From Cerasicoccus frondis (GTDB lineage Bacteria; Verrucomicrobiota; Verrucomicrobiia; Opitutales; Cerasicoccaceae), in the NCBI GenBank assembly GCA_031296915.1, contig JAVDPC010000020.1, positions 58,075 through 122,074 on the forward strand: a DNA stretch of 64,000 bases, written 5' to 3'. A program made the position numbers and the translations under genes. This document shows, one piece after another, positions 1 through 64,000 of this stretch (the stretch's first letter is position 1; each line of letters starts with the position of its first letter). The notes under the pieces are model-generated. The model was not told the origin of the DNA and searched no databases. It saw nothing but the letters and a program-made list of their open reading frames with translations.

Positions 1-761
1 CTAATTCAGGCTCAGGCCCTTACGTTTCGGATAACCCCTTCAGCGATAGCTCGCAGCTCAGCCCCTCTTCAGATTACACCGGTCCGACATTTTACGGCGG
101 CTATATCTACACCAGCTCCGCTGTGGAAGGCTACCTTTCCTCACGCCAACAAATCCGCGATTATGCATCGGGCGATCAGATTTTCGTGCAAGCCTATCGT
201 GGCGGTGGTTGGGCCGACACAACCTTGAGCCTACATGGCATCTACATTTTCAATCAGGCAGACTTCAATTCCGGTTTCGAATCAGGGTCCATCGCTTTGG
301 ATGGCGTATCACTCAGTTGGACCGGTTACATCAACACAGTGGATGCGTCGTCAACCTTCGATGGACGCCTGGCAATCCAGAAAGACGGCTCCTACTACTT
401 GTCCCAGACAACGATCGACCTGGCGCAAGGCTCCGGCAGTTTTTCCATTTCCGGAAGCACTCTGAGCAATGAGCTCTGGGCGGTTTATGATCCCAGCACC
501 AGCTTGGATTTCGACGCCAGCTCAGCCAGCTTCAATAGCTTGGAACTCACTTCCATAACCGCTGTAGGCCTCTACTACGAGGAAGATGGTTGGGGTGGTT
601 CTGACGCCGCAACAACATCCTTTGGCTTGGGCATCAAAACCTTCGAAGCCACTGGAACCGTCATCCCGGAAAAGTCACAAGTGAGCGTGCTCTTCGGAAT
701 CATTTCTTTGGTGATTGCCGGCGCTTATCATCGCCAGCGTAAGGCGACGCAAGGCGCGTAA
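1..761 (+). CDS. PEP-CTERM sorting-signal exported protein, 5' end outside window
   Basis: The reading frame is open from the left edge (first full codon at 3) to the TAA at 759-761, so this is the last 252 residues of a longer gene. The sequence is rich in Ser, Thr, Gly, Tyr and Asp, as expected of an extracellular beta-sandwich protein. The last 33 residues form a PEP-CTERM-like tail: the motif IPEKS, a hydrophobic segment (VLFGIISLVIAGAY) and a basic end (HRQRK). The usual motif is VPEPS, so Lys replaces the second Pro. In PEP-CTERM systems such tails are recognised by an exosortase, which is not encoded in this window. The function of the body of the protein is not recognisable. An internal GTG at 123 is not the natural start because coding sequence continues upstream. 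Confidence 0.75.
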   Translation, partial: NSGSGPYVSDNPFSDSSQLSPSSDYTGPTFYGGYIYTSSAVEGYLSSRQQIRDYASGDQIFVQAYRGGGWADTTLSLHGIYIFNQADFNSGFESGSIALDGVSLSWTGYINTVDASSTFDGRLAIQKDGSYYLSQTTIDLAQGSGSFSISGSTLSNELWAVYDPSTSLDFDASSASFNSLELTSITAVGLYYEEDGWGGSDAATTSFGLGIKTFEATGTVIPEKSQVSVLFGIISLVIAGAYHRQRKATQGA

Positions 762-779
762 TAGCTCCCGGGAACCTGC

Positions 780-798
780 ATCCAGTTTTTGACTGGAT
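780..798 (+). other. Hairpin after the PEP-CTERM gene
   Basis: ATCCAGT and ACTGGAT pair around a TTTTG loop 19 bp after the stop of the preceding gene. There is no downstream T-run, so it is a weak terminator or mRNA 3'-end hairpin at best. Confidence 0.3.
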
Positions 799-827
799 CA
801 CTAGATCGAAAGAAAATTAAGCTCAGG

Positions 828-862
828 CGCAGAGGCTGAAATTAGCCTCTCGTGTCTCTGCG
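828..862 (+). promoter_or_regulatory. Two mutually exclusive hairpins in the leader of the beta-helix gene
   Basis: AGAGGCT (831-837) pairs perfectly with AGCCTCT (844-850). CGCAGAG (828-834) pairs perfectly with CTCTGCG (856-862). The two stems share bases 831-834 and cannot form together. The second stem abuts the GAGGAGG ribosome-binding site at 862-868, so it could affect access to it. This is inference from base pairing alone. Confidence 0.35.
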
Positions 863-879
863 AGGAGGACCGTACCCCC

Positions 880-2688
880 ATGAAATGCATCACTCAGCTT
901 GTGTTTAAGAAAAAAAAGACCGCTTCTCTCCTGACGCTCGCGTTGACCGTTGGCGCGCAGCTTTACAGCGCTGACGCTGCTTCAGCAAGCGAGGCAACCG
1001 GAGAATCTTGGCGAAGTGATCTTTACGGAGAAAATTGGACGCCGCCCGAAAACCTTGAATACGGCAAGGACAAGCTGATCCAGGATTTTTCTTACGCTGG
1101 GTATGCCATGGGAGAACGCCCGATCCCAAGCTGGGACACGGCTCCGACTTTCAATGTGCTGGAGTATGGCGCCGATCCGGAAGGTAATGCGGACAGCACC
1201 GAGGCCATCCAGCAGGCAATCAACAATGCGTCATCCGTGCGCGGACCAGCCGTTGTTTATCTGCCGGCAGGGACGTATCACGTTTCTCCAAACGAAGATA
1301 GCAAGAGCGTGCTTCGCATCAGTGCGAGCAATGTCTTAGTACGCGGAGACGGATCTGATAAAACCCGGATCCTCAATACTTCCACCGAAATGCGCGGCAA
1401 GCAGATCATAATGGCGACGCCGCAAAACTACACGGAGTGGGCCAAGGCGGAAGGCCCGGTCACCTTGATCCGTGCGGACCTGCTGACCCCCACCACGCGG
1501 ATACCGGTTGAAAGCATCGCCGGGTTTACGCCGGGCGAAGTCATCATCCTCCGAGGAGACCCTACGCCCGCCTGGATCGAGGAGCACAAGGAAGCTGAAG
1601 GCTGGCTCGGCTATGAGCATAAGATCGGCAACATCCTCTACCTGCGCCGCATTGTGGCAGTTGATGAAGCCGCCCAGGAATTGATCATCGACATCCCCAC
1701 CCGCTATGCGCTCAAGGTCCGAGACAACGCATGCGTTTATCCTAAGAGAGGGCTCCTGCACGATGTCGGCCTGAAAGGCTTTTCCATCGCCAATGTGGAG
1801 CACGCCGGCCAGGACGGCTGGGCATCCCTCGACTTTGCCTCACCAGATGGCGCCTACACGAAGCGCTTGGCCGAAGGCTATGGACTCGACCCCGACTTTG
1901 CGCAGAAAAAGAAAAGCGCTTACGACGTGCATTTCTCATTCGCCATTGCCTACTACGGCGTGGTCGATGGTTGGATAGAAGATGTGAAAAGTTATCTGCC
2001 CGACGGCAATGCGCGCGGCAGCAACATTCTCTCCAACGGAATCCGCCTTAAGGAATGCCTTAACGTAACCGTGGCAAACTGCTCGATGGGCCACACGCTC
2101 TATGGCGGCGGCGGCGGCAATGGCTATATGTTCCGCCTCGATAACAGCAATGAGTGCCTGCTCGAATACTGCCATGCAGAGGCGGCTCGCCACGGTTTTT
2201 CGCTCTCGGGCATGGCCACTTCCGGCAACGTGCTCTTCCACTGCTTCGACAAAGACACCGCAACCCAGGCCGGAGGCGATCGCGTGACGGGTGGCCGCGG
2301 CAGCGACAGCCACATGTATTTCAGCCACTCCAATCTCTATGACAACTGTGTTGCCGACAATAGCTGGTTTGAAGCGCGTGACCGCTTCTATAAAAAAATG
2401 TCGAAGCCTACGCATAACACGACATCGGCCCAAACCGTATTTTGGAACACCACCGGGCTTTCCAACTCCTACCATGACTATGTCATCTCTTCGGTTCAGG
2501 GGGATTACGGCTACGTCATCGGCACCCAGGGCGCGGTTGATCAGGTCAACACCGAGCCCAATTATCCAGAGCGAAAAGTCGTGACCGATCCAGTTGACCA
2601 CGTCGAAGGCGTGGGCCAAGGCAACACGCTTGAGCCAGCCTCTCTCTTCCTCGATCAACGCGCCAAAAGACTGAAGCAAGAAAGCTGA
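880..2688 (+). CDS. Secreted pectate-lyase-like parallel beta-helix protein
   Basis: 602 residues. An N-terminal signal peptide has a basic start (FKKKKT) and hydrophobic core, with cleavage likely near residue 34. The motif FNVLEYGAD (residues 91-99) followed by the DSTEAIQQAINNA helix is the hallmark first turn of the Pectate_lyase_3 / GH28-like beta-helix fold, found in rhamnogalacturonases, epimerases and related polysaccharide enzymes. The rest is Gly/Asn-rich with beta-helix-like repeats. A good ribosome-binding site (GAGGAGG, 862-868) precedes the ATG by 11 bp. The catalytic class cannot be assigned from the sequence; a lyase, hydrolase or phage-tail-like scaffold are all possible. The next gene, mannose-6-phosphate isomerase, begins 29 bp downstream on the same strand and could be co-transcribed. 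Confidence 0.8.
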   Translation: MKCITQLVFKKKKTASLLTLALTVGAQLYSADAASASEATGESWRSDLYGENWTPPENLEYGKDKLIQDFSYAGYAMGERPIPSWDTAPTFNVLEYGADPEGNADSTEAIQQAINNASSVRGPAVVYLPAGTYHVSPNEDSKSVLRISASNVLVRGDGSDKTRILNTSTEMRGKQIIMATPQNYTEWAKAEGPVTLIRADLLTPTTRIPVESIAGFTPGEVIILRGDPTPAWIEEHKEAEGWLGYEHKIGNILYLRRIVAVDEAAQELIIDIPTRYALKVRDNACVYPKRGLLHDVGLKGFSIANVEHAGQDGWASLDFASPDGAYTKRLAEGYGLDPDFAQKKKSAYDVHFSFAIAYYGVVDGWIEDVKSYLPDGNARGSNILSNGIRLKECLNVTVANCSMGHTLYGGGGGNGYMFRLDNSNECLLEYCHAEAARHGFSLSGMATSGNVLFHCFDKDTATQAGGDRVTGGRGSDSHMYFSHSNLYDNCVADNSWFEARDRFYKKMSKPTHNTTSAQTVFWNTTGLSNSYHDYVISSVQGDYGYVIGTQGAVDQVNTEPNYPERKVVTDPVDHVEGVGQGNTLEPASLFLDQRAKRLKQES

Positions 2689-2717
2689 AGCGCCAGCCTG
2701 GCAGCCAATTCATCGGG

Positions 2718-3803
2718 ATGGCCGCTTTACCACCCTTCTTTCGACTCCCGCCAAATCGCGTTTGGCGCAGTTATCTGGGCGGACGTTTTCTGGACGCTCT
2801 CGAAGGCAAATCCAAAGCCGACGACAGCCATTTCCCCGAGGACTGGATTGGCTCGCTGACCGCAGCAAAAAATCCACCGGACGGCGGCGGCGGTGATGGC
2901 GTCGCACGCGTGGAATTCGCAGGCCAAACACATCGCCTCACCGAGCTTCTGAATTCTAATCCAGAATACTTCCTGGGATCAGCGCACTTGGCGCGGCATG
3001 GTTGCGATCCACGTATTTTAATCAAGTACATCGACGCCTCCATTCGCCTGCACTTGCAGGTACACCCCACAGCGGCGTTTGCTCAAAAACACTTAAACGC
3101 GCCAGCGGGCAAAACGGAAGCCTACTATGTTTTAGCCGCGCGTCCGGAGATTCGTGATCCGCATCTCTACCTTGGCTTTCACACGCCGCCCACCAAGCAG
3201 CAACTGAAACGCTGGATCGAGGAGCAGGCGATTGACTCGCTGCTGGCGAGCATGAACCGGGTAGCCGTCACCCCTGCCGATGTCCTCTTGGTGCCCGGCG
3301 GTCTCCCCCATGCCTTGGGAGCAGGTCTCTTCCTGGTTGAACTGCAGGAGGCCTCCGATCTGGTCGTCCGTTTTGAATTCGAGCGAGGCGGTTATGTGCT
3401 GCCGGAAGACTCCCGCTTCATGGGGAAAGGCTTGGACTTTTGTTTGGATGTTTTCAACGCCGCGCCCTGCACAATGAATGACATTCAGGCAACCTTGCGC
3501 TGTCCGGCAAAGCCCGTCGCGGAGCTATCCACGCATGCTCGGTTGGAATCACTGATTGGCCCCGAGCAGACCGACCGCTTTCGGCTGAAGCAAGTTCACT
3601 TCACCGGCGAGTTCAACCTGCCGATCAACGCGTTCACAATTGCAATAGTGGCGCACGGCGCCTGCCGCCTGGAGGCCGCTGGCCAAAGCCTAAGCCTCGC
3701 TTGCTACGACAAGTGCCTCCTGCCACATGGAGCCGAGTCGATCCGCATCCGCCCACTTGGCAACGAACCCGCTGCCCTGCTCCTTTGCGAGCCACCCGCA
3801 TAG
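2718..3803 (+). CDS. manA: Class I mannose-6-phosphate isomerase
   Basis: 361 residues, close to the length of Bacillus-type ManA. It interconverts mannose-6-phosphate and fructose-6-phosphate in the cytoplasm, using a bound zinc. The cupin metal site is visible: HLQVHP supplies His112 and His116, KTEAYYVL supplies Glu134, and PGGLPHALG supplies His198. The family segment FLVELQEASD follows at 205-214. It would feed mannose released by the mannosidases further along the window into glycolysis, or supply mannose-6-phosphate for GDP-mannose and cell-surface glycan synthesis. It begins 29 bp after the beta-helix gene and is followed by a convergent glycosyltransferase gene. The family assignment is firm; the physiological direction is inferred. 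Confidence 0.9.
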   Translation: MAALPPFFRLPPNRVWRSYLGGRFLDALEGKSKADDSHFPEDWIGSLTAAKNPPDGGGGDGVARVEFAGQTHRLTELLNSNPEYFLGSAHLARHGCDPRILIKYIDASIRLHLQVHPTAAFAQKHLNAPAGKTEAYYVLAARPEIRDPHLYLGFHTPPTKQQLKRWIEEQAIDSLLASMNRVAVTPADVLLVPGGLPHALGAGLFLVELQEASDLVVRFEFERGGYVLPEDSRFMGKGLDFCLDVFNAAPCTMNDIQATLRCPAKPVAELSTHARLESLIGPEQTDRFRLKQVHFTGEFNLPINAFTIAIVAHGACRLEAAGQSLSLACYDKCLLPHGAESIRIRPLGNEPAALLLCEPPA

Positions 3804-3870
3804 TTGTTCCCCGCATGTGAGGCGGATGCATCGCAATAGGGATGTTTCTAAAAGCGACCGCCAATCAGCG

Positions 3871-4704
3871 TTAGCTAACCAAGTCCCTCGGGTTTCCACG
3901 AATCTTCAGGCGCGGCTTTTCAATCCGCACGCTTCGGAGCGCGCCTGCTTCCATGATCTCATACTCCACGGGCTTGGCGGCATAACCGCCCGCCAACAGT
4001 TTGCGCATGCGGTAAATGCGTTTGGCGCGCTGCAAGCGGTTTTGGGGAATCGTGACGCCGTCCATGGCATTCTCGCTCGATGTCTTGCCCTCGGTGCTGC
4101 TTAAATTCTCCCCGTGCCAGGCAAAGATGCCGATTGGCTCGCGCACGACCCCCAAATCAGCCCCCAGCTCCATCTGCCGACGAAACCACAGGTGATCCGC
4201 AATCAGCCGGTAGCTCGCATCGTAGGGATGCCGCTCCCAGAGCTTGCGCCGGTAAATAAACGAGCAAGTTTGCACCGGCATGTGCCAGTAAGCATCGATC
4301 AGCTTGGGCGTGATGACCTGCTTAAACAGCTGCAGGAACTGCCCTTTGCCGTCCACCATCACCGTTGGCCCGAGCGCGGCGTCCAGCCCATCCTGCTCCA
4401 GCAAATCCAGGGCCCGGGAGACCCCTGCGCGGTTGAGCTGCTCATCCGTGTTCAGGTGGATGACCACCTCGCCGCTCGCCCGGCCTGCGGCTTTATTCAG
4501 CGCATCGTACATGCCCTGGTCCGGCTCGGAGCGCCAATTAACATCCGGCTGCCCTTCGAGGAATTCCAACGTCCCATCGTTACTGCCGCCGTCGGCGATC
4601 ACGTGCTCGAAATCCCGCCCTTGCAGCGCATGTCGCACCGACGCCACGCAATCCGATAAAAAGCGGAGGCCATTGAAGCTGGGCGTGATGACGCTGATTT
4701 TCAT
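3871..4704 (-). CDS. Family 2 glycosyltransferase
   Basis: 277 residues from ATG at 4704. The frame is open further upstream to 4806, but that extension is not family-like and runs into a repeat element, so the ATG giving MKISVITPSFNG was chosen. That opening is the classic GT-A nucleotide-binding start. DGGSNDGT (residues 38-45), the SEPDQGMYDALNKA segment and the acidic NTDE motif at 86-89 (DXD equivalent) define a WcaA-like GT2 enzyme. It transfers a sugar from a nucleotide-sugar donor to a surface polysaccharide or lipid-linked acceptor. No transmembrane segment is seen. Donor and acceptor are unknown. It faces manA convergently and stands alone, with no other glycan-assembly genes beside it. 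Confidence 0.85.
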   Translation of the reverse strand: MKISVITPSFNGLRFLSDCVASVRHALQGRDFEHVIADGGSNDGTLEFLEGQPDVNWRSEPDQGMYDALNKAAGRASGEVVIHLNTDEQLNRAGVSRALDLLEQDGLDAALGPTVMVDGKGQFLQLFKQVITPKLIDAYWHMPVQTCSFIYRRKLWERHPYDASYRLIADHLWFRRQMELGADLGVVREPIGIFAWHGENLSSTEGKTSSENAMDGVTIPQNRLQRAKRIYRMRKLLAGGYAAKPVEYEIMEAGALRSVRIEKPRLKIRGNPRDLVS

Positions 4705-4791
4705 GGAGCTGTTTTTTGAGGAAAAATGGAAAAGGATAAAGTTTGGAGATAAAGATGCCGCCATCAACAGCTTTAATTGGAAAACACTCCC

Positions 4792-5063
4792 TAGAGCACT
4801 TTTCATCTAGATTGTCCGATCAGGCCGCAGTGATTTTTCGTGTCCAGCAAGGCGGCTTGAGCGTCGCAGGCTGGAAGCCTGTGAGCGAAAAGCCAACAAC
4901 GCTGGCGCGGAAAAGCACTCGGTTTTGGGCTTGGGGCCAGATTGGAAGTTCGCGGCGTTGGCATTTCAATCACGGGCTTCCAGCCCGCTCAATCAAAGCC
5001 GCCTTGCGCTGCATCCAATCTCTACCCCACCTGACTCGGCAAATATAGATGAAAAGTGCTCTA
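4792..5063. repeat. 272-bp foldback (MITE-like) element
   Basis: The ends are perfect 17-bp inverted repeats: TAGAGCACTTTTCATCT at 4792-4808 and its reverse complement at 5047-5063. Allowing one mismatch, the arms extend to 22 bp. Inside, 4847-4884 and 4971-5010 are imperfect inverted copies of each other (shared GCAAGGCGGCTT and GGCTGGAAGCC), so the whole element can fold back on itself. It has no convincing coding sequence. Its right end coincides exactly with the TAG stop of the neighbouring pseudogene. These are the properties of a non-autonomous miniature inverted-repeat element, but copy number cannot be judged here. Confidence 0.75.
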
Positions 5064-6252
5064 ATGCTCCGGTGCAAGCTCGGCGGCGAACGCCTGATAA
5101 TCGCCAATTTCCGCGCCATGGCCGTCATAGAGATTCGACTCGAACGCGTAGAAAAACCCTTCGTAACCAAAGGCTTGCATACGCTCACGACAGAGATCCA
5201 GCACCGCGACGTCGCCACCGCCGGTGTTTTCCGCCCAGCGCACGAGACTGGGCTCATGCTCTGCGGCGAGCGCCGCCAGATACTTCGCAGGCGACCACGC
5301 ATTGCGATCCATTGAAGCGTCGTCACTGAAGCTCGGATCACTATCCAGCCACGTGCAGTAGACGATGACGCTCGGGTCGCGGATTCCTTGAATCAACCGC
5401 TGAAAATCCAGCCCCCGCTGCACTTCGCCCGTGCGTTCCTTCGGCGAATCACCACTCAACGTGCTCGCCAGCGCCTCCTGAAAAGACGCGGGCCGCATGC
5501 CCCACGACGGGTAAAGCATAGCCAGGGGCGCCTTGCTAAACTGCCTCACAGTATGGATTTGCCAATCGTGATAATTTTGCAGCGCGCCGAGATGTCAGAC
5601 CAGAAAATCGCGGGCCGTGGTCGGCGTCGACAGGCCGCTGCCGGGAAGCCAACCCGGCGTTGGGCAGGGCGCAAGCCCTTGGGCCAAACCAGTCGCCTTG
5701 CCCTGCGCAAGATCCCCAAAAGACCAGTAGCAATTGGCATGGCCGTTAAATTGCTGCGCGGGGTAAGCCAACTCGCCGTATTTCATCCAGCCCAAGCGCA
5801 CCAGTACGAAGTCGTCGCGCAACACCCGAAACACATGCCGTACATAGCGCTCCTGTGCATCGCGCACCGCCTGGCTGAAGACCGCATTGGGGATATCGAC
5901 GCCAGGCTCAGAGGAGCAAAAGACGTCGCCAAACTGGTTCATGTAGCGCGCATGCGGCAGGTCAAACACCCAAGCTGGCGGATACTGCATGCCCAGATCG
6001 AGCGTCACCTGATAGCGCAACAGTTGGTAAGCCTCCATTTCCGCCTGCTTTTCCACCAAATAATTGTAATCAAACCAGCCCGGCGCTGGTTCCGCACGGT
6101 CCCATGCCAGCTCCAGCACCACCGCCCGCGATCCGGCGCGATAATCCTCCTGCGCATGCTCCACCGTCGTTTGCAATATACCCAACACCGGTCCAAGCCG
6201 AGGCCATGCCAACGATCAGCATGACAGCGGAAGCAATGGCAACGATTCGCAT
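5061..6252 (-). pseudogene. Decayed secreted GH42-like glycosidase
   Basis: Two lesions interrupt one recognisable gene. A good signal peptide (MRIVAIASAVMLIVGMASA) starts with ATG at 6252, but the mature protein (LGPVLGILQTTVEHA and onward) lies in a different frame, so there is a frameshift near 6190-6200. Later, TGA at 5595-5597 stops the frame between RDFLV and HLGALQNYHDWQ; the same frame then continues coherently to TAG at 5061. TGG to TGA is the simplest explanation. The remaining sequence (VVLELAWDRAEPAPGWFDYNYL, APLAMLYPSWG, WLDSDPSF) resembles clan GH-A TIM-barrel beta-galactosidase-like enzymes. The right end of the foldback element sits on its stop codon. It is probably non-functional; a sequencing error would have to have struck twice to explain it otherwise. 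Confidence 0.75.
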
Positions 6253-6963
6253 ATCGCCATGTAAAAGCGCAAGGGGCGCGGCGTCAGCCAAATTTGCTGC
6301 GAAAATGAGATCAGTTGGCAGGTCACGCATGCCTCACAAACACGCGTCCCAAACATCCGTATATTAATATTCAAAAAAACACTATTTTCCCTTGCGCCAA
6401 CTGCTGGATTTTGACATTATGAGCACTGAAACTAAAAACAGCACAAGCACAACCTAACTGCCATCCACCATGTATCATTTTAACCAATTCCTGCGGGCTT
6501 GCCTGCCCGCGGCTGAGCCTTAGCGCCGCCCTCGTCCCGCCACTGCGCGGGGCCCAGTCATGTCGTTGCCGCCGAGCTGCGCGATCGCGCGCGCGGCGCT
6601 GGTCTTCCGTATGCCCGCCACCGGCACAGACGCCGGCAAATTGGCTGTACGAGGATTAAACGCGGAGCTGGAGATTTGCCGATGCGACCTCCCTCCCGCC
6701 AGCGCCGTCCCGACCCATGCCAGCCAGCCCGGCCAAATACGACGAAGGATTCATTGCCGACTTCGCTATTCCCCCCCGCCACACTCAGGCACGCAGAGGG
6801 GCCAGGCAACGCTTGTCCACCAAACGTCGCCTACTCAGTCCTAGCCCCCCCCCTGCATCGAAATTCCCAACCTCTCCCTCCCCTCTTTGCGGGTTCCGGA
6901 ATTTAAGGAATTTCATTGCCAAATGCGGGAGCATCAATAGATTAAGAACTTACCTAATGCAGT
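6253..6963. other. 711-bp region with no supported gene
   Basis: No reading frame here has recognisable protein features. The stretch 6490-6850 is strikingly GC-rich and contains C-runs (for example 6845-6853), in contrast to the AT-rich parts on either side. The final 60 bp before the sigma factor gene should contain its promoter, but no clear -35/-10 pair could be assigned. Confidence 0.5.
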
Positions 6964-7602
6964 ATGGCTGACGCTTCCACAGCTTCGTCTTCCTTGGTTG
7001 CTGCACGCGACCATGCCGCCGAGACCTCATCGGCGGATGATGACATCGTGCTTGTGAAGCGGGTCCAGGCCGGCGAAATGGCCGCTTTCGACCTCCTCGT
7101 CAGCAAATACCGCGAGCGTCTATTCTCAGTGGTCTATAACTTGACCTCGAATCGCGATGACGCCAACGACCTCACCCAAGAGGCGTTCATCCGGGCGTTT
7201 CGATCGATCAGCAAGTTCAAGTGCAAGTCGTCGTTCTTCACGTGGCTTTACCGCATTGCGGTGAACACCACCATCACCCACCTCAAGCGAAACCGCAAAC
7301 GCCGGTTTTTCAGCTTCGAGCAGATGGATGAAGAAGGGCCGTCTTCAGCGAAACTGGAGTCCCTAGCCTCCCGCGCGAAGACCGATAAACCGACTTATAT
7401 GCGCGAACTTCAGGAAAAATTGAACGATGCGCTGCAAAAGTTGTCTGTTAAACACAGGACCGTCGTTGTGCTTTACGAAATCGAAGGACTCAGCCACCAG
7501 GAGATTGCGGATATCACCAAAACCTCCGAAGGCACCGTTCGCTCTCGCCTGCATTACGCCAAACAACAATTGCGTGAAACGCTGAAAGGCTATCTGGAAT
7601 AA
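6964..7602 (+). CDS. ECF-type RNA polymerase sigma factor
   Basis: 212 residues, typical of a group 4 (extracytoplasmic function) sigma factor. Region 2 is seen at about residues 28-100 (FDLLVSKYRERLFSVVYNLT, DDANDLTQEAFIRAFRSI, FFTWLYRIAVNTTI). Region 4 lies at about 150-205, with the helix-turn-helix GLSHQEIADITKTSEGTVRS. Regions 1.1 and 3 are absent. A low-complexity Ser/Ala stretch of about 28 residues precedes region 2. The gene is followed after 29 bp by a single-pass membrane protein gene and then an HtrA-like protein gene on the same strand. This arrangement recalls sigma-E/anti-sigma/DegS envelope-stress modules. The signal sensed and the target promoters are unknown. Confidence 0.92.
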   Translation: MADASTASSSLVAARDHAAETSSADDDIVLVKRVQAGEMAAFDLLVSKYRERLFSVVYNLTSNRDDANDLTQEAFIRAFRSISKFKCKSSFFTWLYRIAVNTTITHLKRNRKRRFFSFEQMDEEGPSSAKLESLASRAKTDKPTYMRELQEKLNDALQKLSVKHRTVVVLYEIEGLSHQEIADITKTSEGTVRSRLHYAKQQLRETLKGYLE

Positions 7603-7631
7603 GATCTGCTATTAGCTGAACTTTTTTTATT

Positions 7632-8204
7632 ATGCAAAAACCCGATTCGGAAGAAACGGAAAAAGTCACCCTTGAGGATTTACTTCGCCTCAAGCAGCAA
7701 GAACGCCCCGACGACGCCTATTGGGCTCGTTTTGAGCGCGAGCTGCATGCCAAGCCTTGGCAAAAAATGGTCAACCGCACCTCGTGGTGGCGCCGCGCGT
7801 GGATTCGTCTTCAAGACAGCGTCCACCCAGCCCTCCCCGTCGCATCGACCGCCGCCATGGCATTGGCTGGCTACTGGGGCGTGACGATGACCAGCACTGC
7901 GGAGCTCTCGCCAGGCCCGGCAACTCAGGTCGAAGCCTTTGTAGCGGAAACGGAGGCCCCCGCCCCCCAAAGCGAGCCGGTCGCCACTGCAGAAATCGCC
8001 CTGCCGCAATCCGCCAATCAGCACTTTGTAGTCGGCTCTTTCTCATCGACGGCTTCGCAGGATCCGGCCTTCACGACCGTAGCAGCCACCCACTACATGC
8101 CCGCCAGCCAACGTGACGGAGTTCACTTTGCCACCAACGCAATCGATACGGCTTCCCACGCCAGCCTGGCCATGGCCACCGGCCCGGTCCGCTCGATCTA
8201 CTAA
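7632..8204 (+). CDS. Single-pass membrane protein, putative anti-sigma factor
   Basis: 190 residues with no recognised domain. The N-terminal 60 residues are charged and predicted cytoplasmic, including DDAYWARFERELHAKPWQKM, a composition often seen in the sigma-binding part of anti-sigma proteins. A hydrophobic segment at about residues 67-86 (HPALPVASTAAMALAGYWGV) is the likely membrane span. The remainder is Ala/Pro/Thr-rich and would lie outside the membrane. It has no zinc-binding HXXXCXXC motif of the ZAS class. Its role as the anti-sigma factor for the upstream ECF sigma is inferred only from position, size and topology. The start ATG lies 29 bp after the sigma factor stop. Confidence 0.55.
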   Translation: MQKPDSEETEKVTLEDLLRLKQQERPDDAYWARFERELHAKPWQKMVNRTSWWRRAWIRLQDSVHPALPVASTAAMALAGYWGVTMTSTAELSPGPATQVEAFVAETEAPAPQSEPVATAEIALPQSANQHFVVGSFSSTASQDPAFTTVAATHYMPASQRDGVHFATNAIDTASHASLAMATGPVRSIY

Positions 8205-8253
8205 GGACAGCAGTGTTGCGCAGAACCCTACCTCATGGCGCTAGGTTGAGCCG

Positions 8254-9480
8254 TTGGCTCATCGCAGTTTTTTTTTAGCCTTTAGCCAGTCTTTTGCTCA
8301 AGCCGACGCCAATGGCGGCGCCGCGCTCAGCCTACAAAAGCGGGTCATTGACATCTACCAGGAAAACCGCAATGCGGTCGTCACGGTCTATGCCGCGCAC
8401 AATCCTGAGGAAGACGCCGGTCGCCCGGCTCTCTTTATTGGCACAGGCTTCTTCATTAGTCGCGACGGGCACATCCTAACGAACACGAATACGATTTTCG
8501 GAGCCGACCGCATCTGGGTCGAACGTGATGGCGTGGGCTACATCGCCGAAGTCGTTGGCAGCGATCCCTTAACCAATGTCGCCATCATCCGCGCCCTGGC
8601 CCTCCCCAACGACTACACATTCCTGCGCTTCACCGAAAAACCCAACCCGCCCGAAGTCGGCAGCTTCGTCGTCGCACTGACCAGTGAACTGGGCATGGCG
8701 ACCGGCCCCTCCATGGGCCTCATCAACGGTTGGAACACGCGTTACGGCGACCGCATTTTGCCCACGATTTACCTCCGCTCCGACATCCCCTTCGATGGCG
8801 GCGAGGGAGGCTCCCCGATCTTTGACATCAACGGTTCCCTTGTCGGCATGATTATTGTCGCCCTACCGGAAATCCGCTCCTCGTTCATCTTGCCGGCGCG
8901 CGCCGTGCAGCGTATCCGCGACGACATTCTGTTCTCCGGCAAAGTCACCTTTGCCCACTTCGGCTTCAGCACGCTCCAAAAGCCAGACTTCGAGAATGGG
9001 CCGCACGTCGAAGTCGAGGAAGTTGACCCGGACGGCCCCGCAGGCAAAGGTGGCGTTCAGGCTGGCGATATCCTCCTCAAAGTCGGCGACTTTGACATCC
9101 ACACCGACGAACACCTGCGCACCGCGTTCTTTTACACGCGTCCGAATGAGCTGGTGACGGTGACCGTGAAACGCGGCGAAGACACACTGGAGCTGCCAAT
9201 CAAAGTCGGCGTTCGCGAAGCCCCCCCCACCGCGATGCCCCCCGTCCAGAAATCACCCGAGGAGACCTACGAATCACTGCAGGGCCTACCATCACCCAGC
9301 GCCGCCAGCCCAGCCCCCACCTCAACGAACGTAAACACGCCGCCTTCAGCGCCAGACACCGACGGAACTGCCATTACAGACGGCGCCACGCCTTCCAATC
9401 CAGCGCCAGAACCAGCTGAAACCGCCTCCGATTCCGTAACGCCTCCTCCCGACGAGACTGAGACCCCCATGGGATCCTGA
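8254..9480 (+). CDS. HtrA/DegS-like pseudoprotease with PDZ domain
   Basis: 408 residues read from TTG at 8254. The protein follows the S1C trypsin fold (about residues 38-215) and one PDZ domain (about 228-310; GVQAGDILLKVGDFDI), then a Pro/Ser/Thr-rich tail of about 85 residues. All three catalytic positions are changed. The His motif TNNHV reads TNTNT (Asn79 for His). The Asp motif SDIA reads TNVA (Asn108 for Asp). The Ser motif GNSGGP reads GEGGSP (Gly185 for Ser). It should therefore bind rather than cut substrates. The true start may be GTG at 8213, which follows an AAGGA site and encodes a good signal peptide (LSRWLIAVFF) but falls out of frame at the T9 run at 8268-8276. It is probably co-transcribed with the sigma factor. 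Confidence 0.8.
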   Translation: MAHRSFFLAFSQSFAQADANGGAALSLQKRVIDIYQENRNAVVTVYAAHNPEEDAGRPALFIGTGFFISRDGHILTNTNTIFGADRIWVERDGVGYIAEVVGSDPLTNVAIIRALALPNDYTFLRFTEKPNPPEVGSFVVALTSELGMATGPSMGLINGWNTRYGDRILPTIYLRSDIPFDGGEGGSPIFDINGSLVGMIIVALPEIRSSFILPARAVQRIRDDILFSGKVTFAHFGFSTLQKPDFENGPHVEVEEVDPDGPAGKGGVQAGDILLKVGDFDIHTDEHLRTAFFYTRPNELVTVTVKRGEDTLELPIKVGVREAPPTAMPPVQKSPEETYESLQGLPSPSAASPAPTSTNVNTPPSAPDTDGTAITDGATPSNPAPEPAETASDSVTPPPDETETPMGS

Positions 9481-9565
9481 GCGCAATCAGCGAGATAAAA
9501 AAAAGCGGCAAATAAGGTCTTGCGCAGACCAGAACATCTGCCCATATTGCGCGTTTATCTTTGAT

Positions 9566-9643
9566 CGGGGCGTAGCGCAGCCTGGCTAGCGCATCTGCTT
9601 TGGGAGCAGAGGGTCGGGGGTTCGAATCCCTCCGCCCCGACCA
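9566..9643 (+). tRNA. tRNA-Pro (anticodon TGG)
   Basis: A complete cloverleaf can be drawn. The acceptor stem is CGGGGCG with CGCCCCG, followed by discriminator A and an encoded CCA. The anticodon stem TCTGC/GCAGA encloses the loop TTTGGGA, giving anticodon TGG. The T arm carries GGTTCGAATCC-type sequence. The gene stands at the border between a GC-richer block and the AT-richer carbohydrate island that follows. Confidence 0.95.
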
Positions 9644-9832
9644 ATTGATGAAGAGGGAGCATCCAGCGAAAAGGCCGTGAAATTCCTTGCGGAGGCCGAC
9701 ATTACCGATGCGGCAAGCTCTAGCCACCAGATCACACCACATTTGATCGAAGCTTGGATGGCTCAATCCCTCTCCAACCCGTGCTGAAGAATTTCGAGAA
9801 GGCTTGGCACCCACCCGGGAGCGCGAAGAGCC

Positions 9833-10930
9833 TTACAATGGCGACGTCATACTTTCACGCCACACCTCATGTTTCACGAGCTCGGCGGCGCCATTCTTTT
9901 CTATGTAATCATAAAACCGCCTTGATATGCCCTGGTGGTAAACCGGGTGACTGCCCAACCGGCGAGTAGGTCCAGTCTCCAACACCCGATAGTGCTCGAA
10001 ACCGATGACCGACAGCGCCTCCTCCTCCAACATCGGCTTCCAACCAATGTCATCGCGATGAGACAACAACTCTCCGGAGAGCGTCACGGAATCCGCGTAA
10101 TCAACCAGCACTGCCCCATACTCCTGCAATGCGCGTGCTACAATGCGCGCAGCCGGACTGAGCGAAAAGGCATCCAAGTCAAGCTCCGGGTCAAGCTGAA
10201 GCGTGCACCCCTGAGGGAGGCCCGTCGGATGCCAACCATCGGTCCAACACACCGGTGGAGCCACATGCTCCTGCAACGCAGGGACTTGGCAAGCAAACGC
10301 CAGCTTGTGCTCGATTCGCCCTTTCAATATCTCCTCATGCATAATCAATCCCGCCAACAGTGGAACGCCGCTGGCTCGGCAAGGGCCATAAAAATGCACA
10401 CTTTCATCGTTCTCAATTCCGTCGAGATCCTCCTGCTTGAACACCCCTGATCCATTTAGATCGTAAGCAATGGCCGAATTCGTATGCCAACTGCCATCAG
10501 ACTCGCGACGGCATTGCCACAGATCATAGACTCGACCTTGCTCGACATCAATAATCGTCATATGAGCGTCCTGCTGCTGATCCGGAACTGCCTCAGGAGG
10601 TATCGGCACACCACCCCGAGCCGACGCATGAATCCCCATTGGGTGATCTGGCCCGAGTTTCTTTTCGCTCGCCTTGACGTGCCCCTGAGAAAGCGGGCAA
10701 CGCAGCAGCTTCGGGATCAGTTCATAACGCGGCGTGGATCGGTTTGCCCTAAAGACCGGAATCGTCCAGTTTTCGAGATTGATGTGCATCCCCAACCCCG
10801 GACGCACCTGACTCAGTAAATCGATCCAATGCTTACTCGATGCAGACACAATCGCAGCCTGGTCGATCTGCTGATTCCAGAAGCTTTCATCACTAAATAC
10901 AGGCAACGCTATTTGATGATCATTTGACAT
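9833..10930 (-). CDS. Uncharacterised protein divergent from the DUF5054 gene
   Basis: 365 residues from ATG at 10930. The frame extends to 11092, but that extension overlaps the divergent gene and lacks protein-like character. No signal peptide is seen. The sequence has a recurrent pattern that I associate with unnamed bacterial hypothetical proteins: DAHMTIIDVEQGRVYDLWQC, then SGVPLLAGLIMHEEILKGRI, then LQLDPELDLDAFSLSPAARI and ARALQEYGAVLVDYAD. Conserved His, Asp and Trp residues in these blocks would suit a carbohydrate-active or metal-dependent role, but no enzyme class can be assigned. It diverges from the DUF5054 glycosidase-like gene with a shared 144-bp control region, so it probably serves the same glycan pathway. 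Confidence 0.6.
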   Translation of the reverse strand: MSNDHQIALPVFSDESFWNQQIDQAAIVSASSKHWIDLLSQVRPGLGMHINLENWTIPVFRANRSTPRYELIPKLLRCPLSQGHVKASEKKLGPDHPMGIHASARGGVPIPPEAVPDQQQDAHMTIIDVEQGRVYDLWQCRRESDGSWHTNSAIAYDLNGSGVFKQEDLDGIENDESVHFYGPCRASGVPLLAGLIMHEEILKGRIEHKLAFACQVPALQEHVAPPVCWTDGWHPTGLPQGCTLQLDPELDLDAFSLSPAARIVARALQEYGAVLVDYADSVTLSGELLSHRDDIGWKPMLEEEALSVIGFEHYRVLETGPTRRLGSHPVYHQGISRRFYDYIEKNGAAELVKHEVWRESMTSPL

Positions 10931-11031
10931 GACTCTTATTACAATGGGGTTCTGATAACGACTTGTACAAAGCAGCAGATTGCTGACTTCATATGAGCGA
11001 TCATTGACGCCATAGCAGCCACTTTCAATAT

Positions 11032-11048
11032 TGTTATTAAATAAAACA
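11032..11048. promoter_or_regulatory. Weak AraR-like operator candidate in the divergent promoter region
   Basis: TGTTA-N7-AAACA has the same 17-bp spacing as the TGTAT-N7-ATACA sites elsewhere in the island, with the inner two positions of each arm altered. It lies 27 bp upstream of the DUF5054 start and 102 bp upstream of the divergent gene. Confidence 0.3.
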
Positions 11049-11074
11049 AATATTGACCCTACGCGGATTTTGAA

Positions 11075-13048
11075 ATGCCAAAAGACATGCACGAAGCGAT
11101 TTCAGTCAACCCCGAGGTCAGAGAAGTTGGCGTCGTCTTTAAAACCCACCTGGATATTGGTTTTACGGATTTTGCAGCCAAAGTGATCCAACGCTACTTT
11201 GACGACTACATTCCAGCCTCACTTAATTTAGCGGCAAAAACCAGAGACTCGCAGCATCGCTTCGTCTGGACAACAGGCTCATGGTTAGCGTGGCGCTACC
11301 TGGAGAGCGCCGATTCCAGCGGACGGCGCCAGATGGAGAGAGCGATCGAAAAAGGAGACTTCCATTGGCATGCCCTGCCATTCACCCCGCACTGCGAACT
11401 GATGGACCCTTCGCTCTTTCGGCTTGGCTTGAGATACTCAGCAATACTGGATCAGCGCTTTGGCCGCAAAACTCGCGCAGCAAAGATGACAGACGTCCCC
11501 GGCCATACCATTGGGGTCGTCCCACTGCTAGCCGAGGCAGGCGTTCGCTTTCTTCACCTGGGGGTCAACCCAGCATCAGCGATGCCGCAAACGCCTTCGA
11601 CATTTCTTTGGCAAGCCGATGGCGCAGAGATTGTCGTCACCTACGATGAGGACTACGGCGGCGTCACCTACTACCCAGACGGCAAGGCGCTTTGCGTCAA
11701 CCTTACAGGCGATAACCTCGGGCCGCAAAACCCTGAGCAAATCAGTCAAGTCTTTGAGCAATTGAAAACGCGCTTTCCCAATGCAATCATAAAGGCTGGC
11801 GGCATGGACGTCATCGAGCCTGACATCTGGGCAGGACGCCAAGCCTACCCAGTAGTGACGTCTGAAATCGGCGACACCTGGATTCACGGCGTTGGCACTG
11901 ACCCAGCCAAGGTTGCACGCTTTCATCAACTATGCCGCCTGCGTAAGCAATGGATCGAACAAGGTCGCCTGACAGAAGGTGGCGAGCAGGATCTAGCCTT
12001 TGGCGAACAATTGCTCTTGGTCGCGGAACACACATGGGGCATGGACTTGAAAACGCATCTGCGCGACTGGCGGCGCTATGGCCCCATAGCCTTCCCCAGG
12101 GCGCGCAAAGAGGCCAGATTTCAGAAGGTAGAGGCATCGTGGCAGGAGCAACGAAAATACCTGGATAAAGCCGTCGCCTCGCTCCCTGAAGACCTGGCAA
12201 AAGAGGCCGTCACCGCTGACCGTGAACTCAAGCCCCGCATTGGCGCATCCAAAGGTTGGATACCCGCAGACGCCGCCAAGGAGCTAGCACTCGGCGACAT
12301 CACAGTGAAACTAGACGATACCACTGGCGCCATCATTAAGCTAACGCGTAACGGCAAAATATGCCCCTTCATAACTGTCGACCATCCCATTGGAGTCTTT
12401 ACGCACCAGACATTCTCCAAGGCCGACTACGATCGCTACTATGACCAATACATCCGTGGAAAAGCGGATTGGAACCTAAAGGATTTCACGAAGCCAAGAC
12501 TATCGACCGTGGCCCTAAGCGCCACCTACCAAGCAAAGCTCCTCGAGCTACAGCAGCGCAAAAGCGCAACCGCTATACGCATGCGATTAAGCCTGCCCAA
12601 AGAGTCGGTTGCCAAAGGCGGTCCAGCAACAATTTGGCTCCAACTCGAGGCAACCCCCAAAGGCGTGGCCTATCACTTGGAATGGCAGGATAAAACCGCA
12701 TGCCGAATGCCGGAAGCCTATTGGTTCACATTCGCCCCACGACTCAACCAAGGAGAGGAGTGGCGCCTAAAAAAGCTCGGTTCCTGGATCAATCCCGAGG
12801 ACGTAGTGGCACGCGGCAACCAGCGCCTGCACGCCATAAAGGAAGCAACCGCTGGCCCACTTAGCCTCATCCTATTCGATGCCTCGCTGGTGGCGCCGGA
12901 GCAAGGTGGACTCCTTGACTTCTCCACATACAAACCTAGTGGAAGGGCCGCGATTAGCGTCAACCTATACAACAACATCTGGGGCACCAATTTCCCGATG
13001 TGGTATGACGAGGACGCCGTATTCCGCTTTGAAATAGAGCTAGGGTAA
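11075..13048 (+). CDS. DUF5054 protein, GH38-like glycoside hydrolase
   Basis: 657 residues with no signal peptide, so cytoplasmic. The start VVFKTHLDIGFTDF (residues 20-33) carries the His25-X-Asp27 pair that binds zinc in GH38-type alpha-mannosidases. AAKMTDVPGHTIGVVPLLAE (residues 135-154) corresponds to the nucleophile region, with Asp140 as candidate. GDFHWHALPFTPHCELMD and LAFGEQLLLVAEHTWGMD are further DUF5054 signatures. The C-terminal half is predicted beta-rich, as in GH38. DUF5054 enzymes are poorly characterised; retaining alpha-glycosidase chemistry on mannose-type linkages is the likeliest role but specificity is unknown. It pairs functionally with the classical GH38 mannosidase at 15442. 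Confidence 0.8.
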   Translation: MPKDMHEAISVNPEVREVGVVFKTHLDIGFTDFAAKVIQRYFDDYIPASLNLAAKTRDSQHRFVWTTGSWLAWRYLESADSSGRRQMERAIEKGDFHWHALPFTPHCELMDPSLFRLGLRYSAILDQRFGRKTRAAKMTDVPGHTIGVVPLLAEAGVRFLHLGVNPASAMPQTPSTFLWQADGAEIVVTYDEDYGGVTYYPDGKALCVNLTGDNLGPQNPEQISQVFEQLKTRFPNAIIKAGGMDVIEPDIWAGRQAYPVVTSEIGDTWIHGVGTDPAKVARFHQLCRLRKQWIEQGRLTEGGEQDLAFGEQLLLVAEHTWGMDLKTHLRDWRRYGPIAFPRARKEARFQKVEASWQEQRKYLDKAVASLPEDLAKEAVTADRELKPRIGASKGWIPADAAKELALGDITVKLDDTTGAIIKLTRNGKICPFITVDHPIGVFTHQTFSKADYDRYYDQYIRGKADWNLKDFTKPRLSTVALSATYQAKLLELQQRKSATAIRMRLSLPKESVAKGGPATIWLQLEATPKGVAYHLEWQDKTACRMPEAYWFTFAPRLNQGEEWRLKKLGSWINPEDVVARGNQRLHAIKEATAGPLSLILFDASLVAPEQGGLLDFSTYKPSGRAAISVNLYNNIWGTNFPMWYDEDAVFRFEIELG

Positions 13049-13117
13049 GTCTATCGAGCCCCGACGCTTCATGCGATGTCGATACCCCTAATCGGAAATT
13101 CCTCGCCTCAATCCATT

Positions 13118-13136
13118 ATGTATTTATTTAATACAT
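13118..13136. promoter_or_regulatory. Palindromic operator candidate ATGTAT-N7-ATACAT
   Basis: A perfect 19-bp palindrome (arms ATGTAT/ATACAT around TTATTTA) lies just upstream of the PEP-CTERM gene. The same TGTAT-N7-ATACA core is found at 22593-22609 and 26060-26076. It is a likely binding site for the AraR-like repressor encoded at 18588-19709. Confidence 0.65.
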
Positions 13137-13203
13137 TTGTCTTGATTTTTCGCTCATTCAGATGAAGATGGAGGACACTTCAACCTCGAATTACCTCAAC
13201 ATC

Positions 13204-14064
13204 ATGACAAATCTACCTCTTAGAAAAATCCGCCAGTCCATCAGCTCGATTGGATTTCTATGCACGCTAACGGCGACCAGCACACAAGCCGCCACCTTGC
13301 TTTACGAAGGCTTTGATTACGGTGAATCAGACGGGAGTCTCACCACAACCTCGGGAGGCGCTTGGACGCAGATATCCTCAGCCGGCACTGCCGAGTACGT
13401 CAGCAGCGGCTTAAGCTACGGTTCACTGGTCACTAGCGGAGGAGCAGCACAAACCAACACCGCATGGGACGGCGGAACCACCAAGCAGTTTCGGTTCGAC
13501 TTCACCGACATTGATTTATCCTCAGCCAACGAAGTATGGATAAGCTTTCTGGTGCAGACCCCTGGCAGTGTCGGAACAAACACTTCAGCACAGCTTAGCG
13601 TGAGTATGTTGCGCAACTCCTGGGGTTCCTACCAGAACTACGGGGCCGGCAAAAGCTATGGCAACAACACTGCCTACACCTCAACGATGCTTGGCTCCAT
13701 CTCAGGCGCCGAGTTCGCCAACGTCGGCTCGGACACCCTCCTACTCGTATATCGCTTCACCAGGGGCAGCGCCGGCGAGCTATGGCTAAACCCAACAATC
13801 GGAGGCTCCACTCCCACACCAGGCACTGGGATCGCGCTCACCGACACAACCAACACCAGCTTAACGTCTATCCAATACGCCACTATAAGCTTCTTAGGCC
13901 AAGAAATGGTCATGGATGAACTACGTATCGGCGACACCTTTGCGGACGTTACTCCCGTCAATGTCCCTGAGCCAACGACCACAGCCCTACTGCTTCTTGC
14001 CGGCATCGGCGGCTACACCCTCCTTCGCCGACGCAGCACGAGAGATCAGGAACCCTTGCAATAA
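13204..14064 (+). CDS. PEP-CTERM exported protein
   Basis: 286 residues from ATG at 13204. An in-frame ATG at 13162 would add 14 polar residues before the signal peptide and is less likely. The signal peptide (IRQSISSIGFLCTLTATSTQA) is followed by ATLLYEGFDYGESDG, a start common to exported laminin-G/concanavalin-like beta-sandwich proteins of this phylum. The tail is a canonical PEP-CTERM signal: VPEPTT, a hydrophobic stretch (TALLLLAGIGGYTLL) and RRRSTR. After sorting it would be released or anchored at the envelope. The predicted role is glycan binding or surface display and is not proven. A palindromic operator lies upstream and a hairpin terminator downstream, so it is probably transcribed alone. 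Confidence 0.8.
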   Translation: MTNLPLRKIRQSISSIGFLCTLTATSTQAATLLYEGFDYGESDGSLTTTSGGAWTQISSAGTAEYVSSGLSYGSLVTSGGAAQTNTAWDGGTTKQFRFDFTDIDLSSANEVWISFLVQTPGSVGTNTSAQLSVSMLRNSWGSYQNYGAGKSYGNNTAYTSTMLGSISGAEFANVGSDTLLLVYRFTRGSAGELWLNPTIGGSTPTPGTGIALTDTTNTSLTSIQYATISFLGQEMVMDELRIGDTFADVTPVNVPEPTTTALLLLAGIGGYTLLRRRSTRDQEPLQ

Positions 14065-14090
14065 CTCCAAACGGACCAAGCACTTTCCAA

Positions 14091-14118
14091 CAGCCCGTGC
14101 AATGTCACGGGCTGTTTT
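14091..14118 (+). terminator. Rho-independent terminator after the PEP-CTERM gene
   Basis: CAGCCCGTG pairs with CACGGGCTG around a CAATGT loop and is followed by TTTT. It begins 27 bp after the stop codon of the PEP-CTERM gene. Confidence 0.75.
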
Positions 14119-14518
14119 GCGTCCAGTGGACTGAACGTTGCCGATCGCCCCAGCACCACCCTGCAGTTGCAATACAAAGCCACACAGAAAGACGTTTTCG
14201 CTTAGGTCTGATCTTTCAGTGAGCCTGCCAAAGCGCAGATTGGCCCTCCAAATCAATATGGTTAACTCGCCCTAAAGGACATAACCACAATCGATGCAAG
14301 CCTCACGAATAGCTGCAAGATGGACTAATAAAGAAGACAGAAGCTGCTCAAACCTCAATCACTACGATAACATAAGAAAACAGATTTACGCATCTATCCT
14401 AACCATTCTAAACGAATCTAACTTCTGATTCAATAGTGGCAGCCAAGCAGGCCAAACAGCCTTCCAGCAAGACCGCCAAGAAATCGCTCAAAACGATCCA
14501 GAAGTTACGAGCAAAAGC
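14119..14518. other. 400-bp non-coding stretch
   Basis: Between the terminator and the end of the convergent pseudopilin gene I see no supported gene, repeat or RNA. Confidence 0.4.
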
Positions 14519-15226
14519 CTACTGCCGGGATCCGAACCAGAATAAACGGCCATAGGCTCCGGCTGAGATATCCGTGGGAATACTATCCACCGCGACGGAA
14601 TCAACATGCCCATCGAGAAACAGTAAATTAGCCATGCCATCATGAACGCCCTCGGGCATGCGACCATGATGAAATGTTGAATTATAATAGCCCGCCTGCC
14701 CGTTCGCATCCGAATTATTGCCATCGGCAATAACAACTGTGTCCACGGGGCTCTCGAACCGGGAATAAGCTTTCGGTATTACTTTTTTCGCTGACAGATC
14801 GTAGCCAAGATCTCCGCTAAAACTGTACGTGCGCGACTTATCAATCTTGGCGTCTGTCCAATTATAACCCTTCCAGATATCGTATTTGTTTTCCCGCTGA
14901 AGTGGGCAACCGACAATACTTCTCTCCTCCTCTGGCAAATGGCCAGTGTAGTAATCAAACCAACCACCACGATAGGGGAGCCCAAACGCCTCCTGCGTCT
15001 CTTGATCGTTTACCCATGCAATAGGCACCAGGCTGTTATACTCTTGCAGATACATATGAAAGCCAGTGCCTACCTGACGCAGGTTCGACGCGCACTGCGT
15101 TTTCTTTGCTGCCGAACGCACACTACCCAAGACAGAAAGGAGAATTACCGCCAAAATTGCGATCACGGCAATGACGACGAGTAGTTCCGTAAGCGTAAAC
15201 GCGCGTCGCATGCGTAGCGCACGCAT
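14519..15226 (-). CDS. Type II pseudopilin-like protein with H-X9-DG tail
   Basis: 235 residues from ATG at 15226 (other ATGs at 15265 and 15208). The N-terminus RRAFTLTELLVVIAVIAILAVILL is a prepilin peptidase site plus hydrophobic helix, with Ala in place of the usual Gly before the cleaved Phe and Glu at +5 retained. The C-terminus has the H-X9-DG signature (HDGMANLLFLDG), which defines a large family of pseudopilin-like proteins expanded in planctomycetes and verrucomicrobia. It would be inserted in the inner membrane, with the globular part periplasmic. Its function is unknown; such proteins often accompany secreted polysaccharide-degradation genes. It is transcribed divergently from the alpha-mannosidase. 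Confidence 0.85.
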   Translation of the reverse strand: MRALRMRRAFTLTELLVVIAVIAILAVILLSVLGSVRSAAKKTQCASNLRQVGTGFHMYLQEYNSLVPIAWVNDQETQEAFGLPYRGGWFDYYTGHLPEEERSIVGCPLQRENKYDIWKGYNWTDAKIDKSRTYSFSGDLGYDLSAKKVIPKAYSRFESPVDTVVIADGNNSDANGQAGYYNSTFHHGRMPEGVHDGMANLLFLDGHVDSVAVDSIPTDISAGAYGRLFWFGSRQ

Positions 15227-15282
15227 GGAATGAACGAGGGGGAGTGGGGTAAACATCTGCATCATACACTTGAATGTATGAT

Positions 15283-15299
15283 TGTATTTAAAAGTTACA
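15283..15299. promoter_or_regulatory. Imperfect AraR-like operator between pseudopilin and mannosidase
   Basis: TGTAT-N7-TTACA differs by one base from the TGTAT-N7-ATACA palindrome seen elsewhere in the island. A second palindrome, ATACACTTGAATGTAT, lies at 15264-15279. Either could control the pseudopilin gene or the divergent alpha-mannosidase gene. Confidence 0.45.
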
Positions 15300-15441
15300 T
15301 ATCAACCTTGTAAAGCTCAAAAGGGCAAACTAAAACGAATCAATTGAAATTTGTATCTCAATAAAACATTTACAGAAAGTCTGGGTCGTAATTCAATAGC
15401 GACAATCAAGACGTTCCCCACAACTGATTCAACCAGCACTC

Positions 15442-18400
15442 GTGATTTCCTCACCCAAAACCCTCACTAAGCTTGCACGCATTGAGCAGAATTACCGCTC
15501 ACGGATATTCGTTCCACTGCTAGACCTGAAGCCACAGTACATCGAGACAGCTGAGCATTGGCGCAACCCGCCTCCTGCCGACGATCTGCCCATTGCCGAG
15601 AACGGCCTAGAGTGGGGAGGCAACGGCATGAGCGCCTGGTTCCTGGCCAAGTGGAGCGCAGAGCAAGACTACAGCTACCCTTTATACATTGCGGCAGATA
15701 CGGGGGGATGCGAGGCGCTCTTCTGGGTAAATGATAAACCAGCTGGCATCTTCAATCATGCGGACTACAAAGACCAACGCGGCGACCATCACAGCCTACT
15801 CCTTTGCCCATCCGCCAAGCAGGGTGACACTTTCTCCATAGCCGTAGAATCCTATGCAGGGCATGAGGTAGCAGGGCTTCACCCCGGAGACACACCCGAC
15901 AATCAAGCCCAGACCATTTACAACCGGCCGTTCATCCGGAAATTCCAAAGCATTGTCCTACTTCGACGCGACGATGAAATCCGCGATCTGGTGATTGATT
16001 TACGCCTCACGCTGAGCCTCACTAATGCACTACCAGATCGCAGTTTCCGCAAAGGAGAACTCCTGGCGGCACTGGATGAAGTTTACACACACCTTTGGGA
16101 AGAACCTGAGCATGTGGAAGAAGCGATCTGGAGACCAGGCGTTGAACGCGCGCAACAAATACTAACCCAAACGCTATCCAAGCGAAATGGCGACTCCGCG
16201 CCACGAGCAGGACTCATCGGCCATTCACACATGGACACAGCGTGGCTTTGGACCGTCAATGAAACCATCCGTAAATGCGCACGCACCTACAGCAATGCGC
16301 TTAGCCTGATGGGCCAATACCCAGAGTATCGCTTCATACAAAGCTCTGCCCTTCATGCTGAATTCATGCGCCAGCACTACCCCACGATCTTCGCAGGAAT
16401 CCAAAAACAAGCGAAAGCAGGCCGTTGGGAGCCCAATGGAGGGGCATGGGTTGAACCAGACATCAACCTGTCCGGAGGAGAAGCGTTAATTCGACAATTC
16501 CTGTATGGCCAGCGCTTCACCCGGAAGTATTTCGATTACACTGCGGACACCTTTTGGCTCCCAGACACATTTGGGTACTCCGCATCTCTCCCTCAGATTT
16601 TGAAAGGTTGCGGGATTCGCTACTTCCTAACGACAAAGTTGAGCTGGAACGACACCACAAGTTTCCCCTACGACACCTTCTGGTGGAAAGGCATCGACGG
16701 CTCGTCAGTCTTTGCCCATTTCAACGACATTCATTGCGCTCCCGACCCCGGAACACTAATCAACAAACTAAGCGGGACCGGAGAAAAAGATTTTCGAAAA
16801 GCAAAAAACTATGTCCAGCATCCCGATGTGAATCAAGCGCGCCTCATTTCTTTCGGAAAAGGTGATGGGGGCGGCGGTCCCGATTATGAAATGCTGGAAA
16901 TTGCCCGTCGCGTCCGCGATATCGCCGAGTGCCCACGAGGCGAATATACGACAGTCTCATCCTTCATGAGCCGATTGGAGCAAGACGCAACCCGCGCGCC
17001 GACCTACAGCGGCGAACTGTATTTCGAAGGTCACCGCGGCGTTTACACACAGCAAGCAGCAATCAAGCGGCTTAACCGCATGGCCGAGTTTGCTCTGCGA
17101 AATCTCGACTACTGTTCAGTTAGGGCCGAGCTCGAAGATGTTCCAGTAAATCACGAGCGCGTGGAGCAACTATGGAAACTGCTTCTGCTCAATCATTTTC
17201 ATGATATTCTCCCCGGCACTTCCTTACCAGAGGTTCACGACCAAGCCATCGACGATCTCAAAAAGATCAACGAAGAATGCCAAGCTTACGCTCACGAACT
17301 GCTTGCATGCATGAGCGAGGACTCAGAAAACGAAATGAGTATCCACAACACATTGAACTGGGAACGGCAAAGTGGTTGGATACCAGCAGAGCTACCAGCC
17401 CCAATAGGAATCAAAGTGCAAAAGGTAGAAACACCCTGGGGCGAGCATCGCTACATCATGGATCAATTAAAACTCCCCCCCTTGGGCGCCAGGATACTGC
17501 CAACATCCATCGACACAGCTCACCTCTCGCCGAACTCTTCCTCCCCCTTTAGCCTAAAAGACAACGTTCTCGAAACTCCCTATGCGAGAATTCAACTGGG
17601 CGAAGCCGGAAACATTCTCTCATGGATCGATCATACTAGTGGCAGAGAAATCTGCGATAAAAACCACGAGGGGCTAAACACATTCTACTTTGGCGAAGAC
17701 ATCCCCGAACTCTGGGACAACTGGGATATTGATCCGGACTTAACCAAGAAACTGATTCCCCAGAAAGAACCTGCTAAACGAAAGGTTCGCGCCAACGGAT
17801 CACTGCAGATTCGCCTACGCTATGAGCGTAAAATTTCTGAGCGCTCCTGGCTCAAACAAGATCTGGTTTTTCACGCCAATTCCCCACGCATCGACTTCGA
17901 AACGGCGATTCATTGGGACGATCCACATCGCTACCTCGGCGTCGAATTTCCCTTGGCCATTCATACCGCCACTGCTCGTCACGAAATCCAGTTCGGCCAT
18001 ATACAACGCAACACACACGCGAACTCGGAAGAAGATCGCGCTCGATTCGAAGTCAGCCAACACAAGTGGAGTGACTTTTCCGATGCAAACTTCGGCGTAG
18101 CCCTCCTCAATGACGGTAAATACGGCCTGTCAGTAAATGGCGGAAGAGTTCGCCTTTCATTGATGAAAGGCGGCGGGCGCCCCGACCCCAGAGGAAACCG
18201 TGGCTTTCACCATTTCACCTACTCACTGCTGCCACATGCCGGCGGCTTCTCGGTCGAGTCCGTAGTGAAACCTGCCTACGAATTAAACACGCCATTACTG
18301 GCGCACCCAGGAGCCAGCAAAGCCAACGCTTCACTCCTACATACTCAGTACGAAGGCGCCGTCGTTGAAACGCTCAAACCTGCAGAAGAAAGAGGCGATG

Positions 18401-18591
18401 TCATAGTCCGCCTCTATGACGCCGCAGGCGGGAGCTCCCCGTTGGATGTTCAATGCTGCGAAAAATTGCGCTACATCGAAGACTGCAACTTTCTCGAAGA
18501 GCCCGCTGCCAAGCTAACATTGCAGCCTCCTTTCGGCATCAGGAGCTTACGATTTGGAAAGAAAGCCAACACACCCAGCGAGCAATCTTAA
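15442..18591 (+). CDS. GH38 alpha-mannosidase
   Basis: 1049 residues from GTG at 15442, the length usual for bacterial and vacuolar-type GH38 enzymes. No signal peptide, so intracellular. An N-terminal beta domain (about 1-240) precedes the catalytic domain. GHSHMDTAWLW (260-270) supplies zinc ligands His261 and Asp265. WLPDTFGYSASLPQIL (372-387) contains the predicted nucleophile Asp375. The middle three-helix domain contains LNHFHDILPGTSLPEVHDQA, another GH38 signature, and the C-terminal half is a large beta domain. It hydrolyses alpha-linked mannose from oligosaccharides. Its stop codon overlaps the stop of the convergent regulator gene by 4 bp (TTAA). Together with the DUF5054 enzyme, the isomerases and the extracellular GH5-like enzymes, it points to a mannose-containing substrate. 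Confidence 0.92.
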   Translation: MISSPKTLTKLARIEQNYRSRIFVPLLDLKPQYIETAEHWRNPPPADDLPIAENGLEWGGNGMSAWFLAKWSAEQDYSYPLYIAADTGGCEALFWVNDKPAGIFNHADYKDQRGDHHSLLLCPSAKQGDTFSIAVESYAGHEVAGLHPGDTPDNQAQTIYNRPFIRKFQSIVLLRRDDEIRDLVIDLRLTLSLTNALPDRSFRKGELLAALDEVYTHLWEEPEHVEEAIWRPGVERAQQILTQTLSKRNGDSAPRAGLIGHSHMDTAWLWTVNETIRKCARTYSNALSLMGQYPEYRFIQSSALHAEFMRQHYPTIFAGIQKQAKAGRWEPNGGAWVEPDINLSGGEALIRQFLYGQRFTRKYFDYTADTFWLPDTFGYSASLPQILKGCGIRYFLTTKLSWNDTTSFPYDTFWWKGIDGSSVFAHFNDIHCAPDPGTLINKLSGTGEKDFRKAKNYVQHPDVNQARLISFGKGDGGGGPDYEMLEIARRVRDIAECPRGEYTTVSSFMSRLEQDATRAPTYSGELYFEGHRGVYTQQAAIKRLNRMAEFALRNLDYCSVRAELEDVPVNHERVEQLWKLLLLNHFHDILPGTSLPEVHDQAIDDLKKINEECQAYAHELLACMSEDSENEMSIHNTLNWERQSGWIPAELPAPIGIKVQKVETPWGEHRYIMDQLKLPPLGARILPTSIDTAHLSPNSSSPFSLKDNVLETPYARIQLGEAGNILSWIDHTSGREICDKNHEGLNTFYFGEDIPELWDNWDIDPDLTKKLIPQKEPAKRKVRANGSLQIRLRYERKISERSWLKQDLVFHANSPRIDFETAIHWDDPHRYLGVEFPLAIHTATARHEIQFGHIQRNTHANSEEDRARFEVSQHKWSDFSDANFGVALLNDGKYGLSVNGGRVRLSLMKGGGRPDPRGNRGFHHFTYSLLPHAGGFSVESVVKPAYELNTPLLAHPGASKANASLLHTQYEGAVVETLKPAEERGDVIVRLYDAAGGSSPLDVQCCEKLRYIEDCNFLEEPAAKLTLQPPFGIRSLRFGKKANTPSEQS

Positions 18592-19709
18592 CGCTTACCG
18601 CTGCCACAAGACGCTCGCACCATGAGCTGACAGGGGAGTCGCTCATGACAAGCATAGTGATCTTTACCATCTAACAATTCCACCAACAGCTCCAAAGCCC
18701 GCTCACCACACTCACGCAGGGGTTGATGCACACTGGTCAACGTTGGTTGGCTCATAGAAGCTTGCGGCAAGTCGTCAAAGCCAACAATTGCAATTTCCTT
18801 GGGCACTTTCCAACCACGCTCCGCACAGCGTTTCATCGCATTCAGGGCGATAAGATCATGCAGGCAAACAATGGCCTCTGGAGGCTGACGCATGGCCCGG
18901 AAAACATCAATTTCCTGTGCGCCTTGTCGTGCGGGATCTCGTCCTGCAACCTCCAGGAAATACTCAGGAGGCACCTCCAGGCCAGCGTCTCGCATTGCTT
19001 CCATAAACCCCTCCTCACGCTCGATCACAGCCTCTGTGCGCGTGCTCGTTAAAAATGCAATACGCTGATATCCGCGCCCGATCAAGTGCTGCGTCAGCAC
19101 TTTCATAGCCTCTCGATTCTGACTTGAGATGCTGACAATCGAATCATCGGGCGAATTCTCATCGACCAAAACCACCTTTTGCCCAGCCTGGCGCAGAGCA
19201 TTAATGATCAGCCCTGTTGAGTAATTGGGTGAGACTGTTTGCAGCGGCACCACAATCGTCCCAGCAACACGCATTTCATTCAGGCTGATGGCCTGATTCA
19301 GAGCCGCATCTGTGTCATTCTGGGTATTGGACAGCAGTAGCTCATACCCCAAGCGTGCGGCCGCCATTTGCGCTCCTTCAAAAACCAACGAATAGGCGCC
19401 AGACACATTCGGCGGCTGACAAGCCAGCATGGCCAAACGCTTCTTTTGCGTTGGCGTACGACGTATGTTCACAAAAGTGCCCCGCCCACGGTAACGCACG
19501 AGCAAGCCCTCATCAACGAGATCAGCAATCGCCTTGCGCACAGTCGTTCGAGACAAGTTGGTTTCCTTGCAAATTTCTAACTCAGGCTTCAACTGCTGAT
19601 CCTGCCCAACTTCTCCACTAAGCACCATGCGCTTCAACAAAGCTTTTGCAGTCTGATACCGGGTAGACTCACTAACATTCTGAATAGCAGGTTTGGGCAT
19701 GATCTCCAT
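18588..19709 (-). CDS. AraR-like GntR/LacI hybrid transcription regulator
   Basis: 373 residues from ATG at 19709; in-frame starts also occur at 19820 (TTG), 19811 and 19700. The N-terminal winged helix is of the GntR type (TNLSRTTVRKAIADLVDEGL and YRGRGTFV). The rest is a periplasmic-binding-protein-like LacI/GalR sensor domain (RLAMLACQPPNVSGAYSLVF, AFLTSTRTEAVIEREEGFME, EIAIVGFDDLPQASMSQPTL). This combination is that of AraR of Bacillus, a sugar-responsive repressor. The sensor would bind a sugar and release DNA. The palindrome TGTAT-N7-ATACA upstream of neighbouring glycosidase genes is the probable operator. No copy of it was found before this gene, so it may not be autoregulated. Confidence 0.88.
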   Translation of the reverse strand: MEIMPKPAIQNVSESTRYQTAKALLKRMVLSGEVGQDQQLKPELEICKETNLSRTTVRKAIADLVDEGLLVRYRGRGTFVNIRRTPTQKKRLAMLACQPPNVSGAYSLVFEGAQMAAARLGYELLLSNTQNDTDAALNQAISLNEMRVAGTIVVPLQTVSPNYSTGLIINALRQAGQKVVLVDENSPDDSIVSISSQNREAMKVLTQHLIGRGYQRIAFLTSTRTEAVIEREEGFMEAMRDAGLEVPPEYFLEVAGRDPARQGAQEIDVFRAMRQPPEAIVCLHDLIALNAMKRCAERGWKVPKEIAIVGFDDLPQASMSQPTLTSVHQPLRECGERALELLVELLDGKDHYACHERLPCQLMVRASCGSGKR

Positions 19710-19923
19710 TCTGCCCGATTGGACCGCAGTTCGGCCAGACAAAATGCTGCCTTCGGTTTGTGTGTGTAATTGCATTGAATTTATTGCAGAAGAAATAGGC
19801 GTCACTGGCATAATTTCCAAGACTCATTTGTCCCTAAAACACACATATAACTGATGGCAAATCCATAAAGTCGAAAATCTAACATTTAACGTACAGCCAC
19901 CTTCGGTAAGCGATCCTATGCAG

Positions 19924-19956
19924 AAAAAAATGCGGCGCTGTACTGCGCCGCATTTT
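19924..19956 (-). terminator. Rho-independent terminator after the small secreted protein gene
   Basis: Read on the minus strand, AAAATGCGGCGC pairs with GCGCCGCATTTT around a short loop and is followed by a run of seven T. It begins 19 bp after the stop of the 165-residue protein gene. Confidence 0.85.
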
Positions 19957-19974
19957 GCTAAAGAGTTATCTCAA

Positions 19975-20472
19975 TCACTCATCCACAAGCACGCATACAG
20001 TATCGATCCATGGACTGGGAAGCTCGTCTTTGGAAGCCTTTTTAAGCACGATCCCGCTCCATTCACCATCTTGTGAAACGGGCAAATCCACATCCACATA
20101 ATTACCCTCCGCAGCTACTTCCGGCACAACGAAATCACCAATATATGCGTGCCCGGATTGAGTCTGGATGTAGACCTTATACTCTGCCGTTGGCTCACTA
20201 GACTTATACACGCGGAAGCGAATCGTTGAGGGACCAGCAGGCGTTGGAATTCCCATCCAATAGTTAATGTATCCCCATCGGGCAAAGTTGGACTTCACGC
20301 GGGCCGCAGTGCTACCACCCACCTCTTTGACATCAAGCTTCCCTGCTTCATTTGCGGAGCGCCCGTCTCCCAGATACGCATTTTCGCCCTGCACAGTTTG
20401 ATAAACTTCAGCCATTGCCAAAGTGGTTCCGATCAAAAACATAGATGTAATTATTAATAGTGTTTTTTTCAT
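19975..20472 (-). CDS. Small secreted protein, unknown function
   Basis: 165 residues. A signal peptide (MKKTLLIITSMFLIGTTLAMA) is followed by about 145 residues with alternating polar and aromatic residues, typical of a small beta-sandwich (RVKSNFARWGYINYWMG, IRFRVYKSSEPTAEYKVYIQ). This recalls a stand-alone carbohydrate-binding module, but no family is recognisable. It lies 63 bp downstream of, and on the same strand as, the GH5-like enzyme gene, and is closed by a strong terminator. Co-expression with that enzyme and a substrate-binding role are inferred from position. Confidence 0.7.
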   Translation of the reverse strand: MKKTLLIITSMFLIGTTLAMAEVYQTVQGENAYLGDGRSANEAGKLDVKEVGGSTAARVKSNFARWGYINYWMGIPTPAGPSTIRFRVYKSSEPTAEYKVYIQTQSGHAYIGDFVVPEVAAEGNYVDVDLPVSQDGEWSGIVLKKASKDELPSPWIDTVCVLVDE

Positions 20473-20535
20473 AATTTTTTATTTCCTTTTTCTGTATCGA
20501 TCTCAGTCGGCCATTAAGAATTTTGTATTCGTCAA

Positions 20536-22560
20536 TCACCTAGCCACGTATAGCTCGCACTCGGTCCACCGAATGTCCGGCAGCAACAAGCTGCCTTCTG
20601 CGTCTATGGAAAGTACGCTCACTGACTCCGAATCCGCCTCGCCAACCCAGCGTGTCACCCGCATCATCCAAGCTCCTTCATTATCCGGAACTCTGAACCC
20701 TCGCAGGGTCACAGCACCATCAATATCTTCATTTTGGGCATTCAACATTGTCCGACTCAAAATGAAGCGTTCGCTTGATTTGATCGGCGCACTGTCCACT
20801 GCCACCAAGACTATAGTGGCGAAATTTGGCGTACCATCCAATTGTAAATGCTGAAGCCCATGTGGAGCTTCTTCGTCTGGAAATCCAGAAAAGATTTCAA
20901 CACTGGGCGCAGACACCGTTAGCTGCCGACGACCAATGTCTTTGAATATCTCGCCGGTATCCGAAGTCAGCGGACTCACGGGCGACTGAGTCATCCAAGG
21001 GGCAGTAGCCTGGCCCTCCGGCACTGGCCCATAGGCTTTCCGCATTTCGTGAATACTCTGCCAGCCTGGCTTGTATAGATTTTTCCCCCGCATAAGCCCA
21101 TGGTAATCACCCGCAGTAAAAGGTTCATCAACCCAGACTGTGACCGGCTGAATACTCGACTGGATCAACTGATGACGGAACACATAGCCCAAGGATCGGA
21201 GGTGATCCTGCATCATGTCATCACTAATCATATTGCCAAGATGTGCATCCCGATCTGAATCCTTTGGCAGCCCATCCGGTCCAATGGCCAAGTCACCATG
21301 ATTCCAGGAAAACCAGACCAATCCATCCCAGTTCTGAAACAAACCATAGGCTACCATCCCGACTTGCAGCATAGTCCGATACGGCTTGAGCTTCGCAATT
21401 TTCTCATGACCTTCCGCCTGGTTTAACTCGCCGATGAAGAAAGGCAGGCCCGCTAATGCGCTCCGGCCGACTCGGTAAACACCATCCTCAAGGCTATTTG
21501 AAATGCGCGGGTCGACATAGGCGTGATTCTCCACCCATTCAGCATGATCATAGTGCATGTCCGCTACATTATCACCACGCCAGAGATTGGAAAAGGTCAC
21601 CGGAGCACTGGAACCTGTCGATGCAATAAGCGCCTTCATGCGCTTAAAATACTCTTCATCGAGCATGCGCAAAAATTGCGCGCGCACGTCTTTCATCTTA
21701 CCGGTTACCTGATATAAATCTTGCGGCTCAACATTCCGCTCGCGGCAAAAATCCTCCCACTGCTTTACTAGCTTTTGGTGAAAGTATTCGGGCAGTTTAT
21801 TGCCACAAACAATTGCATACTCCGTCGAAGATTCATTCAGGATTTCAAATGTCAGAACCTGAGGATCATCCGCGTATCGCAACCCGGTATATGGATTCAC
21901 GTGCTCCAGCAAATCACGCGTAAATGCTTCGGAAGCCAAAGCACAGCGTTCATCGACCACGGGCAGAAGCTTGATTACATCGAAACTCTTTTTCCAATGC
22001 CACCCGTTGAGCTCCTCTATAGCTGCAGCCCACTCTGTCGCATCCTCCTCTGTCGTCTCCAATACCTTCACGTCTCCAGGAAGGAACATGCGGGTAAAGT
22101 GGGTGGACAAGGCCAAATAGATGCCCTGCTTTCGCAATTGAGCATTCAGGTAGTCAAATCGATCCAACGCTTCCACATCGAACTCCAAAGAATTGTCTTT
22201 GTAGGTAACGAGCGCCCCCCCCTGTATACCGTGGACCCAGTCCTTACTATTCCGCAGCAGGTGATGCGGACGCGTCAAATTTATCTGGCGCTCGCCCAGG
22301 CGTTCAGCAATCGAGTCTGACTGAACGTGCGTTGGATATAGCGAAACCAGATTGACGCCCCAGAATCGCACGATCTGTCCCTGAGGGTCGACAAAATGCG
22401 CCCCTTGAATCGCTAAGGGTTCAATGTTGCCCGCCACGGACACCCCTTGTGAATCTGGGGCGCTCTCAGAGCGTAAACCGGTACAGACGCAAAGCAAAAA
22501 CGCCAAAGAACTACGGGATATTAACGAGGTAAGCATAGATATCGTATTTTTAAATTTCAA
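20536..22560 (-). CDS. Secreted GH5-like (clan GH-A) glycoside hydrolase
   Basis: 674 residues with an N-terminal signal peptide (a start at 22536 is also possible). The catalytic TIM barrel starts near FVDPQGQIVRFWGVNLVSLYP (residues 56-76). The acid/base is predicted at Glu243 in TFEILNESS and the nucleophile at Glu378 in FFIGELNQ, the two strand-end glutamates of clan GH-A. WFSWNHGD is a further conserved block. A beta-rich domain of about 170 residues ends the protein. It is a close paralogue, over its whole catalytic part, of the enzyme at 22731-25982, but lacks carbohydrate-binding modules. Substrate is unknown; a mannan-type glycan fits the neighbouring mannosidases. The upstream palindrome at 22593-22609 is a probable operator. 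Confidence 0.82.
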   Translation of the reverse strand: MKFKNTISMLTSLISRSSLAFLLCVCTGLRSESAPDSQGVSVAGNIEPLAIQGAHFVDPQGQIVRFWGVNLVSLYPTHVQSDSIAERLGERQINLTRPHHLLRNSKDWVHGIQGGALVTYKDNSLEFDVEALDRFDYLNAQLRKQGIYLALSTHFTRMFLPGDVKVLETTEEDATEWAAAIEELNGWHWKKSFDVIKLLPVVDERCALASEAFTRDLLEHVNPYTGLRYADDPQVLTFEILNESSTEYAIVCGNKLPEYFHQKLVKQWEDFCRERNVEPQDLYQVTGKMKDVRAQFLRMLDEEYFKRMKALIASTGSSAPVTFSNLWRGDNVADMHYDHAEWVENHAYVDPRISNSLEDGVYRVGRSALAGLPFFIGELNQAEGHEKIAKLKPYRTMLQVGMVAYGLFQNWDGLVWFSWNHGDLAIGPDGLPKDSDRDAHLGNMISDDMMQDHLRSLGYVFRHQLIQSSIQPVTVWVDEPFTAGDYHGLMRGKNLYKPGWQSIHEMRKAYGPVPEGQATAPWMTQSPVSPLTSDTGEIFKDIGRRQLTVSAPSVEIFSGFPDEEAPHGLQHLQLDGTPNFATIVLVAVDSAPIKSSERFILSRTMLNAQNEDIDGAVTLRGFRVPDNEGAWMMRVTRWVGEADSESVSVLSIDAEGSLLLPDIRWTECELYVAR

Positions 22561-22592
22561 AGGCCCAAAGGCCGAAGCAACAAAGCAATATT

Positions 22593-22609
22593 TGTATCAT
22601 TTAGATACA
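22593..22609. promoter_or_regulatory. Palindromic operator candidate TGTATC-N5-GATACA
   Basis: Perfect 6-bp arms with the same 17-bp overall spacing as the sites at 13118-13136 and 26060-26076. It lies 33 bp upstream of the GH5-like gene start, a position suited to repression. Confidence 0.65.
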
Positions 22610-22730
22610 TTTATCAAATATAAACTGCGTCTCAAAACAAATTTCTTTTTCAGCCAACGAATATACTGCCCAACACATGCATCCATCGTCTGCAGAGCCA
22701 ATGAATAGGCGAAGAGCCTGATCGTTCAGG

Positions 22731-25700
22731 CTACTCCAAAACAATCTCACCTTCTCGCCAATCGCTGGTCGGTAGCATAACTGAACCACCTACGTAACTC
22801 AAGCTCTGCGAATTTCCATTCACATAAAAGCGCCACACTTCCCCAGTTGCAGGAGCCTTCAATCCACTGATGGTCAAATCCGGTCCGGCAACATCATTAC
22901 CAGTGGAATCAAACATTGTCCGACTAACCAGCAGGTAACCGCTATCGACAATCGGCGCGGCATCTTCCGTCACTAACATCACAGTGGCAAAGCCGGAACT
23001 ATCCACAATATCGAGATGCTGCAAACCCGCCGGGGCCATGCCATCCAGAGATCCGCTGAACACCTCAGCTTGCTCGGCAGCGCCCGTTAGCTGATTTCGC
23101 ACAATGTCCTTGGCAATCTCGCCGGTATCCGAAACCAATACATCGCCAGTCGGCTCACTCGTCATGAAAAACGCAGAATCCTGCCCACTAGATTTTGCAC
23201 CAAATGACTTACGAATTTCGTGTAAGTTCTGCCAACCCGCCTCGTAGGAGTATTTTTCGGCAATTAAACCGTAGTAACTCGACTGCCAAAGAGGATCATC
23301 CACATAGACGGTAATTGGAGACTGCGAACGCCCAAAGAGACCACGTCGAAAAATCAAGCCCGCAGCGCGCATGTGATCCTGCATCATACTGTCTGCGACC
23401 ATGGCGCCCAGATTTGAATCACGCGTCACAGGGTCACCTTGCCCATCACTCGCCACACTGCCATCGCCATGATTCCATGCGAACCAAGTAAATCCATTCC
23501 AACCCTGAAGCAGACCGTAGGTTGCTGCGGCCGCCATCAACATGGTTCGCTTGGGGTCGTCTTCAGCGCGATTCCCACTGCCTTCCCGTTGATTAAACTC
23601 ACTGATGATGTATGGCTTGCCCGCGATAGCACACTTCGACAAGGAGCGCACCCAATCATCAAGTGTGTCTGTAACCTCTGGCCGAACATAACCATGATTC
23701 TCAATGTAATCCCCCATGTCCGCGTTCATCTTTAGCGGACGTTCTCCCCGCCAAAGATTGGAAAAGATCAACGCCTTATCGTAGCCCAACGAATCAATAT
23801 GATTCTTCATGCGTTGAAAATGCGCACGATCGAGCTCATCCAAAAAATCAGACCTCGCCTCACGTTGTGCTGTTGTCGATGGGCTATAGATATCGCATGG
23901 CGTAACTCCATGAGTAGAGGTATAGGCGTCCCATTGATTGTTCAGCAAATCAGTCCAATAGGAAACTGCCGGGAAGTCATCACTCAGAAACTTGTTGCCC
24001 GCAACAATGACATACTCGGATGAAAACTCATTGATCGTTTCCAATGCAAAAACTTGGGGATCTTCGCCGTAGCTTAAACCCGTATATGGATTTACGTGCG
24101 AAAGCAAATTAGTGACGAATTCCTCGTCGATCAAAGCAGCACGCTCGTCAAACACTGGAAGCATCTTTTTCTTATCGATGGAGAACTGCCAATGTGAGTC
24201 GTTTAAATCCGCCATCGCAGCTTGCCAAGCTTGCTCATCTGCCGATGTCGTGGACTGAATGGATACATCTCCCGGTAGATAATTCCGCGTGAAACGCATA
24301 GCAAATGTCACGTAGATACCATGCTCTCGAAGCCGCGCATTGAGATAATCAAATCGTTCCAAAGCATTGCCATCCAGTTCCCGTGAAGTATTATTAGCGT
24401 AACTCACCAATGCGGAAATGCCTGACTTCACATTCCAATCTAAACTAGGGCGCAGCATATGGTGCCAGCGAACACAATTCACTCCACGGTCAGCCAGAAA
24501 GGCTGCATAAGCGTCCGCCGTAGCGTGGTCAGGATAAAACGCTACACAATTAACCGCCCAGAAGCGCATGGGTGACTGATCTCCAGATCGCAAAAACTCA
24601 TCCCCACTAACAGAGATTGACTCGATTAAATCATCGCCAGGGGGAGGCGTAGAGTCTCCACCCAAATATGTCACTTCCAAGCGGGGCGAATATAACCCCT
24701 GCCCTTCAGATCGCGCATACATCCCGTTGTAGACACCACCGCCAAATAGAAGCAGACCGTGGTTATCCAATCCCCCATCATACCAGGATTGAACGATATC
24801 CGTCACATCTACGGATATCCAGGAATCAACTGGCGCCCCAGCATAGTCGCCCACCGCATAGAACGCATCATCATAGTCGATGCCCGGCAGGGGTCCTGCA
24901 GTAGCCACAGAAACATTTCCCCAATACTCGGTTGGCGCACTGCCATCATGCCCGCGGTAGCTCCAGGTAACCTCATCACGATTCCAACTTTTTAAAAGCG
25001 GATACGCGGTAAAGGTCTGAGTTGAGCTACCCCATGTGCCCTCCAAATACAGATGCAACATGGCTGATTCTATCATGGCGCCACTGGCGGGCACCTGGTT
25101 CAAGCTCCCACCAAATATATCATCAAAGCGAATCATACCCGCAGATGCCGCCGAAGACTCCGGCAGACCAAAAGCGTACAGTCGCCAATCATTGATTCTA
25201 CTTAGCGGATTATTCCCCTGGATCGTGCTGCATTCTGTGGAGGCATAGCCATCCTGGCCTTCCTGAAAGCTAACCGTGGTCAAACTCTGTTCCTTATAAT
25301 CGATCTGAAGTATCGGAGATGTCGTACCCGTGGTCATCGAGCACCCCATCAGCCCTTGATAAACGCCATCCCCGAAGGCAATAATCCCGTTATTAGCAAG
25401 ACTTCCACTGTGCCATGCCTGAACGATATCGGTGACATCTAATGCAATCCAACTTCCTGCACTCGCATTAGAAAAATCAGCCACGGTCAGAAATCCAACA
25501 TCATAATCAACATTAGCTACAGGACCATTCGTGGCGGAGGATCCTGCGCCCCAGTAAGCCACCGGAACCCCGCCATCATATGCGCGATAGCTCCAACTGG
25601 CAGAAGCTCGATCCCAACTCGTGAGCATGGGGTAGATATCCAGCTCCTGCGTTGCAGCACTTCCCCACTGTGCATTCAGATAGATCCAGATAGTCGCCGA

Positions 25701-25982
25701 TTCAATAGTTACCCCCGTTGACGGCGCCTGATTAGCACCGCTGCCAAAGAGATCATCAAACTTCAATAGTCCAGGGCTTGCTCCGGAATTGCCTGGTCTT
25801 CCGAAAGCGTACCAACGCCAATCAGCAATGCGACTCAGAGGATTGGATTGAGGAATAGAAACAGTGGCTGATGATGCATAACCATCTTGGCCCTGCTGAA
25901 AAGAAACGGAAACATTCCCTGCGTTAGACAGAGGTGCAATTGATAAAAACAGGCACAATAGCAAACAACAGAGACGGCGCAT
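22731..25982 (-). CDS. Secreted CBM96-CBM96-GH5-like glycoside hydrolase
   Basis: 1083 residues. A signal peptide of about 21 residues is followed by two tandem DNRLRE/CBM96-type domains (about 24-231 and 235-443). Both repeat the same blocks: QGQDGYAS or EGQDGYAS, LKFDDLFG or IRFDDIFG, SWIALDVTDIVQAW or SWISVDVTDIVQSW. A short Pro/Gly linker leads to a clan GH-A barrel with acid/base in LETINEFSSEY and nucleophile in IISEFNQREG, then a beta domain. The catalytic half is paralogous to the 674-residue enzyme encoded next to it. CBM96 domains are known to bind acidic algal polysaccharide, so attachment to a cell-wall glycan is likely. An operator-like palindrome lies 78 bp upstream. Confidence 0.85.
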   Translation of the reverse strand: MRRLCCLLLCLFLSIAPLSNAGNVSVSFQQGQDGYASSATVSIPQSNPLSRIADWRWYAFGRPGNSGASPGLLKFDDLFGSGANQAPSTGVTIESATIWIYLNAQWGSAATQELDIYPMLTSWDRASASWSYRAYDGGVPVAYWGAGSSATNGPVANVDYDVGFLTVADFSNASAGSWIALDVTDIVQAWHSGSLANNGIIAFGDGVYQGLMGCSMTTGTTSPILQIDYKEQSLTTVSFQEGQDGYASTECSTIQGNNPLSRINDWRLYAFGLPESSAASAGMIRFDDIFGGSLNQVPASGAMIESAMLHLYLEGTWGSSTQTFTAYPLLKSWNRDEVTWSYRGHDGSAPTEYWGNVSVATAGPLPGIDYDDAFYAVGDYAGAPVDSWISVDVTDIVQSWYDGGLDNHGLLLFGGGVYNGMYARSEGQGLYSPRLEVTYLGGDSTPPPGDDLIESISVSGDEFLRSGDQSPMRFWAVNCVAFYPDHATADAYAAFLADRGVNCVRWHHMLRPSLDWNVKSGISALVSYANNTSRELDGNALERFDYLNARLREHGIYVTFAMRFTRNYLPGDVSIQSTTSADEQAWQAAMADLNDSHWQFSIDKKKMLPVFDERAALIDEEFVTNLLSHVNPYTGLSYGEDPQVFALETINEFSSEYVIVAGNKFLSDDFPAVSYWTDLLNNQWDAYTSTHGVTPCDIYSPSTTAQREARSDFLDELDRAHFQRMKNHIDSLGYDKALIFSNLWRGERPLKMNADMGDYIENHGYVRPEVTDTLDDWVRSLSKCAIAGKPYIISEFNQREGSGNRAEDDPKRTMLMAAAATYGLLQGWNGFTWFAWNHGDGSVASDGQGDPVTRDSNLGAMVADSMMQDHMRAAGLIFRRGLFGRSQSPITVYVDDPLWQSSYYGLIAEKYSYEAGWQNLHEIRKSFGAKSSGQDSAFFMTSEPTGDVLVSDTGEIAKDIVRNQLTGAAEQAEVFSGSLDGMAPAGLQHLDIVDSSGFATVMLVTEDAAPIVDSGYLLVSRTMFDSTGNDVAGPDLTISGLKAPATGEVWRFYVNGNSQSLSYVGGSVMLPTSDWREGEIVLE

Positions 25983-26059
25983 AGTAACGGGGGTTTAAGT
26001 TACAACTCACGGGGTTTATTCATCCATCGTATGCAAAGAAATTAACAAGGCAAGCCTTT

Positions 26060-26076
26060 TGTATTTTTTAAATACA
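26060..26076. promoter_or_regulatory. Palindromic operator candidate TGTATTT-TTT-AAATACA
   Basis: A 17-bp perfect palindrome with 7-bp arms sharing the TGTAT-N7-ATACA core. It lies 78 bp upstream of the CBM96-GH5-like gene. Confidence 0.65.
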
Positions 26077-26243
26077 TTTAAAACGCACATACCTAAATCA
26101 ATGAATTGAGCGGCAAACCACTCCATGCATTCGCTATCGATAATCAAGTTGGTGAGCGCGACTACACAGCAAAGCCCTCCCACCCAATAACACGGTTCGA
26201 CTCTAAGCGCACAATCGCCGCTCCCTTACTCCAGCCAACCGAC

Positions 26244-27230
26244 TCAATCACATTCAGAAGCTGGCAAAGCAATCCTAGTGGCGGCGTTAAGCAACTCTAG
26301 ATCCGCCGTAGGATAGGCGCCCTGCAGTAACTCCATGAGCCGTCGCCCGTAATTGATGAACATCCGGAATTGCGCATCCCACTCAGCCTTTTGCTGAATA
26401 CCCGTATCGTGGTAAACCGCGCCAACATGGGGCTCAATAGAGACAATGCCATTGTAATCACGCCTGATTAAGTCGTTCAGGATACGCGCGACGTCACCAT
26501 CCCCACTTCCGGGAAAGACATACTCTGTCGCCATGAAATTCAGCTTCTGCGGCAGCTCTCCATAGCATACTGAATCCTTAATGTGCACATGGCAGACATA
26601 GTCGCGCACCTGCTCCCATACAGCCCAAGTATTTTGTCGCGGATAAGGCGGACCAGCCTGAGTTAAATCAGGAGACAAGAGCGGATTTCCGGTATCGAAA
26701 ATCAGGCCCAACCCAGGAACTTGCTCAACTAGCTCCATGGTCTGCTGAACACCAAGCCCCCCATAATTGAAACAATTCTCGTGAAGCGGCTTAATGCCTG
26801 CATCCAGAAAGCGTTGGCAGATTATCTTGAGATTCTTAATCCGCTTATCCACCTTGAGATCCTTGATCGAAGCGTCGCCATCGATCTTATAGCTCATGAT
26901 GCGCACATAGGGTGCGTTCAGCCGCAACATACGTGGGATAAGGCACTCTGCGTCTCTCAAATCCTTTTCTAAGTCACCATTTGCGTCACGAGACCAATTG
27001 GCAATCTGGGAGCCGATTCCACAGACTTGGATTCCATTGGTTTCGAGCGCATCGCACACTTGGTCGAACGCGTCATCATCCAGCGCCGCAATATTGATTC
27101 GGTCCACATCACGCAGTTCGATATGCTTCCAGCCCAGTTCAAGCAGCCCAGCAATCTGACGCTCGATAGAGGCGCCAGCCTCATCCCCAATTGCCGCAAA
27201 CTTAAATTTTGGTCGTTTCAAATTTTTCAT
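26244..27230 (-). CDS. Sugar phosphate isomerase/epimerase family protein
   Basis: 328 residues, a TIM-barrel protein of the xylose-isomerase-like (AP endonuclease 2) superfamily. Characteristic metal-binding blocks are present: LHENCFNYGG (Glu), LIFDTGNPLL (Asp), YVCHVHIKDSV (His) and VSIEPHVG (Glu). No signal peptide, so cytoplasmic. Members epimerise or isomerise free or phosphorylated sugars and inositols. It lies 29 bp downstream of a Gfo/Idh/MocA dehydrogenase on the same strand, so the two probably form an operon acting in sequence on one sugar derivative. The substrate cannot be read from sequence. The divergent AraC regulator next to the pair is the natural candidate to control them. 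Confidence 0.85.
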   Translation of the reverse strand: MKNLKRPKFKFAAIGDEAGASIERQIAGLLELGWKHIELRDVDRINIAALDDDAFDQVCDALETNGIQVCGIGSQIANWSRDANGDLEKDLRDAECLIPRMLRLNAPYVRIMSYKIDGDASIKDLKVDKRIKNLKIICQRFLDAGIKPLHENCFNYGGLGVQQTMELVEQVPGLGLIFDTGNPLLSPDLTQAGPPYPRQNTWAVWEQVRDYVCHVHIKDSVCYGELPQKLNFMATEYVFPGSGDGDVARILNDLIRRDYNGIVSIEPHVGAVYHDTGIQQKAEWDAQFRMFINYGRRLMELLQGAYPTADLELLNAATRIALPASECD

Positions 27231-27259
27231 AGGTTACCAGTGTTAAGCGTTCCTCTGTT

Positions 27260-28315
27260 TTAGCGGACAACGCTTGCCGCGCCGCTAGAATTAGTAAGGC
27301 GAACCCGCAACCCAGTAGAAGCTGACTCACGTATAGCGTCCAAAACTTCGGCGACATGCAACGCATCCGCATCCCCCATTCGATAAGATTTTTCACCAGA
27401 CAACTCGCCCGCAATTGCATCATAGACATCCCTTGTATCACCGAAGGGGTCTCCTTGAATCACCGCATCACGAGATTCGATAGTAAAGTTCTGGCGATAC
27501 TCGTCCTCGCGCTCCGAGCTGGGCGCCTTCAGTTCGCGGATATCAGCTTCCCTAACATTGCTAACCTGAATGGCTCCTTGTTCCCCCTGCAGGAACCAAT
27601 TCGGCAACTGAATGGGAGACTGAGTGAGTTCCACTTCGCCCCAAACGCCATTTTCAAACTCGAGCGTCGCCTTGAAAGCATCCTCCACATCGCCGGGATT
27701 CCAAAATTGCCATATTGACGCATTGACTGACTTTACACGACTGCCCGCTAACACCATAAGCTGATCGACGAGGTGCGGCCCCCAATTGAGCAAGTAGCCG
27801 CCACCAAACTCTCGCCAAATTTGCCAATCATTCCGCAAAGAACAAGTGGTATGTGCTCGGCGAATGATTTTCAATTGACCAATACTTCGACATTCCCGTT
27901 GCAGGAATTCAAGATCCGCCGACCACCGCACCGGCGCCCAAAAAAGAATGCGGCGATTATAGCGGTTTGCGGTGTTGATCATCTCATGAACCTCTGCTGC
28001 ATCGACACCCCACGGCTTCGTGACCAACGTGTTGAATCCCGCTTCCAAACACTGTAAAGCAAGCCTGCAGTGGTCATTGCTACGCACCATCACCAAAACG
28101 AGATCCAAGTCGCCAGCCTCCAACATCGACTCGATGCAATGATAGCCTTCGCAACCAAAATACTCCGCGCCCTTGCTCAGATTTGCGGGATCAATATCGC
28201 AGACAGAGACTACCTTAAACCGGGGATGCTCGATCAAACACGGTGCATGCAAACCCATTGCGTTGCGACCTACACCCACAATTCCCATTCGTAAAACAGA
28301 ATGCTCAATTTCCAT
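27260..28315 (-). CDS. Gfo/Idh/MocA family oxidoreductase
   Basis: 351 residues. The N-terminal Rossmann fold starts LRMGIVGVGRNAMGLHAPCL (GXGXXA-like) with the acidic residue for NAD(P) ribose in VVSVCDID. The family motif EKP reads TKPWG here. The C-terminal alpha/beta domain carries GGGYLLNWGPHLVDQLM, the site of the catalytic Asp/His pair, with His and Asp retained. It should oxidise or reduce a sugar or sugar derivative with NAD(P). It is the first gene of a two-gene operon with the isomerase/epimerase at 26244 and diverges from an AraC regulator gene with only 71 bp between start codons. Confidence 0.87.
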   Translation of the reverse strand: MEIEHSVLRMGIVGVGRNAMGLHAPCLIEHPRFKVVSVCDIDPANLSKGAEYFGCEGYHCIESMLEAGDLDLVLVMVRSNDHCRLALQCLEAGFNTLVTKPWGVDAAEVHEMINTANRYNRRILFWAPVRWSADLEFLQRECRSIGQLKIIRRAHTTCSLRNDWQIWREFGGGYLLNWGPHLVDQLMVLAGSRVKSVNASIWQFWNPGDVEDAFKATLEFENGVWGEVELTQSPIQLPNWFLQGEQGAIQVSNVREADIRELKAPSSEREDEYRQNFTIESRDAVIQGDPFGDTRDVYDAIAGELSGEKSYRMGDADALHVAEVLDAIRESASTGLRVRLTNSSGAASVVR

Positions 28316-28386
28316 ACCCTATTCTATCAAATAGGAAGCCGATATCGAAATGGACATTCGCAAATTATTTTGCACTATACTCGCAT

Positions 28387-29169
28387 ATGGCGCTAAACCA
28401 AATTCTGCTAACCGAGCAGCCCTTATACATCGAACGAGATGCAGGTTGGACCTGGGAGACCGTCATTCCCGATTACTACAATCTCTGGTACATGCACGAA
28501 GGAGAAGAATTTATCCAATGCGATAACGTGCTTTATCATGCACGACCAGGAACTGCTTGCCTCTTTCTGCCTGGCCAACGCGTTCACTCACTCAATCAAT
28601 GCAGGCGACCACTGAAAAACTCGGCAATACATTTCAAGCTGAAGGACGCCACAACGCACCTCAGCTTGAAGCCGGCCTCTTGCACGATAGTCAATCGCAC
28701 CTTATTCGAAGGGCTGTGTCTGGCGATTCAGCAAAGCACACTTGAAGCTGAGCACTCCCAAATTGCCTTACTGCGCATGCAAAGCCTGTGCGCATGTCTG
28801 GTGCACATTTTTTTGAAGGAATTCACCGACTCTCAGCAGGATACGCTCTATGCCTGCATCCAGGCTCAGATGGACGCCATGCAAAGACGCCCGGAGCAAC
28901 CGAGATCAATTGCCGAACTAGCCGCAGAAGCACAGCTATCTGAAGCCCAATACTATCGAAGATTTCGTCAGCACACCGGAGAAACGCCAACTCAATTTCA
29001 CTTAAAGTGCAAGATGACGCACGCTCGATTTTTACTGCGTCAAACCAGAGAGCCAATCGCCGCGATAGCCGATCAACTAGGTTACACCGATCAGTATTTC
29101 TTCAGTCGCCAGTTCAAAAAACTTAACGGCGTCAACCCCAGGGAATATCGAAATCTTCAAGACCGTTAA
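28387..29169 (+). CDS. AraC family transcriptional regulator
   Basis: 260 residues from ATG at 28387; the frame is open upstream to 28243 but that part overlaps the divergent gene. The N-terminal half is a cupin-like sugar-sensing domain (YYNLWYMHEGEEFIQCDNVL). The C-terminal 100 residues form the AraC/XylS double helix-turn-helix: SIAELAAEAQLSEAQYYRRF and PIAAIADQLGYTDQYFFSRQ, ending FKKLNGVNPREYR. It probably activates the divergent dehydrogenase-isomerase operon in response to a sugar. It is the second regulator in the island besides the AraR-like repressor, which suggests two separately controlled branches. Confidence 0.9.
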   Translation: MALNQILLTEQPLYIERDAGWTWETVIPDYYNLWYMHEGEEFIQCDNVLYHARPGTACLFLPGQRVHSLNQCRRPLKNSAIHFKLKDATTHLSLKPASCTIVNRTLFEGLCLAIQQSTLEAEHSQIALLRMQSLCACLVHIFLKEFTDSQQDTLYACIQAQMDAMQRRPEQPRSIAELAAEAQLSEAQYYRRFRQHTGETPTQFHLKCKMTHARFLLRQTREPIAAIADQLGYTDQYFFSRQFKKLNGVNPREYRNLQDR

Positions 29170-29204
29170 ATTCTCCAATAAGAAGCTACTCTCAATCTAC
29201 GAGG

Positions 29205-30140
29205 TCATGGCAGCGGAGGCGCCTGCAGTTCCTTTTCTTCTTCAACAGAGGGCTCAAATTCCGCTGCCCAATCGGGCTGTAATATAGTGACCCCCGCATG
29301 GGCAATGACCTCTTCTCTAAAATCTAAAATAATTTTCTCCTTTTTCTCTCGATTCAATAGAGCTTCAATCATTTTCCGCGCTGCTTCATCCAGTGGCTGG
29401 ACATGCACCGGACGCGTCTCGATCAATTTGACCAACCCCCATCCATCCTCCAATTGGATAGGTTCAGAAACATCCCCTGGCGATCGGAGAGCGAACCCCA
29501 CCTCAACCAATGAATCAGGCACAGACGCGGGAAATTGATCGCGCTTGACCCAACCGATATCCCCACCTCGATAGCGGCTTCGTTTGTCATTAGAATACTT
29601 CAAGGCCAATTGCGCAAACCCCTGTTCTGCGCTCAGCTCAGCCGCTTCCGACTTCGCCATACTCACCCGCTCAGCCGCCTGGCCTTCTTTATCTAAGGCG
29701 TAAATGATCGCTAAACGGCGTTGCTCGGGCTCCACAAAGAGTTCAGTGCGCTGAGTATAAACGGTCTCGATCTCGTCATCGGAAACTTCCACATTCTCCA
29801 GACGCGGCTCCAGCAAACTTCTTTTCAGTTCTCCAATGATCAGACCGTCAATCCGCTTCTGGACTTCGGGATCATCAGTAACACCCACTTCCTGGGCGTA
29901 GTATAAAAGAGCCTCCCGACCAATCATTCGCTCCAGCACAGACTCAGGCGAAGCGCGCCCATGCGCCCGAGTTACCTCCGCTTGCAAAGCATCCAAGGTT
30001 ATCTCTCGGTCACCAACCTGAGCGACTAAATCCATTGAGGTGCCATTGACTGGCTCCTCCTCTGGCGGATTTGGTTTACAGGCAGCAAACCAAAAAAACA
30101 GAGGCAGTGTAAAAAATATGCGAAAAACAATTCGAAGCAT
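29205..30140 (-). CDS. Parvulin-type peptidyl-prolyl isomerase lipoprotein
   Basis: 311 residues from ATG at 30140, which gives a lipoprotein signal peptide ending FFWFAAC; an upstream ATG at 30194 would bury it. A SurA-like N-terminal chaperone region (about 35-130; VAQVGDREITLDALQAEVTR) precedes a parvulin domain (about 145-260) with KYSNDKRSRYRGGDIGWVKR and LRSPGDVSEPIQLEDGWGLV, matching the KYSDDXXXXXXGGDLGW and VGXISXPVXTXXGXH signatures of the family. It should assist folding of exported proteins from the envelope side. It lies immediately before the giant exported-protein operon, in opposite orientation, which may be coincidence. Confidence 0.87.
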   Translation of the reverse strand: MLRIVFRIFFTLPLFFWFAACKPNPPEEEPVNGTSMDLVAQVGDREITLDALQAEVTRAHGRASPESVLERMIGREALLYYAQEVGVTDDPEVQKRIDGLIIGELKRSLLEPRLENVEVSDDEIETVYTQRTELFVEPEQRRLAIIYALDKEGQAAERVSMAKSEAAELSAEQGFAQLALKYSNDKRSRYRGGDIGWVKRDQFPASVPDSLVEVGFALRSPGDVSEPIQLEDGWGLVKLIETRPVHVQPLDEAARKMIEALLNREKKEKIILDFREEVIAHAGVTILQPDWAAEFEPSVEEEKELQAPPLP

Positions 30141-30549
30141 CGACGCCTTCGGACAGCTGATACCTGCCAATTGCCTGTAACTTAAGTGCATCAACTAACC
30201 GTTTAGATACCGACTAACATGACCACAAGCCCAATAAGCTCTGCCGCCAAAGCCTTACAAGACAATCGACAGTAAAATTCACGGTTCAACGACTTCATTA
30301 ACCTTACATTAAGATTGCCAATGGTATACTGGAGGCATACAACGCTAAAAAGGCGATCAAACCGAATATTCCAGTGGCTAAAGGGTTTCCTGATTCCACG
30401 GCGTCTTACTATGTTTCCAACTACTTTCACGCAATTTCCATGGCGCAAGGGCTACCTGTCGCCAAGCCAATGGCGTGTGTGCATTCACTGCTTATTGATT
30501 CGTTACCACGATCAATCATTAAGTACATTGAACAAACTGAGCCGATCTC
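30141..30549. other. 409-bp intergenic region with a coding-like remnant
   Basis: A frame open from 30302 to the TAG at 30557-30559 reads like protein (for example VAKGFPDSTASYYVSNYFHA), but it has no ATG in its first 45 codons and its last codons overlap the start of the giant gene. I do not recognise it. It may be a gene fragment or chance. The promoter of the giant operon must lie here or just upstream. Confidence 0.3.
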
Positions 30550-33500
30550 ATGGGGCTAGTGAATTCAGTGAAATATTATTTCAACATAAAGCATCTAACT
30601 CCTACCTTAACCCTTTGCGTGAATATCAATAAATACAATTTAAGAAACTGGAGTGTTTTCCCTTGCACACGCGCTGCCTACCTTACTTTTCTCGCAATAG
30701 GCATAGCGCTCGGAACCGCATCAAGCCTGAAAGCCGCAACCCGTGATGGCCAAGCAATGGCGGTGGCGCTAGAGGCGTTTGATGGCGATGGTTTCCGCAT
30801 CATTCAAGTAGTTGAAGGTCCAGTGGACAGCCGAACATCCCCGAGCTACGGTTACTATGTGTTTGGCGCCTTGATCGATGGCACCAGCGGCATTAGCTGG
30901 AATGGGCAGACGTTTGAAGCGGAACTCGAAGACTCCAGCCTGCCAGCCTACGCCACGGGCGACGATGGCACGGGAGATTATGTCACGCGGCCCGTCGGCT
31001 TTTTGGCGCAGATCGATCCATCCGGCCAGCTGAACTGGGTGCGCTTCATTATGGCGCAGGCCAACGCCAGCCTGGATGACGCCAGCTACCTGACGCTGGA
31101 CTCCAGCACCGTGGCGTATGTGGAAACGGAAGACTGGACAATCAATGCCCTGGGCGACTATTTCCGCGCAGACGAGGGTAAGATGGCCTCGCGCCTGGGC
31201 GGCATTTCGGTCGCTGAAGACTACGGCATTGCACTGGCTTTTAATTTAGGCGCTGCGACCCGGCTTTATGGTAAAAGCGGTTCACAGTCCGCGCAATTCT
31301 GGACCGATGTGGACGTTGCTACCTCAGACACCCCCACCGAATCGGTGAATTTTTTGGAAAATGAATTAGCGCTCTACATCGATGATGGCGCCAGCAACTC
31401 CTCTATTCGCTCGGATTCGTTTATTGAAAACTCATGCAATATTGGAGTCGTCCTGGATTTTGATGGAGACTTGATTGATACGTTTTACCTCCGGGGCGAG
31501 CAGGATTATTATTTGCTGAACGAAGGTGCGGTAACGAATGAAGTGCCCACCTGGATTAGTGATGTCTATTTCGATGAGGGCACGGGCGATGTAGTATTTT
31601 GTGGCTTCTCAGATCTTGTCGGAGGCGCCTATCAGCCTTACACGCGTGGAGTCAGTGATCTAGAGGCAGATATTAACGGCAGCTTAGACAGCACGCTTCC
31701 TTTCGTTGTCAATTTTACTGCTTACTTCGACACCGTCGCCAGTAAATTTAATAATATCAACACCACTACTGGCTCGTACAGTTATCTCTTAGAGAACGAT
31801 ACTGCGGCGAACTATGAGGAAGTAGACTGGCGAGTTACGGGATTCATCGGCCAATTTTCGAGCATCGGAGATCAAGATACTGCGGTGATTGCCAACTTCC
31901 AAGCCTACATTGGACAGTTTTACACACTTTTGGATTCTACTGACGCACAGGAAATCTGTGAACCATATTATAGCACTGGTCTCTTTGCTGTTTATTATGC
32001 TCCTTATCGCATTCTTTACAGTAAAGCAGTTGATTCCATATTCATCGGTGCTGGCGCATCTTATGGAAATCTATATTATTATGAAGGGAAATATGGGGAC
32101 TACACTGAATTCTATGACTACGCCAATTGCCTATATGCCTGCCAGGGATTAACCGCAAAACCGTCAGGGGGTGTAGTCAGCGCCAACGCCACTGCCTCGG
32201 TGGCGGGAGGATACCCAACCGTATTCACGCTCTTTCAATATTCAGGAGGGGTAAAAGATTTTGCAGAAGATGCTTCCAACACCGACAATGTAGTTTCGCC
32301 AATTGCAGAAGATCACCATGGGCACAGCTTCGACCATGTATCCATCGTGGGCCAGTTGGTAAACCCAGGAACTCTGTCCATCAGCACAGATGAAGATGTC
32401 GCAACTGGCAGTAGCAGTACTGCCACAATCGATGTGCCGATCACCATCTGGTCCGAGAATTCTTTTTATTACACCGGAAGCGACGAAGATACTTACAATG
32501 TTGGTGGTGGTGTTTTTGGAATATATGATGATACGCCCTACTATTACGACTATGTTTATGAGTCTGTAGCTGGTGGCAACTCGGGGGACATCACCCAAAC
32601 ACCATTGGAAGCCCAACTGCCCATGCTGCTCTTTTTCCGATATGACGACTCGAGTGGTTCAGTGGAACTAACGCCAGAAATGGCAACCGTGGTGGCCCCG
32701 AAACTAACCGGAGAACATTTCTGGAACACCTATTTCACAGGATCAACCAACTGGAGTAGTCGGACAACCGATAGCGATGACAATCCACTGATTTTCTGGC
32801 CGGTATCTTTGTCTTTAACGGATGATGGCTACGATGAAGCAGAATCAAACAGCGACTACGTGCCTATGCGCTACGATCCGTTGTATATCTACAGTAAAGA
32901 CGAAAAAAAATACATCGACGAGTTGGACACCTTTTACAGCGACGGCACAACGACCAGCGCAGATGAGTATGCATCCGGCGAGTATTTCGACTTCATCTTC
33001 GGCGTTCTGGACGACATCACCCAGGATGATAGCCCAGACTTGAGCTCTGCCTGGGTTGGTGGTAATCGCCTCATCGGTGACGACCTGGGGCAAACTTCGG
33101 CGGACACCCTGCAAATGATTGCGGCAATGAACGATGATGGACAAATCGTGCTCATCGGCACCCTCGCCGCCAACGATGATGATGACTATATTCTGATCTC
33201 ATCTCCCGACAGTTCGACTGACGACACGACCATCATTAATACCTCTTCCAGCATCGATGAACTGTTTGCAGCGTTTTTCTCAATCGATAGCTCCTACGAC
33301 ATCACTGCCCAGACTGGCTATGAAGTGTTCTTCGAACTGCCTGCCTTTATAAGCCCCGATCTGTTAAGCGTTGGCGATGACAGCAGTCTGGGCATCGAAC
33401 CAGATCCGGGCACAGCCTTGCTCGTCGAAAATACGGACTTGGCGATCGAACTGCCTTACCGCTTGTATTATGATATTGATGGCAACCTAACCTACAAGTC

Positions 33501-36500
33501 CACCGATTCCGACGACACAGGCGCGCAAGGCCTCGACAACGATGACAAGCGTATTCGCTATACCTTGGACTCCTATTCAATCGTTGGGAGCGCTACGACC
33601 GAAACCGGCAATGATATCAGCTTCACTTTGACGGAAGACACCTCCATCAAAGTGGATTACACTGCTGAATACAGCACCATTTGGACGGTGAGCGCGACTG
33701 ACGCAGACGACTACGCTGAGCAGGTACTAGACTCATTGCCGGATCCCGTTCCGAACGAGGCATTCTTCTGGACCGATAAAGATGACGCCATCACGCCCTA
33801 TGTGACCGGCGCAGTCAGTGCGCCAGCATCCACTAACAATGGCATTATCGATGGCGCACGCTATGTCGTCACGGAATTCGATCGTGACCTCTACAGCGTC
33901 TATTCCGGCCTGGTGATTGATGATGGCAATAATGAGATCATCTTCGGTGATATCTCCAATTTCACCACTGGAGACATGACGTTCCAAATCCAGTTTCAAG
34001 ATGTAGAATGGGAAGAGGGATACATTTACATATTGCTGCAGATCGACCAAGCGCACGCCAATATGTTACTCTACGCAATATTAGAGGATGACGAACTGAC
34101 CATTTACGCTGAAGTCAGGATATTGGCTGGCTCTCATGTAAACCTTTCGGGAACACTGGATGAATTCGAATCCGGTATGCTGACTTGCGTTTACAGCGGC
34201 CTGGGCACTTCGTCCATAGAATTCGATGTATACCTCCAGGAGGGCAATGACTCAGATGTAGACCAGTCCGATACGGATTCAGTTACCTCAGCCACTGATA
34301 CCTATGAAATGGCGACCTCGGGTGAATGCATTTTCTCACCATCCGATGTGACCGCCTCCTCAAATTTTGCGGTAACCTCTTCTGACTATACCATCATCGG
34401 GGTGCCTGCGACCATCGGCCAGATCCGCTGGTGGGACGTAGCTTTGACGGAAGATCAGGTCGTGAGCTACGGGCAAAAAGTGCTCACTGGCACGGAAAGC
34501 GATTTGGTTGGTTTCTGGTATTTCGAAATTGATGAGGGCAACAGTGAAGAAGACCTGACGGGGAATGGAAACACGGCGACCCTGGCAGATTTCCAGTCCA
34601 ATCCATATGACTTCTTTATCAGCAGTACTCCAGATAGCGACAGCGACTACTACCTAACGCCAACCAGCTACTCGACCAGCATCTTGTCGATGCCCAGCTA
34701 TTCGCAGACGGGCCCGGTAAACCTGAATGTCACCATGCAAAAGCAGTGGCAGTTGGTGATCTCCGCGACCGAGATCGAGGGCACCGCAGCAATCATACCC
34801 GTGGTGCTTGAGTTTGACGAAGAGCCTACGGATCTAGAATCAACCTTGCAGGCGGGAACCTTGGTCCCCAGCACCAATACAGACGGCACGACCGGCATTG
34901 GCACCTACTGGATCGATGAAGGAAAATATGTGGTCATCGGCTGTTTTCAGAAGACGGGCGATTCCACAGGCACGAGCTTAGTCGGCTGGTCCAATGCGAC
35001 AAATGTTGCGGACTTAACATCTGCCCAAAAATCAATGAGCATTACCGATGCGGTTGACGATGGCTTGATCAATTACCTGAGCAGCGGCGTCACCGTCGCA
35101 GCAATCGAGGACTCAAATGATGAGGATGAGACTGTCGATTTAACCTCTGACTCTCAAGGCAAGTTTTATTACTTCGACACACTTGAGATCGAAGATCAGG
35201 TAACCATGACCTGGACCTACAACAATCCGGTTTTTTACTTCGAAACGACGACATCCACGACCGACACCGACGCCGCATTCTACATCGGCGAAAAGCTCTA
35301 CCCCTTCAGCACGGAAGACGATGACAGTATCCGAAATACCGTAACCTACACGGAATCGGATGGCACGACTTCGACCAACTACATCATTTACGAATTGATG
35401 GACGCCTACGGCATTGATGAGAGCTATTGGTCGTCTGTCGAAGTGAGCATTGAAAACACATCCAACAATACGCCAACGCTCAGCCTCATACAGGCCATAA
35501 AATCGACTTCCACAGCGAGCGATATTTTGGGTTGGAGCGCTGAAGAGATGGCGCTCGTGGCGATGCAGCCAGGCATCGTGCAAGCCACTTGGGAGATTGA
35601 ACTCTCTTACACAGATTCGAGTGACATTTCCAATGTGATTTCCGGCTACCTGACGATCGAAGTAGAAGTCCTGGATCCCACCGATAGCGACTACGCCAGC
35701 TTTTACGCCGACCAAATCGTGACCATGGTGCTCGATGCGGGTAATGCGTTACTCGATCCCAATGATGCGGACGATTACATTTTCTATGACTTCATCTACT
35801 GGTCGGGTTCGGATGAAACTCGGTCGACCGTGCTTAACAATGCAACTTACGGCCCCGAGCTCAGTGCGCCTTACGAGGGCTACACTGTCCTTCGATTCCT
35901 GACTACATCCGATGGCACCACGCCTCGGGGAGATCTCAACAGCGAAATCTGGAAAATTCTCGTGGTTGAGTCCGAGGCCTTGAGCTATACCGACAATGCT
36001 GATGGCACAGTGTCGTTTACACTAGGTGGTGAGGCTGTTGATAACGTCTCAACCAATATTGCGACCGCACTGACTGCCTACAACGACTTGGGCGCCAGCC
36101 AGGATAATGCTGGCATAGGAACAGGGCGTTTGATGTCCACCACAACTTATGGCTACCTCGCGCCGGTCAACAACGCCATCTATGAAAGCGTTTCCGACGA
36201 CGCCTACTACCCCGGCTTACCCGACGGTAATATCATCCCGGTGAACACCATCGAATACGCAAGCAACGACGTCTCTGGAGACGACACCCTTCCCTACCAA
36301 GTGGTGGTCGCATGGTTCGTTGGCGGAGATGATTACTTTGGCGCTTACATCCCGTCGAATCCGCTGCAATATACGCCGGTCTATCCCGATTATACCGAGT
36401 GCAATGGCTTCATCACAATTTCGAGCACCCTGGGCAGCCAATCCCTGTATGGTGATGACTCGTATCAGGAGGATGATTCCGCCAGCACACCGAAGTATTC

Positions 36501-39500
36501 GACGCTGCCAACCGCCGATTTCGTCGATGCCTACATCTATTATCAAAATGATCCGGACGAGCCTGGCTATAATCCTAACGAAGAACATGCAATTCTGGCT
36601 GACGCCAATTCCAATACAGAACAAAACAGTTATTCGGATAAAGACGGTGACGTGGTGTTCGCTCTGCGCGACGATTTAAATGTCACCACTGATAATCAAT
36701 CGGATTACACGAACTCGCCAGTGCTCACCTCAGAGCCCTATGTGCTGGTAACTTACTATGACAGCGATAATGGCGTTTACGACATGCTCATTTATGCGGT
36801 CTATAAGGACCAAGCGCCTACTTCTGCCGATGACAGCACTTTGGTGGACGTTGACTTCGACTTGGTCGGTTATGAGGCTGGCACTTTAATTGAGCCGCCA
36901 TACCCGCTAAGCATTGTGATCGGCGCATCATCGGTCCCCTCGTTTTATCAAGCCGATGCATCAGCGCCGAATGTGCCGTTTTGGGAAGATGTCAATGGCG
37001 ACTACTGGACCATTGCCGGAGATAGCGACTACTACGGATTCTTCTTTTATGAGATGACCGGTTCATTCTACTTTCCGGAGCTGACCGACAGTAATGGAAC
37101 TGCAGATTACTCCAATGGCGATGTCATTTCCTGGTACCCCAGCAGCCTGACCGAGCCAATCCCCAGCTACAGCAGCGGGGATGACCTCAAGGCCGACTAC
37201 GAAGTTGATCCCACCGATGCGACTTGGGCTCCGGTCGAGTGGACATTGGATTCCGAGTGGCCAGACAATGTCGCCATTCTCAAAGTCGGCGAAACCATGA
37301 CGTATGGCGGCGGCGATTTTTACAGCGACAACAGTTACTACCCAACGATGCCCACGATCAACTACTCGACCGAAACGGGCGATTTCGAGATCCAGGATGA
37401 AAACGGCACGGGGTCAGGAAGCCTGAGTTACCAATCAACTGCCGATGAGATCGAGTCCGCGCTCAATGGCATGAATTCCTCCAATGGTCCCAACAATGTC
37501 GAAGTGACCGTAACCGGCTCATTCCCGTCCTGGGTGATTACGTTTAATGAAGCTGGCGCTGAAACGATTACCATTTCATCGGATGTTTCGGATACCGCTA
37601 ACTATTCCATGACGTTAACTTCGGTCGTCACCGGGGATGATGTGACCGATACGGACGCCGTCTATTATTTGTATGTATCTGGTGTGAGTGAGAGTAGCGA
37701 TAGCGCAGTGTGGGCAATGACCTCGACCCTGGATGATTCCGACACCACCTCAGCCTTTGCTTTGCGGGCAACGGCTACAGAGCTGGAACTGGCGCTGAAC
37801 AATATGAATGCGGAGACTGGTCCGTTCGGCGACGGTTTCGTCACGGTCACTGGTGAGAACCCAAGCTTTACCGTCACTTGGAATGATGTTGGTTCTCGTG
37901 ATTACTTACTCGAAGCCGACACATCGGTGAACATCTACCCGATCTCATTTGTTGAAGTAGTGGAATCTATTGCTGGAGACGAGGACACCGCTGAAGTTCA
38001 AACCATCACGCTGGTAGCCCAACAGGTGACCGGACTGCCCGACGTGATCGAATGGCTGTCTGGCCAAGTTGTCTTTGACGAGTTGAACCCCGATGGCAGT
38101 GAATACGAGTCGCTCACTGAGGCTTATGAGCAGTCCAGCGTTCGCTTTTATAATCCATTTGCGGCGATTACCGTCGACTTGGAGGGGACGTTCTCCAGTT
38201 CCGTCACAAGCGATACGGAGGTCTTCACGACTTACTCGGGCACAGACTACTCCGACTACGAGTATTTCTACATGTTCTCGGCCAGTCTGCAGAATCGAGT
38301 AGCCTACGATCCCAGCGAAAATCAACTGGCGCTGGTCGGACTCATCAATGGCAGCAGTATCAGCTCAGGCAGTGTGTCTTCTCTGGAAGCGGATACAAAT
38401 TACATTCAGCCCAACGTACTCTCGGGGGATGATTTGGAGGAACTGTTGGAAGATGTCGCGGCTGATGACACCTGGGCGGCGGACAGCACTTCCAGCGGTT
38501 ATATGAATGACGCGTTGCTATCGCTCTACTACATCTCGCGAAATCCCAATGCGGTTTTTACCACAGTGGTGGGCGAGGCGCCAACTGCGCAGACTGGCGA
38601 TAGCGCCGATATCGATGTCGATCTTTATACTTGGCTCGTTGGTCTGGATGACGATGACAGCGATGGTTATGCCGAGCCCGAATCAGTTCTGGGTGAAGGC
38701 GCAGTGGTGACCACCAATTTTGCCTATTTGGTTAACGCGCTTTCGGACGGCTCCTTTACCGGCGCCTACTTTGTGATCGCAGAGAATAACGACAGCTCAT
38801 TGGTTGGCGAAACCGTGGATCTGGAAGTTGTTTACCTGGCGCCGGAACTGGTGACCGGCACCATCATCAGCATTGATCCTACTGACGCATTTCAACAGAA
38901 GCAAACGCTGCGACTGGACCAGGACTTCGGCGCAAATGCTTCCTACTACGAAAGCACCGATTCTTCATCAGTTGATTTAGTGACATTTGACTGGATCTAT
39001 CAATTGCCGACGACAGGCTCGACCAGCTATCCTCAACCGCCGGATGACATCACGACCGATAGTGAAGGCTGGACCATACTTTCCACGCAAACCGGGCAGG
39101 AAATTACCATCGAAGAAGACACCGCGTTACTACTCACCGACTACTGGTTCTACGCCCGCTATAAATCTACCGACGAAACCGAAGAATCCTCCTGGGCGGG
39201 CGCGGCGAATTCATCAACGACCTCTGGCGAATATGTGCCGCAGCTTTCGACGGGCTGGGTAAACCGCGTGCTGGACGCCATCAACTATTTCGAAAACCGT
39301 TACACGGACTTGATTTACACCGACGCAGCGGACCCCTATACGAGCATTATCCAGCAAGCGGGCGCGCCCTACGATGGCGATGTCGCTCTGGATGATGATC
39401 AAGACTACATTGAAGACGTCGGACTGATTGAGTTCTACACCACGCTGTATAATTACGCCTACGATCTCGCTAGCGACGCCGGCGTTGTCGAAGACGTGAG

Positions 39501-42500
39501 TGATGCCCTGCTGAATGCCGCAAACCGCATCGCGTTCCTTTATTATCTCTTGGGCAACGAAGCCTATGCGGACGGCATTGATCCACTGGTTGGCGCAATC
39601 AAGGAGGTCGTCGATCCTGACTCATCCAACTCCAGCTCAAGCCCGGGCGATGTCGGCTTGCAGTATAATGTGCTCCCGCCCAATACACATGCCTTCGATG
39701 AAATGGTCATCGACCTGAACACGGAAGAACTCGCCCTCTTGCGAGGACAGGCGCTCAGTGAGCCAACGGACCCTTCCAACGATCAGCCCAGCACAGGAGC
39801 CTACCCGGTGTATAACCGGCTTTATTGGAACTTTACCGGTGGTGAAGGCCAAACCGCCTACACGCTCAACTACGCAACATCGGATTATGACTTCGATGGA
39901 TTCATCGACGAAAATGACGCCGAGGAACTTTACCCTCAAGGGCATGGCGATGCCTGGGGACACTACCTAAGCTCGGTAGAAATTTACTATGACCTGCTCG
40001 CGCTGGATAACTTCTCCTGGAATTATGACGCCGAACCATACGAAGTCGACGACAGCGTGATCGAAGTCTACTACTGGAACGAGCGTCGCTTTGCACAAAC
40101 CGCAGTAGCCCGAATTCAGTGTGGCATCGATATCCTCATGCGCACTTTCAAAAGCTATTATAGTGAAGATAGCGAAGGGCAATGGGTTGGCTATACCGAT
40201 ACGAATGACTACCGCGCGTGGGGAGTCGAAGGCTGGGCGCGCCGCACCGGTCAAGCGGCGGTGTTTGACTGGGCGACGGCTAATGCGATGGTCCCCGCAG
40301 CGCCTGCGCCAGATAGCGGCAGCTTCACTCTGATCTATGACGGCCAGGAAACAGCTGCCATTGAGATAGGTGATGGCGACTTGTATTCGCTGGATACCTT
40401 GTCGGAAAATATCGAAACGGCTTTGAATGACTTGCTGGGTGATGGAACGGTTTCGGTCGAAACCAGCGCGGACACCGACAGTGTGCTGCTGACATTTGCG
40501 ATTACCTGGGCTACGGCCGACGATACTTACGTGCTGGATGTCGATGTAAGCGATCTCTCGCCCAGCTCGTTTGGCATTGTTTCGGAAGAAACTGCGGGTA
40601 GCTCAGATGATGGAACGGCATCGGTTCAATTACTGAAAATACAACAAGATAATCGCATCTTTGGCACCGTTTCACGCTCAACAATTGAAGACATTGGTCT
40701 GCTGGCGACGAAGGGCGTTTACGTGCAAGAATACTTGGATCGCATTAATAACGGACTGAACCCGATTGGCCTCTCGCCAAACACGGTGCCGTTTTCGATT
40801 GATCCGTCGCTGGTCTTGGACGTTGAAACGAATGACAGCACGTTCAACTCGCACTTTGAGCAGGTCTACGATCAGGCGCTCTCCGCGTTTCGCTATGCGT
40901 TCAAGGTCTACAGTGTCGCGAACATCCAGAAGGTAAATGTGCGCGCCTTAGAGGTCTCGAGCGAAGCGCTGCGCGAAAGCATTGTCCAGAAAGACTTGGA
41001 ATATAAGAACCAATTAAAGAAGTTCTTCGGCTCGCCCTACTCCGGCACCATGGGCACCGGCAAGCTCTACGCCGCCGATTATGATGGTCCCGACTATTAC
41101 CTCTTCAATTACCTGGATAACAACGTGGTCAATGACTACGTAACGCCACTGCCATCGACTTCCTTGGTGGACTTCGTCAGCGAATTCCCCATCGACCTCA
41201 GCAGCACCAAGGGGCTGGGTTCGTCGGACAGCGGCTCAGCCGACAATACACTGGAGAGCGTGTATGGTCATTACTTTACCTCCGATGGATCAAATGCGCG
41301 GACCATCGACTTTCCCTCTGATGACACGGACGACCTGGATGACGATACCGAAATCGAACGACTGGAAGCCGCGTTGGACATGAGCTTTGACGGCAATGAG
41401 TTCAACCTGCCACTGACCGCATCAAACTATGCCTACCTGGCGCCCGACACCTGGGGACAGCGCGATTACTACGGCACGATTCAAATGGCGCTCACCGAAA
41501 TGGTGCAGGCTGAAGGCTCGTTGCGCGAGTCAGTGCAGAAATACGAGAATCTCGTGCAAGAAATCGAAAACCAGATAACCCTGATCCAAGCCAAGTATGA
41601 TGTCTATGATGAGATTCTGGATCTCAAGGTTAATAAAGGAAGCACGATTACGAACCTTAAAGTTTCGGCGGCTAACCTCACTGCCTCTGCTGCGTTCTTA
41701 AATGCGTATGCAGACGCGATCACGAACGAAATAAAAGGCGTTGGGGATTTGAATGAAAAGATTATTGGATTCTCGGTCGATATCACTCCCATTGCGGACG
41801 CGATCGAATATGCTTCCAATCTATTAAGCTACATACCGACAAAGTTGGCTGCAGGATCGACAAGTGCTGCTGCTGACGGCTTGGTGGCAGATGCTATCAA
41901 CGATGAATATTACCTCGATCTGGACACTTACAAAGACGGCTATCCGTTCGAGCTCCAAGAGCAACTGGCCCAGTTGCAAGTCTTGCTCAACAACGAGCCA
42001 CTGGCTCGCTATGAAATCTTCACCCAGATCGAGGTGCTTCGCTCTACGCAGCAAAAGTTCCTCGCCGAGCGCGGTGAAGCTTACATGGTCTGGACAGACC
42101 GCATCTACTGGAACCAAAAACTGGCGGCGACGATTCAGGAGCGCAAGTCGCGCGATATGGCGTTCCGCATTCAGCGCAACCATGCCTTGGAGCAATACAT
42201 GCAGGCCTTCGAGCTCGCCCGCCGCTACGCCTTCCTCGCAGCGCAGGCTTATGATTACGAGACCGCGCTTGATCCCAGTGACGACCAGTACATCGGCCCG
42301 ATGCTGGACTACTTGATGGAAACCACCTTTCTCGGCATGATCACAGGTTACGGCGGGGGCACATCCGACGTGGGTGGTGGTGTTCCGATTTACGGTCAAG
42401 GCGGCATCAGTGAAGTACTCGCCTGGATGCAGGCAAACTTCGCGCAGATCAAGGCGCAGAATGGCCATACTCAGGCCAACTACGAAATCCTGTCGTTCTC

Positions 42501-43359
42501 TCTGCGTGAGGAGCTGGCGGGCATCGAAAAAGACGCCGATGACAGCTCAGACCAAGCGACCGACGACTACTCCTGGCTCCAGTGGCTGACCAGCAGTAGC
42601 TCCGGTCTCAACGGCCAGTCCGAGTTCTATGACGACCTCCGCGACAACAGTTACTACAATCTCTATTGTCGCCCGTGGAATTCAGATGGCGACGCAGTGC
42701 CTGGCTTTGTCGTTTCCTTCAGCACGACGGTGACCCCAGGCGAAGATTTCTTCGGCTACGATCTGGATGGCGGCGACAGCGCCTACGACCCGTCCCGCTT
42801 TGCCACACGCATCTATGGCGTGGCGCTTGAATTCGAGTCTTACGACACCACAAACCTGGCGGCGACGCCGCGCGCCTACCTCGTTCCAGTGGGCAAGGAT
42901 TTCTCACGCGTTCCCGACTCGCTGTCCACAGAAATTCGCTCTTGGAGCGTCGTCGACCAGAAATTGCCCATCGCCATTCCACCCACCGACTACGAGTTGG
43001 AAAGCAATGTCTACGCACCGATCATTGACGGGGTGAATGGCTACTTTGGAGAGATACGCCTGCACTCAGCCTTCTCCGTGGCAACGTCTACGGTCGATCT
43101 GGATTCCTTCGACACCACTTCAACTTACTTCGGCGTCGACCTCGTTGGGCGCTCAGTGTGGAACAGTCAGTGGGTGCTGATCATTCCGCTGGAATCGATG
43201 CACTACAACGATTATACCACCGATCCCACCGACGGCACCGCTTATCAATATTTCCTCCCCAACATCGACGGCACACTGATCGATGGCGACTCGGCCGCGA
43301 CGGGAGGCATCACCGATATCATACTTAATCTGATGACCTACTCCTACTCTGGCAATTAA
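30550..43359 (+). CDS. Giant exported multidomain protein, 4269 residues
   Basis: The frame is open for 12.8 kb. A signal sequence (YLTFLAIGIALGTASSLKA) lies about 40 residues in, so GTG at 30619 may be the true start. The protein is extremely rich in Asp, Ser, Thr, Tyr and Glu. A LamG/concanavalin-like domain is seen at about 1100-1340 (IGQIRWWDVALTEDQV, LVGFWYFEIDEGN). Three copies of a GXFXLXYXGXXT repeat occur near 2273, 2370 and 3255. Residues about 3637-4000 are predicted helical and coiled (SLRESVQKYENLVQEIENQI; RIQRNHALEQYMQAFELARR). No membrane anchor or PEP-CTERM tail is seen at the C-terminus. It heads a four-gene operon with 15-, 11- and 20-bp gaps. Function unknown; adhesion, predation or toxin-like delivery are only guesses. 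Confidence 0.85.
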   Translation: MGLVNSVKYYFNIKHLTPTLTLCVNINKYNLRNWSVFPCTRAAYLTFLAIGIALGTASSLKAATRDGQAMAVALEAFDGDGFRIIQVVEGPVDSRTSPSYGYYVFGALIDGTSGISWNGQTFEAELEDSSLPAYATGDDGTGDYVTRPVGFLAQIDPSGQLNWVRFIMAQANASLDDASYLTLDSSTVAYVETEDWTINALGDYFRADEGKMASRLGGISVAEDYGIALAFNLGAATRLYGKSGSQSAQFWTDVDVATSDTPTESVNFLENELALYIDDGASNSSIRSDSFIENSCNIGVVLDFDGDLIDTFYLRGEQDYYLLNEGAVTNEVPTWISDVYFDEGTGDVVFCGFSDLVGGAYQPYTRGVSDLEADINGSLDSTLPFVVNFTAYFDTVASKFNNINTTTGSYSYLLENDTAANYEEVDWRVTGFIGQFSSIGDQDTAVIANFQAYIGQFYTLLDSTDAQEICEPYYSTGLFAVYYAPYRILYSKAVDSIFIGAGASYGNLYYYEGKYGDYTEFYDYANCLYACQGLTAKPSGGVVSANATASVAGGYPTVFTLFQYSGGVKDFAEDASNTDNVVSPIAEDHHGHSFDHVSIVGQLVNPGTLSISTDEDVATGSSSTATIDVPITIWSENSFYYTGSDEDTYNVGGGVFGIYDDTPYYYDYVYESVAGGNSGDITQTPLEAQLPMLLFFRYDDSSGSVELTPEMATVVAPKLTGEHFWNTYFTGSTNWSSRTTDSDDNPLIFWPVSLSLTDDGYDEAESNSDYVPMRYDPLYIYSKDEKKYIDELDTFYSDGTTTSADEYASGEYFDFIFGVLDDITQDDSPDLSSAWVGGNRLIGDDLGQTSADTLQMIAAMNDDGQIVLIGTLAANDDDDYILISSPDSSTDDTTIINTSSSIDELFAAFFSIDSSYDITAQTGYEVFFELPAFISPDLLSVGDDSSLGIEPDPGTALLVENTDLAIELPYRLYYDIDGNLTYKSTDSDDTGAQGLDNDDKRIRYTLDSYSIVGSATTETGNDISFTLTEDTSIKVDYTAEYSTIWTVSATDADDYAEQVLDSLPDPVPNEAFFWTDKDDAITPYVTGAVSAPASTNNGIIDGARYVVTEFDRDLYSVYSGLVIDDGNNEIIFGDISNFTTGDMTFQIQFQDVEWEEGYIYILLQIDQAHANMLLYAILEDDELTIYAEVRILAGSHVNLSGTLDEFESGMLTCVYSGLGTSSIEFDVYLQEGNDSDVDQSDTDSVTSATDTYEMATSGECIFSPSDVTASSNFAVTSSDYTIIGVPATIGQIRWWDVALTEDQVVSYGQKVLTGTESDLVGFWYFEIDEGNSEEDLTGNGNTATLADFQSNPYDFFISSTPDSDSDYYLTPTSYSTSILSMPSYSQTGPVNLNVTMQKQWQLVISATEIEGTAAIIPVVLEFDEEPTDLESTLQAGTLVPSTNTDGTTGIGTYWIDEGKYVVIGCFQKTGDSTGTSLVGWSNATNVADLTSAQKSMSITDAVDDGLINYLSSGVTVAAIEDSNDEDETVDLTSDSQGKFYYFDTLEIEDQVTMTWTYNNPVFYFETTTSTTDTDAAFYIGEKLYPFSTEDDDSIRNTVTYTESDGTTSTNYIIYELMDAYGIDESYWSSVEVSIENTSNNTPTLSLIQAIKSTSTASDILGWSAEEMALVAMQPGIVQATWEIELSYTDSSDISNVISGYLTIEVEVLDPTDSDYASFYADQIVTMVLDAGNALLDPNDADDYIFYDFIYWSGSDETRSTVLNNATYGPELSAPYEGYTVLRFLTTSDGTTPRGDLNSEIWKILVVESEALSYTDNADGTVSFTLGGEAVDNVSTNIATALTAYNDLGASQDNAGIGTGRLMSTTTYGYLAPVNNAIYESVSDDAYYPGLPDGNIIPVNTIEYASNDVSGDDTLPYQVVVAWFVGGDDYFGAYIPSNPLQYTPVYPDYTECNGFITISSTLGSQSLYGDDSYQEDDSASTPKYSTLPTADFVDAYIYYQNDPDEPGYNPNEEHAILADANSNTEQNSYSDKDGDVVFALRDDLNVTTDNQSDYTNSPVLTSEPYVLVTYYDSDNGVYDMLIYAVYKDQAPTSADDSTLVDVDFDLVGYEAGTLIEPPYPLSIVIGASSVPSFYQADASAPNVPFWEDVNGDYWTIAGDSDYYGFFFYEMTGSFYFPELTDSNGTADYSNGDVISWYPSSLTEPIPSYSSGDDLKADYEVDPTDATWAPVEWTLDSEWPDNVAILKVGETMTYGGGDFYSDNSYYPTMPTINYSTETGDFEIQDENGTGSGSLSYQSTADEIESALNGMNSSNGPNNVEVTVTGSFPSWVITFNEAGAETITISSDVSDTANYSMTLTSVVTGDDVTDTDAVYYLYVSGVSESSDSAVWAMTSTLDDSDTTSAFALRATATELELALNNMNAETGPFGDGFVTVTGENPSFTVTWNDVGSRDYLLEADTSVNIYPISFVEVVESIAGDEDTAEVQTITLVAQQVTGLPDVIEWLSGQVVFDELNPDGSEYESLTEAYEQSSVRFYNPFAAITVDLEGTFSSSVTSDTEVFTTYSGTDYSDYEYFYMFSASLQNRVAYDPSENQLALVGLINGSSISSGSVSSLEADTNYIQPNVLSGDDLEELLEDVAADDTWAADSTSSGYMNDALLSLYYISRNPNAVFTTVVGEAPTAQTGDSADIDVDLYTWLVGLDDDDSDGYAEPESVLGEGAVVTTNFAYLVNALSDGSFTGAYFVIAENNDSSLVGETVDLEVVYLAPELVTGTIISIDPTDAFQQKQTLRLDQDFGANASYYESTDSSSVDLVTFDWIYQLPTTGSTSYPQPPDDITTDSEGWTILSTQTGQEITIEEDTALLLTDYWFYARYKSTDETEESSWAGAANSSTTSGEYVPQLSTGWVNRVLDAINYFENRYTDLIYTDAADPYTSIIQQAGAPYDGDVALDDDQDYIEDVGLIEFYTTLYNYAYDLASDAGVVEDVSDALLNAANRIAFLYYLLGNEAYADGIDPLVGAIKEVVDPDSSNSSSSPGDVGLQYNVLPPNTHAFDEMVIDLNTEELALLRGQALSEPTDPSNDQPSTGAYPVYNRLYWNFTGGEGQTAYTLNYATSDYDFDGFIDENDAEELYPQGHGDAWGHYLSSVEIYYDLLALDNFSWNYDAEPYEVDDSVIEVYYWNERRFAQTAVARIQCGIDILMRTFKSYYSEDSEGQWVGYTDTNDYRAWGVEGWARRTGQAAVFDWATANAMVPAAPAPDSGSFTLIYDGQETAAIEIGDGDLYSLDTLSENIETALNDLLGDGTVSVETSADTDSVLLTFAITWATADDTYVLDVDVSDLSPSSFGIVSEETAGSSDDGTASVQLLKIQQDNRIFGTVSRSTIEDIGLLATKGVYVQEYLDRINNGLNPIGLSPNTVPFSIDPSLVLDVETNDSTFNSHFEQVYDQALSAFRYAFKVYSVANIQKVNVRALEVSSEALRESIVQKDLEYKNQLKKFFGSPYSGTMGTGKLYAADYDGPDYYLFNYLDNNVVNDYVTPLPSTSLVDFVSEFPIDLSSTKGLGSSDSGSADNTLESVYGHYFTSDGSNARTIDFPSDDTDDLDDDTEIERLEAALDMSFDGNEFNLPLTASNYAYLAPDTWGQRDYYGTIQMALTEMVQAEGSLRESVQKYENLVQEIENQITLIQAKYDVYDEILDLKVNKGSTITNLKVSAANLTASAAFLNAYADAITNEIKGVGDLNEKIIGFSVDITPIADAIEYASNLLSYIPTKLAAGSTSAAADGLVADAINDEYYLDLDTYKDGYPFELQEQLAQLQVLLNNEPLARYEIFTQIEVLRSTQQKFLAERGEAYMVWTDRIYWNQKLAATIQERKSRDMAFRIQRNHALEQYMQAFELARRYAFLAAQAYDYETALDPSDDQYIGPMLDYLMETTFLGMITGYGGGTSDVGGGVPIYGQGGISEVLAWMQANFAQIKAQNGHTQANYEILSFSLREELAGIEKDADDSSDQATDDYSWLQWLTSSSSGLNGQSEFYDDLRDNSYYNLYCRPWNSDGDAVPGFVVSFSTTVTPGEDFFGYDLDGGDSAYDPSRFATRIYGVALEFESYDTTNLAATPRAYLVPVGKDFSRVPDSLSTEIRSWSVVDQKLPIAIPPTDYELESNVYAPIIDGVNGYFGEIRLHSAFSVATSTVDLDSFDTTSTYFGVDLVGRSVWNSQWVLIIPLESMHYNDYTTDPTDGTAYQYFLPNIDGTLIDGDSAATGGITDIILNLMTYSYSGN

Positions 43360-43374
43360 TCCTTCGGGGGCATT

Positions 43375-44346
43375 ATGGATAACTTATACCGAATCAACCG
43401 CCACAGATCAAAAGCAATGCATTGGGCTTGGCTGTGCATTTTACTCATTTCACTGCCTGCCGTTGTTCGAGCGGATGGGACCATCACTGAAACCTATGAC
43501 CTGACAGCAGGTTGGAATACGGTTTACCCCAGCGTAGCTCCCACTGAGCCCAAAGTGGCAGATGCATTTGCCGACCTGCCCGACGGTAGTCGTGTATACG
43601 CTTACTTCCCCGCCGAAAACCCTGGCCGATTTGTCGATAGTGGATCCGACGCCGTGTGGAATGGTCCCAGTTGGCAGCGATGGAGCAACACATCGCCCGA
43701 GAGCGAGTTGAACGACCTGTATGCAGTGGTGGCGCAGATACCAATGGTCATTTACGTGCCAGAGGACGCCACGCTCTCTATCGAAGGCGCCCCCGTGGCG
43801 ACTATTGCAGACACTGGAATTTACCAGTTTGATTTACGCGGCCTGATCGTAGATGAGGACAACAGCGTCACCTTCAATGAATTCTTTTCTGCGACGAACC
43901 CGCCAACCGCTGTTTTCGATCTCGTGGACGGTCGTTGGCAGGAAGTATCTCTGGACACTGTAGTCGAACGCGGTCGTGCTTATTGGTTTTATCACGAAGA
44001 CGCCACCAGCTACGATGGCCCGCTGCGTTTTAGGAATCTTCCCTCCGGTTCATTGTACTTCGGCGTAGGTTTCACCACCATCGATTACTCAACCCGTCTG
44101 GATTCGACTTCTCTGGTCATCGAACTCGTGTCCGGCAGCATCGACCTGGAGATTGGTGATGGCTTTCTGGCCGATGAGTTTTCCGCTTTGCTGGATGAGA
44201 TTACGCTCAGTGAAATTTCAGCGTCTCTGGTTTCGAGACTGCAACTACGCCTGGCAAGCGCGAGCGAGAGTATCAGCGGAGAAGCCGTAATTTGCCTGAA
44301 AGACTCACTGGGCTACAGCGCACGGTACTTAACCATAAACTTTTAA
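43375..44346 (+). CDS. Exported protein of the giant-protein operon (GWN-type)
   Basis: 323 residues with a signal peptide (WAWLCILLISLPAVVRA). The mature start ITETYDLTAGWNTVYPSVAP resembles a recurring unnamed family with a GWNAVFLEVQP-like opening found beside giant LamG proteins in planctomycetes and relatives; that resemblance is from memory and not checked. Later blocks include GRWQEVSLDTVVERGRAYWF and YDGPLRFRNLPSGSLYFGVG, suggestive of beta-sandwich structure. It starts 15 bp after the giant gene, behind a G-rich site (GGGGG, 43366-43370). It is probably a partner or accessory of the giant protein at the cell surface. No catalytic motif is visible. Confidence 0.72.
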   Translation: MDNLYRINRHRSKAMHWAWLCILLISLPAVVRADGTITETYDLTAGWNTVYPSVAPTEPKVADAFADLPDGSRVYAYFPAENPGRFVDSGSDAVWNGPSWQRWSNTSPESELNDLYAVVAQIPMVIYVPEDATLSIEGAPVATIADTGIYQFDLRGLIVDEDNSVTFNEFFSATNPPTAVFDLVDGRWQEVSLDTVVERGRAYWFYHEDATSYDGPLRFRNLPSGSLYFGVGFTTIDYSTRLDSTSLVIELVSGSIDLEIGDGFLADEFSALLDEITLSEISASLVSRLQLRLASASESISGEAVICLKDSLGYSARYLTINF

Positions 44347-44357
44347 TATTCTGCACG

Positions 44358-45122
44358 ATGATATTTAGACACCAGAAATTTGCCGCACGCTGGGTGCATG
44401 TCTTGCTGCTTGCTCAGTCTTTACTGGTCACTGCTCATGCGGATGATTCCACCGCAGGTTTGTGGGTCGGCACAGTGGTCATGGACCGTGTTTCGGAACT
44501 GACGCCCTCGACCGATTCTGTCAGCGAAACAGCGACTCCCGTTGCGAGCCCGTTGTCGGTTCGTATATTAATCTTCATCGATGACACTGGAGCGGCCTCC
44601 ATGCTTAAGTGGGCTACGCTAATGCGTTATCAAACAACGACGGGCGACGATGACGACTTGGAAGAAATCGTTATTGTCGACACCGATGATTTTTATGTGT
44701 CGGGAGTCATTGGCTACACCACTGATGGCAATCGCTACATCGGACGGCGTTTTTCCACGGCATTTTATGATTGGAGCGATGATGGCGCACTGAGCATGGA
44801 TGGCGATGTGACTTCTGGATCACTGAGTACAACGCTTAGCCTCACTGCGACCTACGCCACCAATCCGTTTTACCATCGCTACCATAACATGCATCAAGAG
44901 GGGCGCGACATCACGCGTTACATAACGATTGATAATTTGGCGAGTATTGAGCAAACCTCCACGGAAAGTTATGCGGCTCTATCAGGTGATTACATGGAAG
45001 TTATCAATGGACTTGCCAACAATGACACTGACACGACCACACGCGACACTTCCATCATCATCCAAGGCACCGTGTATCTGGTCCAGGTATCGAGCGTTAG
45101 CTCATTGGGGATTCCAGATTAA
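44358..45122 (+). CDS. Exported protein of the giant-protein operon (LWVG-type)
   Basis: 254 residues from ATG at 44358, 11 bp after the preceding stop; an in-frame ATG at 44292 overlaps the upstream gene and would not give a signal peptide at the N-terminus. The signal peptide is WVHVLLLAQSLLVTAHA. The mature start STAGLWVGTVVMDRVSEL and the block NPFYHRYHNMHQEGRDITRY recall an unnamed, recurrent extracellular domain (GLWVGEV...NPFRHKYHPDH...ITR) of planctomycetes and verrucomicrobia; this is recollection, not a search result. The two His pairs in that block could bind metal. Function unknown. Translation is likely coupled to its neighbours. Confidence 0.7.
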   Translation: MIFRHQKFAARWVHVLLLAQSLLVTAHADDSTAGLWVGTVVMDRVSELTPSTDSVSETATPVASPLSVRILIFIDDTGAASMLKWATLMRYQTTTGDDDDLEEIVIVDTDDFYVSGVIGYTTDGNRYIGRRFSTAFYDWSDDGALSMDGDVTSGSLSTTLSLTATYATNPFYHRYHNMHQEGRDITRYITIDNLASIEQTSTESYAALSGDYMEVINGLANNDTDTTTRDTSIIIQGTVYLVQVSSVSSLGIPD

Positions 45123-45142
45123 TCAGAAAAGCAGGCTGCGTC

Positions 45143-48100
45143 ATGACATCGAACACATTCAGAAATTTCTTAGCGGTCACACTTTGCTCGGCATGCCACT
45201 GGGTTTATGCCGGCGTGCCCGAACCCGACTTCATTGTTTATGGAAAGATCACCGATACTGGCGGGATCCAACCGATAGCGATCGATCAAGGGACATTGCG
45301 CTGGCAACTCTCTGGCGCGGGTAAGGAATTATCATTCGAGACCGACGTTGAAATTTTCGGGTCCGATACGACCTTCTCCTATCGCATCAGTTTCCCAGCC
45401 GAAGTTGGCTTTCCAAGCTTTCCCTCCAAGACAACCGTCGATCTGGAAGGAGACGGTGAGCGATACGCCACATCAACCATTGAGCTGGAATACCTCGGGC
45501 AAATCTACTCAGTGAATGTCGACCGAAGCGACAGCGATGCGATGCGACTGGAGCAAGACCAGCGTGGGCGCAACTTCCGCATCGACCTAGATGTTCATTT
45601 ACCGCAACTCGACTCCGATGGCGATGGCATGCCGGATAGTTACGAGGACCAATATGACGGCTTGGATAAATTAGTCGCCGACGCCGATGACGACCTCGAT
45701 GGAGACTCCGTCACCAATGGAGATGAATACGCCCAACAAACCGACCCATCTGTCGCCGATACCGCGCCAACGATCATCTCTGATCGATTGAACGCCATAT
45801 TTGGCGGCGCCGTCGCACTGCGCATTGATATCGCCGACTTGGATGATAATCCGACCATCAACGCACTCGCGCCCGACCTGTCTGACCAAGCGGATGTCGT
45901 CATCACACTCGATGCGATCTCCGCCAACTTTGCGCTGCAAAAAATAACCGCTGGCGCGGGCAGTGGCATCGACGCTTACCAAACACTGGCTGTTGGCAGC
46001 ACCTTTACTCTAGCGGAGATTTACAACGGACAAATTCTGCTGACACACGATGCCTCGGATATCCTGGATGGCGTAATTTCGATTTCCGTAACGGACTCCA
46101 CTGGCGGCAGCGACTCCGCCGATATACCGATTAAAGTCTGGAATCCGGCTGGGCCTGACGGTGACGACATACTCGCCTGGATCGACGCCACCGCTTCCAC
46201 GGTGGATATCTTTGGCAAGTCGGTCGTGACTGGTGAAGTCAACGGACGAACCTCGATCCTCTTCGATGGAGCGACGCGCTACACGACAAGCACAAAGGGT
46301 TGGCTGGCCGACGATGGCTGGCACATCAGCGCCGCCTTTACCAGTGAGTCCGCCGAGAAGCAGCAACTCTACAACACGCCACGCGGCGGGTTGCGTCTCT
46401 ACGCGTTCGACGATTTACTCTTTCCCGGCCACCTGAAACTAACGGGGAGCAACCAATCTCTGGTCAGCGAGTCGTCCACCTCCATGGGCGAATTGACCTT
46501 GCTCAGCGCCAGCATGCACGACGGCGAGCGAGGGTTTTCAGTCAATGACTCCAGCCCTGCGGGCAGCTTCGAACTAGCGAACGACAACACACTGTCCGCG
46601 CTTGATGAAATTGGTGGCAACGCAACCAACGGATATTTTCAAGGCGGTTTGCATGAACTGATGATCTTTGCGGATGAGCTCAATGATTATGACTTTGCCG
46701 ACCAACAATCCTATCTCAAAGCCCGCTGGGAGAATTCAATCATCGTCGATGCTCTGCAATCAACCAGACCGGTATTCTTCATTGCCCCGTCTGCGCTACT
46801 GAGTGAGGACGATTATACCAGCAACTTTACGCCAAACTATGGAGAGGCTGTTTCTCACATTCTTCTGGGCTGGAACCGCAATGTAGTCGCCTATGGCGGC
46901 TACGCGGATGACGAGTTCTGGGTTGGCGGCGGCAATAGTTGGCTGGCCGGAGGAATCGGGGCCGATCAATTCACTTACCTGAGTGGCGGAGAGGAACAAG
47001 TCATCGCCGATTTCAACGAGAGCGAAGGCGATACCCTGGCATTACAGTATCTGTTCAACGGCATAGTCTCGGATGAGATCGAAAAGTTCGTCAACATACG
47101 AGAAGATGAGTCCGACGCCTTGGTTGAGGTGTTCTTGCAGGGCGATAACACGCTCGATCCGGATCTCGTCGTGCGCCTGCTCAATCGAAGCGATCTGGAC
47201 CAGAGCCAACTGGCTTCGCTGTATGCAATGGGCGCCATCGACTGCGGCAGCGTCCGCCCTGCCCTGGAGCTACAAATGAATACGATCGACGGCGAGGCCG
47301 TTGAAGTCGACGATAGCCCTGCCAAAATTGGCGTCACGCTGGTCGAGGGAATTTGGCCGGAAGGAAAATACGTCCACCTTGACCTCGATACCGATCAAGT
47401 CCTCGGCGAGGATTTTCGCCTGTTTGCTAATCTCTACGATCCCAATCTCGGAGCCTACGTTTTAACCGAACTCTTTGATTACCGTGTGCCGGTGAGCCTC
47501 AAGGAAAATGATAAAGTCATTCAGGTTTCCATCCAACCCATCAGCAATCAGCAGACCGAGCCTGAGCGCACCATCGCGGTGAACGCTATTCCGCAACCAA
47601 ACCGCTTTACGTTGGATGAGACGTTCGCAGCGGCGGAGGTGACCATTATCGATGGACTCCCATACCTCATCATTCAACCGACCATTGCCGAACTGAACCC
47701 AACGCTCTCCGGCGAAGGTTTCCGCATTACGAGAGTAGGCGTTACTGATGTGCCGCTGACCTTTGACGTCGTCATGGAAGGCACTGCGATAAACGGCACG
47801 GACTACAGCTACGTCTCGACTCAGCACACATTGCCCAGTGGATCAGAAGAGATTTTAATTCCCATCAACGCCCTGCGCTATGCGCAAAGCCAAGGCTCAA
47901 ACGTAGTCGCTCTGCGCTTGGCGAGCGGGACCAAGTATCAGCTCGAATCATCGACAACGGCTCAGATCATACTGACAACCGAAGCCATCGTAATCAATAT
48001 CGATGCCGTCCAACCCAAGGCGGTCGTGAGCGACAACAATCCCGAAGCGCTGATATTTTTACAACTGACTGGGCAACCTTCGAGCAACGTCACCATGGTG

Positions 48101-48775
48101 CCTGTCGAGTTTCACGGTAATGCGAAACTGTCAGAATACAGCATCAGCGTCATCAACACTCAGGGCAGTGAGCTCCCGCTTTCGATTAATTCCGTGACCC
48201 GAAGCGGCAACATATTCCTGTTGCCCGGAGAAACATACGCCATGATCAAACTCGTTCCCAAGAGCAGTATCGATCTTTCCGGCGGGAAAAAGTATGTCGA
48301 TGTGAACCTGGGCGATCCTGCCAGCGGCTCCACCTACTCCGTCGGCAATCGTGATGAAGTCACGCTCTACATCGTGGGCGACTTCTCAACCTGGGCGCAG
48401 GCTAATAACAATGGTGAGGCGATCGATGACCTCGGACAGTGGGCCTCCCAAACAGCCAATGGCCAAGGCGTCTCGAATCTACTCGCCTACGCTTTTGGAC
48501 TCGATCCACAAAATCCGACAATCGCCCAAGCCGGAATCTTCTTCGAAAGAAATACGAATCAAAATCTGGAGCTGTGGATGCCGTATTACCCGGGAGCAGT
48601 CGGCGTCGAAGTTGAGCTGCAACAATCGCTCAGCTTAGGCAATGACTGGGGCGCGACCACAATGACTCCGGTCCGATCTGAAGTGCGCAATGGCCAAGAC
48701 TATCAGGTTTACAATCAAGACTCTGAACCACAAGACGCAGCGTTCTATCGGGTGCAAGTCGATTTGGTTGAATAG
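45143..48775 (+). CDS. Exported multidomain beta protein with Ca-binding, RTX-like and Calx-beta-like parts
   Basis: 1210 residues with a signal peptide ending near HWVYA. In order: an N-terminal beta domain; a thrombospondin type 3-like calcium loop (DSDGDGMPDSYEDQYDGLDK, about 155-190); a cadherin-like stretch ending ILLTHDASDILDGVISISV; a LamG-like segment (about 350-530); an RTX-like block (GGIGADQFTYLSGGEEQVIA and DFNESEGDTLALQYL, about 605-640); two Calx-beta-like repeats (about 710-840 and 850-960); and a C-terminal module (LLAYAFGLDPQNP) common in exported proteins of this phylum. It closes the four-gene operon 20 bp after the third gene. A calcium-stabilised adhesin or surface scaffold is a reasonable inference. 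Confidence 0.75.
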   Translation: MTSNTFRNFLAVTLCSACHWVYAGVPEPDFIVYGKITDTGGIQPIAIDQGTLRWQLSGAGKELSFETDVEIFGSDTTFSYRISFPAEVGFPSFPSKTTVDLEGDGERYATSTIELEYLGQIYSVNVDRSDSDAMRLEQDQRGRNFRIDLDVHLPQLDSDGDGMPDSYEDQYDGLDKLVADADDDLDGDSVTNGDEYAQQTDPSVADTAPTIISDRLNAIFGGAVALRIDIADLDDNPTINALAPDLSDQADVVITLDAISANFALQKITAGAGSGIDAYQTLAVGSTFTLAEIYNGQILLTHDASDILDGVISISVTDSTGGSDSADIPIKVWNPAGPDGDDILAWIDATASTVDIFGKSVVTGEVNGRTSILFDGATRYTTSTKGWLADDGWHISAAFTSESAEKQQLYNTPRGGLRLYAFDDLLFPGHLKLTGSNQSLVSESSTSMGELTLLSASMHDGERGFSVNDSSPAGSFELANDNTLSALDEIGGNATNGYFQGGLHELMIFADELNDYDFADQQSYLKARWENSIIVDALQSTRPVFFIAPSALLSEDDYTSNFTPNYGEAVSHILLGWNRNVVAYGGYADDEFWVGGGNSWLAGGIGADQFTYLSGGEEQVIADFNESEGDTLALQYLFNGIVSDEIEKFVNIREDESDALVEVFLQGDNTLDPDLVVRLLNRSDLDQSQLASLYAMGAIDCGSVRPALELQMNTIDGEAVEVDDSPAKIGVTLVEGIWPEGKYVHLDLDTDQVLGEDFRLFANLYDPNLGAYVLTELFDYRVPVSLKENDKVIQVSIQPISNQQTEPERTIAVNAIPQPNRFTLDETFAAAEVTIIDGLPYLIIQPTIAELNPTLSGEGFRITRVGVTDVPLTFDVVMEGTAINGTDYSYVSTQHTLPSGSEEILIPINALRYAQSQGSNVVALRLASGTKYQLESSTTAQIILTTEAIVINIDAVQPKAVVSDNNPEALIFLQLTGQPSSNVTMVPVEFHGNAKLSEYSISVINTQGSELPLSINSVTRSGNIFLLPGETYAMIKLVPKSSIDLSGGKKYVDVNLGDPASGSTYSVGNRDEVTLYIVGDFSTWAQANNNGEAIDDLGQWASQTANGQGVSNLLAYAFGLDPQNPTIAQAGIFFERNTNQNLELWMPYYPGAVGVEVELQQSLSLGNDWGATTMTPVRSEVRNGQDYQVYNQDSEPQDAAFYRVQVDLVE

Positions 48776-48847
48776 GCAGGGCTTATTCGCAGGAAGACGG
48801 CATCTACTGACAGCGCTGCATTAGCTCGATGCGCATTTGCTTTTGCC

Positions 48848-49657
48848 TTACCGACGTAAGACACGCGCGAGCCAACTGATTGCGAAGCAGGCCGTCGCGG
48901 CGAGGACGATCGCCGCACCTGAAGACCAATCATAGTGGTAGGAAACCAATAAGCCAACCACCACGCTCAGCACGGCCACCGCCACGGCTACCAGCATCGC
49001 CGAGCACATCGAACGCGCCCAAACCAACGCAGCAGCAGCGGGCGTAATCAACAGCGCGGTTGCCATCAGCGCCCCGACCACCCGCACCGCCGTCACAACG
49101 CTAAGCGCAGTCAGAACAAGCAAAAGCGTCCGCATGCGATTCGGCCGCGCGCCGATGACCCGCGCGTATTCCGGATCGACGGACGCTAACTCCAATTCCT
49201 TGTGAATCAAGGACACCACCAGGAGCACGATGACCGTCACCGCGCCAGCCAATTGCAAGTCCTGCTCAGTCACGCCGAGAACGCTGCCAAAGAGCAGCGC
49301 GTTGAAGTCTCGAAACGAATTCACTTGGCTCATCATCAGAACCCCCAGTGCAAACATCCCGGAAAGCACTACGCCAATGGCGGCGTCTTCGCCGACTTCG
49401 CGGCACCGCGCCAACCAGCCAACGCCAAACGCAGTCGCCAAGGCCGCGCCCAGCGCGCCCCAGAAAATGTCCACGCCACGCAGGAAGGCGAAGACCATGC
49501 CCGGCAACACCGTATGCGACAGCGCTCCGCCAAAAAACGACATGCGCCGCTGCACAATGTAGACGCCAATCACCGCACAATTCACCCCCGCCAGCACGCC
49601 GGCAAACAGCGCGCGGAGCATAAAATCCGTTTCGAACGGCTCCAGCAACCACTCCAT
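48848..49657 (-). CDS. Zn/Mn-type ABC transporter permease (ABC-3 family)
   Basis: 269 residues, almost entirely hydrophobic, with about eight membrane segments. FAGVLAGVNCAVIGVYIVQR, GGALSHTVLPGMVF and FGSVLGVTEQDLQLAG match the ZnuB/MntB/SitC family, which forms the membrane channel for divalent metal import. Its start ATG overlaps the stop of the ATPase gene by one base, so the two are translationally coupled. It is the last gene of a Fur-family regulator, binding-protein, ATPase and permease operon. Zinc, manganese and iron are all possible cargos. Confidence 0.9.
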   Translation of the reverse strand: MEWLLEPFETDFMLRALFAGVLAGVNCAVIGVYIVQRRMSFFGGALSHTVLPGMVFAFLRGVDIFWGALGAALATAFGVGWLARCREVGEDAAIGVVLSGMFALGVLMMSQVNSFRDFNALLFGSVLGVTEQDLQLAGAVTVIVLLVVSLIHKELELASVDPEYARVIGARPNRMRTLLLVLTALSVVTAVRVVGALMATALLITPAAAALVWARSMCSAMLVAVAVAVLSVVVGLLVSYHYDWSSGAAIVLAATACFAISWLARVLRR

Positions 49658-50376
49658 TACGAGACTGCCTCCTCGCTAAAATGCCCATCACGCAGACGGT
49701 AGCGCGCGTCAAAAAAGCCCACGCCAAACTCCAGATCATGCGTCGCCGTCACCAGTGTCTTGCCCTGCGCCTTGAGGCCATGCAACGCATCTCGGATTAG
49801 CTCGCGGTTTTGCTCATCCACCGCATTGAAGGGTTCATCCAGGAGCAGCAAGTCTGCGCCATGCAGGAGCGTTCGCGCGACCAGCAGGCGTTGTTGTTGC
49901 CCGCCTGAGAGTTCGTTGATCCGGCGCTCCGCCAACTCGCTCAATTGCAATTTTTCGAGCATGGCGCCCGCCGCGTTGCGTTGCGCTTTCCCCGGGCGCA
50001 GAAACCAGCCCAACTGAATGTAACTGCCAGTCAGCACAAAACGTCGCACCGTGATGGGGAAATCCCAGTCGATCTCGCGATGCTGCGGCAGATAGGCTAC
50101 CTGGTGATGACATTGCCCCACAGCGTGCCCCAACACGGTTATCTTGCCTTGGCGCAGCGTAAGCAACCCGGCAACACTTTTTAATAACGTCGATTTACCC
50201 GCGCCGTTTTCGCCCAACAATGCGATGCTGCGACCGCGATCCAAGGTGAAGTTGACGCCGCTGACTACCGGATGATCTTCACCAGCATAGCCCAGCGACA
50301 CGTCGTCAAACTCAAGCGCTGGCGCGTCGTGCGCATGATGGCCGCCACAAGTGGCATGATAACGAAGCAGGCTCAC
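49657..50376 (-). CDS. Zn/Mn-type ABC transporter ATP-binding protein
   Basis: 239 residues. Walker A GENGAGKST, Q-loop YLPQHREIDW, signature LSGGQQQR, Walker B LLLLDEP and the switch His in VTATHDLE are all intact. The N-terminus has an unusual short metal-ligand-rich segment, HATCGGHHAHD, ahead of the nucleotide-binding domain. The protein energises metal import with the adjacent permease and binding protein. It lies 6 bp downstream of the binding-protein gene. Confidence 0.92.
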   Translation of the reverse strand: MSLLRYHATCGGHHAHDAPALEFDDVSLGYAGEDHPVVSGVNFTLDRGRSIALLGENGAGKSTLLKSVAGLLTLRQGKITVLGHAVGQCHHQVAYLPQHREIDWDFPITVRRFVLTGSYIQLGWFLRPGKAQRNAAGAMLEKLQLSELAERRINELSGGQQQRLLVARTLLHGADLLLLDEPFNAVDEQNRELIRDALHGLKAQGKTLVTATHDLEFGVGFFDARYRLRDGHFSEEAVS

Positions 50377-50382
50377 AGGCGA

Positions 50383-51405
50383 TTAGCGAAGTGCGGAGGT
50401 GATGGTTTCAACGTTTACGCGCATCAGCGTCAAGTAATCCGGCGCAGCGCCATCTGGCGGTGTCAGGTTTCCCGTATAGAGCGCATCCGGCGGCGGCAGC
50501 TTGGACTCGAGCGCGACCTGCTCAGCCAGACGCGGATTCGCGGAAGCGTCGTAGAAAACTGCGGGCACATTGAGCTTCCGAATGAATTTAAGCAGATGTG
50601 CGAATTGCTTGGCGGACGGGTCGGGCGCTTCAGTGGAGACGTTGCCCAATATGCTCATTGGAGTGAAAAAACCATAGCGACGACCGAAGTAGCGCAGGTT
50701 GTCATGATAGTTGATCAAGATACGCCGACTGGCGGGAATTTCACCCAAGCGCGCCTCGGCCCACTCGTCCAACTCAATCAACTTGTTCAAGTAGGCTTCA
50801 CGACGCTGATCGTATTTCAGCGCATTTTGCGGATCTAGTTCCACCAGCGCAGTGTTGATCATAAGCACCATTAAAACGACCTGTTGCGGGTCCAGCCATA
50901 CATGCGGATCATACTCGGCATGATCGTGGCCATGGTGGTCATGCCCGGCGTGGCCAGTTGGCATGAGTGGGATCATCGCCGCCCATTTTTCATTCGCCTC
51001 CAAAGCATCTTCCTTACAGCACGGCGGCTTGTGCTCGGCGTCAGCATAGAGCATGGGCATGTCGAGCCAGAAGGGCTCGCCCGGCTCCATCAGGTCCAGC
51101 CCATCCGTCAGCTCCAGCACCATGGCGTGACTGCCACTGGCGGTAATCGCGTCATCGAGCCAAGTCTCCAGCCCCGCCCCAAATGCGACAACCAGATCCG
51201 CCTTGCCCAACTGCCCAAGCTGGCGGGGGGAGGGCTCGAAATGATGTGGGTCCGCTCCCGCATCCGCAAAGGTCGTCACGACCACCATTGATCCACCCAC
51301 TTGGCGCACCCAGTCAGCCACAATGCCATTACTCGCAACGACATTCAGCCCCGCACAAAGACTCGCGCCTCCAAGCGATAGTAGCCAGACCATTAAAAAC
51401 TTCAT
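50383..51405 (-). CDS. Zn/Mn-type ABC transporter substrate-binding protein
   Basis: 340 residues from ATG at 51405 (the frame opens at 51441, outside the signal peptide). The signal peptide is MKFLMVWLLSLGGASLCA. It is a cluster A-I (ZnuA/TroA) protein: DPHHFEPSPRQ gives the first metal His, DPHVWLDPQQV the second, with further ligands in the INYHDNLRYFGRRYG segment. A His-rich loop (GHAGHDHHGHDHAEYD) precedes the second site, a feature usually linked to zinc-specific members. An extra CC pair (KPPCCKED) is present. It collects metal outside the inner membrane for the adjoining permease. Confidence 0.9.
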   Translation of the reverse strand: MKFLMVWLLSLGGASLCAGLNVVASNGIVADWVRQVGGSMVVVTTFADAGADPHHFEPSPRQLGQLGKADLVVAFGAGLETWLDDAITASGSHAMVLELTDGLDLMEPGEPFWLDMPMLYADAEHKPPCCKEDALEANEKWAAMIPLMPTGHAGHDHHGHDHAEYDPHVWLDPQQVVLMVLMINTALVELDPQNALKYDQRREAYLNKLIELDEWAEARLGEIPASRRILINYHDNLRYFGRRYGFFTPMSILGNVSTEAPDPSAKQFAHLLKFIRKLNVPAVFYDASANPRLAEQVALESKLPPPDALYTGNLTPPDGAAPDYLTLMRVNVETITSALR

Positions 51406-51455
51406 CCGGCCAAACTTGCGGACCCGATCAATAGAATGCAAATCTATTGCAGTAG

Positions 51456-51839
51456 CTAAGATTCCTCGTTGGCGAAACGGCCGTAGATGAAAATCTCAAT
51501 TTCCTCCGCTTGGAATCCCTTCGGCAAACGATCATGCTGGATCTTAAAATCGACGCCTTCCGCCAAGTGCACCTGGTTGGTGTCCCGGCAAACCACCAGC
51601 GTGCGCTGACTCCCCTGTGGCAACATATAGCAGGTGCGATGGCCTGGCACTTCGATGGCCTCAATTTCCTTATTATCGAGTAACAACTTGATGTTTCGAT
51701 AAACAGTCGCAATCCCCAGACCGGGGGCTGCCGCCGAGGCGCGTTCCAGAATTTCCTTGGGAGTAAGCGGGTGATCCGCATTCGTCAAAGTCACCAAAAT
51801 GGCTGCTCGTTGCTTCGTATCTCTAAAGTTTTTCCCCAT
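51456..51839 (-). CDS. Fur/Zur-family metalloregulator lacking the structural Cys site
   Basis: 127 residues from ATG at 51839 (TTG/ATG alternatives upstream to 51863). The N-terminal winged helix is typical: TPKEILERASAAAPGLGIAT followed by VYRNIKLLLDN. The C-terminal dimerisation domain is shortened and altered. Of the usual CXXC pair only the first Cys remains (VVCRDTNQVH), and the final CXXC is missing (IYGRFANEES). The HHDH block is absent, though HRTC and QVH could bind metal. It probably represses the transporter operon it heads. The 50-bp gap to the binding-protein gene is compatible with co-transcription. The palindrome at 51925-51938 is the likely operator. Confidence 0.85.
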   Translation of the reverse strand: MGKNFRDTKQRAAILVTLTNADHPLTPKEILERASAAAPGLGIATVYRNIKLLLDNKEIEAIEVPGHRTCYMLPQGSQRTLVVCRDTNQVHLAEGVDFKIQHDRLPKGFQAEEIEIFIYGRFANEES

Positions 51840-51924
51840 TAAATTACCAATTCCCCTAAACAATTGACTATCAATAAATTGATTTTCAATGCAAAAATCA
51901 GAAAATATGATACTTAATACTATT

Positions 51925-51938
51925 GATAATTGATTATC
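51925..51938. promoter_or_regulatory. Fur/Zur-box-like palindrome upstream of the metal transporter operon
   Basis: GATAATTGATTATC consists of perfect GATAAT/ATTATC arms, as in classical Fur boxes, within a very AT-rich promoter region 86 bp upstream of the Fur-family gene. A nearly identical sequence occurs at 54460-54473. Confidence 0.6.
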
Positions 51939-52071
51939 GGAATGGGGTCGTTGAATACGTTGAAGAATGATAAACTGAATGTGAGCACAGGAGACTTTTA
52001 GAGCACTTTCACCGCATCACAGTGGTGGGAAAACCTGCCCCCTCAACTTTCGGAAATTGGCAAAGACTTGT

Positions 52072-52566
52072 CTAAGAGGCCAACGCTCGGGGAATCACAA
52101 ACCAATTCATGATCCACACGCCAGCGGGCCGGTCTGCACGCGGCGGCGAGCCACGCTCCAGGCAGAGCAAACCAGTCTTTTTAAAGTCAATGCAATCGGT
52201 GAAGGCATTGCCGGTTAGCAGCCACGAAGCCAGGATGGACAAGTGTGGATTGTGCCCCACGAGCATGCGATCCTCCCCGCCTTCGTGCAGCCAATCGCTG
52301 AGGGCCAACGGATCATCCATCGGCGCCAGGCCCGGCATTTCTTTCAGCGGGACGTCCAACTGTAGCCCATCGCGAAAGAGTTCTGCGGTCTGTCGGGCGC
52401 GCACCAGCGTGCTGTGGTGAAGGGCGGGCAGGTTGGCGAATTCCTTGGCTTTCAGCCGACCGCAAAGCTTGTCGATCGAGCGCTCGCCTTTGGGCGTGAG
52501 CTCACGGGCTTGGTCAGTTGGCGCGTCGTAGGTGGCTTCAGCGTGTCGCAGGAGAAAGAGCTTCAT
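52072..52566 (-). CDS. sixA: SixA-type phosphohistidine phosphatase
   Basis: 164 residues, the compact size of SixA. The histidine-phosphatase signature LRHAEA (residues 6-11) supplies the catalytic His; STLVRARQTAEL and the second His in MLVGHNPHLSIL complete the active site. In other bacteria SixA dephosphorylates phosphohistidine domains of signalling or phosphotransfer proteins. The gene stands alone on the minus strand, followed by the DUF983 gene upstream at a 45-bp distance. The partner protein is not identifiable here. Confidence 0.85.
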   Translation of the reverse strand: MKLFLLRHAEATYDAPTDQARELTPKGERSIDKLCGRLKAKEFANLPALHHSTLVRARQTAELFRDGLQLDVPLKEMPGLAPMDDPLALSDWLHEGGEDRMLVGHNPHLSILASWLLTGNAFTDCIDFKKTGLLCLERGSPPRADRPAGVWIMNWFVIPRALAS

Positions 52567-52611
52567 GCAGCTAGCCTGGGAGAATTCCGCCGCGAGGTCG
52601 AGCCTGCGCAG

Positions 52612-53037
52612 CTACTCATCTTCATCGACGCTGGGGTCGGCGCCGGCGTTCGCGGGCAGCTCATGCGGCAGCGCCCAGTAATAAGTCATCAGCCAAAGGC
52701 TCCAGGCCCATGGATAAATGACCGGCGGCACGACGATGCCAATGATCACGCCCAGCACGCCCAAGGTCGTCAGCGAAATGACACCCAACACATGCAGGAT
52801 GAACAACGGCGGCAGGCAGCCGAAAACCGTGAGGCCATAATTCCACACTACGGCGCCGAGGAAAAAACCGTCACTACGCGACAGCTTCAAACCGCAGCGC
52901 GGGCAGCGATAGTGCAACCGAAACCACGAACGAAAAATCGACCGTCCGCCGCAGTTGGGGCAGCGATTCGTCAGGCCGCGCAAAACGATTTGCGCCCGGC
53001 TTACATTCGGGGGAAGCATCTTGGCACCATGACGCAT
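52612..53037 (-). CDS. DUF983 membrane protein with zinc ribbon
   Basis: 141 residues. Two CXXC pairs (RCPNCGGRSIFRSWFRLHYR, then CPRCGLKL) form the zinc ribbon typical of DUF983, followed by two hydrophobic segments (about 62-82 and 85-110) and a short acidic end. The function of DUF983 is unknown. It is divergent from the small membrane protein at 53167 and lies 45 bp upstream of the sixA-like gene on the same strand. Confidence 0.85.
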   Translation of the reverse strand: MRHGAKMLPPNVSRAQIVLRGLTNRCPNCGGRSIFRSWFRLHYRCPRCGLKLSRSDGFFLGAVVWNYGLTVFGCLPPLFILHVLGVISLTTLGVLGVIIGIVVPPVIYPWAWSLWLMTYYWALPHELPANAGADPSVDEDE

Positions 53038-53166
53038 TCGCCGGATGATTCAAGCTCCGCTCATGAAATTGCCGAGGGGGGGGGCCGGCGACGCGCCACA
53101 GCAGTCTGCAGGGAACGCTGGGAAAATCATTGCCATAGCGCGAGTGGAGCAATTACTTCAACTTGC

Positions 53167-53937
53167 ATGCCCAGTGATTCGCTCTTACCGACGCCAAAAC
53201 GCCACATTCCCAAGTGGCCGTTCTGGGTAGGTGATGTCCTGCTAGTAGGAACCGGCCTTGCGCTCGCCTTTTCCCAAGGCGCTCCCCTGCCCCCGCTGGC
53301 GATGGCCTGGGTGGTCATTTCAATCGTGAGCGGCGCCGTGCTGGCCTGTGCGCCGTTTTTGGTGGAATACATCGTGAACGCCAAAGGCGGGGGGGGCGGC
53401 GACTGGGCCGAAGTCCGCAACAAGGTCGTCAAATTGGAATTCCGACTGGCCGAGCTGGAGCTCAATGGCGGCGGCGCTCCGGAGTCCGCCCGTCTCGCGC
53501 AGAGCCGTTACTCACGCTACACGGAGGACGAGGAAGACCTCGGCGTGGGCGCAGTCGTCAAGCAACCCAAAGCGGAACAGCCCACGGAAACGCCGAAGCC
53601 GATGGAGCTCAAGTTTGGCCCGACCGGGGCCGCCCTGGTGGGCAAAGGTCCTTCCACGCCGACTGAGCAAGCCCAGGAAGTTGCCCAGGAGCCACAAGAC
53701 GAAGCCGACACGCCGCCCAAGCCCAAATCCAAGCCGCCCTTCCGCATCAGCAAGGCGCCGATTACGGAAGCTGCGGGGGGGGACGATGAGGACGAAGGCG
53801 ACCTGCCGACCAGCCTGGACGACATCGGACCCGCCGAAAAGCGTGACCCCAAGCACCTGCGCAAGGCGCTTGACCAAGCGCGCAAGGAGGCAGGCTCCAA
53901 GGCCGTCGCCCGACTGATTCGCGGCGGCAAAAGCTGA
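53167..53937 (+). CDS. Two-pass membrane protein with acidic, low-complexity tail
   Basis: 256 residues from ATG at 53167. Two hydrophobic segments (about 17-36 and 43-66; VGDVLLVGTGLALAFSQGAP and MAWVVISIVSGAVLACAPFL) are followed by a short probable coiled coil (EVRNKVVKLEFRLAELELNG) and a long Pro/Glu/Lys-rich, probably disordered tail. The frame is open far upstream, but that part is antisense to DUF983 and sixA and is not counted. No family is recognised. Runs of seven to eight G inside the gene encode Gly stretches. It is likely an envelope-associated scaffold, but there is no evidence for a specific role. Confidence 0.65.
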   Translation: MPSDSLLPTPKRHIPKWPFWVGDVLLVGTGLALAFSQGAPLPPLAMAWVVISIVSGAVLACAPFLVEYIVNAKGGGGGDWAEVRNKVVKLEFRLAELELNGGGAPESARLAQSRYSRYTEDEEDLGVGAVVKQPKAEQPTETPKPMELKFGPTGAALVGKGPSTPTEQAQEVAQEPQDEADTPPKPKSKPPFRISKAPITEAAGGDDEDEGDLPTSLDDIGPAEKRDPKHLRKALDQARKEAGSKAVARLIRGGKS

Positions 53938-54556
53938 TTTTTTCTGATGGAGGGGGGGGGGTAGTCCTGCCCCGAGCAGCGACTTTCAAGGAACAAGAAG
54001 CCCGGCCCAAAGCCGGGAAATGGCAATAGGCGGCGCGATGCGGCGGGCTGGACAATTCCAGGCGCGCCGAGGCGTTCGACCGCAGGCTGGCATAGACTAG
54101 TGTGACGACGGCCAAGCGTTGACTTGGATTAAACCTGGAGCGTTGCACAGCGATTGCCTGTCACGCAATCGGGCGCAAATGGGCTCCATGAAGGTCCGGC
54201 GCCGCGCGCAGTCGCGAGCGGCCAGGGGGGACGTCGCGGCGAAAGCGGCGCGTCCCGGTTCGTTATGGCGGATGGGGCATGGGCATGACGGAATGATGGG
54301 TTGGCGGTTGGAAAAAGACGGTTTCAGCCTACCAGATCGGAGCATGGACGCAACATTTTTAGCTGAACATAAGAATATTAATAGTGAAAGCTACTCACTG
54401 TTAACTCGCCTTGATGATCAACAGCTTACACTGCAAAATGCAGGATTTTTGCAAAAGGTGATAATCGATTATCTTTTCATGTGGGGGAATATTGCGCGGC
54501 GCGGTTCATCTCATCATCAACAGCCTCCCGCCTCCAGCCAGCAACACCCAGCATCC
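53938..54556. other. 619-bp intergenic region with poly-G tract and Fur-like box
   Basis: It contains a run of ten G at 53952-53961, a short GC hairpin (CCCGGC/GCCGGG, 54001-54017) without a T-run, and the Fur-box-like palindrome at 54460-54473. The reading frame of the downstream gene is open through here but has no signal peptide or protein-like features before 54557. Confidence 0.5.
54460..54473. promoter_or_regulatory. Fur/Zur-box-like perfect palindrome upstream of the di-haem protein gene
   Basis: GATAATCGATTATC is a perfect 14-bp palindrome, 83 bp upstream of the DUF1111 gene start. It differs by one base from the site at 51925-51938 in front of the Fur-family regulator and metal transporter. 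Confidence 0.6.
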
Positions 54557-57133
54557 ATGAACCGCACCCTCATGCTTCTACTCGTCAGTGGGCTTGCCCC
54601 ACTGCTGACGTCGGCCGCGCAAATCGAATTTGTGGACGACGTGCACCGCATTACCTGGCTTGCCGACGACGGCATGGTCTACCTGACCGAGCGCTCCAGC
54701 GACCTGAAATCCTGGTCGCCCATTGGGCCAGTCTACCTGGGCTCCGACACCGAGCGCAGCTACGACGCGACGCCCGACGGCGGGGAGTTCGCCTTCTACC
54801 GCCTGCTACGCCTACCCGAGGACAACGTGAAAAGCGCGGTAACCGACGGCGTGCAGCCAGAGTATCTGGCGTGGGTGACCGAGGGCGACGACGGCGAGCT
54901 GACCTTTGAATTCCTGGCGCTCGTCGCCTCCGACTTCGCCGACATCCACTACGCCGTCAACGGCGGCAGCCAGCTCAACCTGCGCATGTCCGGCGATGGC
55001 CCCCGCTTCAGCTACACCGTCTCGGACTTGGCGGACGACGACGAGATCAGCTTTTACTACACGTTTGACCGCGAAGGTCCCGTGGAAGATACGCCGAGCT
55101 ACACGCATCTTTACGCCGGGGACAACTCCGGCTCCGGCAATGGTGGAAACGGCGGCAATGGCGGCGGCGAATACGAAGACGTGCTCCCGGCGCCCGACAC
55201 CTACGCAGGCTACACCCACGGCGTCGACTACGCCAACGGCCAGGCGACGATCCGCATTCGCCCAGGCTACACGCCCAACAACATCATCGTCAGCTACCAG
55301 CTAAACGGGGGCGGCGAGCAAAGCTACTTCATGACGCTCGACGGCGACGAGTGGGCCTACACGCTCAGCGCCAGCGAAGGCGACCAATTGGTCTATTCCT
55401 TTTACTCGATCGACCCGAACCACATCCGCAGCACGACCTTTTCACGCGTTGTCGGCTCCACCCAGCCAGAGGAAGACGAGCCGCTGGAAATCATCGCCGC
55501 CGGGCGTTTCCGCGACCGCCACGAGAACGAAAGCCGCTTCAACAGCTACGTGGACAACTACTTCGACGCGAGCTACTTCGGCCTGCAACTGCTCGACTAC
55601 GGCACAGGCGTCGACGTGGTCGTCACCCCCTCGGACGAAGTGAATTTTGTCGACCTGAAGCTTTATGACCGCAACGAAACCCCACACGAAGAACGCGAGC
55701 TGGAAGAGCGCGCGGATTATGAGCAGGCGATCCGCATGTTCGAAGTCGACGGCCAATACTTCTGGCGCATCGAGCCAGTGGAGCCCGGTAATTTCGTGGA
55801 CCTCGAGTTCACGCTGCAGCGCACCAGCAGCGGCCAACAATACTACACGGCGATCTTCCGGTTCTACGTGGGAGACGGCGCGCTGACGCAACGCATCGAC
55901 GCCCCCGAGGCCTACAGCGGCGGCGCCACCACGGTCGACGTCTACACGGAGACGGAGTATTCCTTTGCGCAATTTGCCCACAACGCCCTGCCCGACACCT
56001 TGCGCGACTTCCTCAACGGCAAACGCATCTTCGATCAGGAGTTTGACGAAGCCAGTGGCCTCGGGCCGCTTTACAACGCGAAGTCGTGCTTCGAATGCCA
56101 CGTCAACGACGGCTCGGCCCGCCCGCCCGCCACGTTTGACGCCGAGATGGAAGGCATGCTTTTCCGCGTGGCCGACAAGAACTCCGGCGGCGTTGATCCG
56201 CATGCAGATTTTGGCATCCAGCTCCAGGACCGCGCCATCGATGGCCACTACGCCGAAGGGCGCGGCCATGTGAGCTATGGCGACACGCCCGGCCAGTTTG
56301 GCGACGGCGCGGCGTACTCGCTGGCTGATCCCAGCTACAGCTTCTCCGGCCTGCAAGGGCCCGGCATCCTGACGGCGGTTACCTCGCCGCGCGTGGCGCC
56401 CAAGCTCATCGGCATGGGCTTGCTGGAGGCCATTCCCGTCGAAACGCTTGAGAGCTGGGAAGACCCGGACGACCTCAACGGCGACGGCATTTCGGGCCGC
56501 ATCAACTGGGTTACCGATCCTGAGTCGGGCCAAGCCGCCCCCGGTCGTTTTGGCTGGAAGGCGTCGCAGCCTACAGTGCGCGCGCAAACGGCGATCGCCC
56601 TCACTGAAGACATTGGCGTGAGCAACCCCATTTACCCGGACGGCGGCGCCGAGCTCAGCGAAACAGATTTTGACCTGGTCGCGCACTACACCCAGCTCCT
56701 GGGCGTGCCGCTGAAGCGTGACCACGACTCGGCCGATGCAGTGGCCGGCCAACAACTATTTACGGAGATGGGGTGCGTTGCCTGCCATGTTCCTACTACT
56801 GCGACCGGCGACATCCATACGCTGACCGAGTTGCGCGGGCAACGCATCCACCCGTATACCGACCTGCTCCTGCACGACATGGGCGACGGCCTCGCCGACG
56901 AAGTGCTCGAAGGCGCCGCCTCCGGTCGCGAGTGGCGCACCGCGCCGCTATGGGGCATCGGCCGCACCGAGGAGGTCAGCGCCCACTCGCGCTACCTGCA
57001 CGACGGCCGCGCGCGCAACCTGACCGAGGCCATCCTCTGGCACGGCGGCGAAGCCGAAACGGCAAAAGAAAATTTCCGCACCCTCTCCTCCGCCGACCGC
57101 GACCGCGTGATCGCGTTCCTGAAGAGCTTGTGA
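54557..57133 (+). CDS. Exported di-haem DUF1111 oxidoreductase with N-terminal beta domains
   Basis: 858 residues from ATG at 54557, which gives the signal peptide MNRTLMLLLVSGLAPLLTSA. The first 330 residues hold an N-terminal module (RITWLADDGMVYLTERSSDL) and two repeats resembling carbohydrate-binding beta-sandwich domains (ADIHYAVNGGSQLNLRMSGD; NIIVSYQLNGGGEQSYFMTL) joined by a Gly/Asn linker. The C-terminal part is DUF1111, a putative di-haem peroxidase-like family, with haem sites C511-X-X-C-H (CFECH) and C740-X-X-C-H (CVACH) and the closing HSRYLHDGRARNLTEAILWH. In other bacteria DUF1111 genes are often iron-regulated. Electron donor and substrate are unknown. A Fur-like box lies upstream. 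Confidence 0.85.
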   Translation: MNRTLMLLLVSGLAPLLTSAAQIEFVDDVHRITWLADDGMVYLTERSSDLKSWSPIGPVYLGSDTERSYDATPDGGEFAFYRLLRLPEDNVKSAVTDGVQPEYLAWVTEGDDGELTFEFLALVASDFADIHYAVNGGSQLNLRMSGDGPRFSYTVSDLADDDEISFYYTFDREGPVEDTPSYTHLYAGDNSGSGNGGNGGNGGGEYEDVLPAPDTYAGYTHGVDYANGQATIRIRPGYTPNNIIVSYQLNGGGEQSYFMTLDGDEWAYTLSASEGDQLVYSFYSIDPNHIRSTTFSRVVGSTQPEEDEPLEIIAAGRFRDRHENESRFNSYVDNYFDASYFGLQLLDYGTGVDVVVTPSDEVNFVDLKLYDRNETPHEERELEERADYEQAIRMFEVDGQYFWRIEPVEPGNFVDLEFTLQRTSSGQQYYTAIFRFYVGDGALTQRIDAPEAYSGGATTVDVYTETEYSFAQFAHNALPDTLRDFLNGKRIFDQEFDEASGLGPLYNAKSCFECHVNDGSARPPATFDAEMEGMLFRVADKNSGGVDPHADFGIQLQDRAIDGHYAEGRGHVSYGDTPGQFGDGAAYSLADPSYSFSGLQGPGILTAVTSPRVAPKLIGMGLLEAIPVETLESWEDPDDLNGDGISGRINWVTDPESGQAAPGRFGWKASQPTVRAQTAIALTEDIGVSNPIYPDGGAELSETDFDLVAHYTQLLGVPLKRDHDSADAVAGQQLFTEMGCVACHVPTTATGDIHTLTELRGQRIHPYTDLLLHDMGDGLADEVLEGAASGREWRTAPLWGIGRTEEVSAHSRYLHDGRARNLTEAILWHGGEAETAKENFRTLSSADRDRVIAFLKSL

Positions 57134-57230
57134 GGGCAGCAAGAAATGTAACCGAAAGTTATGAGCACGCGCCCGTCCTGAACTCAGCGAAGGGCTGTGC
57201 CTAACGAGCAGTTTTATCCTGCTGGCAAAG

Positions 57231-57313
57231 AGGTGGCGCGGATCGTCTCGATCCGAAGTTCCATCTGACAAGCCAGCATATTGCAGTGCGGATCGAGACG
57301 ATCCGCGCCACCT
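57231..57313. repeat. 83-bp element with perfect 25-bp inverted repeats
   Basis: The arms at 57231-57255 and 57289-57313 are exact reverse complements (core GGCGCGGATCGTCTCGATCC) separated by 33 bp. It lies in the convergent gap between the DUF1111 gene and the Tsr3-like gene. It could act as a bidirectional terminator-like hairpin or be a REP/MITE-type mobile repeat. Confidence 0.75.
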
Positions 57314-57384
57314 TTTATGGTGAGGCAATATCATTACCTGCCATGAACAACGAGCGCTACCAAACCTTAAGCGGGAACCTTGCC

Positions 57385-57828
57385 CTACCCGAACTGCCGC
57401 AGGAAATCGTTGCGCCAGTGGTAGTGCTCCAGCAGCGAGGGGTCGTCTTCGCCCAGGAGCTTTTTCGCCAAGTAAAGCGCCTCGACGGAGGCCAGTCCAC
57501 GGGCCGGGTCTTCGGCGATTTTGCTGACTCGCGGGTAGGCCGTGCGCACATGCATTGGCAAGGTTCGCAGGATGGGTTCACCGTGCACCTTGTCCATGAG
57601 TTGCGGCAAGAGCCGCCAGGTCGAATCGAGCAAGAGCAGCGGTTTGCCAGCATCGGCGGGGGAAATTTCCGGCGCGTCAATGGCCAGCAACAGGTAGCCC
57701 GTCGCGTCGAAGGTAAAGTGATCCGTCGCCTTGAAAAATTCGAGGTCTGGCCGCCCGCGCAGCGGCTCAAGCGAGCATTTGCTCAAGCGCTCTTTGGGGT
57801 GGCGGATGATGGTGACGGGCGTGCTCAC
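57385..57828 (-). CDS. Tsr3/DTW-like (DUF367-type) aminocarboxypropyltransferase candidate
   Basis: 147 residues. [20 protein letters not shown] at the N-terminus and [14 protein letters not shown] (D-X-T-W) in the middle recall the SPOUT-like Tsr3 and DTW (TapT) RNA aminocarboxypropyltransferases, with [28 protein letters not shown] and [13 protein letters not shown] following in the family order. Those enzymes transfer the acp group from S-adenosylmethionine to rRNA or tRNA. The match is by eye and the family is small here, so the assignment is tentative. Its first codons overlap the stop of the upstream O-antigen-ligase-like gene by 4 bp (57825-57828), which implies coupled translation. 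Confidence 0.55.
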
Positions 57829-59807
57829 GGAACGAGGATTTTGCGACGGAGATCGATGGCGTCCTCATTGCCCGGCTCCAGGGCGATGGCCCGCTCGACT
57901 GCCTCCAGGGCCTGCGGACGCGTGGAATTCAGCAGGTTGAGGTGCAGTGCGTAGTAATACCACACATCGGAGTAGTTTGGCGCGACCTCGGTTGCCTTTT
58001 GATAAGCGTCGCCCGCCTCGACCAGGCGACTTTGCAAAGTCAGCGTGTTCCCCAGGTTAATCCATGCTTGGGGCAACCGCGGGCAGATCTGAATCGCCGT
58101 CCGCGCATAGCCCTCCGCCTCCTGTCCAAATGCTTCGCCTTGTCCGGGATAGAGAAACTCTTGCGACGCAACGGCGTTGCTGAGGTCTGACCAGGCGTCT
58201 GCGTGGTCCGGCGTCAGCCTGACGCCTTCATGGAGCAGAAAAATCATTTCGGAGAAGTAAGCCTGATCCTGCTTGTGGGCAGCGATGTCATTGGCAAAAC
58301 CGTCGAGCATGCGGCGGCCGTTTTGCGCGAAATAATAGCCCTTGAACACCGGCAGGCTCCACAGGGGAATCAGCAACGCCAGCCCGAGCCCGACAAAGAG
58401 CACGCCAAATTGCCAAGGCGCCGTCCGCGGCAAGGTCCAACGCTCCACCGGCGCACACTTGCACAGCAGGCCCAAGTAGAGGAAAAAGAGCATCATCAAC
58501 GCCGGTGTCTTCAAGTGAAACTCCATCAGGCTATGCCCTAAAAACAAGAGAACACCCAGGCCCAGAATGCTGATTAAAAACTTGGGCGTGGGCATCCGCA
58601 AAGTGTGCTTGCGGTCGTTGCTGCCGCTGACTTTGACCGCATCCGGTTGGTTGCGCCATTCGCGGAACGCCAGAAAGAGGATCAGCCCCACAGGCGCCCA
58701 GAAGAGAAAAAAGCCAACGACTCCCTGGTCGGCCAACATTTCCAGATAATCATTGTGCGCATGCTTAGGCGTGCGGTTAAAGCCTTCGGGCCGTTGGTTC
58801 TCGAAGAGCACGTCGTAACCGCCCATGCCATTGCCCAGGATCGGCGCATCCAGAAACTGCTGCCAGGCCGCTTGCCACATCACCGGGCGACTCGACTCTC
58901 CGCCAACTTCAATCGCCGTCGTAATGCGCTCCTGAAACTCGTCATTGAACACATACAACAGGCCAAAGGCGCCGCTGAACAGCACCCCCAGCAACAGCCA
59001 ACTCGTGATGATTGAACGCACCTTCGCATGTATCACCAGCGGCAGCAGAAAGATGCCAATGATCACCAGAAGCAACGCCCCGCGCGACATCGACAGGAAC
59101 ACCGCGCCCAGCGAAATCAGCCCCGCGTAAATAAAGAACGCCCGGGCCATCCCGGTAAACCTTCGGCAAAATCCGGCCGCCAAAACAGGAAAGCCGATGA
59201 TCAGCATGAAGCCCGCAAACGCCGTTGGCGCGCCAAAAAAGCCTGAGGCCCGCCCGTGATATTGCTCCGGCAGGCGAACGCGATAGCTCGCGCCTTCGAT
59301 GGGGTCAATCACACCTGGCAGCCAAGTTGGCTTATGGAAAAACTGCATGATCGCGATGGCGACCCCCAGTGTCGCCAAGGCAATGAGCACTGAGAGGAGA
59401 AACCACACGTGGTTTTTGGTGCGGAAGCTTTGCACCGCCAGCCAGAAAACCGCCACGCCCTGCACCATCGTCATCAGCTCCTCCCGCCCACGCCAGACAA
59501 ACGGGCTCAGCAGATAGAGGTTCAACGCCATGTAAATGAGCGCGGGGAAAAAGACGAAGCCCAACGGGTTGATTTTTACCGCTTCACGGATGCTGCCCGC
59601 GACCAGCCCCAGGGTGTGCAACGCCAGGGCCACTCCCACAAAGCCCGTGGAAATGATCATCGTATCCGGCCGCGCGCCTCCCAATTGGTAGGCCAGCAGA
59701 AACAGCCACCCGCAGACGCAAAGCGTCACTACCCAATCAAGACAATTGGCCAGCGTCAGTTCGCCAAATACGGCGACCTTATGGTGCTTCATGTAACGCG
59801 CCGCCAT
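57825..59807 (-). CDS. O-antigen ligase-like membrane protein with C-terminal TPR repeats
   Basis: 660 residues. About ten to twelve membrane segments span residues 25-480. The Wzy_C signature with a large outer loop is present: [15 protein letters not shown], then [20 protein letters not shown]. The last 150 residues are soluble TPR repeats ([51 protein letters not shown]). WaaL/Wzy-type proteins ligate or polymerise lipid-linked glycans or glycosylate pilins on the outer face of the inner membrane. No other surface-polysaccharide genes flank it, so its substrate is unknown. It is the first gene of a pair with the Tsr3-like gene. Confidence 0.87.
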
Positions 59808-59912
59808 CGGGCTGCTAGTCGGTGTTTCGGGGAATGAGAATCAAAGCCATGGTTATGCGGGCGCGCTAAATGCTCGCAAACCTAAAAAACATGTCTTTTG
59901 CTCCCTGACACC

Positions 59913-61322
59913 ATGACACCGAAAGAAGTTATCGCTCTGGCCCAGGCCCAAGACGTCAAAATGGTCGACTTAAAGTTTTGCGACCTCCATGGCGCCTGGC
60001 AGCATTTTACCGTCCCCGTTAAGCAGCTGACCGAAGAATTATTCGAGGATGGACTCGGATTTGACGGCTCCTCCATCCGTGGTTGGAAGACCATCGAGGC
60101 CTCAGACATGCTCGTCATCCCCGATGCGACGACGGCCTGGATGGACCCCTTTACCGAAATGGCCACCCTGAGCCTGCTCTGCGATATCGAAGACCCCGTC
60201 ACCCGGGAGCCCTATGAACGCTCTCCCCGCGGCGTCGCTCGCAAGGCCGAGCAATACCTGCTTTCCACCGGTCTTGCCGACACCGCTTTCTTTGGCCCGG
60301 AAGCCGAGTTTTTCATTTTCGACGACGTCCGCTACGGCGGCGCTAATAACGAGGCGTTCTACCACGTGGACTCCGCTGAAGGCGCCTGGAACACCGGCCG
60401 CGAAGAGTTCCCCAACCTCGCTTATAAAATCCGTAACAAGGAAGGCTACCTGCCCGTCCCCCCCGCCGATCGCGGTATGGACATCCGCAACGAAATGGTC
60501 TCCGTCATGATGGAGCTGGGGCTTGATGTGGAGGCGCAGCACCACGAAGTCGCCACTGGCGGTCAGGGCGAAATCGACCTGAAATACGACACCCTGCTCA
60601 AGATGGCGGACATGATGTGCGTTTATAAGTATGTCGTGCGCAACGTCGCCGCCCGCCGCGGCAAGACCGCCACCTTCATGCCCAAGCCGCTCTTCAACGA
60701 CAACGGCTCAGGCATGCACACCCACCAGTCTCTCTGGAAAAAAGGCAAGCCGCTCATGTCAGGTGAAGGCTACGCCAACCTCTCGCAAAACGGCCTGTAT
60801 TACATTGGCGGCCTGCTTAAGCACGCCCCTGCCCTCTGCGCGATCACCAACCCGACAACGAATTCCTACAAGCGCCTGGCGCCGGGCTACGAAGCCCCCG
60901 TCATGCTGGCCTACTCCGCGCGCAACCGCTCCGCGATCTGCCGCATCCCGACCTATTCCAACAGCCCCAAGGCGATCCGCGTCGAGTTCCGCTGCCCGGA
61001 CCCCGCCGCCAACCCCTACCTGGCATTCTCGGCCATGCTGATGGCCGGGCTGGACGGCATCGAAAACAAGATCGATCCCGGCGAGGCCATGGACAAGAAT
61101 CTCTACGACCTGCCGCCGGAAATCGCGTCCAACGTGCCGCGCGTGCCCAGCACCCTTGGCGAGTCCCTCGAAGCCCTGAGCAACGACTACGAATTCCTCC
61201 TCAAAGGCGAAGTGTTCACTGAAGATTTCATTAAGAATTACATCGCCATTAAGCGGGCCGAGCACGACGCGATTCGCTTGCGTCCGCACCCGCATGAGTT
61301 TAATATGTATTTTGACGTTTAA
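59913..61322 (+). CDS. glnA: Type I glutamine synthetase
   Basis: 469 residues from ATG at 59913, the length of GSI subunits. It makes glutamine from glutamate, ammonia and ATP in the cytoplasm. Visible signatures are [21 protein letters not shown] (metal Glu), [13 protein letters not shown], the ATP-binding block [19 protein letters not shown], and [30 protein letters not shown] carries the Tyr that is adenylylated in the I-beta class, so control by an adenylyltransferase is expected. A TTG 15 bp upstream is an alternative start. A cyclic-nucleotide-binding protein gene follows 58 bp later on the same strand. Confidence 0.97.
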
Positions 61323-61380
61323 CCAGTTCGTATATTATCCATCATTATAACTGGCGCAGTAACACCGGACCATCATCACC

Positions 61381-61878
61381 ATGCCTAACACCAACGCCAT
61401 TGAAGGCGGCGCCGAACTCTTACGCCGCCATGCGCTGTTTCATAAGATCAATGACGCAGCTCTCGAGCGTTTCCTCAACGTTCTCCAAGTCGAAAACTTC
61501 CACAATGGCGACGCCATCATCCGCGAGGGTGAAACCGGCAACCGCCTTTACATGATCTCCACTGGCCGCGTGGTCATCGAGAAAAAAGTCTTTAACAAAG
61601 AGGCCATCACCTCCGAGCGTATCGCCGTGCTGCAAAAGGGCGAAACCTTTGGCGAGATGGAGCTGGTCGACAGTCAACCCCGCTCCGCCACAGTCCGCGC
61701 GCTGGAAGACACCACCTGCCTCTCCCTCTCCCGCGAAGACCTGCGCTACGCCACAGAAGACGACGTCATGACCTTCTCTCAAGTCGTCATGAACCTGGCC
61801 CGCGAGATCAGCCTCCGCCTCCGCAACACCGACGTCTGGCTGGCCGGCTCGCTCTTCAGCATCCGCCAGCAAGACTGA
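61381..61878 (+). CDS. Cyclic-nucleotide-binding domain protein without DNA-binding domain
   Basis: 165 residues. One Crp-like cNMP-binding beta-roll spans about residues 15-135: HNGDAIIREGETGNRLYMIS, then KGETFGEMELVDSQPRSATV, the phosphate-binding cassette with Gly-Glu and Arg-Ser in the canonical places. No helix-turn-helix follows; the end is a short helix (VVMNLAREISLRLRNTD). It could sense cAMP or a related nucleotide and act through a partner protein. It lies downstream of glnA and ends at a strong terminator, so co-transcription with glnA is plausible. Confidence 0.88.
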   Translation: MPNTNAIEGGAELLRRHALFHKINDAALERFLNVLQVENFHNGDAIIREGETGNRLYMISTGRVVIEKKVFNKEAITSERIAVLQKGETFGEMELVDSQPRSATVRALEDTTCLSLSREDLRYATEDDVMTFSQVVMNLAREISLRLRNTDVWLAGSLFSIRQQD

Positions 61879-61903
61879 TGAGCGTCACTGCTTTTACCAA
61901 GAA

Positions 61904-61933
61904 AAAGACCGCACACCTGGGCGGTCTTTTTTT
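61904..61933 (+). terminator. Rho-independent terminator after the cNMP-binding protein gene
   Basis: AAAGACCGC pairs with GCGGTCTTT around an 8-base loop and runs into a T-tract. An A-run on the 5' side means it could also serve the convergent sulfotransferase gene ending at 61961. Confidence 0.9.
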
Positions 61934-61960
61934 ATGTTATCTGGAAAAAGTAACCCAAAA

Positions 61961-62821
61961 TCAGCAGCTCTCGCCTGCCTCCATAATTCCGATGGCCTCC
62001 TGATAAGCGGTAGAATCTTCCAACAAGGCGCCAAACCCCTCTTGTGACAGCTGGGCAGCGAATTCTTCGTAATTCTTTATCGAATCCGAAACGCTAGACT
62101 TGTCTTGTTTAAACTGCGGAACTTCGGGATCTTTAGATAATTCTATCGGAGGAGTGACGATCTCATTGAGCCTTTCCACCATGATCTGCGCGGGCAAAGC
62201 ATCCCCGCCAGACTCATATAAGCTTTCGTAGGAGACGTAGACATAGGGCGTCGAATGCTTGCGGCAACAACGAGCTGTCTCTTGGAACATTTGGCCCATT
62301 TCTTTTGCAAATTCAATGACCTCCCGCGCATTCAATTCAACTTTAAGATCAGTCGTGTCTACGTTAACATAGGAATCGAGCATTTTCGCCTTCGCAAAAG
62401 ATAACTGAATGCGTAAGGGATTACGAACAATCAAAGCAACCGCAACCCCGCGGCGACGGATGATCAGGCGCTCCAATTCAGACATAGATATTTGCCTGAG
62501 GTTGGGGAACACTTTGTACATGATCTGCTTGTCGCCAAACGCTTCCCGCGCATCCCTCAGCAGTTTCAGCAGCTTACGCTTGTTCTTCTTTCCCAATTTT
62601 TTCAACGCTTCATCATCAAGCGAAAACTTCTGAAGTAAATACGCCCTGATTTGATTGTTTACGTATGCGCTAAAGGGATGAAAAATTTCGTAGTGCACCG
62701 CCACCTCAGGGCAGGCCGACAGCTTCGTGAATAAATGATTAGTACCAGTTCTTCCTGTGGATACGCAGCAAATTTCGTCGATGAACGAGCTTTGCTGGAC
62801 TTTACGGAGGAAATTGATCAT
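61961..62821 (-). CDS. Sulfotransferase family protein
   Basis: 286 residues. The N-terminal CCVSTGRTGTNHLFTKL (residues 18-34) is a 5'-phosphosulfate-binding P-loop-like motif, and VAVALIVRNPLRIQLSFAKA carries the Arg and Ser of the 3'-phosphate site. This is the Stf0/Sulfotransfer superfamily, which moves sulfate from PAPS to carbohydrate or lipid acceptors. No signal peptide. The gene is visibly more AT-rich than its neighbours and its start abuts a broken serine-hydrolase gene, so recent transfer or insertion is likely. The acceptor is unknown. Confidence 0.8.
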   Translation of the reverse strand: MINFLRKVQQSSFIDEICCVSTGRTGTNHLFTKLSACPEVAVHYEIFHPFSAYVNNQIRAYLLQKFSLDDEALKKLGKKNKRKLLKLLRDAREAFGDKQIMYKVFPNLRQISMSELERLIIRRRGVAVALIVRNPLRIQLSFAKAKMLDSYVNVDTTDLKVELNAREVIEFAKEMGQMFQETARCCRKHSTPYVYVSYESLYESGGDALPAQIMVERLNEIVTPPIELSKDPEVPQFKQDKSSVSDSIKNYEEFAAQLSQEGFGALLEDSTAYQEAIGIMEAGESC

Positions 62822-62901
62822 CTGGTGTTCATCTTTCAGCGCGATAGATGGGTCAAGCGCAGATTTGTAAACTGCACCAGTCGTATCGACAGGAATCTAC
62901 C

Positions 62902-63382
62902 GGTCACATGCGCTTCAGCCACTCGGGCGCCTTCCTCATCAGCGCCGGAACGACCTACCTGCTCATGCCATCGGAAAAGCTCGGCATCATCGTGCTGACC
63001 AACGCCCCCCCCGTCGGCACCGCCGAATCGGTCTCCAAAATGTTTATGGACTACGTGGAGCTCGGCGCCCCCGCACATCGATTGGATTACCGGCTACGAG
63101 CAGCTCTACGCCGCCTTCCGCGATAATCCCAGCAAGCTCGCCGGCAAAGACTTTCCCGCCAACCCGCCCGAGGAAGTAGTCTACCTCATCTACGCCAGCG
63201 ACGATCTGGAGCGCGAGCACGCCGAGGTCCTGGCCACCTTTGAGGACAACCGTTGGCTCCTGGGCACAGGCTCCGTCCTGCAAAACACGCCCATCACCGG
63301 CGTCGACACCATCCTCGACTACCAGACCATCCCTGGCCTCGACTCCCGCTTTCTCTGGCTCGGCGTCCAGCAGCGCAACTAG
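62902..63382 (+). pseudogene. C-terminal remnant of a beta-lactamase-family serine hydrolase
   Basis: The frame from 62902 reads GHMRFSHSGAFLISAGTTYL, then LLMPSEKLGIIVLTNAPPVG, the C-terminal part of a penicillin-binding-protein-like serine hydrolase including the HSG triad motif. Near 63065-63080 the homologous sequence switches frame (DWITGYEQLYAAFRDNPSKL onward) and continues to a TAG at 63380-63382 with a typical C-terminal domain. The N-terminal half with the SXXK nucleophile is missing; the divergent sulfotransferase gene occupies that place. The gene is truncated and frameshifted, hence non-functional. Confidence 0.8.
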
Positions 63383-63435
63383 CGCAAGGTCGAGAATCGG
63401 CTTTACGCAAGAGCGATTTCGCAGAAGATTTCCGC

Positions 63436-63912
63436 ATGGCAGCGCAACCATTCGAAGTGAATTCGCAGATGCTGATACGGGCGAGGCGGGAACGTGTCTT
63501 TGACGCATTCGTCAATCCCGAGCTAACCACCAAATTCTGGTTCAGCAAAAGCAGCGGACGTTTGCAGCCGGGGGCCAAAGTCGTTTGGGAGTGGGAAACA
63601 TTCAACCTTTCCGCTCCAGTAACTGTTCTGGAGTTTACCGAAAATGAAAGACTCGTCTTCGAGTGGGGCGATCCGGCAGAGAAAGTTGAGTGGGACTTTA
63701 TTCCACGCGAAGCAGACCAGACCCTCGTCAAAATAAAAACCTACGCCACGGGTTCGGAAGACCAGCGAACCGCCACCGCAGTCGATCTCAAGGGTGGCTT
63801 CACCATGGTCTTGGCCGGAGCCAAAGCGCTCTTGGAGCAAGGCGTGACATTAAACTTAATCACGGATCAATTCCCCGACGACTGCCCCTACCATAGCGAC
63901 GAAGCCAACTGA
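63436..63912 (+). CDS. SRPBCC/AHSA1-type small-molecule-binding protein
   Basis: 158 residues from ATG at 63436. The helix-grip START-like fold of the AHSA1 (Hsp90 ATPase activator homologue) branch is indicated by RARRERVFDAFVNPELTTKF, then GAKVVWEWETF, PVTVLEFTENERLVFEWGDP and a long C-terminal helix (GGFTMVLAGAKALLEQG). Such proteins bind hydrophobic ligands in a cavity; few have known roles. No signal peptide. It lies 53 bp after the serine-hydrolase remnant. Nothing is seen between its stop and the right edge of the window. Confidence 0.85.
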   Translation: MAAQPFEVNSQMLIRARRERVFDAFVNPELTTKFWFSKSSGRLQPGAKVVWEWETFNLSAPVTVLEFTENERLVFEWGDPAEKVEWDFIPREADQTLVKIKTYATGSEDQRTATAVDLKGGFTMVLAGAKALLEQGVTLNLITDQFPDDCPYHSDEAN

Positions 63913-64000
63913 AGCAACCGAGCCAAAAGAACGTTTCCTATACTGGTGTTTCCCAAAAGCCTACTGCTTCTTTTTCAAAAAGCCTTATGCTGTGTTTTGA

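What the first reader, a model, noticed from the sequence alone, without database searches (positions are those of the whole stretch)
30550..48775. Four-gene operon of exported proteins led by a 4269-residue protein: candidate undescribed surface or secretion system
Four same-strand genes with 15-, 11- and 20-bp gaps, all with signal peptides, cover 18.2 kb. The leader has a LamG-like domain, internal repeats and a large helical C-terminal region. The second and third proteins resemble unnamed families (a GWN-type opening; an LWVG...NPFRHKYH...ITR-type domain) that I recall beside giant proteins in planctomycetes and relatives. The fourth has calcium-loop, RTX-like and Calx-beta-like parts. 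Conserved composition and order would indicate one machine, possibly an adhesin, predation or particle-degrading complex.
Basis: partly seen in the sequence, partly recalled or inferred. Interest (0 to 1): 0.85.

Follow-up and report, generated by a model that had tools for sequence, protein, structure and literature searches.

The report
Exported Tc-syringe-like giant protein operon
A conserved set of exported proteins found in many environmental bacteria is built around a giant protein whose C-terminal part is predicted to fold like the channel subunit of Tc toxin syringes, but it has export signals and different partner proteins, and what it does is not yet known.

Summary
The four genes are real and their relatives stay together. 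The giant's C-terminal ~1,160 residues define a family for which Pfam has no entry. A profile of its middle part found 287 loci in reference genomes; the best 80 carry eight phylum labels. There, a fused gene2+gene3 homologue lies upstream in 48 of 48 loci with room, a gene4-type protein downstream in 63 of 69, and a PPIase in 36 of 43. Of 387 genomes of the phylum, all 55 with the giant hold gene2/3, against 4 strong cases among 332 without.

An AlphaFold model of a relative's core (pLDDT 80) matches Tc toxin A subunits: the top 18 Foldseek hits are all TcA (best E 3e-8; next row E 0.37). Sequence searches alone do not show this. Unlike Tc toxins, these giants have signal-like N-termini and no TcB/TcC gene was found beside them.

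Best reading: a Sec-exported, TcA-like pore or injection complex with its own partners. Fold well supported; pore activity, cargo and target inferred. A new variant of a known kind.

The parts
29205..30194 (-). Parvulin-type PPIase with a lipoprotein-like N-terminus, divergent to the giant; fifth member of the set
   Evidence: Pfam Rotamase_2 E 6.4e-15; a PPIase of this kind lies on the same strand as the giant in 46 of 80 loci, 36 of 43 with both flanks
30550..43359 (+). Giant protein, 4269 aa, with TcA-like C-terminal core
30550..30735 (+). Signal-like N-terminal region of the giant (residues 1-62)
   Evidence: read by eye; a home-made rule finds signal-like N-termini in 52 of 59 relatives' giants
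37375..37944 (+). Two internal repeat copies inserted in the conserved part
40312..40575 (+). Weaker third repeat copy
39238..43356 (+). Conserved core of the giant (residues 2897-4269)
   Evidence: alignment A3, 69 rows; model of relative L025
41476..42264 (+). Region aligned to the two very long helices of the model (channel-like hairpin)
42472..43356 (+). Region aligned to the model part that matches the TcB-binding domain of TcA
   Evidence: last ~420 residues match the family profile with 411.8 bits
43375..44346 (+). P2, GWN-type exported protein (323 aa)
44358..45122 (+). P3, exported protein (254 aa); fused to P2 in the three other copies of this genome
44874..44894 (+). HxxHxxH motif of P3
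   Evidence: present in 27 of 27 rows of A5
45143..48775 (+). P4 (1210 aa): N-terminal EPD...YG module, TSP3-like part, then a passenger with a weak RTX-type match

Best explanation
The genes encode a Sec-exported complex built around a TcA-like giant. SHOWN: the gene set is conserved across phyla, and the predicted structure of a relative's core resembles Tc toxin A subunits over the long channel helices and the C-terminal TcB-binding domain. INFERRED: the giant crosses the inner membrane by Sec and is folded with help from the PPIase; it oligomerises and presents a variable N-terminal recognition part (propeller, LamG or PA14 in relatives); the paired long helices act as a channel or needle that inserts into a target membrane; P2/P3 or the P4 N-terminal module sits at the C-terminal end, where TcB sits in Tc toxins. 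P4 passengers (Calx-beta, RTX, cadherin, propeller types) would be accessory adhesion parts. Cargo, target and the step across the outer membrane are unknown.
Confidence: 0.6

Rival explanations
1. Adhesin or scaffold: the giant keeps a TcA-derived fold but has lost channel function, and the set builds a surface structure for attachment to particles or other cells.
For: N-termini with propeller, LamG and PA14 and P4 passengers with Calx-beta, RTX and cadherin domains are typical of surface binding; no cargo gene found; hydrophobic tip weak in the window protein.
Against: The most conserved part is the channel-like and C-terminal core, not the binding part; in 49 of 69 cores the most hydrophobic 19-residue stretch lies in the hairpin.
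Confidence: 0.25
2. The TcA likeness is convergence: a long helical hairpin followed by a beta domain of a giant surface protein unrelated to Tc toxins.
For: No sequence match over threshold; low TM-scores; unrelated coiled coils with high Z.
Against: Foldseek separates all 18 TcA rows from every other protein by more than two orders of magnitude in E (2.3e-3 to 0.37); the C-terminal beta part matches without the long helices and in the same order to the last residues.
Confidence: 0.1
3. The giant is the A subunit for Rhs-type proteins with SpvB and TcdB-mid domains encoded elsewhere in the genome, i.e. a dispersed Tc toxin.
For: This genome encodes such a protein with a signal-like N-terminus and a nuclease toxin domain; TcdB-mid genomes are enriched for giants (6 of 15 against 49 of 372, p 0.011, not corrected for kinship or genome size); in one genome a P2-P3 pair lies on the same strand as such a gene, a sensor kinase gene between them (L149).
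Against: 49 of 55 giant genomes have no TcdB-mid match; no giant core on any of the seven fetched stretches around TcdB-mid genes, and a P2/P3 match on one of seven.
Confidence: 0.12
4. Neighbouring but unrelated exported genes.
For: The four window proteins share no Pfam family.
Against: Conserved neighbourhood and co-occurrence.
Confidence: 0.02

Closest known systems
TcA subunit of Tc (ABC) toxin complexes: TcdA1, XptA1/2, TcaA-TcaB, YenA2
   Same: Predicted fold of the core: long channel helices leading to a C-terminal beta domain; large size; TcA description from passages of PMC11435725
   Different: No sequence match over threshold; signal-like N-termini; no TcB/TcC gene found beside it; conserved PPIase, P2/P3 and P4 partners; found mainly in Verrucomicrobiota and other environmental groups
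YenTc of Yersinia entomophaga
   Same: Its A-subunit chains are among the hits (9c4k_B, 6ogd_B, 9cbc_B); it also carries accessory proteins, chitinases (passages of PMC11435725)
   Different: Released by a lysis system, with nearly all of the released proteins lacking signal sequences (passages of PMC10847048)
TcdB/TcaC-type polymorphic toxins with signal peptide and SpvB domain (Zhang et al. 2012, PMC3482391, passages)
   Same: Sec-type signal; a protein of this kind is encoded in this genome
   Different: Rhs-type toxin carriers; the words TcA and TcdA do not occur in the held text; not linked to a giant in the stretches examined
Giant proteins of Omnitrophota and related bacteria (PMC12057145, one section and passages)
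   Same: Giant exported proteins with suggested predatory roles
   Different: The protein described there has beta-helix, PL6 and RHS-like parts; no TcA-like core is mentioned in the section read

Membership tests
TcA subunit of Tc toxins | Alpha-pore-forming domain of long antiparallel helices | tested here: met
   Model helices 586-677 and 690-848; Foldseek and VIA-align matches to TcA; prediction of a relative only
TcA subunit of Tc toxins | TcB-binding domain fold at the C-terminus | tested here: met
TcA subunit of Tc toxins | Sequence signature Pfam PF18276 (TcA_TcB_BD) over its cut-off | tested here: not met
   0 of 25 and 0 of 20 giant-carrying genomes; sub-threshold inside a giant in 4 of 45
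TcA subunit of Tc toxins | Hydrophobic membrane-inserting tip | tested here: inconclusive
   Most hydrophobic stretch of the core lies in the hairpin in 49 of 69, not in the window protein
TcA subunit of Tc toxins | Alpha-helical shell, neuraminidase-like domain, Ig-like receptor-binding domains, linker | tested here: inconclusive
   The part before the core was not modelled; Pfam finds propeller, LamG and PA14 in relatives' N-termini
TcA subunit of Tc toxins | Homopentamer, trefoil knot, pore transition | not testable with these tools
   Needs multimer prediction or experiment
Tc toxin complex | TcB/TcC gene (TcdB-mid, Rhs) next to the TcA gene | tested here: not met
   TcdB-mid in 6 of 55 giant genomes; no giant core on the fetched stretches around these genes (7 stretches). 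The 80 named loci were not searched for TcdB-mid
Tc toxin complex | No Sec signal; released by another route such as lysis | tested here: not met
   Signal-like N-termini in 52 of 59 giants by a home-made rule; Tc side from passages of PMC10847048

The most novel reading that the evidence does not exclude
A widespread Sec-exported injection machine homologous to TcA, in at least eight phylum-level groups, that uses P2/P3 and P4 where Tc toxins use TcB/TcC, and that may also be the unrecognised A subunit for signal-peptide-bearing SpvB/TcdB/Rhs toxins. TcA-type injection would then be mainly a trait of free-living environmental bacteria rather than of insect pathogens.
Probability: 0.3. Interest if true: 0.88.

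Novelty: new variant of a known kind. Interest (0 to 1): 0.72.

Why it matters
A survey of 133,722 RefSeq genomes placed TcC proteins almost only in Proteobacteria and Firmicutes (PMC7861908, passages), but it required an Rhs-type TcC; a TcA-like family without TcC would have been invisible to it. If the giant is a working channel, syringe-like protein delivery extends to abundant environmental bacteria such as Verrucomicrobiota, with another export route and new partner families, and a class of giant surface proteins without any annotation becomes testable as a machine.

Tried and rejected
Considered and rejected: chance neighbourhood; anti-phage system (PADLOC, 5 proteins, no family at E<=0.01). 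Viral carriage: viral-contig scan with A2 gave 31 pattern matches, none a relative. Plasmid carriage: tblastn of one core, no match.

Led nowhere: PDB sequence searches with A3, A4, A5, A8 and one single protein; Pfam over 69 C-terminal parts, scattered weak matches only; PF18276 in 20 further genomes, one weak match outside a giant. Self-BLAST did not list the internal repeats; direct alignment did. Promoter scan upstream of the giant: one site, 1.2 expected in shuffles. The NCBIfam match of the giant to a LapA retention module (E 0.04, 14.1 of 50 bits) is far below its cut-off.

Not done: structures of P2/P3 and of the giant's middle part. The P2/P3 job was interrupted; prediction and fold search were later switched off. 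TcdB-mid was not searched in the 80 named loci.

Full report
OBSERVATION. Pfam at E<=1 lists no family for the giant or gene 2 and only sub-cut-off matches for genes 3 and 4. NCBIfam gives one match over its cut-off, an RTX-type target domain in gene 4 (TIGR03661). Two internal repeats of the giant are well supported, a third weakly. LamG is not detected in the window protein. The divergent ORF 29205-30194 is a parvulin-type PPIase (Rotamase_2 E 6.4e-15); its lipoprotein-like start is read by eye. Downstream, on the other strand, lie zinc-uptake-type ABC genes and a Fur-family gene.

PARALOGUES. Genes 2 and 3 each have three further matches in the same genome, at the same three places. There they form one gene of 562, 562 and 620 codons, followed directly by giants of 3045, 3035 and 3444 codons and by a gene-4-like ORF. 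A profile-type search with one gene-4 start found the window's and two of these; in the third copy (contig C2) the gene-4-like ORF is recognised by eye only. A PPIase-like gene follows gene 4 in two copies; in the third it lies upstream, two ORFs away, one an ECF sigma factor, the other kinase-like by eye. The window giant aligns to the other three over its C-terminal half at 27-33% identity. A profile of the last ~370 residues hits exactly four places in the genome, the four giants. The window copy is unusual: the giant comes first, genes 2 and 3 are separate, and its core is a long branch (2.22) in the tree.

RELATIVES. A scan of genome contigs with the conserved middle part (A2) found 287 loci; the best 80 were kept. 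By record titles: 45 Verrucomicrobia, 18 Pseudomonadota (Wenzhouxiangella, Marinicella, Lysobacteraceae and others), 5 Acidobacteria, 4 Lentisphaerae, 3 Kiritimatiellae, one each Omnitrophota, Nitrospirae and Sumerlaeota, 2 unlabelled. In 387 genomes of the window's phylum 55 hold the giant (which scored at most two candidates per genome). The neighbours of the 80 loci were mapped in six frames with profiles built from members in these same loci (E<=1e-5). P2/P3 lies upstream on the same strand in 48 of 48 loci with at least 2.5 kb upstream; in a few it is some kb away. P4 lies downstream in 63 of 69 with at least 1.5 kb downstream; the 67 plus-strand matches all include the N-terminal module. 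A same-strand PPIase is in 46 of 80, and in 36 of 43 with both flanks; all three in 34 of 43. Nine loci have two P2/P3 ORFs, the first a P2 alone. Genome-level count: all 55 giant genomes have a P2/P3 match; of 332 without the giant 14 have one, 10 of them weak matches to the GWN part, which I dropped, and 4 strong.

SEQUENCE EVIDENCE is weak. No Tc chain appears in PDB searches. PF18276 stays below its cut-off; it has sub-threshold matches in 5 of 25 and 1 of 20 genomes. Four of these six lie in giants, each about 1.3 kb after the conserved middle part; two do not (positions compared). Two of 14 control genomes also ring below cut-off.

PARTNERS. P2/P3 has no Pfam or PDB match of note; HxxHxxH is present in 27 of 27 aligned relatives. 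P4 proteins share the N-terminal module and carry Calx-beta (24 of 60), RTX (15), Cadherin_3 (14), TSP3 (14) and propeller (Lactonase, 12) domains. N-terminal parts of giants carry SBBP repeats (8 of 23), Laminin_G_3 (5) and PA14 (3). These scans used subsets: the window's gene 4 plus 59 of 67 (the rest incomplete or over 1,500 aa), and the window's N-terminus plus 22 of 59.

TC COMPARISON. The TcdB mid domain is found in 15 of 387 genomes, 6 of them giant carriers (p 0.011, uncorrected). On seven stretches around such genes in these six genomes no giant core was found, several being short contigs. On one (L149) a P2-P3 pair lies on the same strand as an SpvB/TcdB-mid/RHS gene, with a sensor kinase gene between. 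In the window's genome one such gene carries SpvB, FG-GAP, TcdB-mid, RHS and Tox-HNH-HHH domains and a signal-like start. I do not file the system as a Tc toxin; the claim is that the giant's core is TcA-like in fold and may work like it.

MECHANISM (0.6). Export by Sec, folding helped by the PPIase, an oligomeric giant with a channel, P2/P3 or P4 at the C-terminal end. Shown: gene set, conservation, predicted fold. Inferred: oligomer, channel, docking, target, outer-membrane crossing.

LITERATURE. Six full-text searches listed no paper on a TcA-like protein of Verrucomicrobiota or on this gene set, judged from titles and abstract starts of the rows shown. Only open-licence papers are held, so this is no proof of absence.

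Noticed in passing
L139:5174-11440 and 11456-11992 (own genome, contig C39): Protein with SpvB, TcdB-mid, RHS and Tox-HNH-HHH domains and a signal-like N-terminus, followed by a 179-aa gene that may be its immunity gene.
   Followed up: partly
L149:2391-15413 (G148, contig C264): SpvB/TcdB-mid/RHS gene, a sensor histidine kinase gene, then a P2-P3 pair, all on one strand; the P3 protein also carries Laminin_G_3; no giant on this 16-kb contig.
   Followed up: partly
L140:6083-16852 (own genome, contig C22): 3589-aa ORF with a weak TcdB_midN match; ORFs beside it look Rhs-like by eye.
   Followed up: no
L013:2034-6012: ECF sigma factor and a kinase-like ORF between the C2 giant set and its PPIase-like gene; possible regulators.
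   Followed up: no
window 48848-51863: Zinc-uptake-type ABC genes and a Fur-family gene beside the set; P3 has an HxxHxxH motif, link untested.
   Followed up: no
L031, L036, L070, L084, downstream of P4: Four recurring ORFs of 362-416 codons after the set in Marinicella.
   Followed up: no
L053, L054, L055, L059, L063, L072, L073, L081, L088, L093: A recurring ~1200-codon ORF (627 at the locus edge in L081) downstream of the set; Pfam on the L063 copy gives weak beta-helix and Ig-like matches below cut-off.
   Followed up: partly
window 22731-25982: 1083-aa protein with a CBM96 match.
   Followed up: no
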